From Hyalella azteca (lineage: Eukaryota > Arthropoda > Malacostraca > Amphipoda > Hyalellidae): a DNA stretch of 64,000 bases. Where the stretch lies: assembly GCF_000764305.2 (NCBI RefSeq), contig NW_025946916.1:86464-150463 (forward strand). Reading direction: 5' to 3'. How positions within the stretch are numbered: the stretch's first letter is position 1; every line of letters starts with the position of its first letter. A model generated the notes under the pieces. The model saw only the letters and a program-made list of their open reading frames with translations, was not told the origin of the DNA and searched no databases. A program made the position numbers and the translations under genes. This document shows positions 1 to 64,000 of the stretch, one piece after another.

Positions 1-534
1 TAAGGTGCGATTAATGTCGTGTGTTGTTTGAATGTAGGTTTGTTTGAATGTAGGTAGCATTACGTAGCATAAATCCACACCCATCTCTGGCATTCGTGAA
101 CATGTGTGGAACCAATTCAATGTAAGAACCTACGATCTTCTCTGGATTAAAATGGTAAGTAAAATATGGGAAAATTAATTACAAACGAGATCTGACCGAT
201 ACCAAGTTAAAAGTTATTTTCAGTGCAACGCGAATTTCGGCAAAGGTTCTTTATTTTTACAACCAGGCATTTAGAAGGAATTTATCTGTTGACAAATTAG
301 AGTTTAATTAAAAAAAATTCAATAAATAAATCACAACTGAAATCCCACTGGCGAACTCGAATGCGGTAAATGAGATGTTTTATCATGGAGAGTTTAGACG
401 TCCTGGAACAAGCAAGGTCTCAGAAGATGTCAAATAAAATATAATAGAAACAATCACTTTGTTATCGCTAAAGCCTATTCTGCAAAAGAAACCTGTATAC
501 TCGATACGGACTTTGACATCAAGCTGAGCGATCG
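1..534. other. AT-rich upstream flank
   Basis: I see no gene here. The last in-frame TGA upstream of the long frame at 610-6084 is at 514-516. The stretch would hold the promoter and 5' untranslated region of that gene if it is expressed; I could not identify a convincing TATA box or initiator. Confidence 0.3.
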
Positions 535-609
535 ATGGCAGGCTCTTTCGTTCCGGGTCCTGATAGCGGCGAGAGCAGCACGCACACGCAGTTCTAAGCA
601 AGAGAAGAA

Positions 610-3600
610 ATGTTGTTTGTTCATTTGCTTCTCGGAGTTTTATTCGAGGAATTTCTGGCAATAGAAGGGGGCTCTGCTATAGCAAACGAATAGCACAATG
701 AGTCGCCTATCACTGATGCAATAGACTGCAAACTAACGTTGAAAGGCGGCAGCTACCGAGGAGAACGACGACATGCCGTTGTGAAAGGCATGCCGACAGC
801 TTGCATTCCATGGACTCGACCTAATTGGGAGTTCATGAGATATTAAAACCAAAACAACACTTTTGTGCTAAAAACGTTGCAGAATTTCAATGGCGTTGTG
901 CTTGAGTGGCTCAAATATGAGATGGACGAAGTCGGGCCGAAATGTCGCAACCCTGGAGCCATTTTCAGCACGCCACACTGCTTGACGATAGTGAATGATG
1001 TTGTAGAGCTTTCTCCTTGCACGGTGCCACTATGTGATGAGTAAATAGATAGCAAAACACACAGTAAGTGCGCAATAAACCTTGCTGGGGATTTGTACAC
1101 CACAAAAGTTTCTCCGTAATTTTCTAAGTATTTTACCCCGGTTCAGAATGAAAATTTTTGCAAGTAATACAGTAGCTCAAATTATTATGGACTGCATTAT
1201 CAAGGATACATCAAGCAAGGCGAAATTGGGGAAATTCCTTGCATTGTGCCAGACTGCGCCTCGGACCCTCGTTCTTTTGTAGTCAGCGGAGGATATTTCG
1301 TAGATTCGTGGTTCATGCTTCCTAATTTCAACTCATTGCTAGAATTAAATGTTAGAGGCTACACATAAAATTATTTTTCTGATTTACTAGTGCAGCTTCG
1401 AGTGACTCCCGACGAAGCTGACTCTGGAATAAATCTAGGGCTGACTGAGAAGCATTTTCATGTTGGTCATAAAGCGTTCTTGGCCGTATTAGATGCTGGT
1501 CACATTCCCGCCCTGACCAATTACATGGCAATGCTGGAAAACGATTCCATGTAAGTCGGAGACGGCATATACAAGACGGCGCATTGGCCATAGATCTTCC
1601 ATAGCGATGCATGGAGCTAGCTCAACCTTATAGTCAAGCACGGCAAAGTCGCGGCCTTCGACAAAAAATCTACGTCAACTAGACCCCACCTTATGTTATC
1701 TGCGGAACTTCTGACAGGTTTTCCGAGATGGATCAGATTATAATCTGATTTTATGACGGAAGTTTCCTTCGGCAACGTAACGAGGTCTGGATGCCCTGTA
1801 CTGTTAACGCTCTCAGAAAGAACTTCCCGGGGTTGGCAAAATGACAGGCGACTGCACGGTTACGGCTAATTGTAAGACCCTGTGAAATTTAATAAAATTA
1901 TTTAATATCCTCCTCTAGAGAAAATATCAGTAGCCTTGCAGGAAATGAAACATAAGACTCAAGGGATATTTTTCAAAGTTAAGGGTAATTTCCCAGATAT
2001 TAAAATGGATTTTTTTGTAAAAGGTTCAGCAGCGGAAGGAGCCTCGATAACTTTTTGTGTTAATCCCACTCGTGAAAATGGCTTGAGTTTCAATTTAGAC
2101 AGTCATCTACGGCTTTGCGTCTTCAAGGGAGAAAATTGCGAAGACTTATGGGAATGGAAAAAGTAAAAGGCCTAAGCAAGAGCATCAATCGATAGGCTCA
2201 AGAGGCCTCTATTGTCGCCAGTCTTTTGGACGAGATTTGTGATCAGACTCACTGATAAGAGCGCCTAAATTCATCGAAGTCTGGGACGCAACACGCACAA
2301 TAGCCGGCTTTCGTTGCTCTTTTCGATACACTTCACTGAATTCAAAGTCTTGCCTTACAGATTTGTTTCGTTTAAAGGGAATTTACATCAATGGACAGTT
2401 GATTGCATTCCTGATCTTATAGATGAGCATTAAAAACCTCCATTCTGTTCTTTGAAGACTCATCCACCTCTCATGGCCGGTATAGGTTATGAAGGAGAAG
2501 TTTTCTACGGCCTAAACCAAAATAACCAATTTGAGATGTGTAGGTCTTGGAGGTACGACTCTGATTAAACTTCGGAGTCCTTGCTCTCTGTTTTCCCTCC
2601 TATTCCAAATCCTGAAAAAGAGAAAATCGGTTAGCATTTCCTTTATGGTGCTGTCCCTCCCCATAACTTTTGCAGGAATTTACGAGGGGCGTACACGATT
2701 GCGCCAACCTGTGTTGGAATAAAGACAGGCTAAAAGCTTAAATGCTAAACTGCCTGCACGACAAGGCAACTACATCGTTACACGCTCCTTGGACTGGAAT
2801 ATCAAGGGAATTTGAGTCTTTCTCAGACTGGCAGAAAGTGCATTGCAGACGGTATGGCTCCGGCCAAATGTCATGCGCGACATGACGTAGCTTTAGGCAT
2901 CGCGTGCGAAGTCAAGGCAATATCTGCACTCACTAACCTCACTGAAACGTTCCTTGAGAGCTGCTCGGTTCCTGTACAAAGTGCCGTCGAGGCGAAAAGG
3001 CCATTCCACGAATTTGATGTCTTTGATGACAGCAAAGAACTGCTCAATATTCTTTATATTCAAGATGGATTTAAATTTGGAATTTTACCAGCTATGTTAG
3101 GGTTTATTAAATATTTATAAATTGTATTTTTGGATGATTAGTATCAAATTCGAGCAATTTTGGAACTGGGAGAAAGAAACTATGAAGCAAAGATATATGT
3201 TGAAAATAAACCGTGGCGGAAGTTACACAGAAATGTGCACAATGAAATGTTTCTGGAAAACAAAATAAAATATTTTGAACTCTTTCTTTCAAGGTAAAAG
3301 TGGCTGGTTTCAATTTTAGACCCAAAATCCTTGACGATTGAAAAAGAAATTATTTCATTCGACACCCGAAATGAACCCGAACTGGAGGACGTATCGTTTG
3401 TTCAATTCCGAACTGTTATTGCAACCGATGTGTATCACGATGCCTTCTACAATGTGTTCTCCAACGAGAAAACAGCATTGTTGAAAATTAAGCCTTGGTT
3501 TAGACTTTACTTTGACATCGAGCGTTGTCTTATACTGAAACTAGATAAAAGAAAACTGTCTCACTAGAGGAAAATTCCTAGACGTGTTGAAAATGAGACG

Positions 3601-6084
3601 GAAATTGCATTCCTCTTGCCTGAATCTAAAACGGAGGGTGACATATATGTGATGTTATATTAAAAGGGATATTAATACAACGAAAATATGGATTTTCATG
3701 CACCATCTCATGCCTTGGTCATTACAAGTAACTAAGGGAAAATTCATTGGCATTAAATTGAGAGATAATTACCCGCGACGTATTACAAGAAGCATGTTAC
3801 AGGAGAAAGCATTATGAGCGAATACGAATTAAGCAATTTATACGAAAATTAAGTGTGGCAGCAAATATCAGACTCTAATTAAGGAACAGTGTTGTTTTAA
3901 GCCAAAGGACGGCGATCCATTGGATCGATATCGTTTTCGCTTGTCCGCTAGACAGCCTCGATTTGGCTTGGTTTAGCCATCAATCTTTGTCCGGAAATAT
4001 TGAATAAAAGTTAAACTTCGGAAACTGCCTCAGCTCATTCGGCACATTTTCCGTGGTCCGTAAAATCATCGCTACCGTAGAATGTCAAAATTAGGAACGT
4101 GGGAGAATTGGCATCTGTCCAAAATCTAATGCAAAAAGGAAAGTCCGGATTATTAACGCAGACAGATTTTGATTCGTTCCATTAGGAGCTACGCTTAGAA
4201 GATTAAAGTTTTCGTTAGTCAAACTCAGAAGCTTTCAGCCAATCAGGAAAATATTACTTCCAAGGCAGAGCTTAAAAGCTAGGGGGGAAAGGAAGTCATG
4301 AGATCTCATTCTTCATAGAGAAACATGATGGTTCATTAGTTAAAGTTCCAGTTGGCCACGTTTTTGATACAGTAAACACGGCTCGAAAAAGATCAAATGA
4401 TGCTGAATTGGGTGAAGAAACTATTAACGAATATCAAAAGCTGAAGCTTCTCCTCGGTGCTTACTTTACAACTTTAGAGTCCCTGCCAGACGAATGCAAG
4501 CCTCCTCTGTGGCTAAATTAATGGACATTGATGCTTAAGAGTCGTCCTGAACCCCAAGACGACTTAATTCCAGTTACAGTAGTACATGGAAATTCATATT
4601 CTCCTAATAGCTTTCTAATGAATAATTACTGGCGACTGAGTTCTTCTACGAGGCGGTCTTAAGTCATCGTTCGCTAAGACAGCTGCTAGGTTCCTTCTCT
4701 CGAGTAAAACCGTGTTCCTGGCAGAGGGAAATGGACGAATTAAAAAAGTTGGTGTTCCAAGGACTGCGACACGGGTTATGGATACGACGAATGGACCTGC
4801 GTTAATGTCACCATCAAAGACGACCTTTGCCAGCTTAATGGAAGTCACTAGCATCGAAGAATTTAACGCGAAGAACACGTCTGTAATGTGTTCCAGTGCG
4901 GGCATCTGCCAGAAGACCTCGAAAATGAACTGAAGTTTGTCGTCGCAAAACACATGCAAATGAAGGTGGTGCGTGAAGGAGAAAAAACTACTGCATCGTG
5001 CCTTTCATCGTTGCTCATAAGTATTCATTAAGACCAAAGATTCAGCGGAAAAATAAAAATATTCTGGTACAAAGGAGACAAACCGCATAGAGGCAATATT
5101 TCCAGCACCGGGGAACTAATATTTGGAAAAACTTCTGCTCAAGATTCCGGTCTGTATCAGTGTTTGCTCTCCATCAGTCCCACTCAAGCAGGCTTCGTCG
5201 ACCCTCAGAAACGGCAAATCTACTTAGCAAGTTTACAAAGTTTGGTAGTTCGAAGTTAACGAGCAACCCATCGTGTATTGTTGGGCGAGGACTTCAGCTT
5301 TGAACTTGGAGTGTCGGCATACTGTTAACCTTCTGGCTACGACTGTATTACAGTGCTCGTGAAGAGAACTGAATACGAGTGGGCAACCATAAGAAAGAGT
5401 GAACATTATGTCCGTAACATTACTCTTGTGAACGTTGAAGAAAATATGCTGGGTGAGTACCTGGTTTGCGTTTCACGGTACGACAAACTGAATGAATCAG
5501 AGAAGAATCTGTCATTAACGAAAAATTTCAATGAGCTTCTATGCGTACAATATTATAACCTACAGGAATCATAGTGGCTCACACATTTGAACAAAATAAT
5601 CGTATACGTCAATGGCCACGAATTGTCTATTTACGCAGCCACTCATCCGTACCTGACGGCCCTTCTGGTTCTGCTGACAGTCATATTATGGATCGCCATG
5701 ATTTTCTGCTCCGATATAATGGAGCGCTTCGATAAATCAGCAGGAGACAATGAAGCGAAACGACGGGCGAGGACCCAGCTTCTGAACATGAGGACGGGCT
5801 ACCCTCTTACTCCATACTAGGAACAATTGATGCGTGACTAAGAATTGGAAGCTAATAAGAAAGAAAAGTAAGCTAAATTCTGGGCGTTTTTGCGGCTTTT
5901 CACTCGCTTCTGGGAGAGAGATGCGTCCGAGGAAATTGATGCGGCGTAGCAAGGGCTTGATGCTCTTCAGGAGTTAAATTTGTCATTTAGTGACGTTGAA
6001 TATAAGAAAATTTTTGGCGACGTCACGAGTTCAAACTTTTCTTCTGGAAATTTTAGAAATTTGCCTTTAAATTACGGTTCATGA
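610..6084 (+). CDS. Kringle/Ig-type single-pass membrane protein in a frame containing TAA and TAG
   Basis: Read from ATG 610 (or ATG 535), this frame has no TGA until 6082-6084, yet contains 56 TAA/TAG codons (about 41 TAA, 15 TAG) and no frameshift. With those read as amino acids the product is about 1,824 residues. Residues 1-17 (MLFVHLLLGVLFEEFLA) resemble a signal peptide. Cysteines at residues 40, 65, 112, 124, 137 and 142, with YRG after C1 and CRNP at C3, follow kringle spacing. A second set lies at 613, 644, 688, 701, 712 and 716 (CRSW, NFCRNL). Around 5041-5165 an Ig-like module shows FWYKGD...DSGLYQC; a weaker second one lies at 5281-5475. A hydrophobic helix at 5656-5715 precedes a charged tail. 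Kringle plus Ig suggests an animal receptor or adhesion protein (inference). A pseudogene would be expected to show TGA and frameshifts; other explanations are sense reassignment, read-through or editing. The translated fate is unknown. Confidence 0.6.
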
Positions 6085-8431
6085 GTTAAAGAGTAGCAGT
6101 GCGCTGTCAGCATGCATGTTAGTAAATTTCATGTTGGCCAAAAAAGATTTTTCGTCTGGTATTTTGTAAAATGCTTTTTTTTGCAGGTTGAGAATCAAGA
6201 TAGATTATTTATTTTTTATTGTAAATGATTAATATTGTGCTTGAACATAACATTTTAACATCGTATTTCGTGAGAAATCATTTATATACTCGAAAATAAG
6301 TTTAATTTTTAAATAAATGCAATTGCGACTGTTTATTTGAGTTTTTGGCATAAACGTACTTCGTAGGTATAATTCGTACTAATTTTTCTGTCTCTACATA
6401 AAATTTCCTCATATTTTAAAAATCTACATGAAAATATATTTGTAGTCTAATGCATCCGCTCTAAATTTAGATTACTAATAAATGCTTCACTTATACTCAG
6501 GAACCTGCTGGCTATAATGTTGATTTCCCGACGGTCATTGAGCGAGGGGCTCAATTTTTCTCGCTCTTCCCTGAATGATCGACTAATATTTTTCAGTGTT
6601 CCTCTTAAATGATGGATTTTTCATGCTACTCTGAAATGATGGCTCGAAATTTTCCGGCACCGCTCCTTAATTTCCGGGAAACACGGACCAATTTATCACT
6701 CTTTTTGGAACGCTACGTTCCGCTCAAAGGCAAGAGCTCCTTTGTTCTCAACGAGCTTTTGCTCAAGGGCTCTAAAGGATCGTCCACTCGGGGTAATTCC
6801 AGGTGAACATTGCTCGACAATCTTGGACACGGATGCATATTTCAGGGTAATACTTGAATAAAAGTAACGCAACTTTGTGGAATGAATTAAATTTCAGGGT
6901 AATTATTGAGTAATACTAACTCAACATTATAGAGTAAATTGAAATGGAGACACGGGGAGATTTGTCATGCGAAAAATTGACCATTTAGAACGACAACAGC
7001 AGCCATATGACAGCTGATTAGTGAGGCAGCTGCGCAATTATTCAGTTGCTTTGTCTGTAATTTGGCAGTTATAACTTAGCTGATTGTGCCCTATTGATAG
7101 CAAACAGAGTTTCAAACGTCGGGAGTCAACTTGTAAATGTAGTTGCCGCATTTATGGTAAACATTGCTGAGTTAAAAGATATTTGCTAACATTGTTTAGC
7201 GATTTATGAATCAATTATATTTATATTTATTTAGAACGTCTGATTTTGAAACACATTCTTTGAGTATCCAGTCATTTACTGTAGTGAATGATATGATATG
7301 AATGATAGAAATGATACATTCAATGTAGTACCACATGGATTTTCATATTATATATAGAGTATTACGGCGTTAATTACTCGGGAACGATAATAGAGTACCA
7401 CGTAGATATTATTACTGAAAAGATACTATTTACGAAAGTGATACCGTATTAAAGGTTATAAGGTTTCATGAATGACGTATATTCGTGACTTTAGATTTAG
7501 TAAACACAGTATGTGAAGTGTCTTCCAGGAAGGCATAGATTTTAAACAAAATGGTATATAGTTTGAAAAATCATGAAAAGCTATTGAGATCTTAATTGTC
7601 GTATATTGAATGATTACTCGGTAATTTTTTCAAAAAGGGGGAAGGTTTTAGAAGTAAAATTCACTTGAACAGATCCGTTTTGGTGTGTTATGCAAAATTT
7701 ATTTTAAAATGGATCTCAAGAATCTATCGCTCATTTCAGCTAATTCTGGAAATAAGGAATTCTATAACGAACAATTTTTTTTGGAAGAGCATCAAGCAGC
7801 TGGCTACCCAGTGAAAATTTACAGACGCGGCAGCTTTTGATTTGGATTACCAGAAGCTGGGGCGACTCTAAATTTTGTTAAATCACGGGAAATAAATTTT
7901 TGTTTAGTGTACCGCCGCAGATTCTCAGTGTGATACTTTGCCTGCCCGAGTCCCAAAAAGATATCCAGGAAGTCATCATTTAAGCCTAACGCCAAAATAT
8001 TTAAGGTATAGCAAGAGCGCAGCAGAAATACGTAGCAAGGAAAGCGTTGAGCTGAGCAAACTGCTGCACATCGAGGGGGCGTTCGAGCAAACAAAGGCCA
8101 GCATAGCTAATGAGCATGACTTGCTCTGCAACTCCTTTGTTCTTATCAGGCTTCGTGCTGAGATTAACGCACTTCCTATGTAAACTTTCTAACTCGCTCT
8201 CGTGATAAGCTTTCTGGCAGCCGCTAAGAATTTAATCAGATGCAATGGAATTAAATTCTTAAATTCTAACCGTCTATTTACTATTTAGCAGTCCAATTAT
8301 GTAATGTTATTAGCCACGAAAAAATTGTCCGGGATTTTCTACGTTTAAGCCTAAAACCTGAGATAAAAGTGTTGTAAAATTAATGTGTTCTTTGCAACTT
8401 TGTACTGATTTCACACACTTTCCGCTATTCT
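6085..8431. other. AT-rich intergenic stretch
   Basis: Mostly A/T-rich, with no recognisable gene. A short protein-like frame from ATG 7709 (through FYNEQFFLEEHQAAGYPVKI) is broken by TGA and TAG codons within 45 to 75 codons. The short frame at 6609-6806 resembles nothing I know. Confidence 0.4.
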
Positions 8432-8615
8432 TAGCGCATTTTCTCATTTATGAAAATGCGCTCATTTCTCATTTATGAAAAAAATGCACTATTGTGCTCG
8501 CCATGTCCGTCTCTCCGTCTGTCCGTCTGTCCGTCTGTCCGTGACTTCATGTTTTCGTCGACGAGAAAATGCGCTCTCTGTCACTCACTGATGTGAGTAC
8601 TGAGTTATATTTTTT
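8432..8615 (-). mobile_element. Palindrome-core MITE, copy 1
   Basis: This is an inverted copy of the elements at 13486-13637 and 18348-18510. All three are bounded by AGCGCATTTTCTC on one side and its complement near the other, contain a (GACGGACA)n-type tract, and carry an ACTCACTG..AGTGAGT palindromic block beside the terminal motif. There is no coding capacity. A small non-autonomous DNA element is the most likely identity. The local duplication of the ATTTATGAAAATGCGCTC end makes this copy longer. Confidence 0.6.
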
Positions 8616-8784
8616 AGGTAACAAGCAGCATTAAAAGTTACCAAAAAAAGTGTTGTTCACAGTAGAGGAAAAATTTAAAAATATTATTCCTTTTCATGAA
8701 TATCGAAAAGGAACCCTACGATCTTTGAAACCGAGCCGAGCCGATGCAAACCTGCATGAATTTTTTGTATGAATCAGCAAAGAA

Positions 8785-8880
8785 ATGAGTGAAGCTTTGT
8801 TCCAATTGCGATGTAGTTTTTGCCCTTTTGTGGTTCATCCTGATTCAGTTTGGTACGTCCTGATTTGGATATGCGTATCG
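8785..8880 (+). repeat. Dispersed repeat, GTCCAAATAGTGATG family, diverged copy
   Basis: The stretch around TTTTTGCCCTT..GTTCATCCTGA..CAGTTTGG recurs at 10207-10300 and 46012-46075, and in weaker form near 18675 and 37345. It is probably a fragment of an old transposon; no end or coding domain is visible. Confidence 0.4.
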
Positions 8881-9704
8881 ATGCTACATTCACTATCGGC
8901 TCGTGATATAGGTTAGAGTGTATCACGATTAAGTCAGTATGACCAATTCATTTATGTGACTGAAATGCTAATTACGTTTCTTGTAGCAAGAGCGGCCACA
9001 GCAGCCAGTTGCTTTGCCAAGGAAGCCAACATGCGTGGCAACATTTCCAGAATGAATTTTTGGAAGCTTATTGGAAATATTTTATATTTTATATAATATA
9101 TTATATATATTATATATTAACTGGCCCTCCAGCGTGGCCTGGGGCTACTACGTCTGAAACACATAATTAGGATACCAAGTTATCTCATTATACATTAAGG
9201 AACTTACTAATGCAAAGAAACTAGATTCACTACTCAAATTTAGCAACCGTTATTCTTATATTATCGCTGAAAAAATTAGGATTTGATTTATGTCCAAATC
9301 CTAGATAAATTTACACAAGTAGTTACATATTTAAAATGATTTTTTTAATTTAACCTTAAAGTAATTTTTTTAATTTTTTAAATCTTTAATTTAGTTTTTA
9401 ATCTTTTTGTAATTTTTTTAATTTTTTTAATCTTTAATATGATCATATATTTCATTTGGAGTAGATTGAGTTTTGTACAACATTTGATATTATGCATTTT
9501 CCTAGCGCGTTTTTATTGGGGCAATGATTGCAACAAAACAATTTTGTTGGAAAACATCCAGTCAATTTTTAATATTGGAGATGCAAACCAATTTCGTTAT
9601 TGTTAAATTTTCAATAAGGTATTCCGAATTAATATTCAATACATTGAACACAAGACTATAACTCACTTGTATTTCTAATACGCAGGAATAATAGGATGGG
9701 GAAA

Positions 9705-9860
9705 AGCATTAAAATATGTTTTGAAATGAATCAACATCACTTGATTAAATCGAGTACTGTTAAGAAACCATTAAAATATGAAAACATTAAAATATCATTT
9801 GAAATTAATCAACATTACTTGATAAAATCGAGTAATGTTAAGAAAAAATTGATACCTTAG
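9705..9860. repeat. Two-copy tandem duplication, ~75 bp
   Basis: Two adjacent imperfect copies, each containing ATTAAAATAT..GAAAT.AATCAACAT..ACTTGAT.AAATCGAGTA.TGTTAAGAAA. It lies in AT-rich non-coding DNA. Confidence 0.6.
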
Positions 9861-10016
9861 TTGAGTTGCATCGTCAGCAAATAATAAAACTTTAACTTTA
9901 ACTTAAATTCACTTTTTATATAAAAAAATCATCGTTTACCAGCTAGGTTGCTTGTTTAAGTTGCCGCTTATCTGTTGAATTTCCTTAACATTTCATCAGG
10001 ATTATTATCTATAGGC

Positions 10017-10165
10017 CAGGGGCCATACTTTCAAAACTCGCTAACTGAACGTAAGTACTTACGCCCTATTTCTTGTCTATGATTGGTGGATTTTGCTTGA
10101 AAGGCCGTCAATGATTGGCTGATGAACTCACGATCTCTTAACTTTTTTTGAAAGTTATGGCCCTG
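10017..10165 (+). mobile_element. CAGGG-ended MITE, copy 1
   Basis: The left end CAGGGGCCATACTTTCAAAA is mirrored by the right end TTTTGAAAGTTATGGCCCTG. A second copy in reverse orientation is at 56737-56893, with the shared core TTGCTTGAAAGGC.GTCAATGATTGGCTGATGAA. The CAGGG terminus resembles hAT-type ends (family knowledge). No convincing target duplication could be defined and there is no coding capacity. Confidence 0.65.
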
Positions 10166-10206
10166 AACTTCACATATTCACTGAGATTTCCTGCTTTACT
10201 AGAGAA

Positions 10207-10350
10207 ATGTGTGAAGCAATTTGTCCAAATAGTGATGCGCTTTTTGCCCTTGTGTGCGTCATCCTGACCCAGTTTGGAGCGGCCTGTATTATAATGTTGT
10301 TAAAGAATAGGGAATTAATCGATAACTGTCGCAAACGTACTTTGATCTCT
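10207..10350 (+). repeat. Dispersed repeat, GTCCAAATAGTGATG family
   Basis: GTCCAAATAGTGATGCGCTT and CCTGACCCAGTTTGG match the copy at 46012-46075 closely. The downstream AACTGTCG.AAA..ACTTTGATC block recurs at about 11123-11180. A 63-codon frame covers it but is probably incidental. Confidence 0.45.
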
Positions 10351-11783
10351 AACGAAGCCGAGATATATGTAAATTTTTCGCTATTAATATGTAATTAAGA
10401 AGATGTATTTTCTATGTAATTACACAAAGAAATATGTATATTTTTCACAATTGCTTCACTAACTTTGCGTCTGCGAAGAAATAAGTCTTTGCAAATTAGG
10501 TAATGCAAGATTCAACCATGAACCCACGTCGATTTTCTTTGGAAAGACTCCACCCATTCTGCAGTATTATAAATATTACAAGATTCTCATACTTTTTCTT
10601 CAGTTACATAGAATTCATCACTATGACGTGTATCAAAAAAGGCCACCTTCATTTCAAAATCCGTAATGTGATTTTTGCTCTTTCTTCTTAATTTTGTGGT
10701 TTTGTTTGCAATCTATGAGATATCAACAAACCACAACTATGACATATGCTAGAGAAAAAGACTTCACAGAGTTTTTCTTTATCTATTCTATTTTGGTCCT
10801 CCTAAACTTAAATCTTCCAATCGTTTTCAACGTTGGTGTCAAACTAATTTGCACACATTAGTTTGTCATAGAATATACGTATGTATGTAAAAACACATTA
10901 CTCCTAAGAAATAATTTAATACTGATATTCACATAATTAAAATCTATGCGTTCTGAAACTATAACTCAATGTTATTGTTCGCGTTAAATAACTCAAAAGT
11001 CCGTAAAAGTAGTTTGAAAAAATTAGTTATAACTGAAAGCACACAGTCTAGACTCTAGACCATTAAATGAGTTGTGAAGAGAAATGATATAAGTGGGGCA
11101 AAATCATTAGACTTTTGGCTTGTAACTGTCGTAAATAGACTTTGATCATCACCAAACTCAAGAAATATGTAAATTTAACGCCTGCGTAGTGGCTGTAGTA
11201 ATAACAGGTATGTAGGTTCAGTCGTTGGGAAAAATGATGTATCAGAACTACTTCCGTTCCCAGTTCGTACTGAGGGTGAAAAAGTGTGTCATTAGTCAGA
11301 CAATTTGCCCCATTCATTTATCTTAGTGTAGCGTCAGATGTGAGGCAGTCTTACAAGCCTTTATTTTCAAAAGTATTACTTACGTTAAAATTTTTAATTT
11401 TATTAGAAAAAATTTTATTAAATTTTTTATTTAAAAAGTATTACTTTACTTTAAATATAGTAAGATCCAACTTTGTAAAACATTTTTATGCGCTGAAAGT
11501 CCGACACCGGGAAAAATTTTGTGTTCATAATTCGGAAATAAAATTTATCCGTGCAGCGATTTAAGTTTTGTACTTAATTTAAGAAAATGGAATTCAAGCC
11601 GAATCTATAATTCAAATGCAATTTACGATGATAATTATAATAATAACGTTACTGAGAAGATTTACTACATAAATAAATCGTTAAAATTTTTTCTATTTAG
11701 TAAATCAATCACATGATTAATAATCAACATCATCTACGATTGTACTCATAATGGTAAATATTACAACGTAGGAAATTAATGCC

Positions 11784-11885
11784 AACGGGTCCACGGCCTT
11801 ATCAGCCGTGGACCCGTTACATCACTGCCGTATCAGCCGTGGACCCGTTACCTCACTGCCATATCAGCCGTGGACCCGTTACCTC
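11784..11885. repeat. 31-bp tandem repeat with a perfect hairpin
   Basis: Three units contain GCCGTGGACCCGTTAC. The first unit sits opposite its own complement: AACGGGTCCACGGC (11784-11797) and GCCGTGGACCCGTT (11805-11818) form a 14-bp stem with a 7-nt loop. The array runs into an N at 11886. Confidence 0.7.
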
Positions 11886-11886
11886 N

Positions 11887-11980
11887 GGTCTAGGACACCA
11901 GGTGATGGTCTCGGACACCAGGTGATGGTCTAGGACACCAGGTGATGGTCTAGGACACCAGGTGATGGTCTAGGACACTG
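11887..11980. repeat. 20-bp tandem repeat after an assembly gap
   Basis: About five copies of GGTCTAGGACACCAGGTGAT follow the N at 11886. The two different arrays on either side of the N suggest a collapsed or bridged gap. Confidence 0.75.
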
Positions 11981-12047
11981 AATTTCACACCGACGAAGGC
12001 AGACCAAATCACCACAGGACGTGTGCTGAGCGACAGCCAGGATGGCA

Positions 12048-12105
12048 TCTGACGCGCCTCAATTATGAGGGACAGGGCGCCTCAATTATGAGGGACGGGC
12101 GAAAT
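12048..12105. repeat. 27-bp direct duplication
   Basis: GCGCCTCAATTATGAGGGAC occurs twice in direct succession. Confidence 0.6.
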
Positions 12106-12109
12106 TCAT

Positions 12110-13485
12110 TTTATTCTGTCATACATTTTCGGCTCGAGCGAGGAAACTAATAACGTATTATACAATTTATTAAAACATATCATAAATATAATAATGTTTA
12201 ATATCGCAGGAGACTATGGTGTGCTTTGAAGAGGTAACCGTTTTTATTATTCCAAGATGGGCTTAATACATAAATTTTCAGTGCGGAAAAATCCATTGAT
12301 CGTAAGTTATAAGAAAAGAGTTTTATTTTTCGTCTAAAAGGTGAAGCAATTTTTTGTCTACTCACTGATATTTATAATTCATTAATAGCCTTTGAATACC
12401 ATTTTAAAAAAATATTTAATTTTTAAATTTAACGAAATCCAAAGAATAAATAAAAATATTCTCCCCGTATTATTTTTTTAATATTGATTTAATTTGTTTC
12501 CTTTTAAATAGATACTAAAGAGGACTCATAATTAAAATTTATCACTTCTACTAAATATTGAAATATTATGATGCTGATGCTTAATTTCTTCAAAATATAC
12601 TTCAAAAGATTCAAATTTCCCGTCGCCTCGAAATCTATTGAAGGCGCCAGACGGGATCAGATCTCCAACACAAAATTGCCACCGTCAGATCTAAAGACGG
12701 GATCCGTGATGCGGTCTACGGTGATCTCATCATTGGCTCCGTCGAGGATAACTCAAATCCAATCACCACCTTCCAATCGGCAGTAATTTGATAATTTGTC
12801 ACCTTGTATACGTCGTGGGTATAGTGGCAGCTCACATGTTCACTGATCAGTAAACCACCCGAATAAAAATTTAAGTTGGCGCATCGATGATTGCAATGGA
12901 AATAATAAAACACTTTATTGCACCACATCACGTTCATCCTTCTCTATAAATTGTGAACATATTACAGCGTAACTTTCATTATACTTGATATAAAAGATGC
13001 ATTCAATCGGATATTTCAGGGATACGTCATAAAACCGCGTTACGCTTAACGTTCGTACGTCTCCTTTCGGATCTGAAATATTTGATCTCGATCCTAAAGC
13101 TCGCTAAATCGTTATTAAAATATTATTTCTCATTAATAACAAATTGACTACTTAAATATATTTACTAAAAGCCTATTATTTGAACAATGAAACATTATTT
13201 AAGCCAGTACATGTACAGTGGACAACTTTACCTGAAACTCTTCTTCACTTAATAACTGTGTATCTCTTATTATAAATTACACTGTATTCTAAGGCGATGA
13301 TACTATCGTAATTATTCTATTAGACGATCATAAACTCAATTCATTCCTGGCGTGCAGAAATAACGACTCGGTTACTTTTCATGTCCGGGGCAGAGGGTGG
13401 CGGTAATTCGATTACCCAGGCGGGATCCACAACAGCTCATGATTGTTGTTGTGGATCCAGCGGAGGCTGCCCAACGAAAGCTACG
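12110..13485. other. Gene-free stretch
   Basis: AT-rich. A protein-like stretch at about 12640-12790 (for example DGIRDAVYGDLIIGSV) is too short and too isolated to call. Confidence 0.3.
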
Positions 13486-13637
13486 AAAAATATAACTCAG
13501 TACTCACTGCAGTGAGTGACAGAGAGCGCATTTTCTCGTCGACGAAAACTTGAGGTCACGGACAGACGGACAGGCAGACAGACGGACATGGCGAGCACAA
13601 TAGTGCATTTTTCCGTAAATGAGAAAATGCGCTAAAA
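13486..13637 (+). mobile_element. Palindrome-core MITE, copy 2
   Basis: It begins with a 16-bp perfect palindrome (ACTCACTGCAGTGAGT), then GAGCGCATTTTCTCGTCGAC, a GACGGACAG-type tract, and ends in GAGAAAATGCGCTAAAAA. Its outline matches copies 1 and 3. Confidence 0.65.
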
Positions 13638-14499
13638 ATGGTGTCGCTAAATTACAGAGATTATCAACGCCTTATCTATTGTTCTTTTTGATTATGTTGA
13701 ATTATAATATATGATTTTTGTCAGGTTCCTTCCAATGTCTAGTGTCATCTTAAATAGAACGAGTTTAGAAGGTACCAAAGAAATTTCGCAAATCTACTGA
13801 GATAATCAGCCTCTTCGCTGTTGTTTTTTAATAATTAAGCAGTGTAATATAAGATTTTTCGTCAGTTTTCTTATCATTACTATTATCATTTTAAATGGAA
13901 ACGCAATTTGAAGAAACGCAATTTGCAAAATCCCGGAAAATACATGTTTTTTAACAAGCATGTAATCGTTGAGGTACTTAAAAAATTGCGAAACATTTCT
14001 GGAATTCCTAATAGACAGATTTCAGCGACGTTTGATTACTTGAATTGATTATAAGTTTCAGAATGTCTTCCCTTCAGTTCCTATATCATCAACAATCCAA
14101 GGTGCATTATTCATTATCAAATCAATAATAAAAGTGTTTATTTACCTACCATTGAAAATATTATAAGCGTTCCACCCCTGTAATGACGAGTTGAGTGTTC
14201 CACTTAAAACCATTTTTCACCATTGTCGTAAAGCAAGCGTAAGTACAGATGCTAATCCAAAGCACTCTGCATAATAATTTATTAAGTAATATTACTAATA
14301 TGTATTTAAATCCAATACTAACAAATAATCCAATATGATCAAATAATTAATGAGTAATTCTAGAAAATTTCTCCGACATTTCTTGCCGTGTGTTAAGACG
14401 CCGTCCGCTGCAGGCCGCGGCCCCGAGGTCGCCTGATTGTGTTGCGCGCGTAAGTGCCCGCGAAATTGCCAGTGATGAAGTCGAGAAGCCGCGGGCCTG

Positions 14500-14765
14500 C
14501 ACTAGCACATGCAGGCACAAACACAAACACCAGCAAGCATAAGCAACAGTGAGCACACTGCACATGCAACAACAAACACCAAAAGGCACCAGCAATAGCA
14601 GCACAACGCAGGCATGCACAACCACAGGTAGGTACAAACACAAACACTAGCAAGCATAAGCAACAGTGAGCACACGCAACAACAACCACAAACACCAAAG
14701 GGCACAAGCAATATAGCAACACAAAGACACTACCACCTGCATGTACAAGCACCAGTAAGCACAAA
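14500..14765. repeat. Two-copy ~120-bp imperfect repeat, CA/GCA-rich
   Basis: AGCAAGCATAAGCAACAGTG occurs twice in a stretch of ACAAACACCA-type simple sequence. The cysteine- and valine-rich reverse-strand frames over it are by-products of the repeat. Confidence 0.6.
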
Positions 14766-14769
14766 CACC

Positions 14770-16580
14770 ATCGTGCAAAACTACATCGTCACGACCACAA
14801 GCCCTGACACAATTAAATTAGCTAAACTCTAGCATGCACAAACACAAGTAAGACACAAACAGCGACAAGAACTAAACCGTTGTGCCGTTTTTTAAGTAAA
14901 AATTATTTTTGAAACATAAGCACAATTCCCAGACAAATATTCGCCTTCAGGTTTATTTGCTACATTAATATTTTACATTTCCGCTCCACGGTTTGGAAAG
15001 AAATTTTATTCATTTGTAAATGGTCTAAATAAAATCACAGTGCCCATATACTTCATTGTATTCCATTCTATACTCCAGAAGGAAGGGTTATCGTTAACTT
15101 TCATCCCTCAATGAATATCAGTGCCTGTTTTTTACTTAGACTTGTTTCCAATAAATGAATGCCAACGTCTCAATTCGAAACTATTACTTCTGGTCTCAAT
15201 TTCGGTTGATAAACGATGAAACAAGTGATCTAGAATTTCAAGTTATGATTGTACAATTTTCGTTTCCTTTATAAGCCTCGAAATTCCACCAGCAAATTTC
15301 CGAAGTATTTTATCTATTTTAGATTTGATGCAACAATCGCGTCAAAGAATTCCAGTCGAGACAGCCCAAAGAAAGTGTGAGCGACGCAATAAGCGGCCTA
15401 AGCTGCAATAGGCATGTGCCATGGAATGCTGCCGGAGACTTTAATAAATTCTTTAGGCCTACCACGGCAGAAGAAAACCCCCCCGCGTTTCAATATTTCG
15501 GGATGTAATCTGAAGAATTTGATGGGAGGGCAAATTTAAATTTCCGGATTACGTTCGCCGTTCATGAAGGAATATGCAGCAATAGAGGCGGTAATTTATC
15601 ACCAATGACATGACACGAGTCGTGCTGAAGCCTGAGTGATGTGAATGGGATCAAAAATTAATCATTTATTTCATTTATTCTGTTATTTATATGTTATAAG
15701 TCAAGCTTTAGGCAATTTAAAGTTAAGCTTAGTAATGAATGGGGCTTCTGATTTTATGAGCTTCGGTGCAAGGAAACATTCAATTTGAACAATTTTAAAA
15801 TTTAATGTATAATATAAAAAACGACAAACATAACTCTAAAATAAACAAAATATATTAAATAATTAATAAACGATTCTTAACGAGTACCAAAGTATTTTAA
15901 AAAATAAACAAAAAAAAATTCGACAAATTAATAATTTTAAAAAATTTCAGACATTCGTATCGCAATTCGGTCACAGGACGCAACGCCAGACTCGTCCTCA
16001 CAGGAAAAGAGAAATTTAGAAATTTCAGTGAAATTCTCTATAATTTAAGTGAAATTATTCGAAATTTCAATGAAATTATGAAGTGTACTGATGCTACTTT
16101 CGGAAATTATTTATAATTTAATAGTGATCAATCATCAGTTTTGTTTACGAAATTTTTTGCTATAAATTTAATCAACAGGCAGAAATGACACAATAAGTGT
16201 GGAATTATTTCGATCATCAAATGTTTTCTATGTCCAGAATTCCACGAAACACATGGTCAACCTAGAAATGTTATCGCCACAACTTCAACATAATGTTTTT
16301 CGTTCTATCAATCAAAAGTTGTGCAATATGAAGAAAAGATTAAATGCAAGATTACAGAAAGAAGTCGGTACAAAAGGCGTAACTGGTTAAGATCGTCATA
16401 TCATTAATTATTGAGGCAATTACAACCGCGGCTGCCACACCATAAATGGCCGTAAGTGATGTATAACACTTTCAATAGCTGTGATGCAGCGCTGATGAAG
16501 TTAAACAGTCATGAAATGTTTAATTTTGTAATTCTGGTATAGCCGTTGCACTGTCGCTGTGCATCCGATTACTTTAGCAT
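14770..16580. other. Gene-free AT-rich stretch
   Basis: I see no coding frame with domain-like content, no clear repeat array and no RNA gene here. Confidence 0.4.
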
Positions 16581-16582
16581 GC

Positions 16583-16880
16583 AAAATCACCATCTAAGCA
16601 TTCATTATCTCCGCGGCAAGTTAATTACCCTGACAAAATTTGGTGCCGAGCAGCAGGCGCAGACATAGCCATATAAGCACTCATAGCCATATAAGCACTC
16701 ATTAACCCGCGGCAAATAATAATAATTACCCTGACAAAATTTACCATAGAGCTAAAGGTGCAGACATAGCCATCTAAGCATTCATTACCCCCGCGGCAAA
16801 TCAATTACCTTGACAAAATTTAGCGCAGAGCGGCAGGCGCAGACATATATAGCCAGCCATCTAGGCATTCATTAACCGCG
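16583..16880. repeat. ~90-100 bp tandem repeat, about 3 copies
   Basis: Units share CCATCTAAGCATTCATTA, CCGCGGCAA, AATTACC.TGACAAAATTT and GGCGCAGACATA. The second unit has an extra internal duplication of AGCCATATAAGCACTCAT. Confidence 0.7.
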
Positions 16881-18104
16881 CGTCCAAAACTCAACAGCGC
16901 GGGACCGAGGCAGCCAAGAAGTCTTGCGACGCCTGCCTCGCACTGAGGCGTGACCGGTCCATGCCAGGAATTTCTGCACAACTTCATTAATTTTGTTGTA
17001 AGTTTCTTTTGAGGTGACAACTTTACAATAACTTGGACAACTTTTCAACTTGGACAACAGTGCTGTTGTCCAAGGTCTGGAAACTTTGGTTGGAGGTTTT
17101 GCTTCGTACATGGTGCTATTTATTGATGTTGCCTACATAGTTATTATTTCAAGACTCGTGTTGATCATTTTTGTTTAATATGTGGCATTGGTTATAAAGC
17201 GATTTGTGATCAATTTTACAACACTTCTCTTTAACTTCATTTATTATTTGTTTGTCTGCTACAAATTTTGTAATCAACAAACACACTTCTACCTCTCCAA
17301 TCGATCTGAAAGGTTGCGAATTTGCATAAAGTAAAGGCAGTGCATGAATCAATTGACAGAATAAATAATTTTAAAATTTAATTTTTAATATTTAAAAACA
17401 ATTAAAATTTTAATTTTTTTAATTTTTGAAAATAAAATTAGAAATTCACTGTACATGTGTAACATCGGAGACACTGGATTCTATAGAAGTGTTGTCTATA
17501 AAAAGTAATTTTTAAACGCATATTATTTATTATACATGTATGATCATTTATTGCGGTGTCAATATGCTCTCAAGCTGAGAGAAATACCGTCATTTTTTTC
17601 GTATGTTTGTGCCTCGTACTTGTCAACGGGGAATTTCCTTATTTATGCGAGCGTTCGCTGCTGGCATATTTTTGTAAAATCGGACCATTTTTATGCTAAT
17701 TGATATGTATAGTCATTATCGTGTCCAAGTCTCAGTAATGTTCTCTGGGAGCAATTATACCACCAAGTTTAAAATAAAACGAGGCTGGCATAGCGCAGAG
17801 ACAATATCAAAAACCCAAGCAATTTTCCACCTATTAACATGGGCTTTCCATTACAAAAAATTGAAAACGATGTTAAATAAACTTTTTTGAAAAAAAAACA
17901 TTAACCAGCAGGTACAAATGTGCTTTCATATAACATTATATACATCATGGCTTATCTAAAAGGTCCTACGAATATTTATTATATATATATTCGTATGTCG
18001 GCATATATTTATATATTCATACATACACAAAAGATTTGGCAGAAAACTACCATTAATAATATACAGCAAATGACGACAACCAGTTCCTGGCAAATATATT
18101 TATT

Positions 18105-18345
18105 TTTTAGCATAATCTTACGAACGCGCTTAGTGTAATTTTACGAATTTTTCTATCTAATCATACGAATTTTTAGTGCAATCTCATGCATTTTTTAATG
18201 CAATCTTACGATTTTTTGTGAAATCCTGAGAATTTTTGTGCAATGTAAAGAATTTTGTAAAACAATCTTAAAAGATTTTCAGAGCAATCTTACGAATTTC
18301 TAGCGTAATCTCACAAATTCCTTCTCTAATCTTAAATATCAAATA
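18105..18345. repeat. Degenerate ~30-bp tandem repeat
   Basis: CAATCTTACGAATTTTT-like units recur about eight times with heavy divergence in AT-rich DNA. Confidence 0.5.
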
Positions 18346-18347
18346 AA

Positions 18348-18510
18348 AATAACTCAGTACTCACTGCAGTGAGTGACAAAGAGCGCATTTTCTACTCGAC
18401 GAAAACGTGGTCACGGACGGACAGACGGACAGACGGACAGACAGACGGACGGACGGACATGACGAGCACAATAGGGCCTTTTTTCCATAAATGAGAAAAT
18501 GCGCTAAAAA
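18348..18510 (+). mobile_element. Palindrome-core MITE, copy 3
   Basis: It has the same outer palindrome (ACTCACTGCAGTGAGT), GAGCGCATTTTCT, the GACGGACA tract (longer here) and the terminal GAGAAAATGCGCTAAAAA. Orientation matches copy 2. Confidence 0.65.
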
Positions 18511-19139
18511 GAGGATGGGTCGAGCAAGAGCGTATCGACATTCTTATTAGTTTCCGATGATTCCATTTGTATTGATGGTTGAACGAGCGTGGTGGTGATG
18601 ACGCGATAACAGTGAAGGTGAAAAACAAAGATGCTGTTTTAAAGTGACGAGTACATTGTACTCCGGAAAATAATTGGATCATATTGCCCAAATGGTGACG
18701 CTCTGTCATACCCACAGTACGGATAGAGAGCGCATGTACGTAGCACTGATACGCCCATTTGCCGACCAAACTAGGCCAGGATTACCGATGGTTGAAGAAA
18801 TTTATTTGTTATTAAATCATGTGTATTACCCACATTCCTTGAAAAATTGCATTGCTATTTGAGCAAAATTTAAATAAAATGTCTGCGTGGTATTTATAGG
18901 GGCATACTGTACTAAAATACGAAGAAAATTTCTTTCATTCTGACCATCGTTATTTCATCTGTTGCAGATTTTCGCAATTGACCATCAAGCAATTTTTTTG
19001 TCAAAAAAATGACCCATGTATCTATGTTTATTCATGTGATGAATCATTACTTGTGTCCTGTTTTAAGATAAACGATCATATATTTTTTCGTTCATACCGG
19101 ATTACTATCATAGGGAAGCTCAACTCGAACTTAAATTTA

Positions 19140-19560
19140 GGTCTGACCAAGTCTGTAGGACCGTAAAATTACTAAAATATACTTTATTAATTTATAATTA
19201 TGGTATTCTAGATAATTCTAATTATGTGATCAATCAGTTAGTACGACCGCAAAAATTACCATTTATTGCATTCCTTCATATGGTATTCCAGAAAATTCGA
19301 ATCAAGGGCGAATCATTCGAATCATAATCAGTCTGTAGGACAGTAAATATTATTATTTACATTTTTCATTCACACTGGTTCCTAGAAAAACCAAAGTAAG
19401 GGCTGTGTCAGTCTGTAGGACCATGAAAAATGCCATTTAATTAGTTCATTCAAACTGGATTCTAAAAAAATCCAAATTAATGGCTGAATTTGTCTGTAGG
19501 ACCTTGAAATTTACTATGTAATTTTTACATTCCAGCTGAATTCTAGAAAAACCTCAACTC
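19140..19560. repeat. Degenerate ~80-110 bp tandem repeat
   Basis: CAGTCTGTAGGACC.T.AAA occurs about five times, each followed by an A/T-rich stretch and a TTC.AGAAAA.TC..A block. No coding potential. Confidence 0.55.
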
Positions 19561-22500
19561 TGACCCAAATAAATGGGCAGAACCATTTCTAGTACAGGCA
19601 AGAGACTGCAGTTCCGTCTGGCACCTGGTAAATCACGGGCTCTTTTAAGACCGAATAATTAAATCTCCCCGACAACACGAAAAATACCCCAGCTTTATTG
19701 CCTAAAATTCCTCGCAAGAACGAGGACAAATGTTGCAGCTCAGACAGTGCTTTTTAACGAGCCCTTTGTAGGCAGGAGATTTTCTAGCAGGGCATTTCTT
19801 TTCTATCCAGGGCATTTCTTGGCTTTATAGTCTTTTCACCCTGAGATATATTTTCGGGCTATTATATTATGCGCTCAGTCCATCACTTATACAATGGTCG
19901 AAATATCACATGTTTTCTGTTTATCAGATGCACAGGTGCATTTTTCGTTGAATTTGAAAATTATGAGCTAATATGAATTGCTTAGCTTCAATTTGACTTG
20001 GGGTTTTGACCAATTTCCACAGTATTTCACTGAGTCACAACCACTATCAGCGGCAAATAGACAATTGTTTTAATTGAAACAATTCGATTTAAATTAATTT
20101 TAACTTATCCATATATGAATCACTCATTCAAATCTTCTCACTAAAACAATTTCCGTATAGAATTTACTTGAAAACGTAGAAAAAACATTATTATTGTATA
20201 TATTACATGCCTCTAAACTAATTACTACTTCAAAAACATGATTTATACATGTTTTCATAATGGCATTCTCACATTAATTACAAATTAATATATACGGGGA
20301 AAAATATGAAACATTTAGGTCGCATTATAAGGTATAATGATCCAATCGTTTGATCGGTACCGGTGATATGAGCTTACTTAGATATAAGTGAGCGGTTATA
20401 ACATAACATAACATACGTAACATAACATAGTGATGTCGGCGCTAAAGAGTAGACCTGATGTGGCCTGTCGCCGATTCTTGAACTTTTCGTGCCTTGTTCA
20501 CAGAAGATCTAATATCGTGTCATTTGACCGGATCTTTTCATGACTGACGATAGTTTGAAGTAGCTACTAGACTTCCACTGGGTTCGATTTGGTGCTAGGC
20601 GTTTCAAGTCTGAACATATATTTTATGATATAAGGAATTTTTAATTTAAATTAAGTTATGATATGAGTAATTTTCCAAGGCATGCAAAATTAGAAGTGAA
20701 AAAAATGCTCCTGTAATATATCTAAATGGCCTACTTGAAACGACAGTTTTATCAGGCAATCGAGTCCCGGAAACTCGTAAAGGCTCTCAACTGCCGTGGA
20801 AAATATTGAAGATGCTAATATGCCTGTACTCAGCGATATGATCAAGCTGCATTTTAGCTTCTTTAATATTTTTCATGGCTATTGATAACCTTTTCGCATC
20901 GATCAATTCGTTTTCGAATGACTTTTATAAACTCGTTTGCCTAATAAAATTGATGTATATAATTGGCCATCTTAATATATTACACATGCTCAACCATCGT
21001 TTCACTTCAAATTGCTCATGCTTTTAACTGCCTATTTTTATCCAACTATGCTCTTCTACCACCTTTACAGATCAAATTATGTATGATTTGATTTTCCACT
21101 TATTAAGCGACCAAAAACATAAAACGTTGTTTCTAAAATGGTGTAGCTTAATTTAACTTCACTTACGCTTTAATATCTCTGCGGATGTATTTTTAATATA
21201 ACTGAAATAAGCTGTATTTTAATGGAGCAATTCGAAAACTTAACGTTAGTCGATTAATACCGTTGGAAATTTGGTGCTCGTGAGTAGTCGATTCGATGGT
21301 GAAACGAACTATCTGAGCATTTTAAATATGACCTGATGAAAGTCCGTACACAATTTTTTGAAAGTGCTTGAAAAAATGGTTTACTTCAACGCTCGATTGG
21401 CTAACTTTTCGGGCATTAATTCGTTAAACTAACGAGCTTTGCAGTGCATCATCGGAGAGACACTTCTGTTAACTGCTGCTGTCCCAATTTTCAAAAATTT
21501 TGTCGATTTTCTCACATTAAAACCCTTGTGTGGTTGCATGTTCCGAAGACAGGAAAGTATAGCTACGATCACTCTAAGGTGGTACTTCGCGAGTCCGAGG
21601 CCGAGCTGGGAGACACAAGTAAGACTGGTTGCACGCTGGACAGACAAATAAACAACTTGCGTGTGAATCGAATTGAATGTCTCAAAGGCGACTTGAGGTA
21701 AGTTGCCATATATTCCACGAGATGAAAAATATTACGAATGAAGGAAAATGCAGTACAACAGTATTACTAAATGCCAACATTACGGTTAAAATCATTAGTT
21801 TTTCTCCGCTGTTAGCCTTTAAGCAAGTAGACATAGTCTATGACTCCAACACGCTGCGCGGCCGCCTCATCTAACGTATACACGCGTTACTCGGCACACG
21901 GGTCACTCAATGAAAATATGGAGGCTCTCAAGTCCCCTGGCAGCTTGAGCACGGAGGGAACTTTAAATTTTTACGATGGAGTTAGCTATAAAGACAAATT
22001 AGGAACGCATGGCTAAAGTTATCATCGCAGTAAAAGTCAGGCCTGGACGATGAGGTCTGTTTTATGGAGCAGCGAATGATGGTTACTGATGCCATGCTCT
22101 GCAGCGTTGACTCAAACAAATGATCGCGTCACTTCTACCTGTAAGGCTTTTCTTTCTTCTAAGGTTGAAATTAATTAAGGGAGTGTGATTTGAGTGCATT
22201 AATTATAATGAATTAGTAATTATAATAGTTGGTAATAATTGGGAGTGAGTGTGTGTTAATTAATTGGCAATAAGTTACTCAATCAATTTTTTTGTAGAAT
22301 TATATGTTTGATCTTTGACTGTATTTTGTAAGCCATTGGTATCTAATTCAACGGCATTCATAAGAGATATTTGTTACGATCAGGTCCCAATTAACACTTG
22401 CCGAATTTTATTATTTGAAATACACTTGAACATATTCGAGAGGAGCATTACACATTGATTAACAATCTATCAGTATAATTTATCGCGGCTGCTCGAAATA

Positions 22501-22600
22501 AAGTCCCGCATATATTCAGTAAATAAATTTCTTCTATGCCGTGAATTCCTCCGTGAAATAGAACATTTTTCAATTTTGAAATTAAAATTCAAAATGCCCT
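19561..22600. other. Mostly gene-free stretch
   Basis: The only coding-like piece is at about 21555-21699 (+). There an open frame (..YDHSKVVLRESEAELGD..) ends in a textbook donor, GAG then GTAAGT. It could be an isolated exon, but I recognise no family. The remainder is AT-rich with short ACATA runs near 20400. Confidence 0.3.
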
Positions 22601-22738
22601 GTCCTTTGACATCCAGGCCTGTAAATAATGTAAGAAATAACCGCAAACATCAGAGTTAATTAAGGTACACGAAAAGTTTTAAAACGTTTTCACTAATTCG
22701 GATTCCGTTTTAAACAAAAAAAGTCAACTGTTAACTGT

Positions 22739-24503
22739 GATCACAAACGAGTGCATAGACATTATTTGTATTACAGAAATACTTCTAAAAATCACGAGGG
22801 GAAATTGTACCTGTTTAATTTCAGTTGCAATGGCTTAAATGAAGAGCAGTGCAGTAGAGGTGTAGCTTTGTGGGTTAGAACTTTTCATGGGGCCCAGCAA
22901 ATTAAGTTATCAGCAGAGCATCAATCAGCTAGAGAATCAGTGTGGTGCGAACTTACTCTAAAAGGGGCAGGATAGCCTCCTCACAGGGGTCGTATATCTA
23001 TAGATCACTAAACAGTTCCTCTGATAATCATTAAGTGTTGAACAGCCTTTTATTTAGCAGGCCGCATACCGAGCATGACTTTCAGCAGGTCGCATACGTT
23101 GATCGTTTGTGACTTCATTATCCAGAAATAGACTGGGCAGATGGATCCTCTCCAAGAGATGGGAATCACCCAGCATCCCTATTCTTGGAGTCTTTGTGAG
23201 AAACATTTTTATCCCAGAACATCGACGAGTTAACCTATTTTAGGGTTTAACACACGCCAAATATTCGAGATCTTGTGTTTACTAGTGAATGATCAATATT
23301 TTATGAGCTTCGCCACTAGGTATTGCCAAAAAATCAAAAAAGAACCCGAATGCCTTCCTTTTGTACGTTAGTTCGAAATGTAAGGCAAACGACGGTATTT
23401 CTGATTTTAAAGTAGATCAACGAAAGATTTCCTCTGACGAGGGCATGGCTAACGTTCTTAATCAGTTCTTTATCAGTGTGTTCAAAGATGACGACTTGAA
23501 CAGCATTCCAGCTGTTGAGGAGCGCCCAGTAGGCTCGAAGTTAACAGGTTTTGAAATATACGTAGAAGAAGATTTCAAGCGCCTGGTCGCTCAGAATCCC
23601 AACAAGTCATGTGGACCAGATGGCTTCCATCCTAGATTGCTAAAAGAATTGGCAACTGTCCTGGCCGGTCCTTTGACAGTGATCTCTTAAAAAAATTGAG
23701 AGAAGGGACTTTGCCGGCCGATCGGAAAGAAGCTAAAGTAACACCATTGTTTAAAAAGGTGACCAGAGTAGCCCGGTAACTATTGGCCTGTCAATCTGAC
23801 AAGTGTTTTTTGCAAGATAATGGAATCTGTTTAAAGGATTATCGATCACTTGACTGTTATCTATCTACTCTCAGACTGTCAACATGGCTTTATAGCCGGT
23901 AGATCCTGCAACACCAACCTCTTGTCTGGACTCGCCTGCTTCTTCAACGACTGGACTCGCCTGCTGGACGAAAGGGAGCCAGTGGACGCAGTGTACCTCG
24001 ATTTTGCCATAGCATTTGATAGTGTTCCGGCTGTTACGTAAAGTGAAATCTTTGGAAATAGAGTAAAATGTGCTCCCATGGATAAGAGATTTTCAAGAGG
24101 GTAGACGACAACGTGTCAGTATTGACGGAACCGTGTCAAACTGGGCATCAGTACGCAGTGGCGTGACACAAGGAAGCGTTCTTGGGCCTATTTTGTTCCT
24201 TGCTTTTATAAACGATCTACCAGAAGTAAGTGTCAATCGTGTACTCGATGTATGCTGATAACACAAAAGTTTATAATACAGTGAAGGACGCGTAAAATAA
24301 GTGCAATTACAAGATGACCTTGATAGTTTAGTTTACTGGGCTGATATGTGGGAGCTGCGTTTCAATGCTGACAAGTGTTAAGTACTTCACCTCGAGAAGA
24401 ACACTGAACAGCAAAATTACAGTATGAGAAGACATGATTGAAACATGAAAGCAATAACTGAATGAAGTCTAACGTAGAAAAAGATTTAGGAGTTTCTGTC
24501 GAC
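22739..24503 (+). pseudogene. Dead CR1/Jockey-like LINE, endonuclease and reverse transcriptase
   Basis: This is a degraded second ORF of a non-LTR retrotransposon. Endonuclease fragments read ECIDIICITEILLK, then VWCELTLKG, YPEIDWADGS and FLSQNIDELTYF across several frame changes. Reverse-transcriptase blocks follow: KSCGPDGFHPRLLKEL (23590), QHGFIAGRSCNTNLLSG (23880), DAVYLDFAIAFDSVP (23980) and [20 protein letters not shown] (24150). The expected YADD box near 24245 reads YADN, so a catalytic aspartate is lost. It then reads VEKDLGVSVDG and stops where the 24504 terminal repeat begins. The product would reverse-transcribe LINE RNA at a nicked target. Stop codons and frameshifts show it is inactive. 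The family assignment rests on these motifs only. Confidence 0.85.
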
Positions 24504-24929
24504 GGGTGGATAGCTAGAGGTCAGCATAGCCCAAGTCCACAGTGCGATTCATATACCTTCCCGAGCGTAACGCAGCCGGGCATCTTCATGGCTTTTGACA
24601 CAAAGCGCCCACCACAACTGCGCAGTTCAGCCACAGGCCGGAGCGCATACAGGCCGGAGCGCAGCAGGCCCTACCGCAACAGCTACTCCTAACGTAACGT
24701 AACCTAACCTAACCTGCGCCGCCTGTTGCGCTAGGGCCTGTTGCGCTCCGGCCAGTTGGGCTCCGGCGCTGTGAAGGAGTCGCTGTGTTGTGCAAAGCGG
24801 ATTTACTGTTAGCCGGAGTTACCCACAGCTCATTGGTCTGAGACTATGTGTAGATATTGCATGCTGATGGTTGGCGTTAGGCCCAGGGCCTGTTTACGAG
24901 TCAATTTTGTTACCCACGGCTGCGCTCCC
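24504..24929 (+). repeat. Left terminal inverted repeat
   Basis: Inverted counterpart of 27824-28250. Open frames over both copies (RGQHSPSP.CDSYTFPSVTQ) are shared only because the DNA is repeated. Confidence 0.8.
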
Positions 24930-25750
24930 ATTAGTTAGCACGCAACCATGATATAAAGTTCAATCATGATATAAATTGTTGTCTAAAAATAAATTTGTCA
25001 TTTCGATTTGTTTAGAATGATTTTGATTGAAATTCTGATTTCATTTCTTATCGTGCACAATCTTCCGATTATTTTCTTTGCAGGTGTTATTTCAAATTTT
25101 CAGTTTTAAATCATATTTCAAACTTTTGTGTAGTGTGCCGTGAGCGCTCAAAGTGTTTGTTTATGTTGTTCACGTCGTCGGACGTTATCTTTCACGTCAT
25201 CTTGCTGAAGTGTCACGCATTTTCTTGTGCTTTTAAAGTATTTTTAAGCGGTTACATTGATGGATTTAATCTAGATTTTTATGTTTCAACATGAATAGCA
25301 CAGAAAATAATGATGGCTCCGATACAAACAGGTATTACTTATTATATTAATAAGCTCATTGAAATAGTGATCATAGTGGACTGGATTTTGCTTCTTATAG
25401 TTATAGGAGATTTTGCTCTTTCACTTTTACCTTTATTATTTATACCTACTGCTTTAGGCTTTATCTAGGAATTTTTGGTTTGAATGCTTGAAAATGTTAC
25501 CTATTTTATTCAGAGTCTCAAGTAATAAAGCTCTGAGAGACTGAGACTGAAGTGTCTAATGAAAATTTAAAGTACCTAAAAAAGATTTGTTTTCACTTTT
25601 CAGTCTCCACACACACAAAATTTGGAAATTGATCAGATGTAAAGTTAGGTGGGGCATGATTGGAAATATCCGTGCTAAAGCTTGTGAAATAGCTATTATG
25701 ACTTTCCTATTTGGAACATATGGCAAAATTTTTAAAAATGTTTTTATTTA

Positions 25751-26802
25751 GGGTAAACGCGGTATATTCCGACACTTTAAGGACGCATCAAGAAATGAAA
25801 AACTATAAAAAAAACCGTATGTGTTATGTAAGTTCTGTTGCCTTCACATGACTCTCAAAACACTTCACTACGCGTCGCGGCGTCAGCAACGATGAAACGT
25901 CANATCCGACACGTGGTGAGTTGTATTGCGTCAGCGCTTCAAATTTAACTGATACGTATTGCCGACATCCACGTGTTCGAATTCCGTTTGCTGTGTGAGC
26001 TGTATTGGCCCTATTGGGATACAACACGGCTTTGAATTAGAACACTAACGAATATTGAACACTACTTAATTACGTTTTAATTAACAGCTATTAGGCTTTT
26101 AATTAAGCAAATTTCAATTTTTGTACAAAGCTTTGAACGATCTGTGTGTGTCCAATTCAAGTTGTGTCGGTCTGTCGGAATTAGTTTTCATGTGTCGAAA
26201 TCCAATATCTCAACTTAATCATCTATTAATTTATTTACGACTTGAAATCAGCGAATACAAGTATACTTAAAGGATTCCAAATATATTCACAGACGTATTT
26301 AAAAGTCTCAAACCATAATATTCTTCCTATAAAAACAGTTATTCACTATTTGGTAGAGCCATGTTAACTGTCAAATTTGACACATTTTTCGATGATCTCA
26401 CCACGTGGCATGCATTGTCTCTCTTTGGATCTCAATATTTTCCCGCTAGATGGCCAAGACCTAGTGCATAGTGGCAAACCAGAGCTTTTTTAGAATCAGT
26501 TCATTTTTAGTTTCTTCATTTATTCAAGATTTAAACCAATTTCTCAAGTATGATACTGCTGGTATCCAGGATACTTTACTGGTCTACTTATAGGACTCAA
26601 AAATGAACTTGAGGGAGAGTCTAAAAAACTCTCTGCTTTGCCACTATGACCTAGTGTTTTTGCAGTATTTCGACACGCAAATGTATGACGTCACCATTTC
26701 AACCATCAATGAACGCATGGAACTAAAACAAAGCTTAATATAAAGGAAAAACTAGAGAAGTGACGGAATTACCTACGATGTCGGAATATACCGCGTTTAC
26801 CC
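25751..26802. mobile_element. TA-flanked DNA transposon relic with 24-bp TIRs
   Basis: Starts GGGTAAACGCGGTATATTCC and ends with the exact inverse; the 24-bp repeats at 25751-25774 and 26779-26802 match perfectly. TA lies immediately outside both ends (25749-25750 and 26803-26804), as expected for the Tc1/mariner/pogo superfamily (family knowledge). At 1,052 bp with no transposase-like frame it is non-autonomous or internally deleted. An N at 25903 marks a gap inside it. The identical ends suggest a fairly recent insertion. Confidence 0.85.
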
Positions 26803-27823
26803 TAGCTGCTTTGCAGCTCCAGCAGCAAAGATGATGATAACATTTTAGAGATGCAAAATTTCTAATTTATACATAGGTATTGCATGAATATCAAGCAATA
26901 AGATTCCAGCTGGAAACAGATTACTAGCCTATTTAGAAACCCCATTTCATATAGCCTACCTAAGCTATTACAGTTTAACAGTTAGAGTCTTAGAGTCATG
27001 AGTCAGTGTCATGAATTAAAGACTATTGTCAATTTGTTGAATACCAACGTAGGTATTCTCAAATAAAATAAATGATACCCTTCATTTCACTTTTCCCACA
27101 AATCACAATCGACATTCATTCTAACCAAGGATCGTTCATCATGCCGGTACGGCCGCGGGTAGGCTACCTAACACAAATTTCACGAAAGGTTTGAGAATAC
27201 AACGAACGATCAACGATTGATTGCACATTTAGGCCTCATCCTTTTTCGTTAAAAGAAAACTAACAGGCTTTTAAAGGACTTGAAAACTCCATGTCAACAC
27301 CCCTATCTCATTGAATAGCTCACTTTTTACAATTTTATTAAATGTTGTCATGTGTTTAGCATCTCAGCACGCCATTAGAGTAGCTGTAAATACATACAAA
27401 TATAGGGTACAAATAATCCTCTACCTAACTGATTTTTTTGCGAACACATTCTTGTGACGCGATTCAATAAATGGATTCAACCATGGGTATATCAATATTT
27501 GAAAATTATTCCAATTGCTTAAAAATTCTATTTACGTCATGTACAGCCCCAATTTACGATGTTTGGTTGGATCAATAGGATTCTTGTATATATTTTTTTA
27601 TCAGATTTTCCTAACTGAAATCTTATTCCACATATGTATTTCAGGGCGTGAATTGCATTAAAATGAAGTCAGTCTGGATTATTTTGGAAAATAATAAAAT
27701 TTATCGGATTTTTAAAACAATAATAGGCTATAAATCGTTATTCCTGGATAGTATGATGGATTACGCCTAGCGGGCTAGCGAAGCTATGCCATGGAGTACA
27801 TGTCACGACCCAGTTGTTCGGCG

Positions 27824-28250
27824 GGAGCACAGCCGTGGGTAACAAAATCGACTCGTAAACAGGCCCTGGGTCTAACGCCAACCATCAGCATGCAATATCT
27901 ACACATAGCCTCAGACCAATGAGCTGTGGGTAACTCCGGCTAACAGTAAATCCGCTTTGCACAACACAGCCACTGCTCCACAGCGTAACTGGCCGGAGCG
28001 CAACAGGCCCTACCGCAACAGGCGGCGCAGGTTAGGTTAGGTTACGTTAGGAGTAGCAGTTGCGGTAGGGCCTGTTGCGCCCCGGCGAGTTGTGCTCCGG
28101 CCTGTATGCGCTCCGGCCTGTGACTGAACGGCGCTGTTGTGGTGGGCGCTTTGTGTCATAAGCCGTGAAGATGCCCGGCTGCGTTACGCTCGGGAAGGTA
28201 TATGAATCGCAGTGTGGACTTGGGCTATGCTGACCTCTAGCCATCCACCC
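27824..28250 (-). repeat. Right terminal inverted repeat
   Basis: Inverted counterpart of 24504-24929, differing by scattered substitutions and small indels. Confidence 0.8.
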
Positions 28251-28529
28251 CTGCGATGACATAAACACGAAGGTAACCTAAAAGTTTGAAGTAGGGGCCT
28301 TCTTTGAAAAGGTATCAAAATTTAAAGTTTTACAAATTGAATTTGTGCCAACAGCATCTTACCTTTGAGGCATAATTTACAATTAAACCACAATAGCGTG
28401 AATAAAATAATAAAACATAATAATAATGTTGCTATCAGCGTTGAGTTGGCCGTAAACTTGTCGCCTATTCACAGCATCGCAGAACATTTACAGCTTGCAG
28501 CGGTCTCGAACACGTAACTCACTGCTCCA

Positions 28530-28760
28530 GGTTTACTTTGCTTAATTAACCGCCTGGCCTTCTCGCTCTTCTGACGAGAAACTGGCGCCCAGAGCTTGGA
28601 TTGAACCGGCACCACTCAGCTCCAATCCTGATACTCTGAACTGTAAATACTGGGCCACCCTGCCCGAGAGCAGAAGTAGACGTTCTGGAAGTTCTTTGTT
28701 GGAACCCAGCTTGAAACGAAGCTGGTGCCAGGCATGTTCCTGGTATGATTGACAATAATA
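28530..28760 (-). mobile_element. tRNA-derived SINE
   Basis: On the reverse strand a TGGCCCAGTA A-box-like motif (28648-28657) is followed about 40 nt later by a GGTTCAATCC B box (28598-28607), the internal pol III promoter layout of tRNA-derived SINEs. It does not fold as a full tRNA as far as I can see, and non-tRNA sequence extends on both sides. Confidence 0.55.
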
Positions 28761-28959
28761 GTCTCCATGATTCGAAAAAGTTTCACTTATGGAAAATATA
28801 ACCAAATGCAAGCCAAACTTTTTTGCATACATTCCGCGTATTATACAGTATGTATTTTGCCCGTGTAAAATGAAATGTTAACTGTTTAATATCGTGCATT
28901 GAACGCCTGACCCAAAACCCCTTGATCTACGACACCTCTACACACATTCCCTCGACCCA

Positions 28960-29505
28960 GAACCTCCGATGCACAACTTGACCCGCAACCTCTTCATTTA
29001 CACCTCCTCATCCCAAAACCCCCGACCCACAACACCTCGGCCTACTACCCCCACGGCTCATAAACCCATGGCCCATGACACCACGACCCATAACTCCACG
29101 ACTCATAACTCCACGACCCATAACTCCACGACCTATAACTCCACGACCCATACCTATACGACCCATAACTCCACGTCGCATAACTCCACGACCCATATCT
29201 CTACGACCCATAACTCCACGACCCATAACTCCACGACCCATAACTCCACGACCCATAACTCCACGACCCAAAACTCCACAACCCATAACTCCACGACCCA
29301 TAACTCCACGGCTCATAACTCCCCGACCCATAAGGCCATAACTCCACGACCCATAACTCCACGACCCAAAACTCACCGACCCATTACTCCACGACCCATA
29401 ACTCCACGACCCATAACTCCATGACCTGTAACTCCACGACCCATAACTCCATGACCCATAACTCCACGACCCATAACTCCACAACCCTTAGCCCACCCGA
29501 CCCAT
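28960..29505. repeat. 15-bp minisatellite
   Basis: More than 25 units of CGACCCATAACTCCA with variants. Because 15 is a multiple of three, long stop-free frames appear on both strands (Thr/His/Asn/Ser on +, Met/Gly/Arg/Val on -). I regard these as by-products. Confidence 0.9.
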
Positions 29506-30011
29506 AATCACCACCCGACCCATAACTAAACCAATGATGCCAGACTCACAAATTTGACCCATCATGTTTTGAATTAAACTATAAACTTCGTAAATTAATA
29601 AATGCATTATTCGTGATATTATCACCCCCTTACGTCCATTGCAGTTGCAATTACTATATAACTAAAATTAGATTTTAGACTACATGATCCCGGTTCCGCA
29701 TGTGGCCATCACCATGGCAACCAAATCATAACAAATTCAAGTCACTAAAAGACAGCTGTGAAAACGCTCGGTATCCTTAACTAAAGCAACTACTTTCTTT
29801 TAGAATCAATTTTATCTTAAACTTGTTTTTTTATCGCATACAGTGAAGAGGCAGTGCGTTGTTATTGAGAAAACTATTAAAGAATAGAGATTTTTGATAA
29901 TCTAACTACGCAACTTCTCAAATATTCAACATTTAATTGATGTAACTATAAACAAAAATAGATTTTGCGAGAATAAATCATGCTAGACCATGTCATGAGA
30001 GAGTACAATCC
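29506..30011. other. Upstream flank of the large gene
   Basis: AT-rich and gene-free. It would hold the promoter or 5' exons of the gene that follows; no element was recognised. Confidence 0.3.
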
Positions 30012-30279
30012 ATGAAACGCTTAGGATTTTCTCCATTATTAGTTTACAGTTCTTCTTCCACTTATGGACGTAAACCAATGTCATCCATCACATACAGGCC
30101 CAACACAAACAGAAACAGATCAGCAGACAGCACTGAAATTAGACACGAAAAATTTGGAGAAACGAATTATAGTGAAGACGACGGCATTGATATAAGATCC
30201 GAAGAATTGTTTGATGAACAATGGACAGGAAAATCAATAACGAAGATAAAGACAGCGCAGACCAACGAGATGGTCGTGA

Positions 30280-30501
30280 ATGCAAACGAGAATAAAAGTT
30301 TCGCACTTGATCGACGATACAAAGAGCGACATGAGCGACACTGAGCAAACGTCCACGGATGAAGCAATGCCCTCCAGCCGCGCAAAACCTCACGAGCAAG
30401 AAACTTCCCATGCAAGCAGCGTGCCATATTCTGGACTTTGTGTAGCGGCAGAATACGAGAGCACTTGCGAAAGCATAAACAAACTGGCACAGCTTTTGCA
30501 G
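30280..30501 (+). CDS. Large gene, candidate first exon
   Basis: It reads SDTEQTSTDEAMPSSRAKP through NKLAQLLQ and ends at a GTGCGT donor, in phase with the next exon. A different frame, 30012-30344 (MKRLGFSPLLVYSSSS..), overlaps its start and has similar composition. Either a cryptic intron or a one-base error could fuse them, moving the start to 30012. Confidence 0.6.
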
Positions 30502-33500
30502 GTGCGTTTGTGTCGAACTTGTGCGTTGTGCAGAATTTACCTGTGAAATTGGAATTTTCCCATCATCAATGCCAATTTTAATGAAGAATAAATTATATTT
30601 TTGCATACAATGAAGTTCTTTAATGATAATTCATTTATCGCACAGGCGCTAAAATTTTTCAACATTCTTAATGATTGGACATTACCATCCAGACAAGAGC
30701 AAATTTAATTCGCTTTTTGGATATTATATCTAATCTTTGTGCCGCTGCAGCATATGTGTATCAATAAAAGGAAAAAAATCATTATAGTCTTCACGATTAC
30801 CTTTTCAGTTGTGACTGCTTTGAGTCTATTCGCTAATGTACCGTACTGCTAAGTCGCTTCAAATGTTTGGATAAATTTTGAAATTAACCTATTAATTAAT
30901 TCAGCTTTTCTATTTATTTCAGAAAACTGACGCAAACCTGAGCCAAATACAAGGATTTATTCAGTATCCAGAAAGGTATTCCCAAATTCCCGGACGGTTG
31001 AAAACGTGGCGTAACAAGCGTCGCACAAGCCTCCCACGCTCTCATGCTCCCGACGAAGATGACAGTCAACATAGAACGAACGCATCTACAACTACAACCC
31101 ATCAAGTTCAGACAACACGTGAAGATCTTGTTGGGTCAAGATCTAAAACAACCTTAGCCAATAAGCATTCAGTCGCTAGTTATGATTCGCGTTCAGACGA
31201 ATTGGAAAATCTAACTTCACTTGATCCACCATGTGAAAATGAAGGTGTGGCTGATGGCGAAACCTCCATCGCATGTTCAAGAAACTGTGAAATACTTCGG
31301 GGGAATTTAGATGCGCACAACAGAGGTGGGGTGAGTGACACTTGGTCAATTCAATGATATTCATTTGGGTTCATTTCAAATTTATAACCTTAAATAAAAG
31401 AAAATGGGAAACTTATATAAATACAAATTTTAAAATAAATTCATTGTATGATAATGGTCATCCAGATTTTCGATGTGGTTATAAGATGCATCAAACCTAG
31501 GTCACAAAATCTATCATTTATCAAAATTTTCAATCGAAATATATATGTACATGTTCCAAAATTTACGCATCAAATGTCTAGCACGCTGCTATCTGTAGAA
31601 AAAGCATTATTGATAAATTTGAAATTCATGCGGAATTAAAAAAAAATTCAACAAATACTACAGATGCCTGACCGAAGCATACCAGAGCAAGAGAGTTCGG
31701 GAGGAGCCAAAACTGACGAGGCGAAGCTGACGGAGATCCTGACGCTGCTGCAGCACCTCACACGCACCATGGACGGATACGAGCGCCACCCCTTGCTGGT
31801 TAGAGGGACACCCTGTCTCATGTGGCGCTATTCCTTCATTATCTGATAACTGCTCAGGTTAACCTCCTCTGGACAACGTGGAAGTTTACGAGGGTGCTTT
31901 TGCTTCCGCGCCCCTTTCTTAATATTTCAATATAGGACCTGAGGTTGGTTCGATAAGTAGTAGTGATACGTGGATTATTGAGGTATAGCGTAACAGTTTA
32001 TAGAATATTATTTGGAGATTATATACGGCTTACATTTTAAGGCAATAAAGGCTTATATGTCGAGGCTCAAACAATACCGTCACCGGCTCACGACTGAAAT
32101 AGGGATGAGTCTTGAGTATATACGCCTACTGTACTCTACTCCGACCCTATATAGTTGACTTTACTATCCTTTTGACGTGGACATGAGTAATGGCCGTATA
32201 CATGACTGTTCAAGGCCCAAGACTACATAATTATATTATTAACTATATAATTTCGCTATTTGACGTTCCCAAAAGCGTGAGTCGCAACCGGGTTAAACAA
32301 GGAATGGATAAACCACAGATATGTTTTAAATGAACATATCGCAATAAAGAAGATGAGGAAATTACTCGAATGCGGTAGTTTATGGAACCTGTCTGAGTCG
32401 TGTATAAATTAACAATGTTCTCATCTGACAGTTGGTACATCCACCTGAACTATTTTGTGCTGTCCGTTCAGTTCCTGACAACTGCCCAGGTTTATCTCGT
32501 ATGTGTATTTGGGTGCCACACCTGGTATATATGGCGCCGACTATTGACCGGGAGCTACAAGGCTAATGATATTATATCTCACATGCCTTGTTGAGCATCG
32601 GTAGTTGACTTATGCGGCGCTGTCCTATTTACCTGACAACTTTGTCTGTACATTCACTGATTCCATTTAATTCGTGTGCCTATAATAAATTATTAGAAGT
32701 GAAGAGCATTACCCTTATAACTGAAATATATTGTTTTAACAAAAATGAGCTAAGAAGATAATATTCGTTTCGTGTCTTGATCCCATGCAGTAAAGAATGA
32801 TGAATAAAATGCAAACATAAAATTCTTCAATGTCGTTAAACAACTTTTTGAAGGTCTTTTTTAATGACCTTTTTGGTGTCGTTATACTTCATCAAAGATG
32901 TCGCCTGACAAATGTTGACGCTGTGGTAATCACCATTTAGCGTTTAGCTTACCTGTATGGCAACAGGATAAGTCATTGTGGTAACCCGTTCCTAATTGCA
33001 GGCTTCGCAAGACCCACAGCTGCAGCGGCCTGGCGAGCAGAGCGCGGTCATGTCACACGACGCTGCGGTCGGGAATGCAAGACTTCAAAAAAGGGAATTT
33101 TTGCTGACTCATCACTCCGAGAATCGTGCTCTGTATGATGATAAATCCGGAGAGTGTGATGATATTGTAAATCCTGCGCTATCGAGATGGGAACAACCTG
33201 GATTGTTGAGCAATTGCAAATTTGAAGAGTTGTTCCCAAAATATCCAACTCTTGATGAAGCCAGAACCTCTCCTTCGAGTGAATTGATGCCTGCAACAGA
33301 ATATAACTGCAAACTAAACTCAATTATGAGTTCCACCAAAGGTCTTCCAACCGAGGATACTCAAAAATTTATGGCTCGTCGCAAGGGAAATGCTATGAGT
33401 GGAACTACAATAAATACAATAAGCTCAAACTTGGCATCAAAAAATTCGACTACGGAGTTGAATAAAAATTATCAAGGAGAGCGATTAATCGAAAAACCCT

Positions 33501-36500
33501 TGAATGGAAGTACAAAAGAACTTTCCCAAAAGTACAGTGACGATTGGGACCTGATCCAATGCAAGGATAAAGATGATAATTTTGCCAACAAATATTCAAA
33601 AAAACAAACTGAGGATCCTTCGAATACAACCGAACTGCCTCATGACTTCGTACCACAAACTCCTACGGTGAACCTGCACGTACATGAACCCATTGCACCG
33701 ATGAACATGGAGCTCGCGAGGAGCGTCATGCTTTGTTCAAATGAGTCCAGCAGCAATTTACCTGATCCTGGTAACCCGCTGATGCTGCAATCTTCGTCTC
33801 TGCGACGTGCAATCGATAATGTGGTTAGCAGGAAAACGGAACTCGATAAACGACTCGAGCAGCTGACGATTAAACGAGAGAATGAAGCTTGGATGGAAAT
33901 GTACATGAGCGATGACGAGCCTGTTGTTCCTGCGAGGACATGGGAGACTGAGAATTGCAAGATAGCTCGTACCGTACCGAGATATGTTCATATTACGCGG
34001 CGTCAAATGAACGACAAACAACGGCAACACAGTGGATCTATGGGTCCATGGCGCAGCAGACAGTACAACGTGCCAGTTGTAAAACGACCAAAGAAAAAAA
34101 TCCTAGCGACTGGAATCAGGAAAAATAAAGTCACAAAGTCGACCAGGTTTGATGAGCTACAATCGACACCTGCCGAGTCGTCCCGAAAAAGTAGCATTGA
34201 CAGCATCTTGCAGTCTCTTCAGAGCGACGAAAGTAGCATCCCAGGACTGGGTGACATGGGTCTCAGCAAGGAGATTAATTCTTTAAGCAACACCATACAG
34301 CAACTGGTCAAAGAAAACACGGGGCTCAGAACGAAACTAGGAACTGGATCTCAAAAAGCCGGCCCGATAAGAGAATTCAACCACGGCAGTGACTGCCGAA
34401 GTTACGAAGGCGTTGGTAGAGGAAGGGATTTTCAGAGTTATGAAGGAAGCGATTTGGAATGTCGTGGAGATCATATTCGCGCTTGTGATGGTTGCTTATG
34501 TTCAAAATCTGAAACTTCTGACCGACGGCATGTAGGCCCAATGCAGACACCTAGAATATGCAGCCGAACGACGAAGAGCGATGATGAAGATAGTGCAATT
34601 GCCAAGAGAAAGGTGACGGTGGGAACATCAACAGTTTGTCATCAGGATTTGATTGATCAAACGGTCCAAACACAAGAGCCGGAAGTTAGTAATGACAACA
34701 GCAATCGTACAATGCAGCCGATGATTTTAAACTTTTGTGAACTGCTGATTAAAGAGAACAGTCGACTTCATCAACTGTGTGGTAACGAAAACAATTTGGT
34801 GGAATCCTGGAAGAGTTTTATAACTAACTCCGTTGTGAGAGAAACATCCGAAGTAAACTTGAAACAGAGCCAAAGGTTGGATAAATCAGATTCTGAGAAT
34901 TTCGAAGAGACAATAAATAACAGGAATGATCATCAAAATGGCCACATGAAGTTTCCAGGGAGAATAGAAAACACTAGTGAGGAAGCCAAGGAAAATTCAA
35001 CGAACTCAGTCAAGCCCTATAGAAAGATCCATGCTTCTGAAGAAGCACATTATTCTGGATCCATATTTTTAAATGCTGATAATTCATCACAAATTTTAAA
35101 AGAAGAAAACTCGGATCAAGAGAAAGCCAGAAAAAGTCTCATGAAAATTGTAGAGGATTGGATTGTCCCTTCTCTCGGAACGTTAGTCACAACAAATATT
35201 GACGCCCGTGTCACAACTGAACCGAAATCTGAGAACGCCTCTGTCGGGCGTCCACAGGACACCAACTTGGAAATCAATCCTCCACATTTCTGTAAGGAAA
35301 TTTCGACTCAGCTAAATCGATCTCATTCAACATCAAATCTCGACGAGCCTCAGCATAATGTTTCAAGCATCAGTGTATATCCCTGCCCAGTTTCAACTGA
35401 AGTTCAAAATCAAGAACCATCAATGGAACTGGGAACGAAAACTCAACTCGGAGTGGGAATAATACAAGATGAACATTGTTGCCATTCTCGGAATTCAGGA
35501 GTCAATCAAGAAGAAACTGTATCAATTGAAGCTCATCCTCAGCCCGTAGTATCGTTAGGAGAAAAATTTACGTCGAAACTGCAACCAAAAATCACATGTT
35601 TATCTTCCACTCCTGACTCGAGGGCTTCAGATCAAGTTTCTTCCTCAGTTTCGATCAATTTCTCAGAGGTCGAAAGCGACGATTCGTCTCAAGAGAACGG
35701 TCAAAGAAGCGCAGTTTCCTCCAAATACCAAAGTTCTGAACGAAAATACTCGAGTAGTGGCAGGCAAAAACGAGACACTACGTCAGCCGCAAAAACTTCA
35801 AATGTTATGGTAGACGAAGAATGTTTAGGGGGCGAACGACGAGGGACTCCAAGGGAGTCCCACGGAGTAACACTCAGCAAGCGCAGCATAAAACGGCAAC
35901 ACACATCAACGTCAAATTTACAATACTTGCATTCAGAAATTCACAGTAAACCTGATTCAGACTCGAACCTTAATGATAGGAAAAAATATCGAAACCCTTT
36001 CCATAAAACACGATCATCGCAGCGACATCATGAAGTTTCCGAAACGTCATCTTTTTCTGATAAAACTCTACAGGAGATGGTGATTAATGACGATGGCAGC
36101 TTCGATTCAGACAATCGTCGTTCCATGATGGTGAGAAGTGGTGCTCGTGAATATCGCTTAGAACTCATTCTGCTTCGAACTCTTTTGAAGGCCGAGCAGC
36201 GTAGAATAAAAAATAAGGAACTCGAACGGAAACTGAAAGAAAATGAAAAAGAAATAGCTCGATTGAATATTGGTTCTATGTGTGTAAGTGACTCGAAAGC
36301 CACTAGTGATCTTGATGCAACAGAAGAGAGTATTTCTACTGAAGATAGAAAATTATTTGGTCCTTGTAGTTCCGAACCTAATGTAGACTCTGTAAAAGGA
36401 GAATTCAGGGCTGAGAGCAATAAATTCGGAGGTAAAACAAACAAAGTAACCATCCTACGCCAATGGGAAGAGTACGCTCGAGCGTGCAGTCAGGACGAGG

Positions 36501-39500
36501 GCACTTCTGGTAGAAAAGAAATTGCACAGGCTGCGCAAGGTCTCCGCGAGAAAGAAAGTAATACTCCTAGATCAAGTATTGTCAACTCAAACGATAGTTT
36601 ACAAGCGAAAACTCAAAATTTTGACCAGTATTTTAGCATTTTGGATTCAAATATGAAAGAAAAGAACGCAAACTTTGTCTCGGCATCAAAAAACAGACGC
36701 TTAAGCGGATCGCAAGAGGATAACCACGAATCAACGTCGAAAGGTCTTAACTATTCTTTTGCAAATAATATTACAGTATCTGAAAATAAATCAACTTGTT
36801 CATCAACAATTCCTAGAGAAATGTCATCTAATACCCTGATTGCAGTTTCTTCAAAGGCCGATCAAGTCGAAGAAAGTATGAATGATCATGTAGAGTCCAA
36901 TATCAACGAATCGAAACCTTCGTTACGCGACAACAGCGAGGCACTTGAATGTGAAACTAACGAGACTTTAAATAATGTAAACGTAACCCAGAGTGGAGAG
37001 CACAGCAGCACAGAACAACACGAGAATGGAACTCTCAGTGGCGAGCACAACAGCACAGCACAGCATGTGAATGCAACTCTCAGTGGTGAGCACAGCAGCA
37101 CAGCACAGCATGTGAATGGGACTCTCAGTGGTGAGCACAGCAGCACAGCAAAGCACATGAATGATTTAAACAACAAGACGCCATCCAGATCAGCGATCCC
37201 AAAGCAACATTTAAGCTTCATATTCAGCCACCATAAACAAGTGGAAGCGCAAACTGCGGAGGTCAAAGAGTGGACGAACAAACTCAATGAGTGGAAGGTG
37301 AGAGGCTTACGTTGATCGTCTTTTAAACACTCAATCAGAAGAAATTGTGGGTCATATTGTCCAAATAATAACAAATTTTTGTACCCACAACACGAGCAGA
37401 GAGCGGACGCAGCACTAATAATTCCTTTGCCGGGTCAAACTGGGTCAATATGACCCACAATTGAGCAAAGAGTATACATCGCGATTTCTACCGAGTCTCA
37501 CTCATTTCTCTGAGTGATGATAGATATACATTTCTGTATCTTATAATTTGAATGAATGAAAATGTGTATTTACTAAGTAACAAATTTCGACATTGGACGC
37601 AGGCACAATATTCACGCTAACGAACCCTGATGCAAACAGAAATTGTGTGTCCCAACTACAATTAGAACTGTACGAAACAACTGTCACTGTAACGTAAAGC
37701 ATGCAATATATCTCATAATATTACAAATGAAGCTTATAACTACGACATTAATAATATTTTCATGATGTATGTTCGTTAATTACACGGGAAGAATGTACTG
37801 CAGCAACTCGAGAGCGACCTGCCGCCCAGCGGCGGCCAGCGGGCGGCGGTCCAGCAGCCCAGTGCCACGGCCGCATACCGACGACTTCTGGTAACTACGT
37901 GGCCGACGAGATTATTTTTATAAAGATGATAATTTCATTCTGAAGCATGGAAATTACTATCATCTTTTGTTAATTCGAGAGCGAAATAATGATTTATCAC
38001 TGAAGGAACAGTAGAAAATATATAAGATGATTAGCACTTGGTATAAACATTTTCTTCGTCAGGTGGAATACGAAAAAGTCACGGAGAAGATGCTGTCAGG
38101 CCTCCTGGACGCCGCGTCCTCGAATGCTGTAAAGCAAGACCAAGACATAGATTTTGTTGTGAGTTAAATTCATGTTTCTTTTGCCAAGATTTCTATTGCC
38201 AAGATTCAGAATGAGCACTAATCCATGTTTGATGTCCTGTTACTTTAAAACAAATTGATTGCCTAAATATGATTCATTACAATGACATTTAGTTTTTGGT
38301 GATATTTAATTGTTTTTTTTTTATAAAACAGGGAATGTTGCTGGAGCTTGGGGAGAGCGTGAGTGTCTGCGTTGGGGTTGTACAAGCTCTGCTTTTCCCC
38401 ACGACGGCCCCCCTGCACCCACTGCAACCCCCATCCCTCCACACCCATCCCTACGGCTGGCTGGCTCACTACGTCAAAAGGCTCGCGTTAGTATCTAACT
38501 TTTTCAATTCGTTTAAAAATTAATATGAATTTAAAACTAAAAATTATTTAATTGAAAAAATTGCGATTGTAATCAGTGCTAATATTGTACCTCCTTAATA
38601 ATCGTTTAAATTTCAGCAATAAAAATATAGATATGTATGTAAATATAAAATATATAAATACAAATAAATATAAAATATAAATAATATGGACATATATTAT
38701 GTATATATATCAAGATATATATAATATATCTTGTGCAGATGGCTGCAGGACGTGAGCCGCTCTCACCGCCGCGAGGAGGCTGCTTCCCATGAGTTTGTTT
38801 CTCAGGAAAACTCAACGTCAACCATTACTCCACCAGTCGAGCTCAGGAGGAACAAGGCAATGCCACTAAAGCAACTAAATTATAAATTATTAAGAGCGTT
38901 CAGCAGGGAACAACATTATGACTCATCAGGCACCAGCGCTCTAGAACCTTCTTCCATTTCTACCGGAAAAACACCCACTAGGAAATGTTCCAGCAGACGA
39001 CGGAAGATCAAACTTGAAAAGACCAGCGATGCATATGGAGACATGAATGTAAGCAAACACAAGACATCACAACAAAACGTAAATAATTTTAGTAATTCTC
39101 AGACTGTTAGCTGCACAAAACTCGACTCCCGAAACTTCGAAAGACCAAGCGGCTACAGCACCGCAGAGCTCAGCAGCGTCGAAAACAAAAAACGAACTCA
39201 CAGAAAATTTTTCGAGGAAACCAGCCCACGGGGTCATAGAAACTCTACAAGTGAAAATAGTGAAGAAAAGAGCCTGCGTGGATCTGAAGATGTTACCAAT
39301 CTCAGCAACAGATTAAAGCGTGGTGAAAAAGGTGCAAGAAACAATACAAAATTTAACAAGCACAGAAGCAGGATGCCCACAGATTCAGGCAACGAAGAGA
39401 CGTACGAACGAAGCGTCGAAAAAATCCCAATCTTCGCAAGTGGCAATGCTGCGACACGGAAGTCAAAGGGGACTATTGTCCGAAGGAAAGAAAGAGAAAA

Positions 39501-41412
39501 TTGCCCTCGAAATAATATAAGTGATGTAACAAAGCATTCAATCTGTTTCAAAGAGCATCCGCCGCCTCAAAATATCCTGGCTGACTTTCCGAAGGCCGAT
39601 GCAGGAAAAACTGCAGATGACGTCGAAGACCAACGGATAAGCGGAGGAGAATCACGAAAGAAAATAATCAGGAGGAAAAGTAGTAAAATAAGTATAAAGT
39701 CTTGCCATACTTTTCATCCAAAATTAAGTACATCTCGTTCTGATGATGACAGCAGCAGCCTCAATGATGATGGCAGTCGTCTCAAAGATGATATCAGCAG
39801 CAGCCTCAATGATGATGGCAGTCGTCTCAAAGATGATATCAGCAGCAGCCTCAATGATGATGGCAGTCGTCTCAAAGATGATGGCAGCAGCAGCCTAAAT
39901 GATGATGATGGCAGTCGTCTCAAAGATGATGGCAGCAGCAGCCTCAATGATGATGGCAGTTGTCTCAATGATGATGGCAGCTGTCGCAATGAACGCAACG
40001 ACATCTCCGTAAATAAGACGATTAGAGTAACCCATGTCGTCAGTTCACAGGGGACCGGGAGCAGCGATCAAAGCAGCGAATGTAGCAACAATAAGTCTAA
40101 AATTAAAAGGAAAACCAAACAATCAGCCGGAAGTGAAGGGAAGTCCGTCAATCACAACCGAATTGATTGCAACAATCCTACTAGCTTTGAGGTTTCAGTT
40201 GATAGCGACCCCGGCACTATCGCCGAGGCAGAAAACAGAGAGGGAATCAAAAGTCACTGTTCCAGGGGCAGCGCTAAGAACACCGAGCCCATCATAAACG
40301 ACAATGAGCTTAATCACATTGACCTGAGAAGAAGCTATCTTGATCAGATCAATTATAATTCGCAGAACTGCTCTCGTGGAAGTATTGGCGAAGGCTCCGC
40401 TAGCTGTGAAAATGACGGTATTAGTGAAGGTTCCACTAGTTGTGATAGTTACAGCGATGGAAGTAAAAGTAATTCGGCCGACAGCGACTCGAATAGCAGC
40501 TTGTATGTTCCTAAACTAGCTTGGGATGAGCAACACGGCTACAAATCTGAACAAATAACGCCACCCATTGAGCATACAGGGTACGCATCAACTGCAAGTG
40601 CACGCAAAAATGATGCAAATGCTCGGACCATTGAAATTGTTCTCAGCAGCACCGACGAGGAAGGACGGAATATTTCGCAAAACCTGTCGGCGAAACAAAT
40701 AAACGTCAGCCACTCAATTCCAAATGAGGAAGGCAAAATGAATAGAAAGAACTCGGCGGAGATTGTGGGGAACGAATCACATGAAGTTTGTGCTAATGTC
40801 CCGAGTGAGTTATTCGTAAGAAAGAGACCCCGGGATGTAGAATTTGTCACGAGCACCCAACAATCTGCAGGTCCGCAAGAGACGGCGATCGTTCTCAGTA
40901 GCCCGGCCTCAGAAGAATCACGTTTCTCACTCGCTGAGAAAGCAAAACATAAAGATGAAGAGTCACTAAATAAGGAAAAGAAAAATATCATAAATAAAAA
41001 CCAACGATGTTTCCGTGGGCAAAAACAGAAACTTGGAGCGCTCATTGAATCAAACAATCCAGGTGATGAGGAACACGCTGGTCGTGTCGAGGAAAACATG
41101 GCCGCGGTCTCAGTTGAACGGCTGGCAATGAAAGACATTTCAAAGCGGCGTGATACAATGCCAACAATGCCAAGTGCTAATGATGCTATTACTCTGAATA
41201 ATTTTCCCGGTGGTTCGGAAGGAAAGTATTCGATGACGATTGACAATTTTCAAGTAGAAGTGACAAAGAATAAAGTCGAGAACGCGAAAAGTTTCGTTTC
41301 AGCTCCATCACTGACTCGGCTAACTGGCAAACTGGAAAATTTCCCACGTGAAAGAAACCATGAAGACAGCAGCAGTGACTTCAGCATGGCAGATGACATT
41401 CTCCCTGTTTAG
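30280..41412 (+). CDS. Large disordered coiled-coil protein gene, eight exons (span)
   Basis: The exon chain is 30280-30501, 30923-31330, 31664-31798, 33002-37297, 37804-37890, 38063-38158, 38332-38486 and 38739-41412. Every border is AG/GT, the first six exons are whole codons, and the phase-2 joint at 38486/38739 reads HYVKRLAWLQDVSR without interruption. The product is about 2,690 residues, rich in Ser, Asn, Glu and Lys, with no signal peptide or membrane helix. Short heptad-like segments occur at about 33810-33900 (AIDNVVSRKTELDKRLEQL), 34265-34335, 34720-34780 and 36150-36260. I do not recognise the family. The composition resembles centrosomal, ciliary or other scaffold proteins, but that is a guess. 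More 5' exons may exist. Confidence 0.75.
30923..31330 (+). CDS. Large gene, exon 2
   Basis: TTTATTTCAG acceptor and GTGAGT donor; 136 codons. It reads KTDANLSQIQGFIQYPERYS at the start and has a basic patch (KTWRNKRRTSLPR) followed by Ser/Thr-rich sequence. Confidence 0.7.
31664..31798 (+). CDS. Large gene, exon 3
   Basis: ACTACAG acceptor and GTTAGA donor; 45 codons, MPDRSIPEQESSGGAKTDEA then a predicted helix LTEILTLLQHLTRTMDGYE. Confidence 0.65.
31799..33001. other. Intron 3 of the large gene
   Basis: 1.2 kb between exons 3 and 4, no gene or repeat recognised. Confidence 0.4.
33002..37297 (+). CDS. Large gene, giant exon 4
   Basis: AATTGCAG acceptor and AAG/GTGAGA donor; 4,296 bp and exactly 1,432 codons with no stop. 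Low-complexity and highly charged with several short helices. Near its end four 15-residue repeats (LSGEHSSTAQHVNGT type, 36985-37160) form an in-frame minisatellite. Absence of any stop over 4.3 kb is the strongest evidence that the gene is real. Confidence 0.9.
36985..37160 (+). repeat. In-frame coding minisatellite, 45 bp
   Basis: Four units of LSGEHSSTAQHVNGT type at the end of the giant exon. Confidence 0.85.
37804..37890 (+). CDS. Large gene, exon 5
   Basis: TACTGCAG acceptor and CTG/GTAACT donor; 29 codons, QLESDLPPSGGQRAAVQQP onward. It is GC-rich relative to its flanks. Confidence 0.65.
38063..38158 (+). CDS. Large gene, exon 6
   Basis: TCTTCGTCAG acceptor and GTT/GTGAGT donor; 32 codons reading VEYEKVTEKMLSGLLDAASS onward. 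Confidence 0.7.
38332..38486 (+). CDS. Large gene, exon 7
   Basis: Poly-T tract plus AAAACAG acceptor; GTTAGT donor in phase 2. It reads GMLLELGESVSVCVGVVQAL then a Pro/His-rich stretch and HPYGWLAHYVKRL. An earlier GTGAGT at 38359 could be an alternative donor. Confidence 0.6.
38739..41412 (+). CDS. Large gene, final coding exon
   Basis: TCTTGTGCAG acceptor; 891 codons ending in TAG. It is basic and serine-rich. A 45-bp in-frame minisatellite at 39745-39985 encodes SSSLNDDGSRLKDDI repeats. The C-terminus is acidic (DSSSDFSMADDILPV). Confidence 0.85.
39745..39985 (+). repeat. In-frame coding minisatellite, 45 bp
   Basis: About five to six units of SSSLNDDGSRLKDDI-type repeats inside the last exon. 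Length changes here would keep frame. Confidence 0.85.
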
Positions 41413-41587
41413 CCGCTTCACACGCAGCGATGTATTCGAAAAATGACTCATTCGGCCGGTGAAAAATAATCAAAGCGTCCCATAGTTCAAAGCAAGGTAT
41501 TAATATCACTTGACTGCTTAAATCGCAAGTTTATCAAAAATTTAAAAGCAAAGAAAATAGCCAGAAAATTCACCATTTCTTAAAAAG

Positions 41588-41622
41588 GAAAACGTTTCGG
41601 AGACCAGCTCCATCATCAGTTC
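41588..41622 (-). ncRNA. Hammerhead ribozyme motif, left inverted repeat
   Basis: Reverse-strand copy of the motif at 42235-42269, identical in all core positions. It lies in the same sense as the endonuclease frame, downstream of it, as expected for a 3' pseudo-LTR. Confidence 0.65.
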
Positions 41623-41724
41623 AAAACCTAAAACACAGGTACAAACAATTAGCAATAAATTCACATTGATGCACAAATCGTCAAATGAGACACAAACAAG
41701 AATGAAGCAAACACGGGCACAAAT

Positions 41725-42177
41725 CTATCTATTTACAATTTCGAGGGGATATGAACTATTAGCGGCATTTAAAATAGGCTTTTGTTTAAAAATATAAAGG
41801 GACTCTAGAATTCGCAAGTCGGAAATACCGGTCGTGGAGGCTAAAATTCGAAAATCACTATCGGACACTGGCACGTTGCACTGCTCGGCATGGACGCGTA
41901 CTGCTGAATGAGGGAGATGCGCAAGCAGGTTTCCTGTTCTAAAACTCCTTCCTTTATGCTCCGCCAGCTTAGTATAAAAGTTGCGAGATGTCATACCGAC
42001 ATACGCAGATGCGCATAGCGCACAACTATATTGATAAACTAGGGACGATCGCATAGGAACAGGAAGTGTGTCTTTATACTTGAAAAAAGAACTGATTTTA
42101 AAATTATTCACCAGCAATACATAAAGATTTACATTTGGGAGGTATTTAGAGAACAAATCTTTCAACTCTTTAGCCAT
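41725..42177 (-). CDS. GIY-YIG endonuclease fragment of a Penelope-like element
   Basis: An intact 150-codon frame. SSLVYQYSCALCASAYVGMT is the core: Tyr of the YQYSC strand, the CxxC-like pair, AYVG replacing the YIG signature, then SRNFYTKLAEHKGRSFRTG with the conserved Arg/His region and LRILESLYIFKQKPILN carrying the catalytic-type Glu. In the family this nuclease nicks the target for reverse transcription. The upstream reverse transcriptase is missing, so the piece is a relic, although the surviving stretch has no stop. Confidence 0.9.
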   Translation of the reverse strand: MAKELKDLFSKYLPNVNLYVLLVNNFKISSFFKYKDTLPVPMRSSLVYQYSCALCASAYVGMTSRNFYTKLAEHKGRSFRTGNLLAHLPHSAVRVHAEQCNVPVSDSDFRILASTTGISDLRILESLYIFKQKPILNAANSSYPLEIVNR

Positions 42178-42234
42178 AGACTCTGAGTCTATGGCTACTG
42201 ATTTATAGACTGATTTAAAATAGTTTTAGGTTTT

Positions 42235-42269
42235 GAACTGATGATGGAGCTGGTCTCCGAAACGTTTTC
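42235..42269 (+). ncRNA. Hammerhead ribozyme motif, right inverted repeat
   Basis: Core CTGATGA (42238-42244), GGAG/CTCC stem II, GAA (42259-42261), then ACGT, a T at the cleavage position, and TTC pairing with GAA at 42235-42237. The self-complementary ACGT suits the very short stem III seen in Penelope-type hammerheads that act as dimers (family knowledge). One extra unpaired T follows CTGATGA. Activity is inferred only. Confidence 0.65.
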
Positions 42270-42330
42270 CTTTTTAAGAAATGGTGAATTTTCTGGCTAT
42301 TTTCTTTGCTTTTAAATCAAAGCAAGGTAT

Positions 42331-43100
42331 CAAAGTTAAGCTTGATGCGTAAAGAATATTTTTGAACACGTGCAGCGGACAAACTCGTACGGGATGTGGT
42401 GTGGAAAGGAGAGCGAGTTAAAGTGTTGCAAGTTTGCGAATGGAAAAAAATTCGTTCAGGAATCTTATGCTTGTGGATAATTTGCGTATAAAATAAATAA
42501 AGTGTCCAATAAAGTATCCTCGATGAGATAATATTTCGAATTTCCTGACGACGCAGAATCAGGTCCAATTCCTATATGGCCACTGATACCAAATTTTGAC
42601 ATCAGTTCACGCAAGATGTATATTTTTTTCAGAGCCTTATTTTGAAGACGTTCTCTTCCCCAGATAGTCGCCTACATGATTCGTGAGGTGAACATTCACT
42701 GCTTACTGTAAAACTGAAGAACCATTTCTTGTAATGAAAGGAACCATTTCTTGATATGATGGCCAATATGGTAATAGTTCATTCTTGATGATCTAAAGAT
42801 CCTAGTATAGTGAACTGTAGAAGATAGATCATTGTAAAGACAAATATTATTCACGCGATGACCGAAACTTGAGAGTATGTGAATAATTGAATTCTGGCTG
42901 AGTAGCCGAGCACCACCACTCGCAACCGTGTAAAAAGGAATCCCTCTTTTGAGCGTTCCCTGCAGCGGACCTCAACTTCCTCGTCAAGTCAAATTAAAGC
43001 AAGTCGGACTGCGCGCCAGGTATCCGCTTTTTATTATCTCGTAAATAGGGGTAAAGGAAAATGAAAATTGGAAACTTGTTTTTGGGGAGAAATCAATAAT
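42331..43100. other. Gene-free stretch
   Basis: No coding frame or repeat that I can support. Confidence 0.35.
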
Positions 43101-43114
43101 TCCTCACAAATCTA

Positions 43115-44300
43115 TGACTGAACACAAGCGATATCTGCTTGTGAACACGATCAAACGATTGGCAACTTAAATATATTATACATTACAATATACAAAACGT
43201 TACTGAGCATATTACTATAATCTTATACTGAACACAAGCGATATCTGCTTCTGAACACAATCAAACGATAGGGGACTTATATATAATCATACCTTAAAAT
43301 CTAAAACAAGTTACTGAGCATATTACTATAATCTTAAACTGAACACAAGCGATATCTGCTTCTGAACACAATCAAACGATAGGGGACTTAAATATATCAT
43401 ACCTTAAAATCTAAAAAAAGTTACTGAGCATATTACTATAATCTTAAACTGAACACAAGCAATATCTGCTTGTGAACACGATCAAACGATAGGAGACCTA
43501 TATATATTATACCTTAGAATTTGCTAAACGTTACTGAGCATATTACTATAGTCTTAAACTGAACACAAGCGATATCTGCTTGTGAGCACGATCAAACGAT
43601 AGGAGACTTAAATATATTATACCTTAGAATATGCTAAACGTTACTGAGCATATTACTATAGTCTTAAACTGAACACAAGCGATATCTGCTTGTGAGCACG
43701 ATCAAACGATAGGAGACTTAAATATATTATACCTTAGAATATGCTAAACGTTACTGAGCATATTACTATAGTCTTAAACTGAACACAAGCGATATCTGCT
43801 TGTGAGCACGATCAAACGATAGGAGACTTAAATATATTATACCTTAGAATNCTTCAAAACTGGCCTGTCTCTTATACACATCTAGATGTGTATAAGAGAC
43901 AGTTGTAATACTATTGTATGAAACAATTATGGGCATATCATTTGTTGATGCCACTAAAACACCAGCATTTTCATAGTGTAGGCGATCGCCTCTGCTAGCA
44001 GAGGCTGGACATAGGCTATGCATGTCCTGTGTGTAGTAGTCCTTGACTTTGGGATATAAAAAAAATTACTGAGCGTATTACTACAATCTTAAACTGAACA
44101 CAAGCGATATCTACTTGAGAACACGATCAAACGATAGGAAACTTAAATATTTATTATAGCTTAGGATATAAAAAATTCACTGAGCATATTACTATAATCA
44201 AGAACTGAACACAAGCTATATCTGCTTGTGAGCACGATCGAACGATAGGAGACTTAAATATATTATACCTTAGGATATGAAAAAATGTACTGAAGATATA
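43115..44300. repeat. ~111-bp satellite, broken by foreign sequence
   Basis: Units contain GAACACAAGCGATATCTGCT, CGATCAAACGATAGGAGACT and TACTGAGCATATTACTATA. Seven copies precede an N at 43851; two more follow after about 44040. Copies next to the N are nearly identical, so the array is probably collapsed. Confidence 0.85.
43865..43902. other. Illumina Nextera mate-pair junction adapter
   Basis: Two 19-bp Tn5 mosaic ends (CTGTCTCTTATACACATCT and its inverse) abut in a 38-bp palindrome. This is the synthetic circularisation junction used in Nextera mate-pair libraries, not native DNA. Confidence 0.97.
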
Positions 44301-46000
44301 TGATGTTTACTGAATTTATAATTAACTGGTCTATTACTATAATCTGTAAGGAATTTACACAATCGAAGGATATTGAACATTTATTTGAAGAATGAACGAA
44401 CGAGAATTTGCCAACACTGGCCGAGTCGCATCCGGTAGAACACAGGATGGGCCAACAGGCAATGGTGTTAAAATGGCGCATCCAATAAGGGGGGTGGCCC
44501 CTACAAGTTTAATTTTGCATGTTGCTAAAATCAACAACCTCTCTAGGCTGCCGTAAACGAATTAAATTTGGTTGCGAGCGTGGTCCGATTTCCAGCTTTT
44601 GGAGTGATCTTCGGTGACGCAGTCGTGACGTATGGCACAGAATGTAAGAATAACGGGCAGGTCAAAGAATGTCTGTTGCTACACCCGGACCCGACTGCAG
44701 ATACTGGAGAAGGAATCAAGAAACTATTAAGTAAAGGCGCAAGGCGAAGAGGTGAATTGTATTGCTCAGTCTATCAAGGTTCAAGTACTGACCTGAGATT
44801 TTAATTCCCAGTGATTAAACTTTATGAAGGTTACAATGAATGAAGGATTAATTTTAGAAACTCAGAGGAAATCAGAGGAGTAGGAAGTTGGACGGAAAGG
44901 ATAGTAAGAATAGCTAGAGGTTTGACTTTGCTCGAAAGAAGAAGAAAGACTTAAATTAGGATTGCACAATAAACCACAGTTGTATCAACTGCTTAAGAGG
45001 ATTGCGCTAAACCTATTTCTGAATAGAAAATAAATTATACTGTTAATATAATTCAATATACTTTGAATATACTTTGATATAGATTTAAATATACTTTGAT
45101 ATAGATCTAAAAATACTTTGATTTAGATTTAATTATAATTTGACAATGATTTGAATTTAATATAGATTTTGATGGAATTTTATTACAGATTTGATACTTT
45201 CATAGGTATTTAGACAAACAAGGTACAAATCATAGTGATCTAGACTATGTCCAACTTCCTTCAGGGGTAACATAGGCATAGATAATGCGAACAAAACATA
45301 ACGAAAAGAACACGGCATTCACTCATACTAAGGAACAGAGAACCAGTTTTCAAGGAAGTATGGTAGGAATACTTGATGACGCGAATTTTAATAGGTCATA
45401 GTAAAGTTTATACACGCGCGATTGATGACCAGAGAATTTGTAGATTTATATTCTCAGCGAGTGGAACTTTTCTTCAGATAAAGTAAAGTAAGTTATAGTA
45501 AAGCTAACGTATTGTTCATAACTCAGATAATTCTATTCTTATAGGTTTGTATAACTCTATAGGTAATATTTCAAATAGCACACGACGCTTATCTGAAATA
45601 ATGTCTTAACAGTTGTGAAAATGTAGCATAGTATTTAGTGTTCACAGTAAGAGATACGTGGATATGACGTTGTTAACTATTAGTTAGTAATCGTAAATGC
45701 CTCTCTTACTAAGGCGCACTTCTGCAGCACTTGCAGTTGCAGCACTTCTGCTTTACATTGGGTTTGTGGGGTGGTATAATACTTACATGTATGTAGTTAG
45801 GGATAGTGAAAATACCAAGTTTAGAAAACTATAGCGTATATATTTATATTTATATATATACGTATATATGTATACATTTGATAAAGAGCTTGAGTAGACA
45901 CTGTACACCAGAGAACTCGGTCACTTAATTGTACGTTTGTACGGTGAGACATTTAAAAGGGCACGAGTATGGGTAAAATGAATACAACACTCGGTGAAGT
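44300..46000. other. Gene-free stretch
   Basis: Only a 78-codon frame at 44568-44804 has protein-like content, and I cannot place it. A degenerate ATACTTTGATATAGAT repeat lies at 45055-45180. Confidence 0.3.
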
Positions 46001-46011
46001 GAGGGAGACTT

Positions 46012-46080
46012 GGTCCAAATAGTGATGCACTTACTGCGCTTGTGTGGGTCATCCTGACACAGTTTGGCCTGGTGAATGGG
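46012..46080 (+). repeat. Dispersed repeat, GTCCAAATAGTGATG family
   Basis: Near-identical to the copy at 10220-10290 over GTCCAAATAGTGATGC and CATCCTGACACAGTTTGG. A downstream CCGTCGATTTTC block resembles 10525-10540, so the shared unit may extend several hundred bases. Confidence 0.45.
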
Positions 46081-46914
46081 GACATTAGTGCTACATACGT
46101 TGCAGCTGTGGGTAAGAAAGCGCGTTATTATTTGGACAATGTGACCCGTCGATTTTCCTGGGTGAACGCATATAGAAAAATGTACTTGAAGTCTTTCCGG
46201 TTAAAACACAGTTCAAGCTTTACGAAGTTACAGACATGGAACCGCTAAAGTTTCATCATAATTATGATGATTTTTGTGAGCATCACACTCGCCGATCATT
46301 TTACGATCAACGTAAGTTAATTATGATCACATCTTCAGCTCCACTTCAATGTACAGACACTGAATCTCATAGCAACCAACGGAGATACGACAGAAAGTAA
46401 GATAAAAAAAAAATCCATCGTAAGTTCCAAAAAGTAAATTGGGAGATCCTGAATAAATATATAATAGGTAATATTTTTTACGTAAACATACGTATAGTGT
46501 TACGTTCGGAACGTAAACGATTTTTGCTTCCAGGATAGGCATTAATTCTGCTATACAGAACTTGTACGTCATACCTTGGTGTCGCACTACCATTGTGTTA
46601 TAAGTTATAAACGATATGACGGAACGTTTTATTAGAGAGAAAGAACTGTTCTTTTATTAACGTTTTGTTAGTGCCACAGAAAGAAATGAATAAGCCAAAC
46701 TAAAACAGATTTCTAAAATTAAACACAATGAGTTGGTTAACTTAAATTGTTTGGAGAATCCTAACCTTGCGATCGTTAACGTTAACCTTACCATCAGAAT
46801 AGCAATGATGGCAAGCACTGCCAGGTTATTATGCCGCATGATTTTAGTAGAAGTAATGTAATCTGACCATTCAGAATATTCACTGTTACATGATCCTTTA
46901 GAATATTCATTATG

Positions 46915-47200
46915 AAATATACCGTGTGAGAGACATCCAGTCGTGGATATTCTGTGTGAGGGACATCCAATCGTAGATATACTGTGTGAGGGACATCCAG
47001 TTGTGCATATACTGTGTGAGGGACATCCAGTCGTGGATATTCTGTGTGAGGGACATCCAGTCGTGGACATAACATGTGAGGGACATCCAGTCGTGGATAT
47101 ACCGTGTGAGGGACATCCAGTCGTGGATATAACATGTGAGGGACATCCAGTCGTGGATATAACGTGTGAGGGACATCCAGTCGTGGATATAACGTGCCTA
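46915..47200. repeat. 30-bp minisatellite
   Basis: Ten units around GTGTGAGGGACATCCAGTCG. The reverse strand of each reads CCCTCACACAG, similar to a 3' splice site; no adjacent exon was identified. Confidence 0.9.
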
Positions 47201-47898
47201 GTCGTCAGTCGTAGAAGCAGCAACAAAAATCTAGCACTAAACAGCACAAAGTTCGAGTTTATAATACGTATACATTACATGAATAATTTGGCACAATTTT
47301 ATACATTATTACCGCAAGATTTCCTTAGCAGTCATGGCCAGAACACATCGCAAATCGGGAATAATTTTCACGCGATGTAAATGGCGAAAGTGCGTGAGAT
47401 AAAATGTAAAAAAAAATTCAAATTTCAATTTTACCAGCAGGCGACCCAGTCAAAGTATAGATAAAGTTCCACAAGCTATTGCTCACAGCCAAGCCTTACA
47501 TTGATCTACTTGGTTTATCGGTCAATATACAGGTGTGGAGTATATTGAAATAATATACTTAACTAAACTATCATAATGAACAGTCAACAGATCTGTTTAT
47601 AAATACTTTCTCAGCAATACTAGAAAGCAACACGCTCATTAACTGGTCTATAGCCAATTAACTTGTGCCTCATTAAGTATAACGCTCATTAACTGGTCTA
47701 TAAAGCATGGTGTACCATATAAGTACAGGATGGTGTACCATATAAGTGCCGGCATGGTTGTTATAGCCTACGCTATTAAAGTGATAGTATCAAGTTCCAC
47801 GTTTAGTTTTACATTACTACGAATTTAAATCAGAGATGCTTGAACACTACATTTGTTATGCTTGCCATAAACGCTGCGCACGAACATGGGTGGCTTGA

Positions 47899-47995
47899 TT
47901 GGGTAAGTTCGACTTGGGTAAGTTGACTGGAAAGTTCGATATGGGTAAGTTGACCGGAAAGTTCGACATGTGTAAGTTGACCGGAAAGTTCCTCA
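47899..47995. repeat. 27-bp minisatellite with GTAAGT in each unit
   Basis: About four units of GGGTAAGTTGACCGGAAAGT type. Confidence 0.75.
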
Positions 47996-48309
47996 GTAAT
48001 CTGAGTAAAATGACTCGGCAAGTTCGACATCCTATAGAGAAATCTCAGGTGACAGAAATGCATAACAAAGTATTAGGTCTCCGAGAAATGATATTAATCA
48101 GGCTGTATAACATCATTATTTGCAACAACAATACGAACTTATTAATCTATTATTTATACATCATCCCTGGATCATTTCAACCTTTAGTTCTCATCGCACT
48201 AAACATTTGTGACGATGGTGGTGTATATTTCAGCTCCATACAGGCACACAAGAGTAGAATAGATTGTCACTTGACGCACACATGTTCTCATACACACGCA
48301 TTGAATACA

Positions 48310-48460
48310 ACAGAAGGTAATGGTGTAGCAATAGAAGGTAATGGTGCAGCAACAGAAGGTAATGGTGCAGCAACAGAAGGTAATGGTGCAGCAACAGAAG
48401 GTGATGGTGCAGCAACAAAAGGTGATGGTGTAGCAACAGAAGGTAATGGTGCAGCAACCA
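48310..48460. repeat. 21-bp minisatellite containing AAGGTAATG
   Basis: Seven units of GGTAATGGTGCAGCAACAGA type, each holding an AG/GT donor-like step. Confidence 0.85.
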
Positions 48461-48461
48461 A

Positions 48462-48580
48462 CATACACACGGTAACGCACCAATATATAACACACGGTAA
48501 CGCACCAACATACACACGGTAACGCACCAACATACACACGGTAACGCACCAACATACACACGGTAACGCACCAACATACT
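48462..48580. repeat. 22-bp minisatellite
   Basis: About five units of ACACACGGTAACGCACCAAC type, directly abutting the preceding array. Confidence 0.85.
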
Positions 48581-48599
48581 AACCATGTTACCGACAGGT

Positions 48600-50690
48600 A
48601 TCACGGCTACCTTACATCCAAGTAACTACCCCCCACGCAATGACGCTGAGATCCCGTTTAATTGACGTTACAATGAGGTAAAGTTTAATTAATGTTAATT
48701 CAACGTCAAGTTTAATTAACATCAAGTTACCGTAAAGTTTAGTTAACGTTAATTTCACGTAAAATTAAATTGAACGTGTACGCGAGATGTGAAGTTGGTA
48801 GTTTGAATGAAGGCGTTGGACGGAATAACGAAGAGTAACAGCTTGTGATAAAAATAAAATAACTAAGTTAAAAAGAAAACAGAAATAAACTTCGCGTAAA
48901 TGCAAATAATAAGGGAACTAAAAGACAAAAAATGTAATTATTTTATTACAAAAACCTAATGGCAGGAAAATAATGGAAAAATACATTACTATAATACAGA
49001 GCTCATGGCAGCGAGCCTTATACAAGTTGGAGGATGTGCAGACAACACAGGAACACAATAGGACGAACACTTGAGAGAACACAATATACCGAGTACACAT
49101 TTCATACAGCGAACACAGCGTATCTGGCATCGCTCATGCCAGAGGTAGCGAGGCTGCGCTTTGTATATGGCAAAAATAAGACAATAAAATATACATAACA
49201 TTTGTGTGATCTTACTTCATTAGTCGGGAGTACCTCATTACAGCAGCGAAATAGATCATTAATGTTCTTAGCTCATGCCGACGACATCCTAACTTTCAAA
49301 ATTAAAAAAAACTTCGAGTTCAACTCAAAAAATTCTCTTTATTTTTCCGTTCAAGTTCAAAACAAGCGGAAGGATGAATTTCTGTTGAACGCAACTCAAC
49401 CGACCAACATTATCGTTATCAATACAGCAATGCAAACAATGCAAAAACAGCCTAAATAATGACATTTCAAAAATGCAAAAATTTGGTAAAACATTGGAAA
49501 AATGAACAGTATTCCATGTTACAGCAAAGAACATTAACGACAACAGCAAAAACAGTTGTGATGTTAAGAGACATGAAATGCTAGAAACGACACATCGAGT
49601 CTGAAGCGCTCGAGGCTATGTCTATTTTTCCACTGAGTTTGAAGGAATGTTGGGGAACGCCTAACAAATGACTTCAATAAGAATTTGTAACTAGTGTGGA
49701 AGTAGCAGACAGTCAACAGAATATATACATAAATGAAGACTAAATAATTTGCCCTGAACGAACCTCGCAGGATGGTGTTTATGTATACATTACAGGGCAT
49801 GAGCATTCATACCGCATTCCTCACAAATGCAGAACCGCTGTCTGCACGTCTTAAATAATCTATAACATTCAACTCTTCAATCTCAGTCTCGGCATGCACC
49901 CTTCAGTATTTATTTTAACTTCAATAATCACCTACGAACAAAACTTACGAGCGCCTCCTTCTTATACTACTCGGAAAAACTGTATAAGGATTCCTTTATA
50001 ATGTAGTGAATTGTTCCTACCACTTATTCAGACGGAGGTTCTATTCAGCACAAACGAGTAATGCTCTGCACGTAAGTAGTAGTACTATAACCAGGTGGAT
50101 AGACGTAGTAATACTACTGAGTAAGTAAAAGTAATTGAACTGATGAACTTGTTGCCTCTTGTGGTTCACTTTGGCACAAACACTAAACGATTTGCAATAA
50201 ATATTTTGAATTAATTTACCTGTTCGGTGCAATCAGGAGCGGACAATGGAAGCCGACACGACATCACACACAGCGCTGTACGAGTCATAATGTCTCGAGA
50301 AGAAGCAAGCAATTACGAACAAGTTTTCATTTTATAACAAGTGCATTGCGCTTTTTAGTACTGCACGAATTATTTAATGCAAGGCTTAGAAATAAAACGT
50401 ACATTATGTAAGTTGCGTTAGAAATAGGTAAATTCAACCAATGCGCCGTTTAAAGTCACGTTAAAATGTCGACAGCAGCAACCGTTCCTCAGAAGCCGTC
50501 AAAATGAAAACAAAATTGTCAGGATAAGCAAAATTAAGCTCGGTCTCATCGAGCAGAATGTCACTGAGCGAGATGTCGGCGAGCTGAAGACCAAAGATTA
50601 AGCCGCGGGAGGCGCGTCAATGCGGTGGAACAAAATAAATTAAACAGCCTTTAATTCAGGGATAAAATGTGACAACCCCTTCGTAGGCAC
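48600..50690. other. Gene-free stretch
   Basis: AT-rich; short GTTTAATTAACGTTA-type repeats at 48655-48770. No convincing gene. Confidence 0.3.
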
Positions 50691-50696
50691 GGGCAC

Positions 50697-51065
50697 GTCC
50701 AGCATGGCAGGTCAGCTGGGTACGGTCGGGCGGACACGTCCAGGGACAGGTGAGCTGGGTACGGTCGGGCGGGCACGTCCAGCATGGCAGGTGAGCTGGG
50801 TACGGTCGGGCGGGCACGTCCAGCATGGCAGGTCAGCTGGGTACGGTCGGGCGGGCACGTCCAGCAGAGCAGGTCAGCTGGGTACGGTCGGGCAGGCACG
50901 TCCAGCATGGCAGGTCAGCTGGGTACGGTCGAGCGGGCACGTCCAGCAGGGCAGGTCAGCTGGGTACGGGCGGGCGGGCACGTCCAGCAGAGCAGGTCAG
51001 CTGGGTACGGTCGGGCGGGCACGTCCAGCGGGGCAGGACAGCTGGGTACGGTCGGTCAGGCCCCC
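50697..51065. repeat. 41-bp minisatellite containing CAGGTGAGC/CAGGTCAGC
   Basis: Nine units. With period 41 the same peptide reappears in all three frames. Units contain GGCAG/GTGAGC or GGCAG/GTCAGC, strong matches to a 5' splice site. Confidence 0.9.
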
Positions 51066-51079
51066 CCCAGCAGTTAGGT

Positions 51080-52066
51080 ACAGTATGAGGGAGTGAGCAA
51101 GGTAATAGAGTGGGTATCCAGCAGAAGTATTACACCAAGCAGCGAAGCCCTCATTTAATTACCTCTCTATAATTACTGTTTCCTGAACCTCCCTGACACG
51201 GAAAGCTTCCCTACACTAGGCATGTCCTGAGCAAGATGCAACTTATCCTTTTAATCCTTCGACAAATTAATTACTTCTACAGTTAGCCTTATTTCTTGCA
51301 GGGATAGACACAATACTGGAAAAAATTTTTCCGGCACCAAATAGTTTTAATACTTGCTCAATAAAGCGACTATAAATCACGAGGACTAAAATGGACGAAA
51401 ATTATCACTTGACGTATCCTGAAGCAGCGATAGTGCAATGAATGAAGTCGTGAATACCAGAAGAATTTGGTAGTGACCAGAACCTATATCGTTGTTCATG
51501 CGTGAACTATCATATATCATATCATATCAAATGAACTTTGAAGGGATCCTAAACAAGCGACAGTTTTTCCGCCGTACACACGCCACAAAACTCAGGAGAT
51601 ATTCCAAACAAGGAAGGAACAAAAACAAAAAAAAATCGTATTTTTTTGATCAACTGACGAAGGCTGACAAGAAATTCGTGGACTTGATAATTCTCAATGA
51701 GTAATGAGTTTATCGCTCAAGTCCTCGTACAATGTTACGTACACGTGACAGACAGGCAAGGTGGGTAATAAGGAAAAGCACTCGACGATAAAATTAAAGT
51801 CTTATCTTATCTTGAATTTAATCCTTGATAGTCCACAGCTCATTGCGAGGAAGGTTAAACGATTTACATTGATAAACGTTGGATTTGACGTACATGTACG
51901 GGATATATTATGGCAATCATAATGGGCTTAAGCTACTTCATTACGACCAGCATAACAACATTGCTTACAATTAACTAACGCACTAAATATTCTCTCAACA
52001 AACCCAGTACAAAAGTTCTGCTCTGTTCAAAAGTCCCTAAATCCTACTGCTAATGATGTTATAGAA
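51080..52066. other. 3' flank of the phosphatase gene
   Basis: No gene recognised. It would contain the 3' untranslated region of the reverse-strand phosphatase; AATAAA-type sites are too common here to choose one. Confidence 0.3.
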
Positions 52067-52571
52067 TCATTCATTTGCTTTATCAGCATCATTGTGAGCA
52101 CCACCGTTTTTTCCATCACCATCGTTATCACCTTCAATACCGCCGCCACCACCACCGTCATCACCTTCAATACCCTCGCCACCACCAGCGTCATCACCTC
52201 CAATACCACCACCACCACCACCGTCCTCACCTTCAATACCACCAGTTCCGCTGCCACTATTAACACCATCTTCATATTCATCATCACAAATCTCTCCTCC
52301 TTCGCCCTGCTCATCACCCTCCCTCCCCACTGTGGCCCCCTCATCACTATAACCTTTATCACTTGCAAGTTTTCCTTCAAGTTCGAGTTTAGGTTTGACG
52401 GGCAGGACGGACGGTGAGCGACTCATAGCAAACGGCGACCCAGAATGCCGACTCATCGCGAAGGGCGACATAGAATGGAACGATAAAGATGAAGTAGAAG
52501 ATGAGGAAGAACTCGACCCAACGTGGGGAGAGGCAAGTCCTGCAGAGCAAGTTACCAGTGGGGAAGAATAA
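52067..52571 (-). CDS. Mkp3: Probable C-terminal exon of the phosphatase
   Basis: After a proposed 48-bp intron (52572-52619) the frame reads [20 protein letters not shown], a serine run, twice SPFAMSR, then [20 protein letters not shown] and a Gly/Asp-rich repetitive tail ending at 52067. The serine-rich SPF motifs are protein-like and maintain phase. The short intron with a weak pyrimidine tract keeps confidence moderate. Confidence 0.55.
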
Positions 52572-55500
52572 CTGCTTCCCCCTCTCTCCCCAGCCGGGGT
52601 AACATGTCCTCATGAGTACCTATCGAACTCAATGCCAGAGTCCGGGGAAGACAAGAAGTGCAGGTGTCGACATCTGCAGTCCGCGATACAAGAGCATTTC
52701 TGCGGCGACAAGTTCAGCTGAACTTGAAAATCTTTAAGTTGACCCATAAAGTTGAAGTTTGGGTCGATGTTTGCTTTCTTAACTCTGACGTAGTCATAGG
52801 CCGCCTCTAGGCTGAGCTTCTTCTTGAACATGAGGTAGGCCACGGTGATGGTCACGCTCCGTGAGATGCCAGCTAGACAGTGCACCAGCACCCCCACGCC
52901 GCTCTCCCGCGCCTCGTCTGTAACAAACAACACGGTCAGGAGCTGCACTATAGCGACATCAGCTGCACTATTTTAAATGCAACTGCATTGTTATTAAATA
53001 CAGCTGCACTATCACAACATACAGCTGCACCATCATAACATACAGCTGCACCATCACAACATCAGCTGCACTATCACAACATACAACTGCACTATAACAT
53101 CAGCTGCACTATCACAACATACAGCTGCACTATCACAACATACAGCTGCACTCTCACAACATACAGCTGCACTATAACAACATCAGCTGCACTATCACAA
53201 CATACAACTGCACTATCACAACATATACAGCTGCACTATCACAACATACAGCTGCACTATCACAACATACAGCTGCACTCTCACAACATACAGCTGCACT
53301 ATCACAACATACAACTGCACTATCACAACATACAACTGCAATATCACAACATACAGCTGCACTATCACAACATACAGCTGCACTCTCACAACATACAACT
53401 GCACTATCACAACAATAAGCGGCCTAACTGCCGAGGCATTATCTGAGCCTACAAATTTATTCATGGCGAGAGAATAAGAAGGTTTGGAGGAAATGGAGGA
53501 ATGTTTGGATAGAAATATTCAAGCAATGAAGACAAGCGATGGTTGTGAAAAACAGCAGTGGTTGCAGTGCAGAGCGCAGTGGTTGCAGTGCAGAGCGCAG
53601 TGGTTGCAGTGCAGAGCGCAGTGGTTGCAGTGCAGAGCTCTGTGGTTGCAGCAGTGCAGAGCGCAGTGGTTGCAGTGCAGAGCGCAGTGGTTGCAGTGCA
53701 GAGCGCAGTGGTTGCAGTGCAGAGCGCAGTGGTTGCAGTGCAGAGTGCAGTGGTTGCAGTGCAGAGCGCAGTGGTTGAAGTGCAGAGTGCAGTGATGCAC
53801 AGCACTTGATATCAGCAGCACGCAGCAATAAGTTTTCTTCTCATCGCAAATGCGTCAGGCGCTGACGCCAGTAAATCAAAGCTCTGTAAACCATCCCAGA
53901 TGCTGCGATAGTAGAATTTGTAGTTTCTATTCTTTTATTAGCAGAAATTCTCTAAGTAATTTGAATACCAATGAGTTACCTCGTATCCAAGAGCCATATC
54001 AGTTCAGAGTATCCTGCCAGATCGACGCTTGTTATCGCCTTGCGCTTCCTCTCTTTTGACGCAAACAAATGCAGCGCGCATGCGTAATGTCCACACAACG
54101 TTGCAAGAAAAAAGAGAACAAGTGAAGACGTTCGATAAAAACATTCCAATTCACATGCATGGTGAACATTGGCAACTCTTAGTGAAGATCTTGTACCATT
54201 AAAAAAGGGATTTGCATTAGTTTTATATGGTACAAAAGTTGTTGACATGTGAATGAATGGAAGAAACGTTAGTAAATGAGACAGAGAAATAGACTCGAGA
54301 TTCGTCAGGAAAGTACGAGGAAAGATGTTGGCCTCGCGCTAATAAGTAAACAGAACGAAGAGATGCTGTTTTTCGACAATATTTTTGTTAAAATATTCAT
54401 GAATTTAAACATTAACTAACAATAGCTGTTTAGAAATTGAAATTCAAACTTTAGACATTTTTGAAAGCAAAAAGATGGCAAGCAATGGCGGTGCTTGGAG
54501 CTTGACAGAGACTCTAGTTGCCAGCGGTCGCAACCGAGGGACTTTCTTGCGTGCATTTAGTGAGCCTACCCTTAGTAGCAGGTTAGTGAGCCTACCCTTA
54601 GTAGCAGGTTAGTGAGCCTACCCTTAGTAGCAGGTTAGTGAGCCTACCCTTAGTAGCAGGTTAGCAAAATAACCATTTACACGAGGGACGGGTTTTGCCA
54701 CGTTATGCGAAGGCATAATAGCATATCTTCGAGCAGTCAAGGCAGGCAATAACGCATATCTTCGGGCAGTCAAGGCAGGCAATAACGCATATCGTCGAGC
54801 GGCCACTCCAGAGGTCAGTGAAATGCTTATCATTTAAAACTATGAGATCGGCACATGTTCTTGCTGATAAAATCAACCAATTAACTAGCATTCATCCTAT
54901 TTTTGTATTAATATAGAGCAGTAACCAATTAACTCGTACTCCTATTTTTGTATGATCACATGCGAGTATTGTTTACATTTCAATGCGCCCCGTATTCATG
55001 AATTGTTGAAGGCGATATAAAAGCCACGAGTTGAAAATATCCTTCATCGTGTGAAGTTATGATTCACCTCAAGCAGGATGAAATTCATTGCATATAAACT
55101 AAAATTCAACAATGTATTGATAGCGTAATTGATAATTATTATTTTCAATCTTATCAATATACCGAAAAATGGGGTTACTTTGACCACTTTTTGTTTTTTT
55201 AACAAAAACCCCTACAAAACTCAAAAACGATTTGACAAATTTTGTCAATGGCCATCAAAGGCCTAATACTGAGGCTACGTAACACAATAGAAAGATTTAA
55301 AAAGTTTGCATATCTAATAGGTTAAAAAATTAATAATGTGACCCACGAAAAAGAGCTATTATTTAAAGCCTGTCGGCTTTAATTCAACAGACCCCATCCA
55401 ATTTTTTTTATTTTTTGGTAAAATAACTCCAGGTTTTGATGCATTGTAGTAGAACTCTTCTAGTTACATATGCAAAAGACAAATTTTAGAAAAATGTCAT

Positions 55501-58500
55501 AGTTTTCGAATGGGGGGCACCACCCCCCAATGGGAAAACTTTGACCACCTAATGGCAGCCGTGATGGGGTAACATTGACCGGCTTGGAAATTAAGTTAAA
55601 ATTACCATAGGTACCTATATAACATATTTTATGTTTGATACACCTATTAATGTTTTTTTCTTTATGTTTCAGACTCTACAGAGTCTTATACATGGTAATT
55701 TTAACTTAATTTCCAAACCGGTCTATGTTACCCCATCACAGCTGCCATTAGATGGTCACATTTCGCCCATTTGGGGGCGGCGCCCCCCATTTGCAAACTA
55801 TGACACTTTCCTAAAATTTGTCTTTTGCATATGTAACTAGAAGAGTTCTACTACAATGCACCACAACCTGGCGTTATTTGGAGTTATTTTACCAAAAAAT
55901 AGAATTGATTTTACCGCCCGGTCAAAGAAACCCCAAGAGCTGGGGTAACAAAGACCATCACTTTTTTTGAAATTACATCAAAACTATGAGAGGCAGGAGC
56001 CAGCAATATATGGTGAGTGAAGCTAGAGTATAGACCTGTATTTTGCATGTTTCAATTTAAGTTTAACTTATCTAGTAAAAAATGGCATCATTTTGAAAAA
56101 AAGTGGTCAAAGTTACCCCATTTTACGGTATTCTTTCGTCGTTTTCTCACTGCGATATGTCACTTGTCACCATATTTTGTGCAAAATCTAGGCTACATCG
56201 ATAATAAAAAGTCAAAGCCTGCAAAGCTGAATGTTTTGCGAGAATACAAGTAAGACTCCCTTAAGTTCTCTTGATTATCTTACAGGTTATAACTTTGGCT
56301 GCACGGCATCTGCGGTGAATGGCGCCATACACCGGACATCCGGCGCTGCTACACAAATCTACACAGCTCATCCACACAGTTCATCCACACATCTCATCCA
56401 GACATCGCATCTCCACAGCTCATCTATACAGTTCATACACACATCTCATCTACACAGCTCATCCACACAAATCATCACACAGCTCTAAATCCTTGCATCC
56501 TCCCAAGCTCTGCTAACACGCATATTATACACCAAATCTGTGTGTTCCACACCTGTACAGAGGCTCGCCGCGCTTGAGTGTATTGCACACAACTCTGAAT
56601 GCTCATACAGTTCGCACATCCACCACAACTTTACCGCCAGCCAGTGTCACGGATGTGGTCATGAAAGTCTATTTCAAAGCAGTGAAATGTAAGGACCAAT
56701 GCGCGCTGACGCACAAATGCTGCATAAAAATGTTAACCTTGCATGGCCTATACTTTCAAAAAAAGTTAAGAGATCGAAGGTTCATCAGCCAATCATTGAC
56801 AGCCTTTCAAGCAAAATCCACAAATCATATGATAAGATAATATAACGTAAGTGCTTCCGTTCACTTAGCGAGTTTTGAAAGTATGGCACCTTGACGATAC
56901 ATCGCGACGGAAGGCAGGTCTACAAACTAGTACGTAAGAGTGTGACTACATCACTCATGGCCGTAAACCTGAGCGTTTCAACAGACCTCTCAACACGACC
57001 GTTTCAACAGACCCTCAACACGACCGTTTCAACAGACCCTCAACACGACCGTTTCAACAGACCTCTCAACACGACCGTTTCAACAGACCTTCAACACGAC
57101 CGTTTCAACAGACCCCTCAACACGACCGTTTCAACAGACCCCTCAACACGACCGTTTCAACGGACCCCTCAACACGACCGTTTCAACAGACCCTCAACAC
57201 GACCGTTTCAACGGACCCTTCAACACGACCGTTTCAACAGACCCTTCAACACGACCGTTTCAACAGACCCCTCAACACGACCGTTTCAACAGACCCTTCA
57301 ACACGACCGTTCAACAGACCCTCAACACGACCGTTTAAACAGACCCTCAACACGACCGTTTCAACAGACCCTTCAACACGACCGTTTCAACGGACCCCTC
57401 AACACGACCNCCCCCCCCCCCCCCTGCCTTTCCCTCACTTCCGGCTGCCGCGCGACCGGAAGTGGGGCTCCGCCGCTGTGCAGGAGCCGCGCAGTAGAGG
57501 GTAAAACAGTACAATACAATATATGTACGTCATATGTACATATATCAGAGTATTGAAATAAAAAAATAATAACGTGGTATAATAATCATGAATGGAACTA
57601 GAAATGGACTGGAAATAATGTAGTATGTCACCTGAACTAAACTAGATAATGCACGGCCCGAACACTGGCTTGATGCGTCGCCCTGCCGCCCATGCCATGT
57701 GGCAGCGCCCCTCTGCCCATGCCATGTGGCAGCGCCCTGCCGCCCATGCCATGTGGCAGCGCCCTGCCGCCCATGCCATGTGGCAGCGCCCTGCCGCCCA
57801 TGCCATGTGGCAGCGCCCTGCCGTCCATGCCAAGTGGCAGCGCCCTAACAGCGTCGTATTCCGTCCCTCTCGGGTCTGTTGAAGTATATTTCTCTATATC
57901 ATTTCTCGTGGCGCATCGCTGTTCCAGAGACAACTGGCCGGTTATTATTTCACGGCTGCGTCCAGCTAGAGTGCGACAGGCTCGGCTAAGCGCACCCGTC
58001 TCGTCTCAGGGTGCGCGATTTGAGATGTGCACCCTGGACCTGTACACACATACAGCTGTGCACCCCGGACCTGTACATACAGCTGTGCACCCCGGACCTG
58101 TACATGCAGCTGTGCACCCCGGACCTGTACATACAGCTGTGCACCCCGGACCTGTACATACAGCTGTGCACCCCAGACCTGTACATACAGCTGTGCACCC
58201 GGAACCTGTACATACAGCTGTGCACCCCGGACCTGTACATACAGCTGTGCACCCGGAACCTGTACATACAGCTGTGCAATACCTGTACATCAAGCTGCGT
58301 ACAGGCTGATAACGCGGCCCCGATAACGATCATGTATATTCAAATACAACTTGATTGATAACAACCGTATAATCACGTGACACATTTGTCAACACGCAAT
58401 ACGTGTATAAACAACACGCAATGCGCGTATCAACAACACGCAATGCGCGCATCAACAACACGCAATACGCACATCAACAACACGCAATACGCGCATCAAC

Positions 58501-61178
58501 AACACGCAATACGTGCATCAACAACACGCAATACGTGCATCAACAACACGCAATACGCACATCAACAACACGCAATACGTGCATCAACAACACGCAATAC
58601 GCGTATCAACAACACGCAATACGTGCATCAACAACACGCAATACGTGTATAAACAACACGCAATACGCACATCAACAACACGCAATACGTGCATCGACAA
58701 CACGCAATACGCGTATCAACACATGTATCAACACGCGTATCTTACTCTATAGATCACTATACATCATTGACCTCATAGATTACAAGAAAATAACATGTCT
58801 GAGACAACATGACCAGATCAACATGTGCATGTGAAGCCCACATGAAGGGATGAATTTGGACGAGGAACCTTCATACCTCAACATGGTTCTCATAGAAATG
58901 CGATATGAGGCATTTTAAACATTACCTCACTGAATGTTCTCTGTTGCCACAATGTACATAAAACAACATCCCTAGCAGCTGTTCCGTTGGCTGTTACTAT
59001 TTCACGGTGATTATCTGGACAGCCATTGCATAAATGCTGAAGAATTCCGTTGTTATTGATGTAATAACATATAATAACCGTATAACAAACCCAATATAAT
59101 AATAATATAATAATATTTGCCGTATCCTTGACCCACCTCTCCCCATGACCCACCTCTCCCCTGACCCACCTCTCCCCTGACCCACCTCTCCCCTGACCCA
59201 CCTCTCCCCATGACCCACCTCTCCCCCTGACCCACCTCTCCCCATGACCCACCTCTCCCCATGACCCACCTCTCCCCTGACCCACCTCTCCCCTGACCCA
59301 CCTCTCCCCATGACCCACCTCTCCCCCTGACCCACCTCTCCCCATGACCCACCTCTCCCCATGACCCACCTCTCCCCATGACCCGCCTCTCCCCATGACC
59401 CACCTCTCCCCATGACAACCTCTCCCCCTGACCCACCTCTCCCCATGACCCACCTCTCCCCTGACCCACCTCTCCCCTGACCCACCTCTCCCCTGACCCA
59501 CCTCTCCCCTGACCCACCTCTCCCCATGACCCACCTCTCTCCTGACCCACCTCTCCCCATGACCCACCTATGAACTGGATGGCCTTGGGGAAGAAGGACG
59601 CGAGGTTCTGGCTCCAGTGATCAGAGATGGGGATCTGCATGTACTTGTAGTGGCCGCAGCCCTCGAACACGTTAGGCAGGTCCGGCGTCACGTTCACGAT
59701 GTACTGTAATGAGAGGAACACGTTAGGCAGGTCCGGCGTCACGTTCACGATGTACTGTAATGAGAGGAACACGTTAGGCAGGTCCGGCGTCACGTTCACG
59801 ATGTACTGTAATGAGAGGAACACGTTAGGCAGGTCCGGCGTCACGTTCACGATGTACTGTAATGAGAGGAACACGTTAGGCAGGTCCGGCGTCACGTTCA
59901 CGATGTACTGTAATGAGAGGAACACGTTAGGCAGGTCCGGCGTCACGTTCACGATGTACTGTAATGAGAGGAACACGTTAGGCAGGTCCGGCGNCCCCGC
60001 TACACCAGCAATCATCCACGCCATCATCCCCCGCTACACCAGCAATCATCCACGCCATCATCCATTTATAAATAGTCATATATATGACTAAACATATATA
60101 TGACTATACTACAATACATATATATGACTATACTACTATACATATATATGACTATAGATATTCAAGTGATAATGATAAGAGTATAGATGATTAGCATGAA
60201 AGCATAACCTTATCATTAACATGAATATGTTGAGTGATTCACGATGATAAGGCGTGCGATAAGCGAGGCTTGCTGGTCTTTATTTATTACCAAATTAGAG
60301 AGCATCGATGTTAAGAGTACACATTAATGAGAACATGTATACATGTATATCATTAATGTATGATGTATTGCTGCGTGTGTTTTACGATAATACATGTAAG
60401 TAAGATACATCTATATGGTGTCGGTATACCACACAACGTACATGTATTTTATGTCTGTCCACACAACGTACATGTATTTCATGTCTGTTCACACAACATA
60501 CCTGTATATTATGCCTGTCCACACAACATTCCTGTATTTCATGTCTGTCCACACAACACGCCTGTATTGTATGTCTGTCCACACAACACACCTGTATTAT
60601 ACACCTGTCCACACAACACACCTGTATTTCATGTCTGTCCACACAACACGCCTGTATTATACACCTCCCCACACAACCCACCTGTATTTCATGTCTGTCC
60701 ACACAACACGCCTGTATTTTATGCCTGCCCACACAACACACCTGCACTGTATGTCTGTCCACACATCGCCTGTATTTTATGCCTGCCCACACAACACACC
60801 TGCACTGTATGTCTGTCCACACATCACCCACACAACCCACCTGTATTTTATGCCTATTGAGCGCGTCCATGTCGCCGGAGTTCTTGGCGTTGCCCAGGAA
60901 GAGGTGCGGCAAGATCTCCACAGGGAAGCACAGGTCGTCTAGGGGCGTCTCGCGCCCTAAGGACGAGTCACACAGCCCTTTGCCGCCGTCCAACGCGTCC
61001 AAGGGTAATAAGGACTCGCCGGGGGATATTCTTAAGGACTTAAGTCCTACAATCGGAGCCTCGCCGCAGAGTTTGTCCGAGGATGCTATTCCTGCGGGCG
61101 CAGGCAGCAGAGAACACGCAGAGTCTGTGGAGCCCTCGCACCACTCAGGGTACAGCTGCTGGAACTGGCTGAAGCCGC
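52067..61178 (-). CDS. Mkp3: MAP-kinase phosphatase, MKP-3/DUSP6-7-9 type (span, 3' part)
   Basis: Reverse-strand exons 61178-60841, 59703-59568, 52917-52620 and probably 52571-52067 join in phase into a dual-specificity phosphatase. It reads [49 protein letters not shown] (general-acid Asp), [19 protein letters not shown] (catalytic Cys at 52877-52879, CX5R loop) and [13 protein letters not shown]. Members remove phosphate from Thr and Tyr of ERK in the cytoplasm, feeding back on receptor tyrosine kinase signalling (family knowledge). The N-terminal rhodanese/kinase-interaction half is not visible below 64000, so earlier exons lie upstream. The tail SPDSGIEFD is typical of arthropod MKP-3. 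All three visible introns are loaded with minisatellites. Confidence 0.92.
52620..52917 (-). CDS. Mkp3: Phosphatase exon with catalytic HCX5R
   Basis: TTTGTTACAG acceptor. The phase-1 joint gives [20 protein letters not shown]. It includes the substrate-recognition helices [20 protein letters not shown] and the tail [15 protein letters not shown]. Without a further splice the frame ends in TGA at 52610. A GTACTC donor at 52619 allows a continuing C-terminus. Confidence 0.95.
52935..53420. repeat. 21-bp minisatellite in phosphatase intron
   Basis: More than 20 units of ATCACAACATACAGCTGCACT type. It starts about 20 bp from the 3' splice site of the HCX5R exon. Confidence 0.9.
53560..53800. 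repeat. 21-bp minisatellite in phosphatase intron
   Basis: About eleven units of GAGCGCAGTGGTTGCAGTGC type. Confidence 0.9.
54555..54665. repeat. 26-bp minisatellite with CAGGTTAGT
   Basis: Four perfect units. Each contains AGCAG/GTTAGTGAG, a near-consensus 5' splice site on the forward strand. Confidence 0.9.
54705..54805. repeat. 33-bp minisatellite
   Basis: About three units of GCATATCTTCG.GCAGTCAAGG type. Confidence 0.8.
55162..56128. mobile_element. TA-flanked foldback element
   Basis: Ends CCG.AAAATGGGGTTACTTTGA and its inverse, with TA outside both (55160-55161, 56129-56130). The two halves are inverted copies of each other over several hundred bases (about 55385-55640 against 55680-55930), including ACTAGAAGAGTTCTACTACA, leaving a short centre near 55660. 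No transposase frame. The TA duplication suggests mobilisation by a Tc1/mariner-type enzyme (inference). Confidence 0.75.
56340..56485. repeat. Short CATC(C/T)ACACAG repeat
   Basis: Roughly a dozen 12-bp-type units such as CTCATCCACACAGTTCATCC. Confidence 0.7.
56737..56893 (-). mobile_element. CAGGG-ended MITE, copy 2
   Basis: Reverse-orientation copy of 10017-10165, sharing both TIRs and the TCATCAGCCAATCATTGACA core. It lies inside the long phosphatase intron. Confidence 0.65.
56975..57409. repeat. ~25-bp minisatellite ending in a gap
   Basis: About seventeen units of CGACCGTTTCAACAGACCC type, ending at an N (57410) followed by a poly-C run that is probably a sequencing artefact. Confidence 0.9.
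57675..57845. repeat. 27-bp minisatellite
   Basis: Six to seven units of GCCCATGCCATGTGGCAGCG type. Confidence 0.9.
58030..58285. repeat. 27-bp minisatellite, reverse strand ACAGGTCC
   Basis: About nine units of GGACCTGTACATACAGCTGT type. Confidence 0.9.
58385..58740. repeat. 22-bp minisatellite
   Basis: About fifteen units of CATCAACAACACGCAATACG type. Confidence 0.9.
59128..59567 (-). repeat. 14-17 bp minisatellite starting at a 5' splice site
   Basis: The intron begins GTGGGTCATGGGGAGAG and this unit then repeats about 28 times, so every unit carries AGAG/GTGGGT. Confidence 0.9.
59568..59703 (-). CDS. Mkp3: Phosphatase exon with general-acid loop
   Basis: CATTACAG acceptor, ATAG/GTGGGT donor; 45 codons plus one base. 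It encodes [20 protein letters not shown] through [10 protein letters not shown], including PISDHWSQN with the Asp general acid. Six further copies of the acceptor and first 39 exon bases lie just upstream (in reading direction). Confidence 0.93.
59704..59993 (-). repeat. 51-bp array of duplicated 3' splice sites
   Basis: Each unit, read on the reverse strand, is CTCTCATTACAG (acceptor) followed by the first 39 bases of the phosphatase exon ([13 protein letters not shown]). About six near-identical copies precede the genuine exon and end at an N (59994). Confidence 0.95.
59995..60063. repeat. ~34-bp direct duplication
   Basis: CCCGCTACACCAGCAATCAT and following bases occur twice just past the gap at 59994. 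Confidence 0.8.
60425..60840 (-). repeat. 30-bp array of duplicated 5' splice sites
   Basis: Reverse-strand units read GGCATAAAATACAG/GTGTGT or close variants. The same 14 bases GGCATAAAATACAG form the end of the phosphatase exon at 60841. About fourteen units with no in-frame stop. Confidence 0.95.
60841..61178 (-). CDS. Mkp3: Phosphatase exon with linker and start of catalytic domain
   Basis: ATTACAG acceptor, ACAG/GTGGGT donor; phase 2 in, phase 0 out. It encodes [16 protein letters not shown], a variable Ser/Asp-rich linker, then [20 protein letters not shown] and NRHKIQ. The GGFSxFQ start is the family signature that follows the rhodanese domain. The frame stays open through the intron repeat to 60382, because the repeat unit is 30 bp. 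Confidence 0.92.
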
Positions 61179-61209
61179 CTGTAATTATACCTTCAGTTAA
61201 ACTCATTAG

Positions 61210-61790
61210 TAGGAGTTATTAAGTACGTAATAAATTAGAATTAGTTCATTTTATTTAGAAAACTGAAAAAGTTTTATAAGGCTCCCTGATTAAGCTTCTA
61301 ATTAATTAATTAGATAAATACGAGTAATCAAACGAGCAGATTTTTTATAAAAATGTGAAGGGAGACTGAAATGACTAATTTTCGTCAAACTGCCGTTTTA
61401 TGATAGAAACATTAAAATTATGATAGAAGTGTACGAACTTAAATAAATATATTTAGTATACTTAAAAAACGTAAAACTTAAAAAACTTAAATGAATACAT
61501 TTCATACAACATTCTTGAGACACGCTATTGATGAATTAAGTGTTGAAACAAATGAATAGATCGCCTAACACGATGTGGCCAAAACATTAACTTAACATTA
61601 AATTCTGATCCGGCTACAATATTAGTTCTATTACATCACTGATGATAATAATAATAATAATAATATCAAAGATGATAATGATAATATAAATGATGATAAT
61701 AATAATGATAACGTCTGACTGAAGCCTATATCAGGAGTGCAAATTTGACGGACACCGAGAGCGCGTAGCACGGCTCCGGTGGCAGCGAAT
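61210..61790. other. Intronic or upstream AT-rich stretch
   Basis: Contains an (ATA/GAT)n tract at 61640-61710. No exon recognised. Confidence 0.35.
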
Positions 61791-61899
61791 GTGGCGAGCC
61801 TGCCACTGCTGCGCTGCCACAGTCAACCCATGCCACAGTCACCCCCATGCCACAGTCACCCCCACACAGGCATCCCCCGCCCCCCCATAACAACCCAGC

Positions 61900-61980
61900 T
61901 GGCTTGACTGAGCAGGCTGGCTTGACTGAGCAGGCTGGCTTGACTGAGCAGGCTGGCTTGACTGAGCAGGCTGGCCTAAC
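61900..61980. repeat. 18-bp minisatellite
   Basis: Four to five units of GGCTTGACTGAGCAGGCT. Preceded by a short CCACAGTCACCCCCATG repeat at 61815-61870. Confidence 0.85.
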
Positions 61981-61994
61981 TAAGTAAAGTTAAA

Positions 61995-62300
61995 ATGGAG
62001 GGTGGGAGAGGGGAGGGAGAGGGGAAAGAGAGCGTGCAGAGGTGAAAGAGAGAGTGGGAGAGGGGCGTGAGGGAGAGGTGAGAGAGAGGGTGAGAGTGGG
62101 GAAAGAGAGGGTGAGAAGATAGGGGGGAACGAAAGCAAAAAATGTAAAGGGTGAAGGAGGACGCCTGAGGGTACGAGAGAGAACGGGGGTGAGGCGCGAG
62201 GGGAGAGGCACAGAGAGAGAGAAGGGGGAGGGGGTAAGGCGAGAGGGGGGCGAGNGACAGGTGTAGCGCGAGGGGGGGGGTGAGGGGAGGCAGGAGGTCA
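61995..62300. repeat. ~300-bp polypurine tract
   Basis: Almost pure G/A (GAGGG, GAGAGA) on the forward strand with an N near 62255. Such mirror-like purine tracts can form triplex DNA (established knowledge). Confidence 0.85.
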
Positions 62301-62344
62301 GGGCCTGAGGCGGGCGCCGTACATGGCAGCAGCAATGAATGGAA

Positions 62345-62346
62345 CC

Positions 62347-62381
<35 letters not shown>

Positions 62382-62730
62382 ACTGTTTGTTGTTACTGTT
62401 GCTGCTGTTGTTGCTGTTGTTACTGTTGCAGCTGTTGTTGCTGTTGTTACTGTTTGTTGTTACTGTTGCTGCTGTTGTTGCTGTTGTTACTGTTAGTTGT
62501 TACTGTTGCTGCTGTTGTTGCTGTTGTTACTGTTGCAGCTGTTGTTGCTGTTGTTACTGTTTGTTGCTGCTGTTGTTGCTGTTGTTACTGTTTGTTGTTA
62601 CTGTTGCTGCTGTTGTTGCTGCTGTAACTGTTGCTGCTGTTGTTACTGTTGTTACTGCTGTTGATGTTGCTGTTGTTGTGGCAGCTGCTGTTTTTGTTGT
62701 TGCTGTTATTGATGTTGTTATTGTTATTAT
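62345..62730. repeat. CTG/GTT compound microsatellite
   Basis: Mixed GCTGTT, GTTACT and TTGTTG units, with a higher-order unit of roughly 40-50 bp. The Val/Ala/Leu/Cys frames over it are artefacts. Confidence 0.9.
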
Positions 62731-62744
62731 TATAAAAGCAACAT

Positions 62745-62850
62745 ATCACACAAGGCGCAGGATATCACACAAGGCGCAGGATATCACACAAGGCGCAGGA
62801 TATCACACAAGGCGCAGGATATCACACAAGGCGCAGGATATCGCGCAGTT
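62745..62850. repeat. 19-bp minisatellite
   Basis: Five to six units of GGATATCACACAAGGCGCA. Confidence 0.9.
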
Positions 62851-63224
62851 CTTACGACGCGCCAGGCCGGCGCCGCCGTCCAGCGCTGCTGGCGCTCCTC
62901 AGCTGGAAGCGAGCGGTGGCAGTGGCAGTGGCAGCGGTGGCAGTGGCGGCAGCGTGGATAATGCGGCAGTGGCAGTGGCGGTGACGGTGGCGCTAGGGTA
63001 GCGGTGTGGCTAGGGTCGCAGTGCATGGGGGAAAACGCCTGAAGCCAGTGGCCAACTTCACACTTAACTAATATTACTTCTCGTGGATAAGCTCGCTAGA
63101 GGGTGTAAATATGATCACGAGTGCTAAAAATTCGGTGCCGGATGTCCACAGCCTCCGCTTAAGCTTGTCCAAGTCCAAGTTAAGGTCATGGTCAATTTGG
63201 TCATACTGGATCTGGCCAAACCTA

Positions 63225-63375
63225 CTTCGGCTCAACATTTTCAGGCCAAACCTACTTCGGCTTAACCTTTTCTGGCCAAACCTACTTCGGCTTAACATTT
63301 TCTGGCCAAACCTACTTCGGCTTAACATTTTCTGGCCAAACCTACTTCGGCTTAACATTTTCTGGCCAAACCTTC
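63225..63375. repeat. 30-bp minisatellite
   Basis: Five units of TCTGGCCAAACCTACTTCGG type. Confidence 0.9.
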
Positions 63376-63743
63376 GAACATCGTTATATTTCCCCACCCA
63401 AAACTAACCTGAGAGGGCCCAACCTAACCTCATTAGCTGCAAAAAGTTAGAGAGGCGGGGCCAGTGAGCAGGTAGAGCCAGTCATTGGCTGTAAGGTTGT
63501 GAGGAGATGCAGAGTGAATAGGTTAGGCCAGCTGAGGTTAGGCCGGAGTAGGTTATGCTGGATGCTAAATTTCTTGTTTGTGTGCGGGTTAGTTCAAGTA
63601 TTAGCTGAAGATCTTCGGCGCTATTACCTTTAAACAGTTTGTCTATGGTCTGGATAACGGTTTTTCAGCGTAGTCTGCGACTTCAAGCTCTGAGGCTGAG
63701 TAAAGTTATTGTGTACCGAGGCTTAACGTTGTTATTAAAGTTA

Positions 63744-64000
63744 TTACAGCACCACAGCAGCTGCACCACCACAGCAGCACAGCAGCAGCACCACAGCAGC
63801 ACCACAGCAGCAGCACCACAGCAGTAGCACCACAGCAGCAGCAGCACAGCAGCAGCAGCACAGCAGCAGCAGCACCACAGCAGCAGCACCACAGCAGCAG
63901 CAGCACAGCAGCAGCAGCACCACAGCAGCAGCAGCACCACAGCAGCAGCAGCAGCAGCAGCACCACAGCAGCAGCACCACAGCAGCACCAGCACAGCAGC
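63744..64000. repeat. CAG/CAC trinucleotide repeat to window end
   Basis: AGCAGCACCACAG units continue beyond the window. Confidence 0.9.

Follow-up and report, generated by a model that had tools for sequence, protein, structure and literature searches.

The window, which is the whole 64-kb stretch of DNA that was analysed, carries the long open reading frames ORF1, ORF2 and ORF3 and a phosphatase exon. The features are as follows.

517–609, forward strand: upstream TGA-free extension of the ORF1 frame, containing ATG 535 and TAA 595.
610–6084, forward strand: ORF1, an intact frame of 1,824 codons with 41 TAA and 15 TAG, and TGA as terminal codon only.
727–1035, forward strand: kringle-like region with six cysteines (codons 71–173 of the frame counted from 517; Pfam Kringle E 0.0099, below the cut-off).
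2611–2886, forward strand: kringle-like, the end of one and the start of another (prothrombin, E 0.018 with 2269–3117 as query).
4963–5175, forward strand: putative immunoglobulin domain (Pfam Ig_3 7.4e-5 and Ig_2 7.7e-5 with 4867–5571 as query, both below the cut-off).
5653–5709, forward strand: predicted transmembrane helix (hydropathy maximum 2.8 over 19 residues).
6082–6084, forward strand: terminal TGA of ORF1, the following in-frame TGA being at 6226.
6312–6317, forward strand: AATAAA, possible poly(A) signal (motif match).
32996–37315, forward strand: ORF2, 1,439 codons with 74 CAA/CAG, no TAA/TAG and a TGA end.
38725–41412, forward strand: ORF3, 895 codons with 25 CAA/CAG, no internal TAA/TAG and a TAG stop.
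52610–52972, reverse strand: dual-specificity phosphatase exon, DUSP7/6/9-like (DSPc E 7.2e-23; DUSP7 4.1e-25), with a TGA end.

The frame of ORF1 is unbroken without any intron. It lies in a TGA-free run of 1,855 codons (517 to 6081), and the runs ranked next have 1,468 and 1,151 codons (around ORF2 and ORF3), then 474. From position 610 onwards no TGA is found in this frame, versus 38 and 65 in forward frames 1 and 2. With 51.6 TGA expected, a value scaled from the 38 and 67 present in the other forward frames of 517–6084, the Poisson probability of finding none is ~3.8e-23; with the window-wide TGA rate it is 1.7e-17. TAA and TAG are at background level (41+15, versus 29+32 and 42+15 in the other forward frames), and 52 codons that a single transition would turn into TGA (TGG and CGA) are intact. 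The initial annotation had reported 1,824 codons with about 41 TAA, about 15 TAG and no TGA, and we obtained these counts from ATG 610; its view that the absence of TGA is not due to chance agrees with a Poisson P of about 4e-23. The start that it placed at 535 is a real ATG, but its count of 56 fits a start at 610, since TAA 595 falls in between and a start at 535 gives 57. Counted from 517 to 6084, the frame holds 42 TAA and 15 TAG ahead of the closing TGA. The gene may start at ATG 535 or possess a further exon upstream. The AATAAA at 6312 is weak evidence, since AATAAA/ATTAAA motifs reach a density of ~2.9 per kb in local intergenic DNA.

Sense codons alone set ORF1 apart from non-coding DNA. 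The sense-codon frame statistic is 279 for ORF1, versus 87.9 ± 27.7 (maximum 164) in 66 overlapping windows outside the long ORFs; it reaches 409 and 731 in the other long ORFs, so that the ORF1 signal is the weaker one. Similarly, the codon-position chi2 is 71 in ORF1, while non-coding DNA gives 2.2, 3.9 and 6.4 in the three stretches compared. Among the three forward frames, frame 0 scores highest in 16 of 18 windows when these span 100 codons, in 22 of 30 at 60 codons and in 31 of 45 at 40 codons; among all six frames, with a different background, it comes top in just 23 of the 46 40-codon windows. The drop in coding signal past TGA 6082 is not distinct, as 11 of the 85 ORF1 windows are equally low. 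Together with the weak domain matches and the membrane anchor described below, this frame-specific use of sense codons, beyond that of intergenic DNA, shows that ORF1 is coding, and we take it to be a genuine, long-maintained protein gene.

ORF1 was submitted to profile and similarity searches. When the whole frame was scanned with Pfam, the Kringle match at 727–1035 scored 16.6 bits versus a cut-off of 34.3; when 604–1365 was scanned alone under three readings of TAR (TAA or TAG), no Pfam family matched. The ROR1 kringle matches this region with an E of 0.52 only. For the region at 2611–2886, Pfam Kringle gives an E of 0.12, and the prothrombin match falls to E 0.19 with the whole ORF1 frame as query. 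On 2269–3117 the Kringle scores are 13.1, 11.7 and 10.6 bits with TAR read as Gln, Tyr and Trp respectively, too small a difference to tell these readings apart. The immunoglobulin match is stronger, with 23.6 bits for Ig_3 versus a cut-off of 30. The contactin-2 match (2.5e-5) adds together several weak, short matches to its repeated Ig domains, and in the best chain no single match passes alone. Ig scores barely shift when TAR is read as Trp, Tyr or Glu, PF00047 excepted: this family reaches 24.1 bits, above its cut-off, with TAR as Trp and 19.0–20.2 bits in the three other readings. We did not count this gain in favour of Trp, because the motif FWYKGDK, as judged by eye, already supplies the usual tryptophan. 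The predicted transmembrane helix precedes a 124-codon polar tail. Searches of NCBIfam and PHROGs gave no match, nor did Rfam, and a structure prediction run without alignment on 294 residues gave a mean pLDDT of 31. A thrombospondin-like repeat suspected by eye at ~4720–4910 was dropped, having no Pfam support in four readings. Of the animal Ig and kringle signatures named in the initial annotation, the Ig domain is thus retained as a weak match (E 7.4e-5) and the kringle as a still weaker one (E 0.0099). The ORF1 product is probably secreted or exposed at the cell surface, would cross the membrane once and would carry Ig and kringle-like domains.

The TAR codons themselves are not randomly placed. 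The surroundings of in-frame TAR in ORF1 are polar (difference −0.67; 5,000 codon shuffles give p 0.0006), and no polar bias is seen for out-of-frame TAR (+0.14 and +0.11) or intergenic TAR (−0.06 to +0.46 in 21 readings of 7 overlapping stretches). The initial annotation had likened the pattern to that of a code in which TAA/TAG are sense, as in ciliates, and our counts agree: TAR are undepleted, no TGA stands in frame and TGA is terminal. The codon pattern demonstrates that ORF1 evolved with UGA as sole stop and with UAA and UAG as sense codons. As to the residue, the TAR:CAR ratio (57:46, CAR being CAA or CAG) does not differ from the TTR:CTR ratio of leucine (75:54; Fisher p 0.69), as would be the case if TAR were Gln. 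Reading TAR as Gln raises the Gln share of ORF1 from 2.4% to 5.5%, compared with 5.1% in ORF2 and 2.8% in ORF3. However, synonymous Gln codons should not differ in context, and the context of TAR is unlike that of CAR (p 0.013) and nearest to those of Trp and Tyr. No amino acid among the 20 was tied to TAR density in 60-codon windows at p < 0.05. CAR codons are not enriched within 10 codons of TAR (26 versus 28.2 ± 5.1), which is no help to Gln, and the 64-kb window contains no tRNA, hence none reading UAR. Composition thus suggests that TAR may stand for Gln, while sequence context disagrees.

The neighbouring genes follow another rule. No internal TAR is present in the 2,334 codons of ORF2 and ORF3, where ~72 would be predicted at the ORF1 rate, and the coding signal seems to stop at the TAG of ORF3: the 41 codons that follow score under all 41 left-out ORF3 windows, albeit barely (−0.060 vs −0.059). 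These two observations indicate that the surrounding genome reads the standard code, and since it is the absent internal TAR that carries this point, the tiny gap past ORF3 leaves the odds as they are. The earlier statement that the two other genes use standard stops therefore holds, with TGA for ORF2 and apparently TAG for ORF3. That the whole genome of the window would be on a TGA-only code is hardly credible in spite of the TGA that also ends ORF2 and the phosphatase exon: the missing ~72 internal TAR, and the TAG at the end of ORF3 with lower-scoring codons behind it, the lowest values being nearly equal, both speak against it.

Composition was then compared along the contig. The dinucleotide profile of ORF1 (0.103) is no outlier among 21 blocks (0.072–0.175), and the 2.3-kb downstream flank differs from 8 intergenic windows of the contig by 0.0100, these windows differing among themselves by 0.0095–0.0164. 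Codon usage of ORF1 correlates at 0.73 with ORF2 and 0.15 with ORF3; the former value says little, as off-frame readings reach 0.54 and 0.71. The flanks hence resemble the rest of the window, and composition does not support a contig join. In the interval from 6.1 to 8.4 kb we found no significant repeat in common with other parts of the window, and a join could still lie there. The chimeric contig considered in the initial annotation accordingly finds no support in composition but keeps a possible site there.

Homologue searches gave no relative of ORF1. The full frame, read with table 6, had no match at E ≤ 1 among the 7,991 candidates sharing most words, and a stop-free piece of 123 residues had none at E ≤ 10 among 3 candidates. 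No homologue was found in viral contigs with three ORF1 queries or in bacterial and archaeal genomes with one. In one viral-contig search, 4 of the 6 peptide patterns contained a Gln standing for TAR, so that a TAR-using relative could have escaped it. ORF2 likewise had no match at E ≤ 0.01 among 5,025 candidates, and for this reason, and because the coverage of animal genomes in the protein database is uncertain, the want of ORF1 homologues is weak evidence.

Neither chance nor a pseudogene nor readthrough at a handful of stops accounts for ORF1. A processed pseudogene or other decaying copy would be intronless, weak in codon bias and, in the Gln reading, under the Pfam cut-offs in its domain scores, all as seen here; yet 5.5 kb without TGA or frame break despite 56 TAR, and 52 preserved TGG and CGA codons, make it very improbable, in line with the initial annotation. 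RNA editing, which that annotation had also listed, would turn the stops to sense either by A-to-I (UAR to UGG) or by U-to-C changes (UAR to CAR). A-to-I editing disfavours a 5' G, which makes UGA a poor target, and the Trp and Tyr contexts are the closest to that of TAR. But UAA needs two A-to-I edits and is not depleted, all TAR as Trp would bring Trp to 4.8%, and under U-to-C editing UGA should be tolerated also but is absent; editing is thus disfavoured and quite improbable. A little less so, though still improbable, is a constructed, corrupted or simulated frame devoid of TGA, suggested by the absence of homologues even for stop-free pieces and by a codon bias below that of ORF2 and ORF3. 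It would be hard to obtain by accident a membrane anchor, an Ig match and kringle-like regions at two places, along with a biased TAR context, and the missing matches say little since ORF2 lacks them as well.

A more serious rival, with a real if minor share of the probability, is that the gene belongs to the resident animal and is decoded in a way of its own: at some stage or in some tissue, UAA and UAG on this mRNA would be read through, though not UGA. The agent could be a tRNA of Gln or Tyr type, either near-cognate or dedicated, together with lowered release activity. Flanks consistent with the remaining contig and domains of animal type favour such a gene, as do TAR at polar, perhaps tolerant sites unlike those of CAR, which would be expected if the inserted residue were variable. 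On the other hand, undepleted TAR would require near-complete readthrough at 56 sites, we found no animal precedent among the open-licence papers surveyed, and insect readthrough, in the accessible part of PMC5100048, shows the reverse, with few stops and TGA enriched in ancient cases. It remains doubtful that ORF1 is a resident nuclear gene under protein selection in which, for a long time, UAA and UAG have been sense codons and UGA the only stop, within an animal genome otherwise on the standard code. Such a gene would imply that termination in an animal is altered in particular cell types or for particular messages. It would mean two genetic codes within one animal nucleus, of which we found no report among the open-licence papers surveyed.

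We favour, with a probability of roughly 45%, a genuine UAR-sense gene with ciliate-type decoding whose source is another eukaryote, and which was inserted or joined in assembly; we place this foreign source only moderately ahead of the resident gene. In the likeliest mechanism, a release factor would ignore UAR and a tRNA would read it, the simplest candidate being a tRNA for glutamine with UUA/CUA anticodons. The likeliest source would be a eukaryote with that code, not the owner of the surrounding DNA, and the donor gene may have been inserted into the genome or joined to the contig during assembly. Counted for this reading were 0 TGA in 1,824 codons, the sense-codon frame signal, the polar TAR context, a TAR:CAR ratio like that of Leu, the raised Gln share, the standard-code neighbours and the intronless ORF1 beside neighbours (ORF2, ORF3 and the phosphatase exon) with acceptor-like sites, seen by eye, at their open starts. 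A precedent was also counted, from the available part of PMC5304391, where the rhizarian exLh appears in insect transcriptome data with in-frame UAG in 71 transcripts. Counted against it were the animal-type domains, the non-outlier dinucleotides, the matching downstream flank, the TAR context unlike CAR, no UAR-reading tRNA in the window and no homologue found. A transferred or joined gene would point to a eukaryote that has reassigned UAR and has surface proteins of animal type, and stop-codon patterns alone would suffice to spot such organisms.

ORF1 resembles the animal Kringle/Ig proteins ROR1, contactin-2 and prothrombin in short stretches and in cysteine pattern; it differs in that these matches are weak, that no full-length relative was found and that ORF1 has no kinase or protease match. 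In insect stop codon readthrough, as described in the accessible part of PMC5100048, each gene has between one and three such stops, and the ancient cases are enriched in TGA. ORF1 shares with it stops within a translated animal frame, but has 56 of them and never TGA, and thus does not fit animal programmed readthrough, which would show few leaky stops (one to three) and an excess of TGA. In exLh, according to the available part of PMC5304391, UAG alone is read, as Leu, and UAA stays a stop. Tables 29 (Tyr) and 30 (Glu) have UAR as sense with the other stop kept, as in ORF1. In the ciliate, dasycladacean and Hexamita nuclear code (NCBI table 6), UAA and UAG are Gln and UGA is stop. ORF1 differs from this system in being a single gene here, beside two ORFs without internal TAR that do not use this code, a result that concerns the genome of the window and not a possible donor, and in its animal-type domains and a TAR context that is not CAR-like. 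It resembles the table 6 code in having TAR frequent and undepleted, TGA only terminal, and a TAR:CAR ratio like that of a synonymous first-base pair.

The TGA-free run that opens at 517 and ends at the TGA at 6082-6084 comprises 1,855 codons; none of the window's six frames has a longer one, the next being runs of 1,468 and 1,151 codons around ORF2 and ORF3 and then one of 474. It holds 42 TAA and 15 TAG codons ahead of the terminal TGA. The frames compared below are:

610..6084, plus strand: ORF1, with TAA/TAG (TAR) inside and a terminal TGA
32996..37315, plus strand: ORF2, comparison gene
38725..41412, plus strand: ORF3, comparison gene

Counted from the ATG at 610, ORF1 has 1,824 codons with 41 TAA and 15 TAG, which recovers the 1,824 codons and 56 TAA/TAG of the initial annotation. 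This ATG is a likelier start than the one at 535, because its context, judged by eye, makes a better eukaryotic start and the first 19 residues after it are hydrophobic (mean 1.77). The putative signal peptide is a poor one since two acidic residues interrupt it. An extra exon upstream of the ORF1 start is possible.

Over this stretch TGA occurs 0, 38 and 65 times in forward frames 0 (that of ORF1), 1 and 2, and the Poisson probability of none in frame 0 is about 4e-23, so that its absence is indeed beyond chance, as initially claimed. TAA and TAG together are as frequent in frame 0 as in frames 1 and 2, indicating that avoidance is limited to TGA. With all stops excluded, frame-specific codon use reached 279 (mean 88, maximum 164 over 66 overlapping windows), and base composition by codon position gave a chi2 of 71, where three non-coding stretches gave 3.9, 2.2 and 6.4. 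The strength of this coding signal is modest: on the frame-specificity statistic, ORF2 (409) and ORF3 (731) both exceed the 279 of ORF1. Frame 0 was the best of six frames in only 23/46 short windows in one test and the best of the three forward frames in 16/18 long windows in another. Windows with at least two TAR scored 1.93, 3.49 and 5.27 at 40, 60 and 100 codons, against 2.87, 3.97 and 9.41 for the others, a drop that was not significant (Spearman p 0.12, 0.31 and 0.71).

In-frame TAR codons of ORF1 have polar neighbours: averaged over the residues within two positions, hydropathy is 0.67 lower than for the protein as a whole (5,000 codon shuffles, p 0.0006). Such placement was found neither for off-frame TAR (+0.14 and +0.11 in frames 1 and 2) nor for intergenic TAR (-0.06 to +0.46 in 21 readings of 7 overlapping stretches). 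This hydropathy context is separate evidence that the protein "sees" these sites. The value is not exceptional in size, as a comparably low one was obtained for ORF2 Tyr codons (-0.71, 22 sites). By counts, TAR fits Gln: the TAR:CAA/CAG ratio of 57:46 resembles the 75:54 of the Leu classes TTR:CTR (p 0.69), and total Gln rises from 2.4% to 5.5%, with 5.1% in ORF2 and 2.8% in ORF3; other assignments would give Tyr 6.8%, Trp 4.8% or Glu 9.5%. TAR context is nevertheless unlike that of CAA/CAG (p 0.013), which counts against Gln as a warning only, with 56 and 44 sites behind it and multiple comparisons made. Only three of 11 residue types did not differ from TAR at 0.05 (Trp, p 0.40; Tyr, p 0.16; His, p 0.08), and polar neighbours were commoner for TAR than for any of the 20 amino acids in ORF1. 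A residue tolerated chiefly at exposed places would fit this context.

Neither comparison gene contains an internal TAR (ORF2: 1,439 codons, TGA end, 74 CAA/CAG; ORF3: 895 codons, TAG end, 25 CAA/CAG), where about 72 would be expected at the rate of ORF1. The 41 codons past the ORF3 TAG score -0.060 in the ORF3 codon model, and 0/41 left-out ORF3 windows fall that low, although the lowest (-0.059) is nearly equal; in the same test the TGA of ORF2 and that of ORF1 do not stand out clearly, with 6/67 and 11/85 windows as low. A minus-strand dual-specificity phosphatase exon also terminates at TGA. From this we infer that the surroundings are most likely an animal genome with the standard code. 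Judging from TTAGG units in one repeat and from the tail of the phosphatase, that animal may be an arthropod.

ORF2 and ORF3 (32996-41412) are long and Ser/Asn/Asp-rich, each opening on an acceptor-like site (by eye), and ORF3 carries a tandem SSSLNDDGSRLKDD-type repeat. Neither matched Pfam or NCBIfam, and the search for ORF2 homologues returned none at E <= 0.01 among 5,025 candidates. At 24504-28250 lies an inverted-repeat element that looks like a foldback transposon, with four pairs of arm pieces (58-179 bases each, 91-96% complementary), the inner ones about 2.9 kb apart and one pair containing TTAGG-like units. Open fragments at 23307-24689 resemble, by their motifs, a non-LTR reverse transcriptase; Pfam gave no reverse transcriptase match in 23307-23687. 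At 41540-42317, perfectly complementary arms of 95 bases, 588 bases apart, enclose the greater part of an ORF on the minus strand (41728-42225), by appearance a candidate Penelope-type endonuclease, for which Pfam gave no match. Among the 20 families listed out of 35, minisatellite arrays are numerous in 28968-64000, for example:

28968: 15-base unit
43083: 110-base unit
58324: 22-base unit
59124: 17-base unit
59614: 51-base unit

Domain matches of ORF1 are weak, yet of a consistent kind. A Kringle match (E 0.0099 in the whole-frame scan) disappeared once 604-1365 was scanned by itself; a second kringle-like place matched prothrombin at E 0.018 (0.19 with the whole frame). Ig models matched the C-terminal part at 7e-5, and contactin-2 chains at 2.5e-5 by adding up several short weak matches. 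With TAR read as Gln, no match attained Pfam's cut-off. Together with a single strong hydrophobic segment close to the C terminus, these matches suggest that the product may sit on the cell surface and have a large extracellular portion.

Such animal-type domains point to a resident gene with its own decoding, as do flanks that match the rest of the window. In three-base composition, 6085-8400 gives 0.0100 against 0.0095-0.0164 for eight intergenic windows, and bases 1-516 give 0.030 against 0.045 +- 0.008; the dinucleotide profile is ordinary. ORF1 codon usage correlates with ORF2 (0.73), ORF3 (0.15) and intergenic triplets (0.59), and an off-frame reading also correlates with ORF2 (0.71), so that the correlation mostly reflects composition. 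The earliest significant repeat that recurs elsewhere in the window starts at 8425, and a contig join within 6.1-8.4 kb is possible. Other features point to a foreign gene, inserted or joined, probably from a eukaryote with reassigned UAR, an origin tentatively ranked only moderately ahead of a resident one: ORF1 is intronless with spliced genes alongside, and the foreign code would be long settled in it. This ranking owes part of its weight to a precedent, PMC5304391 describing a rhizarian with in-frame UAG codons found in insect transcriptome data.
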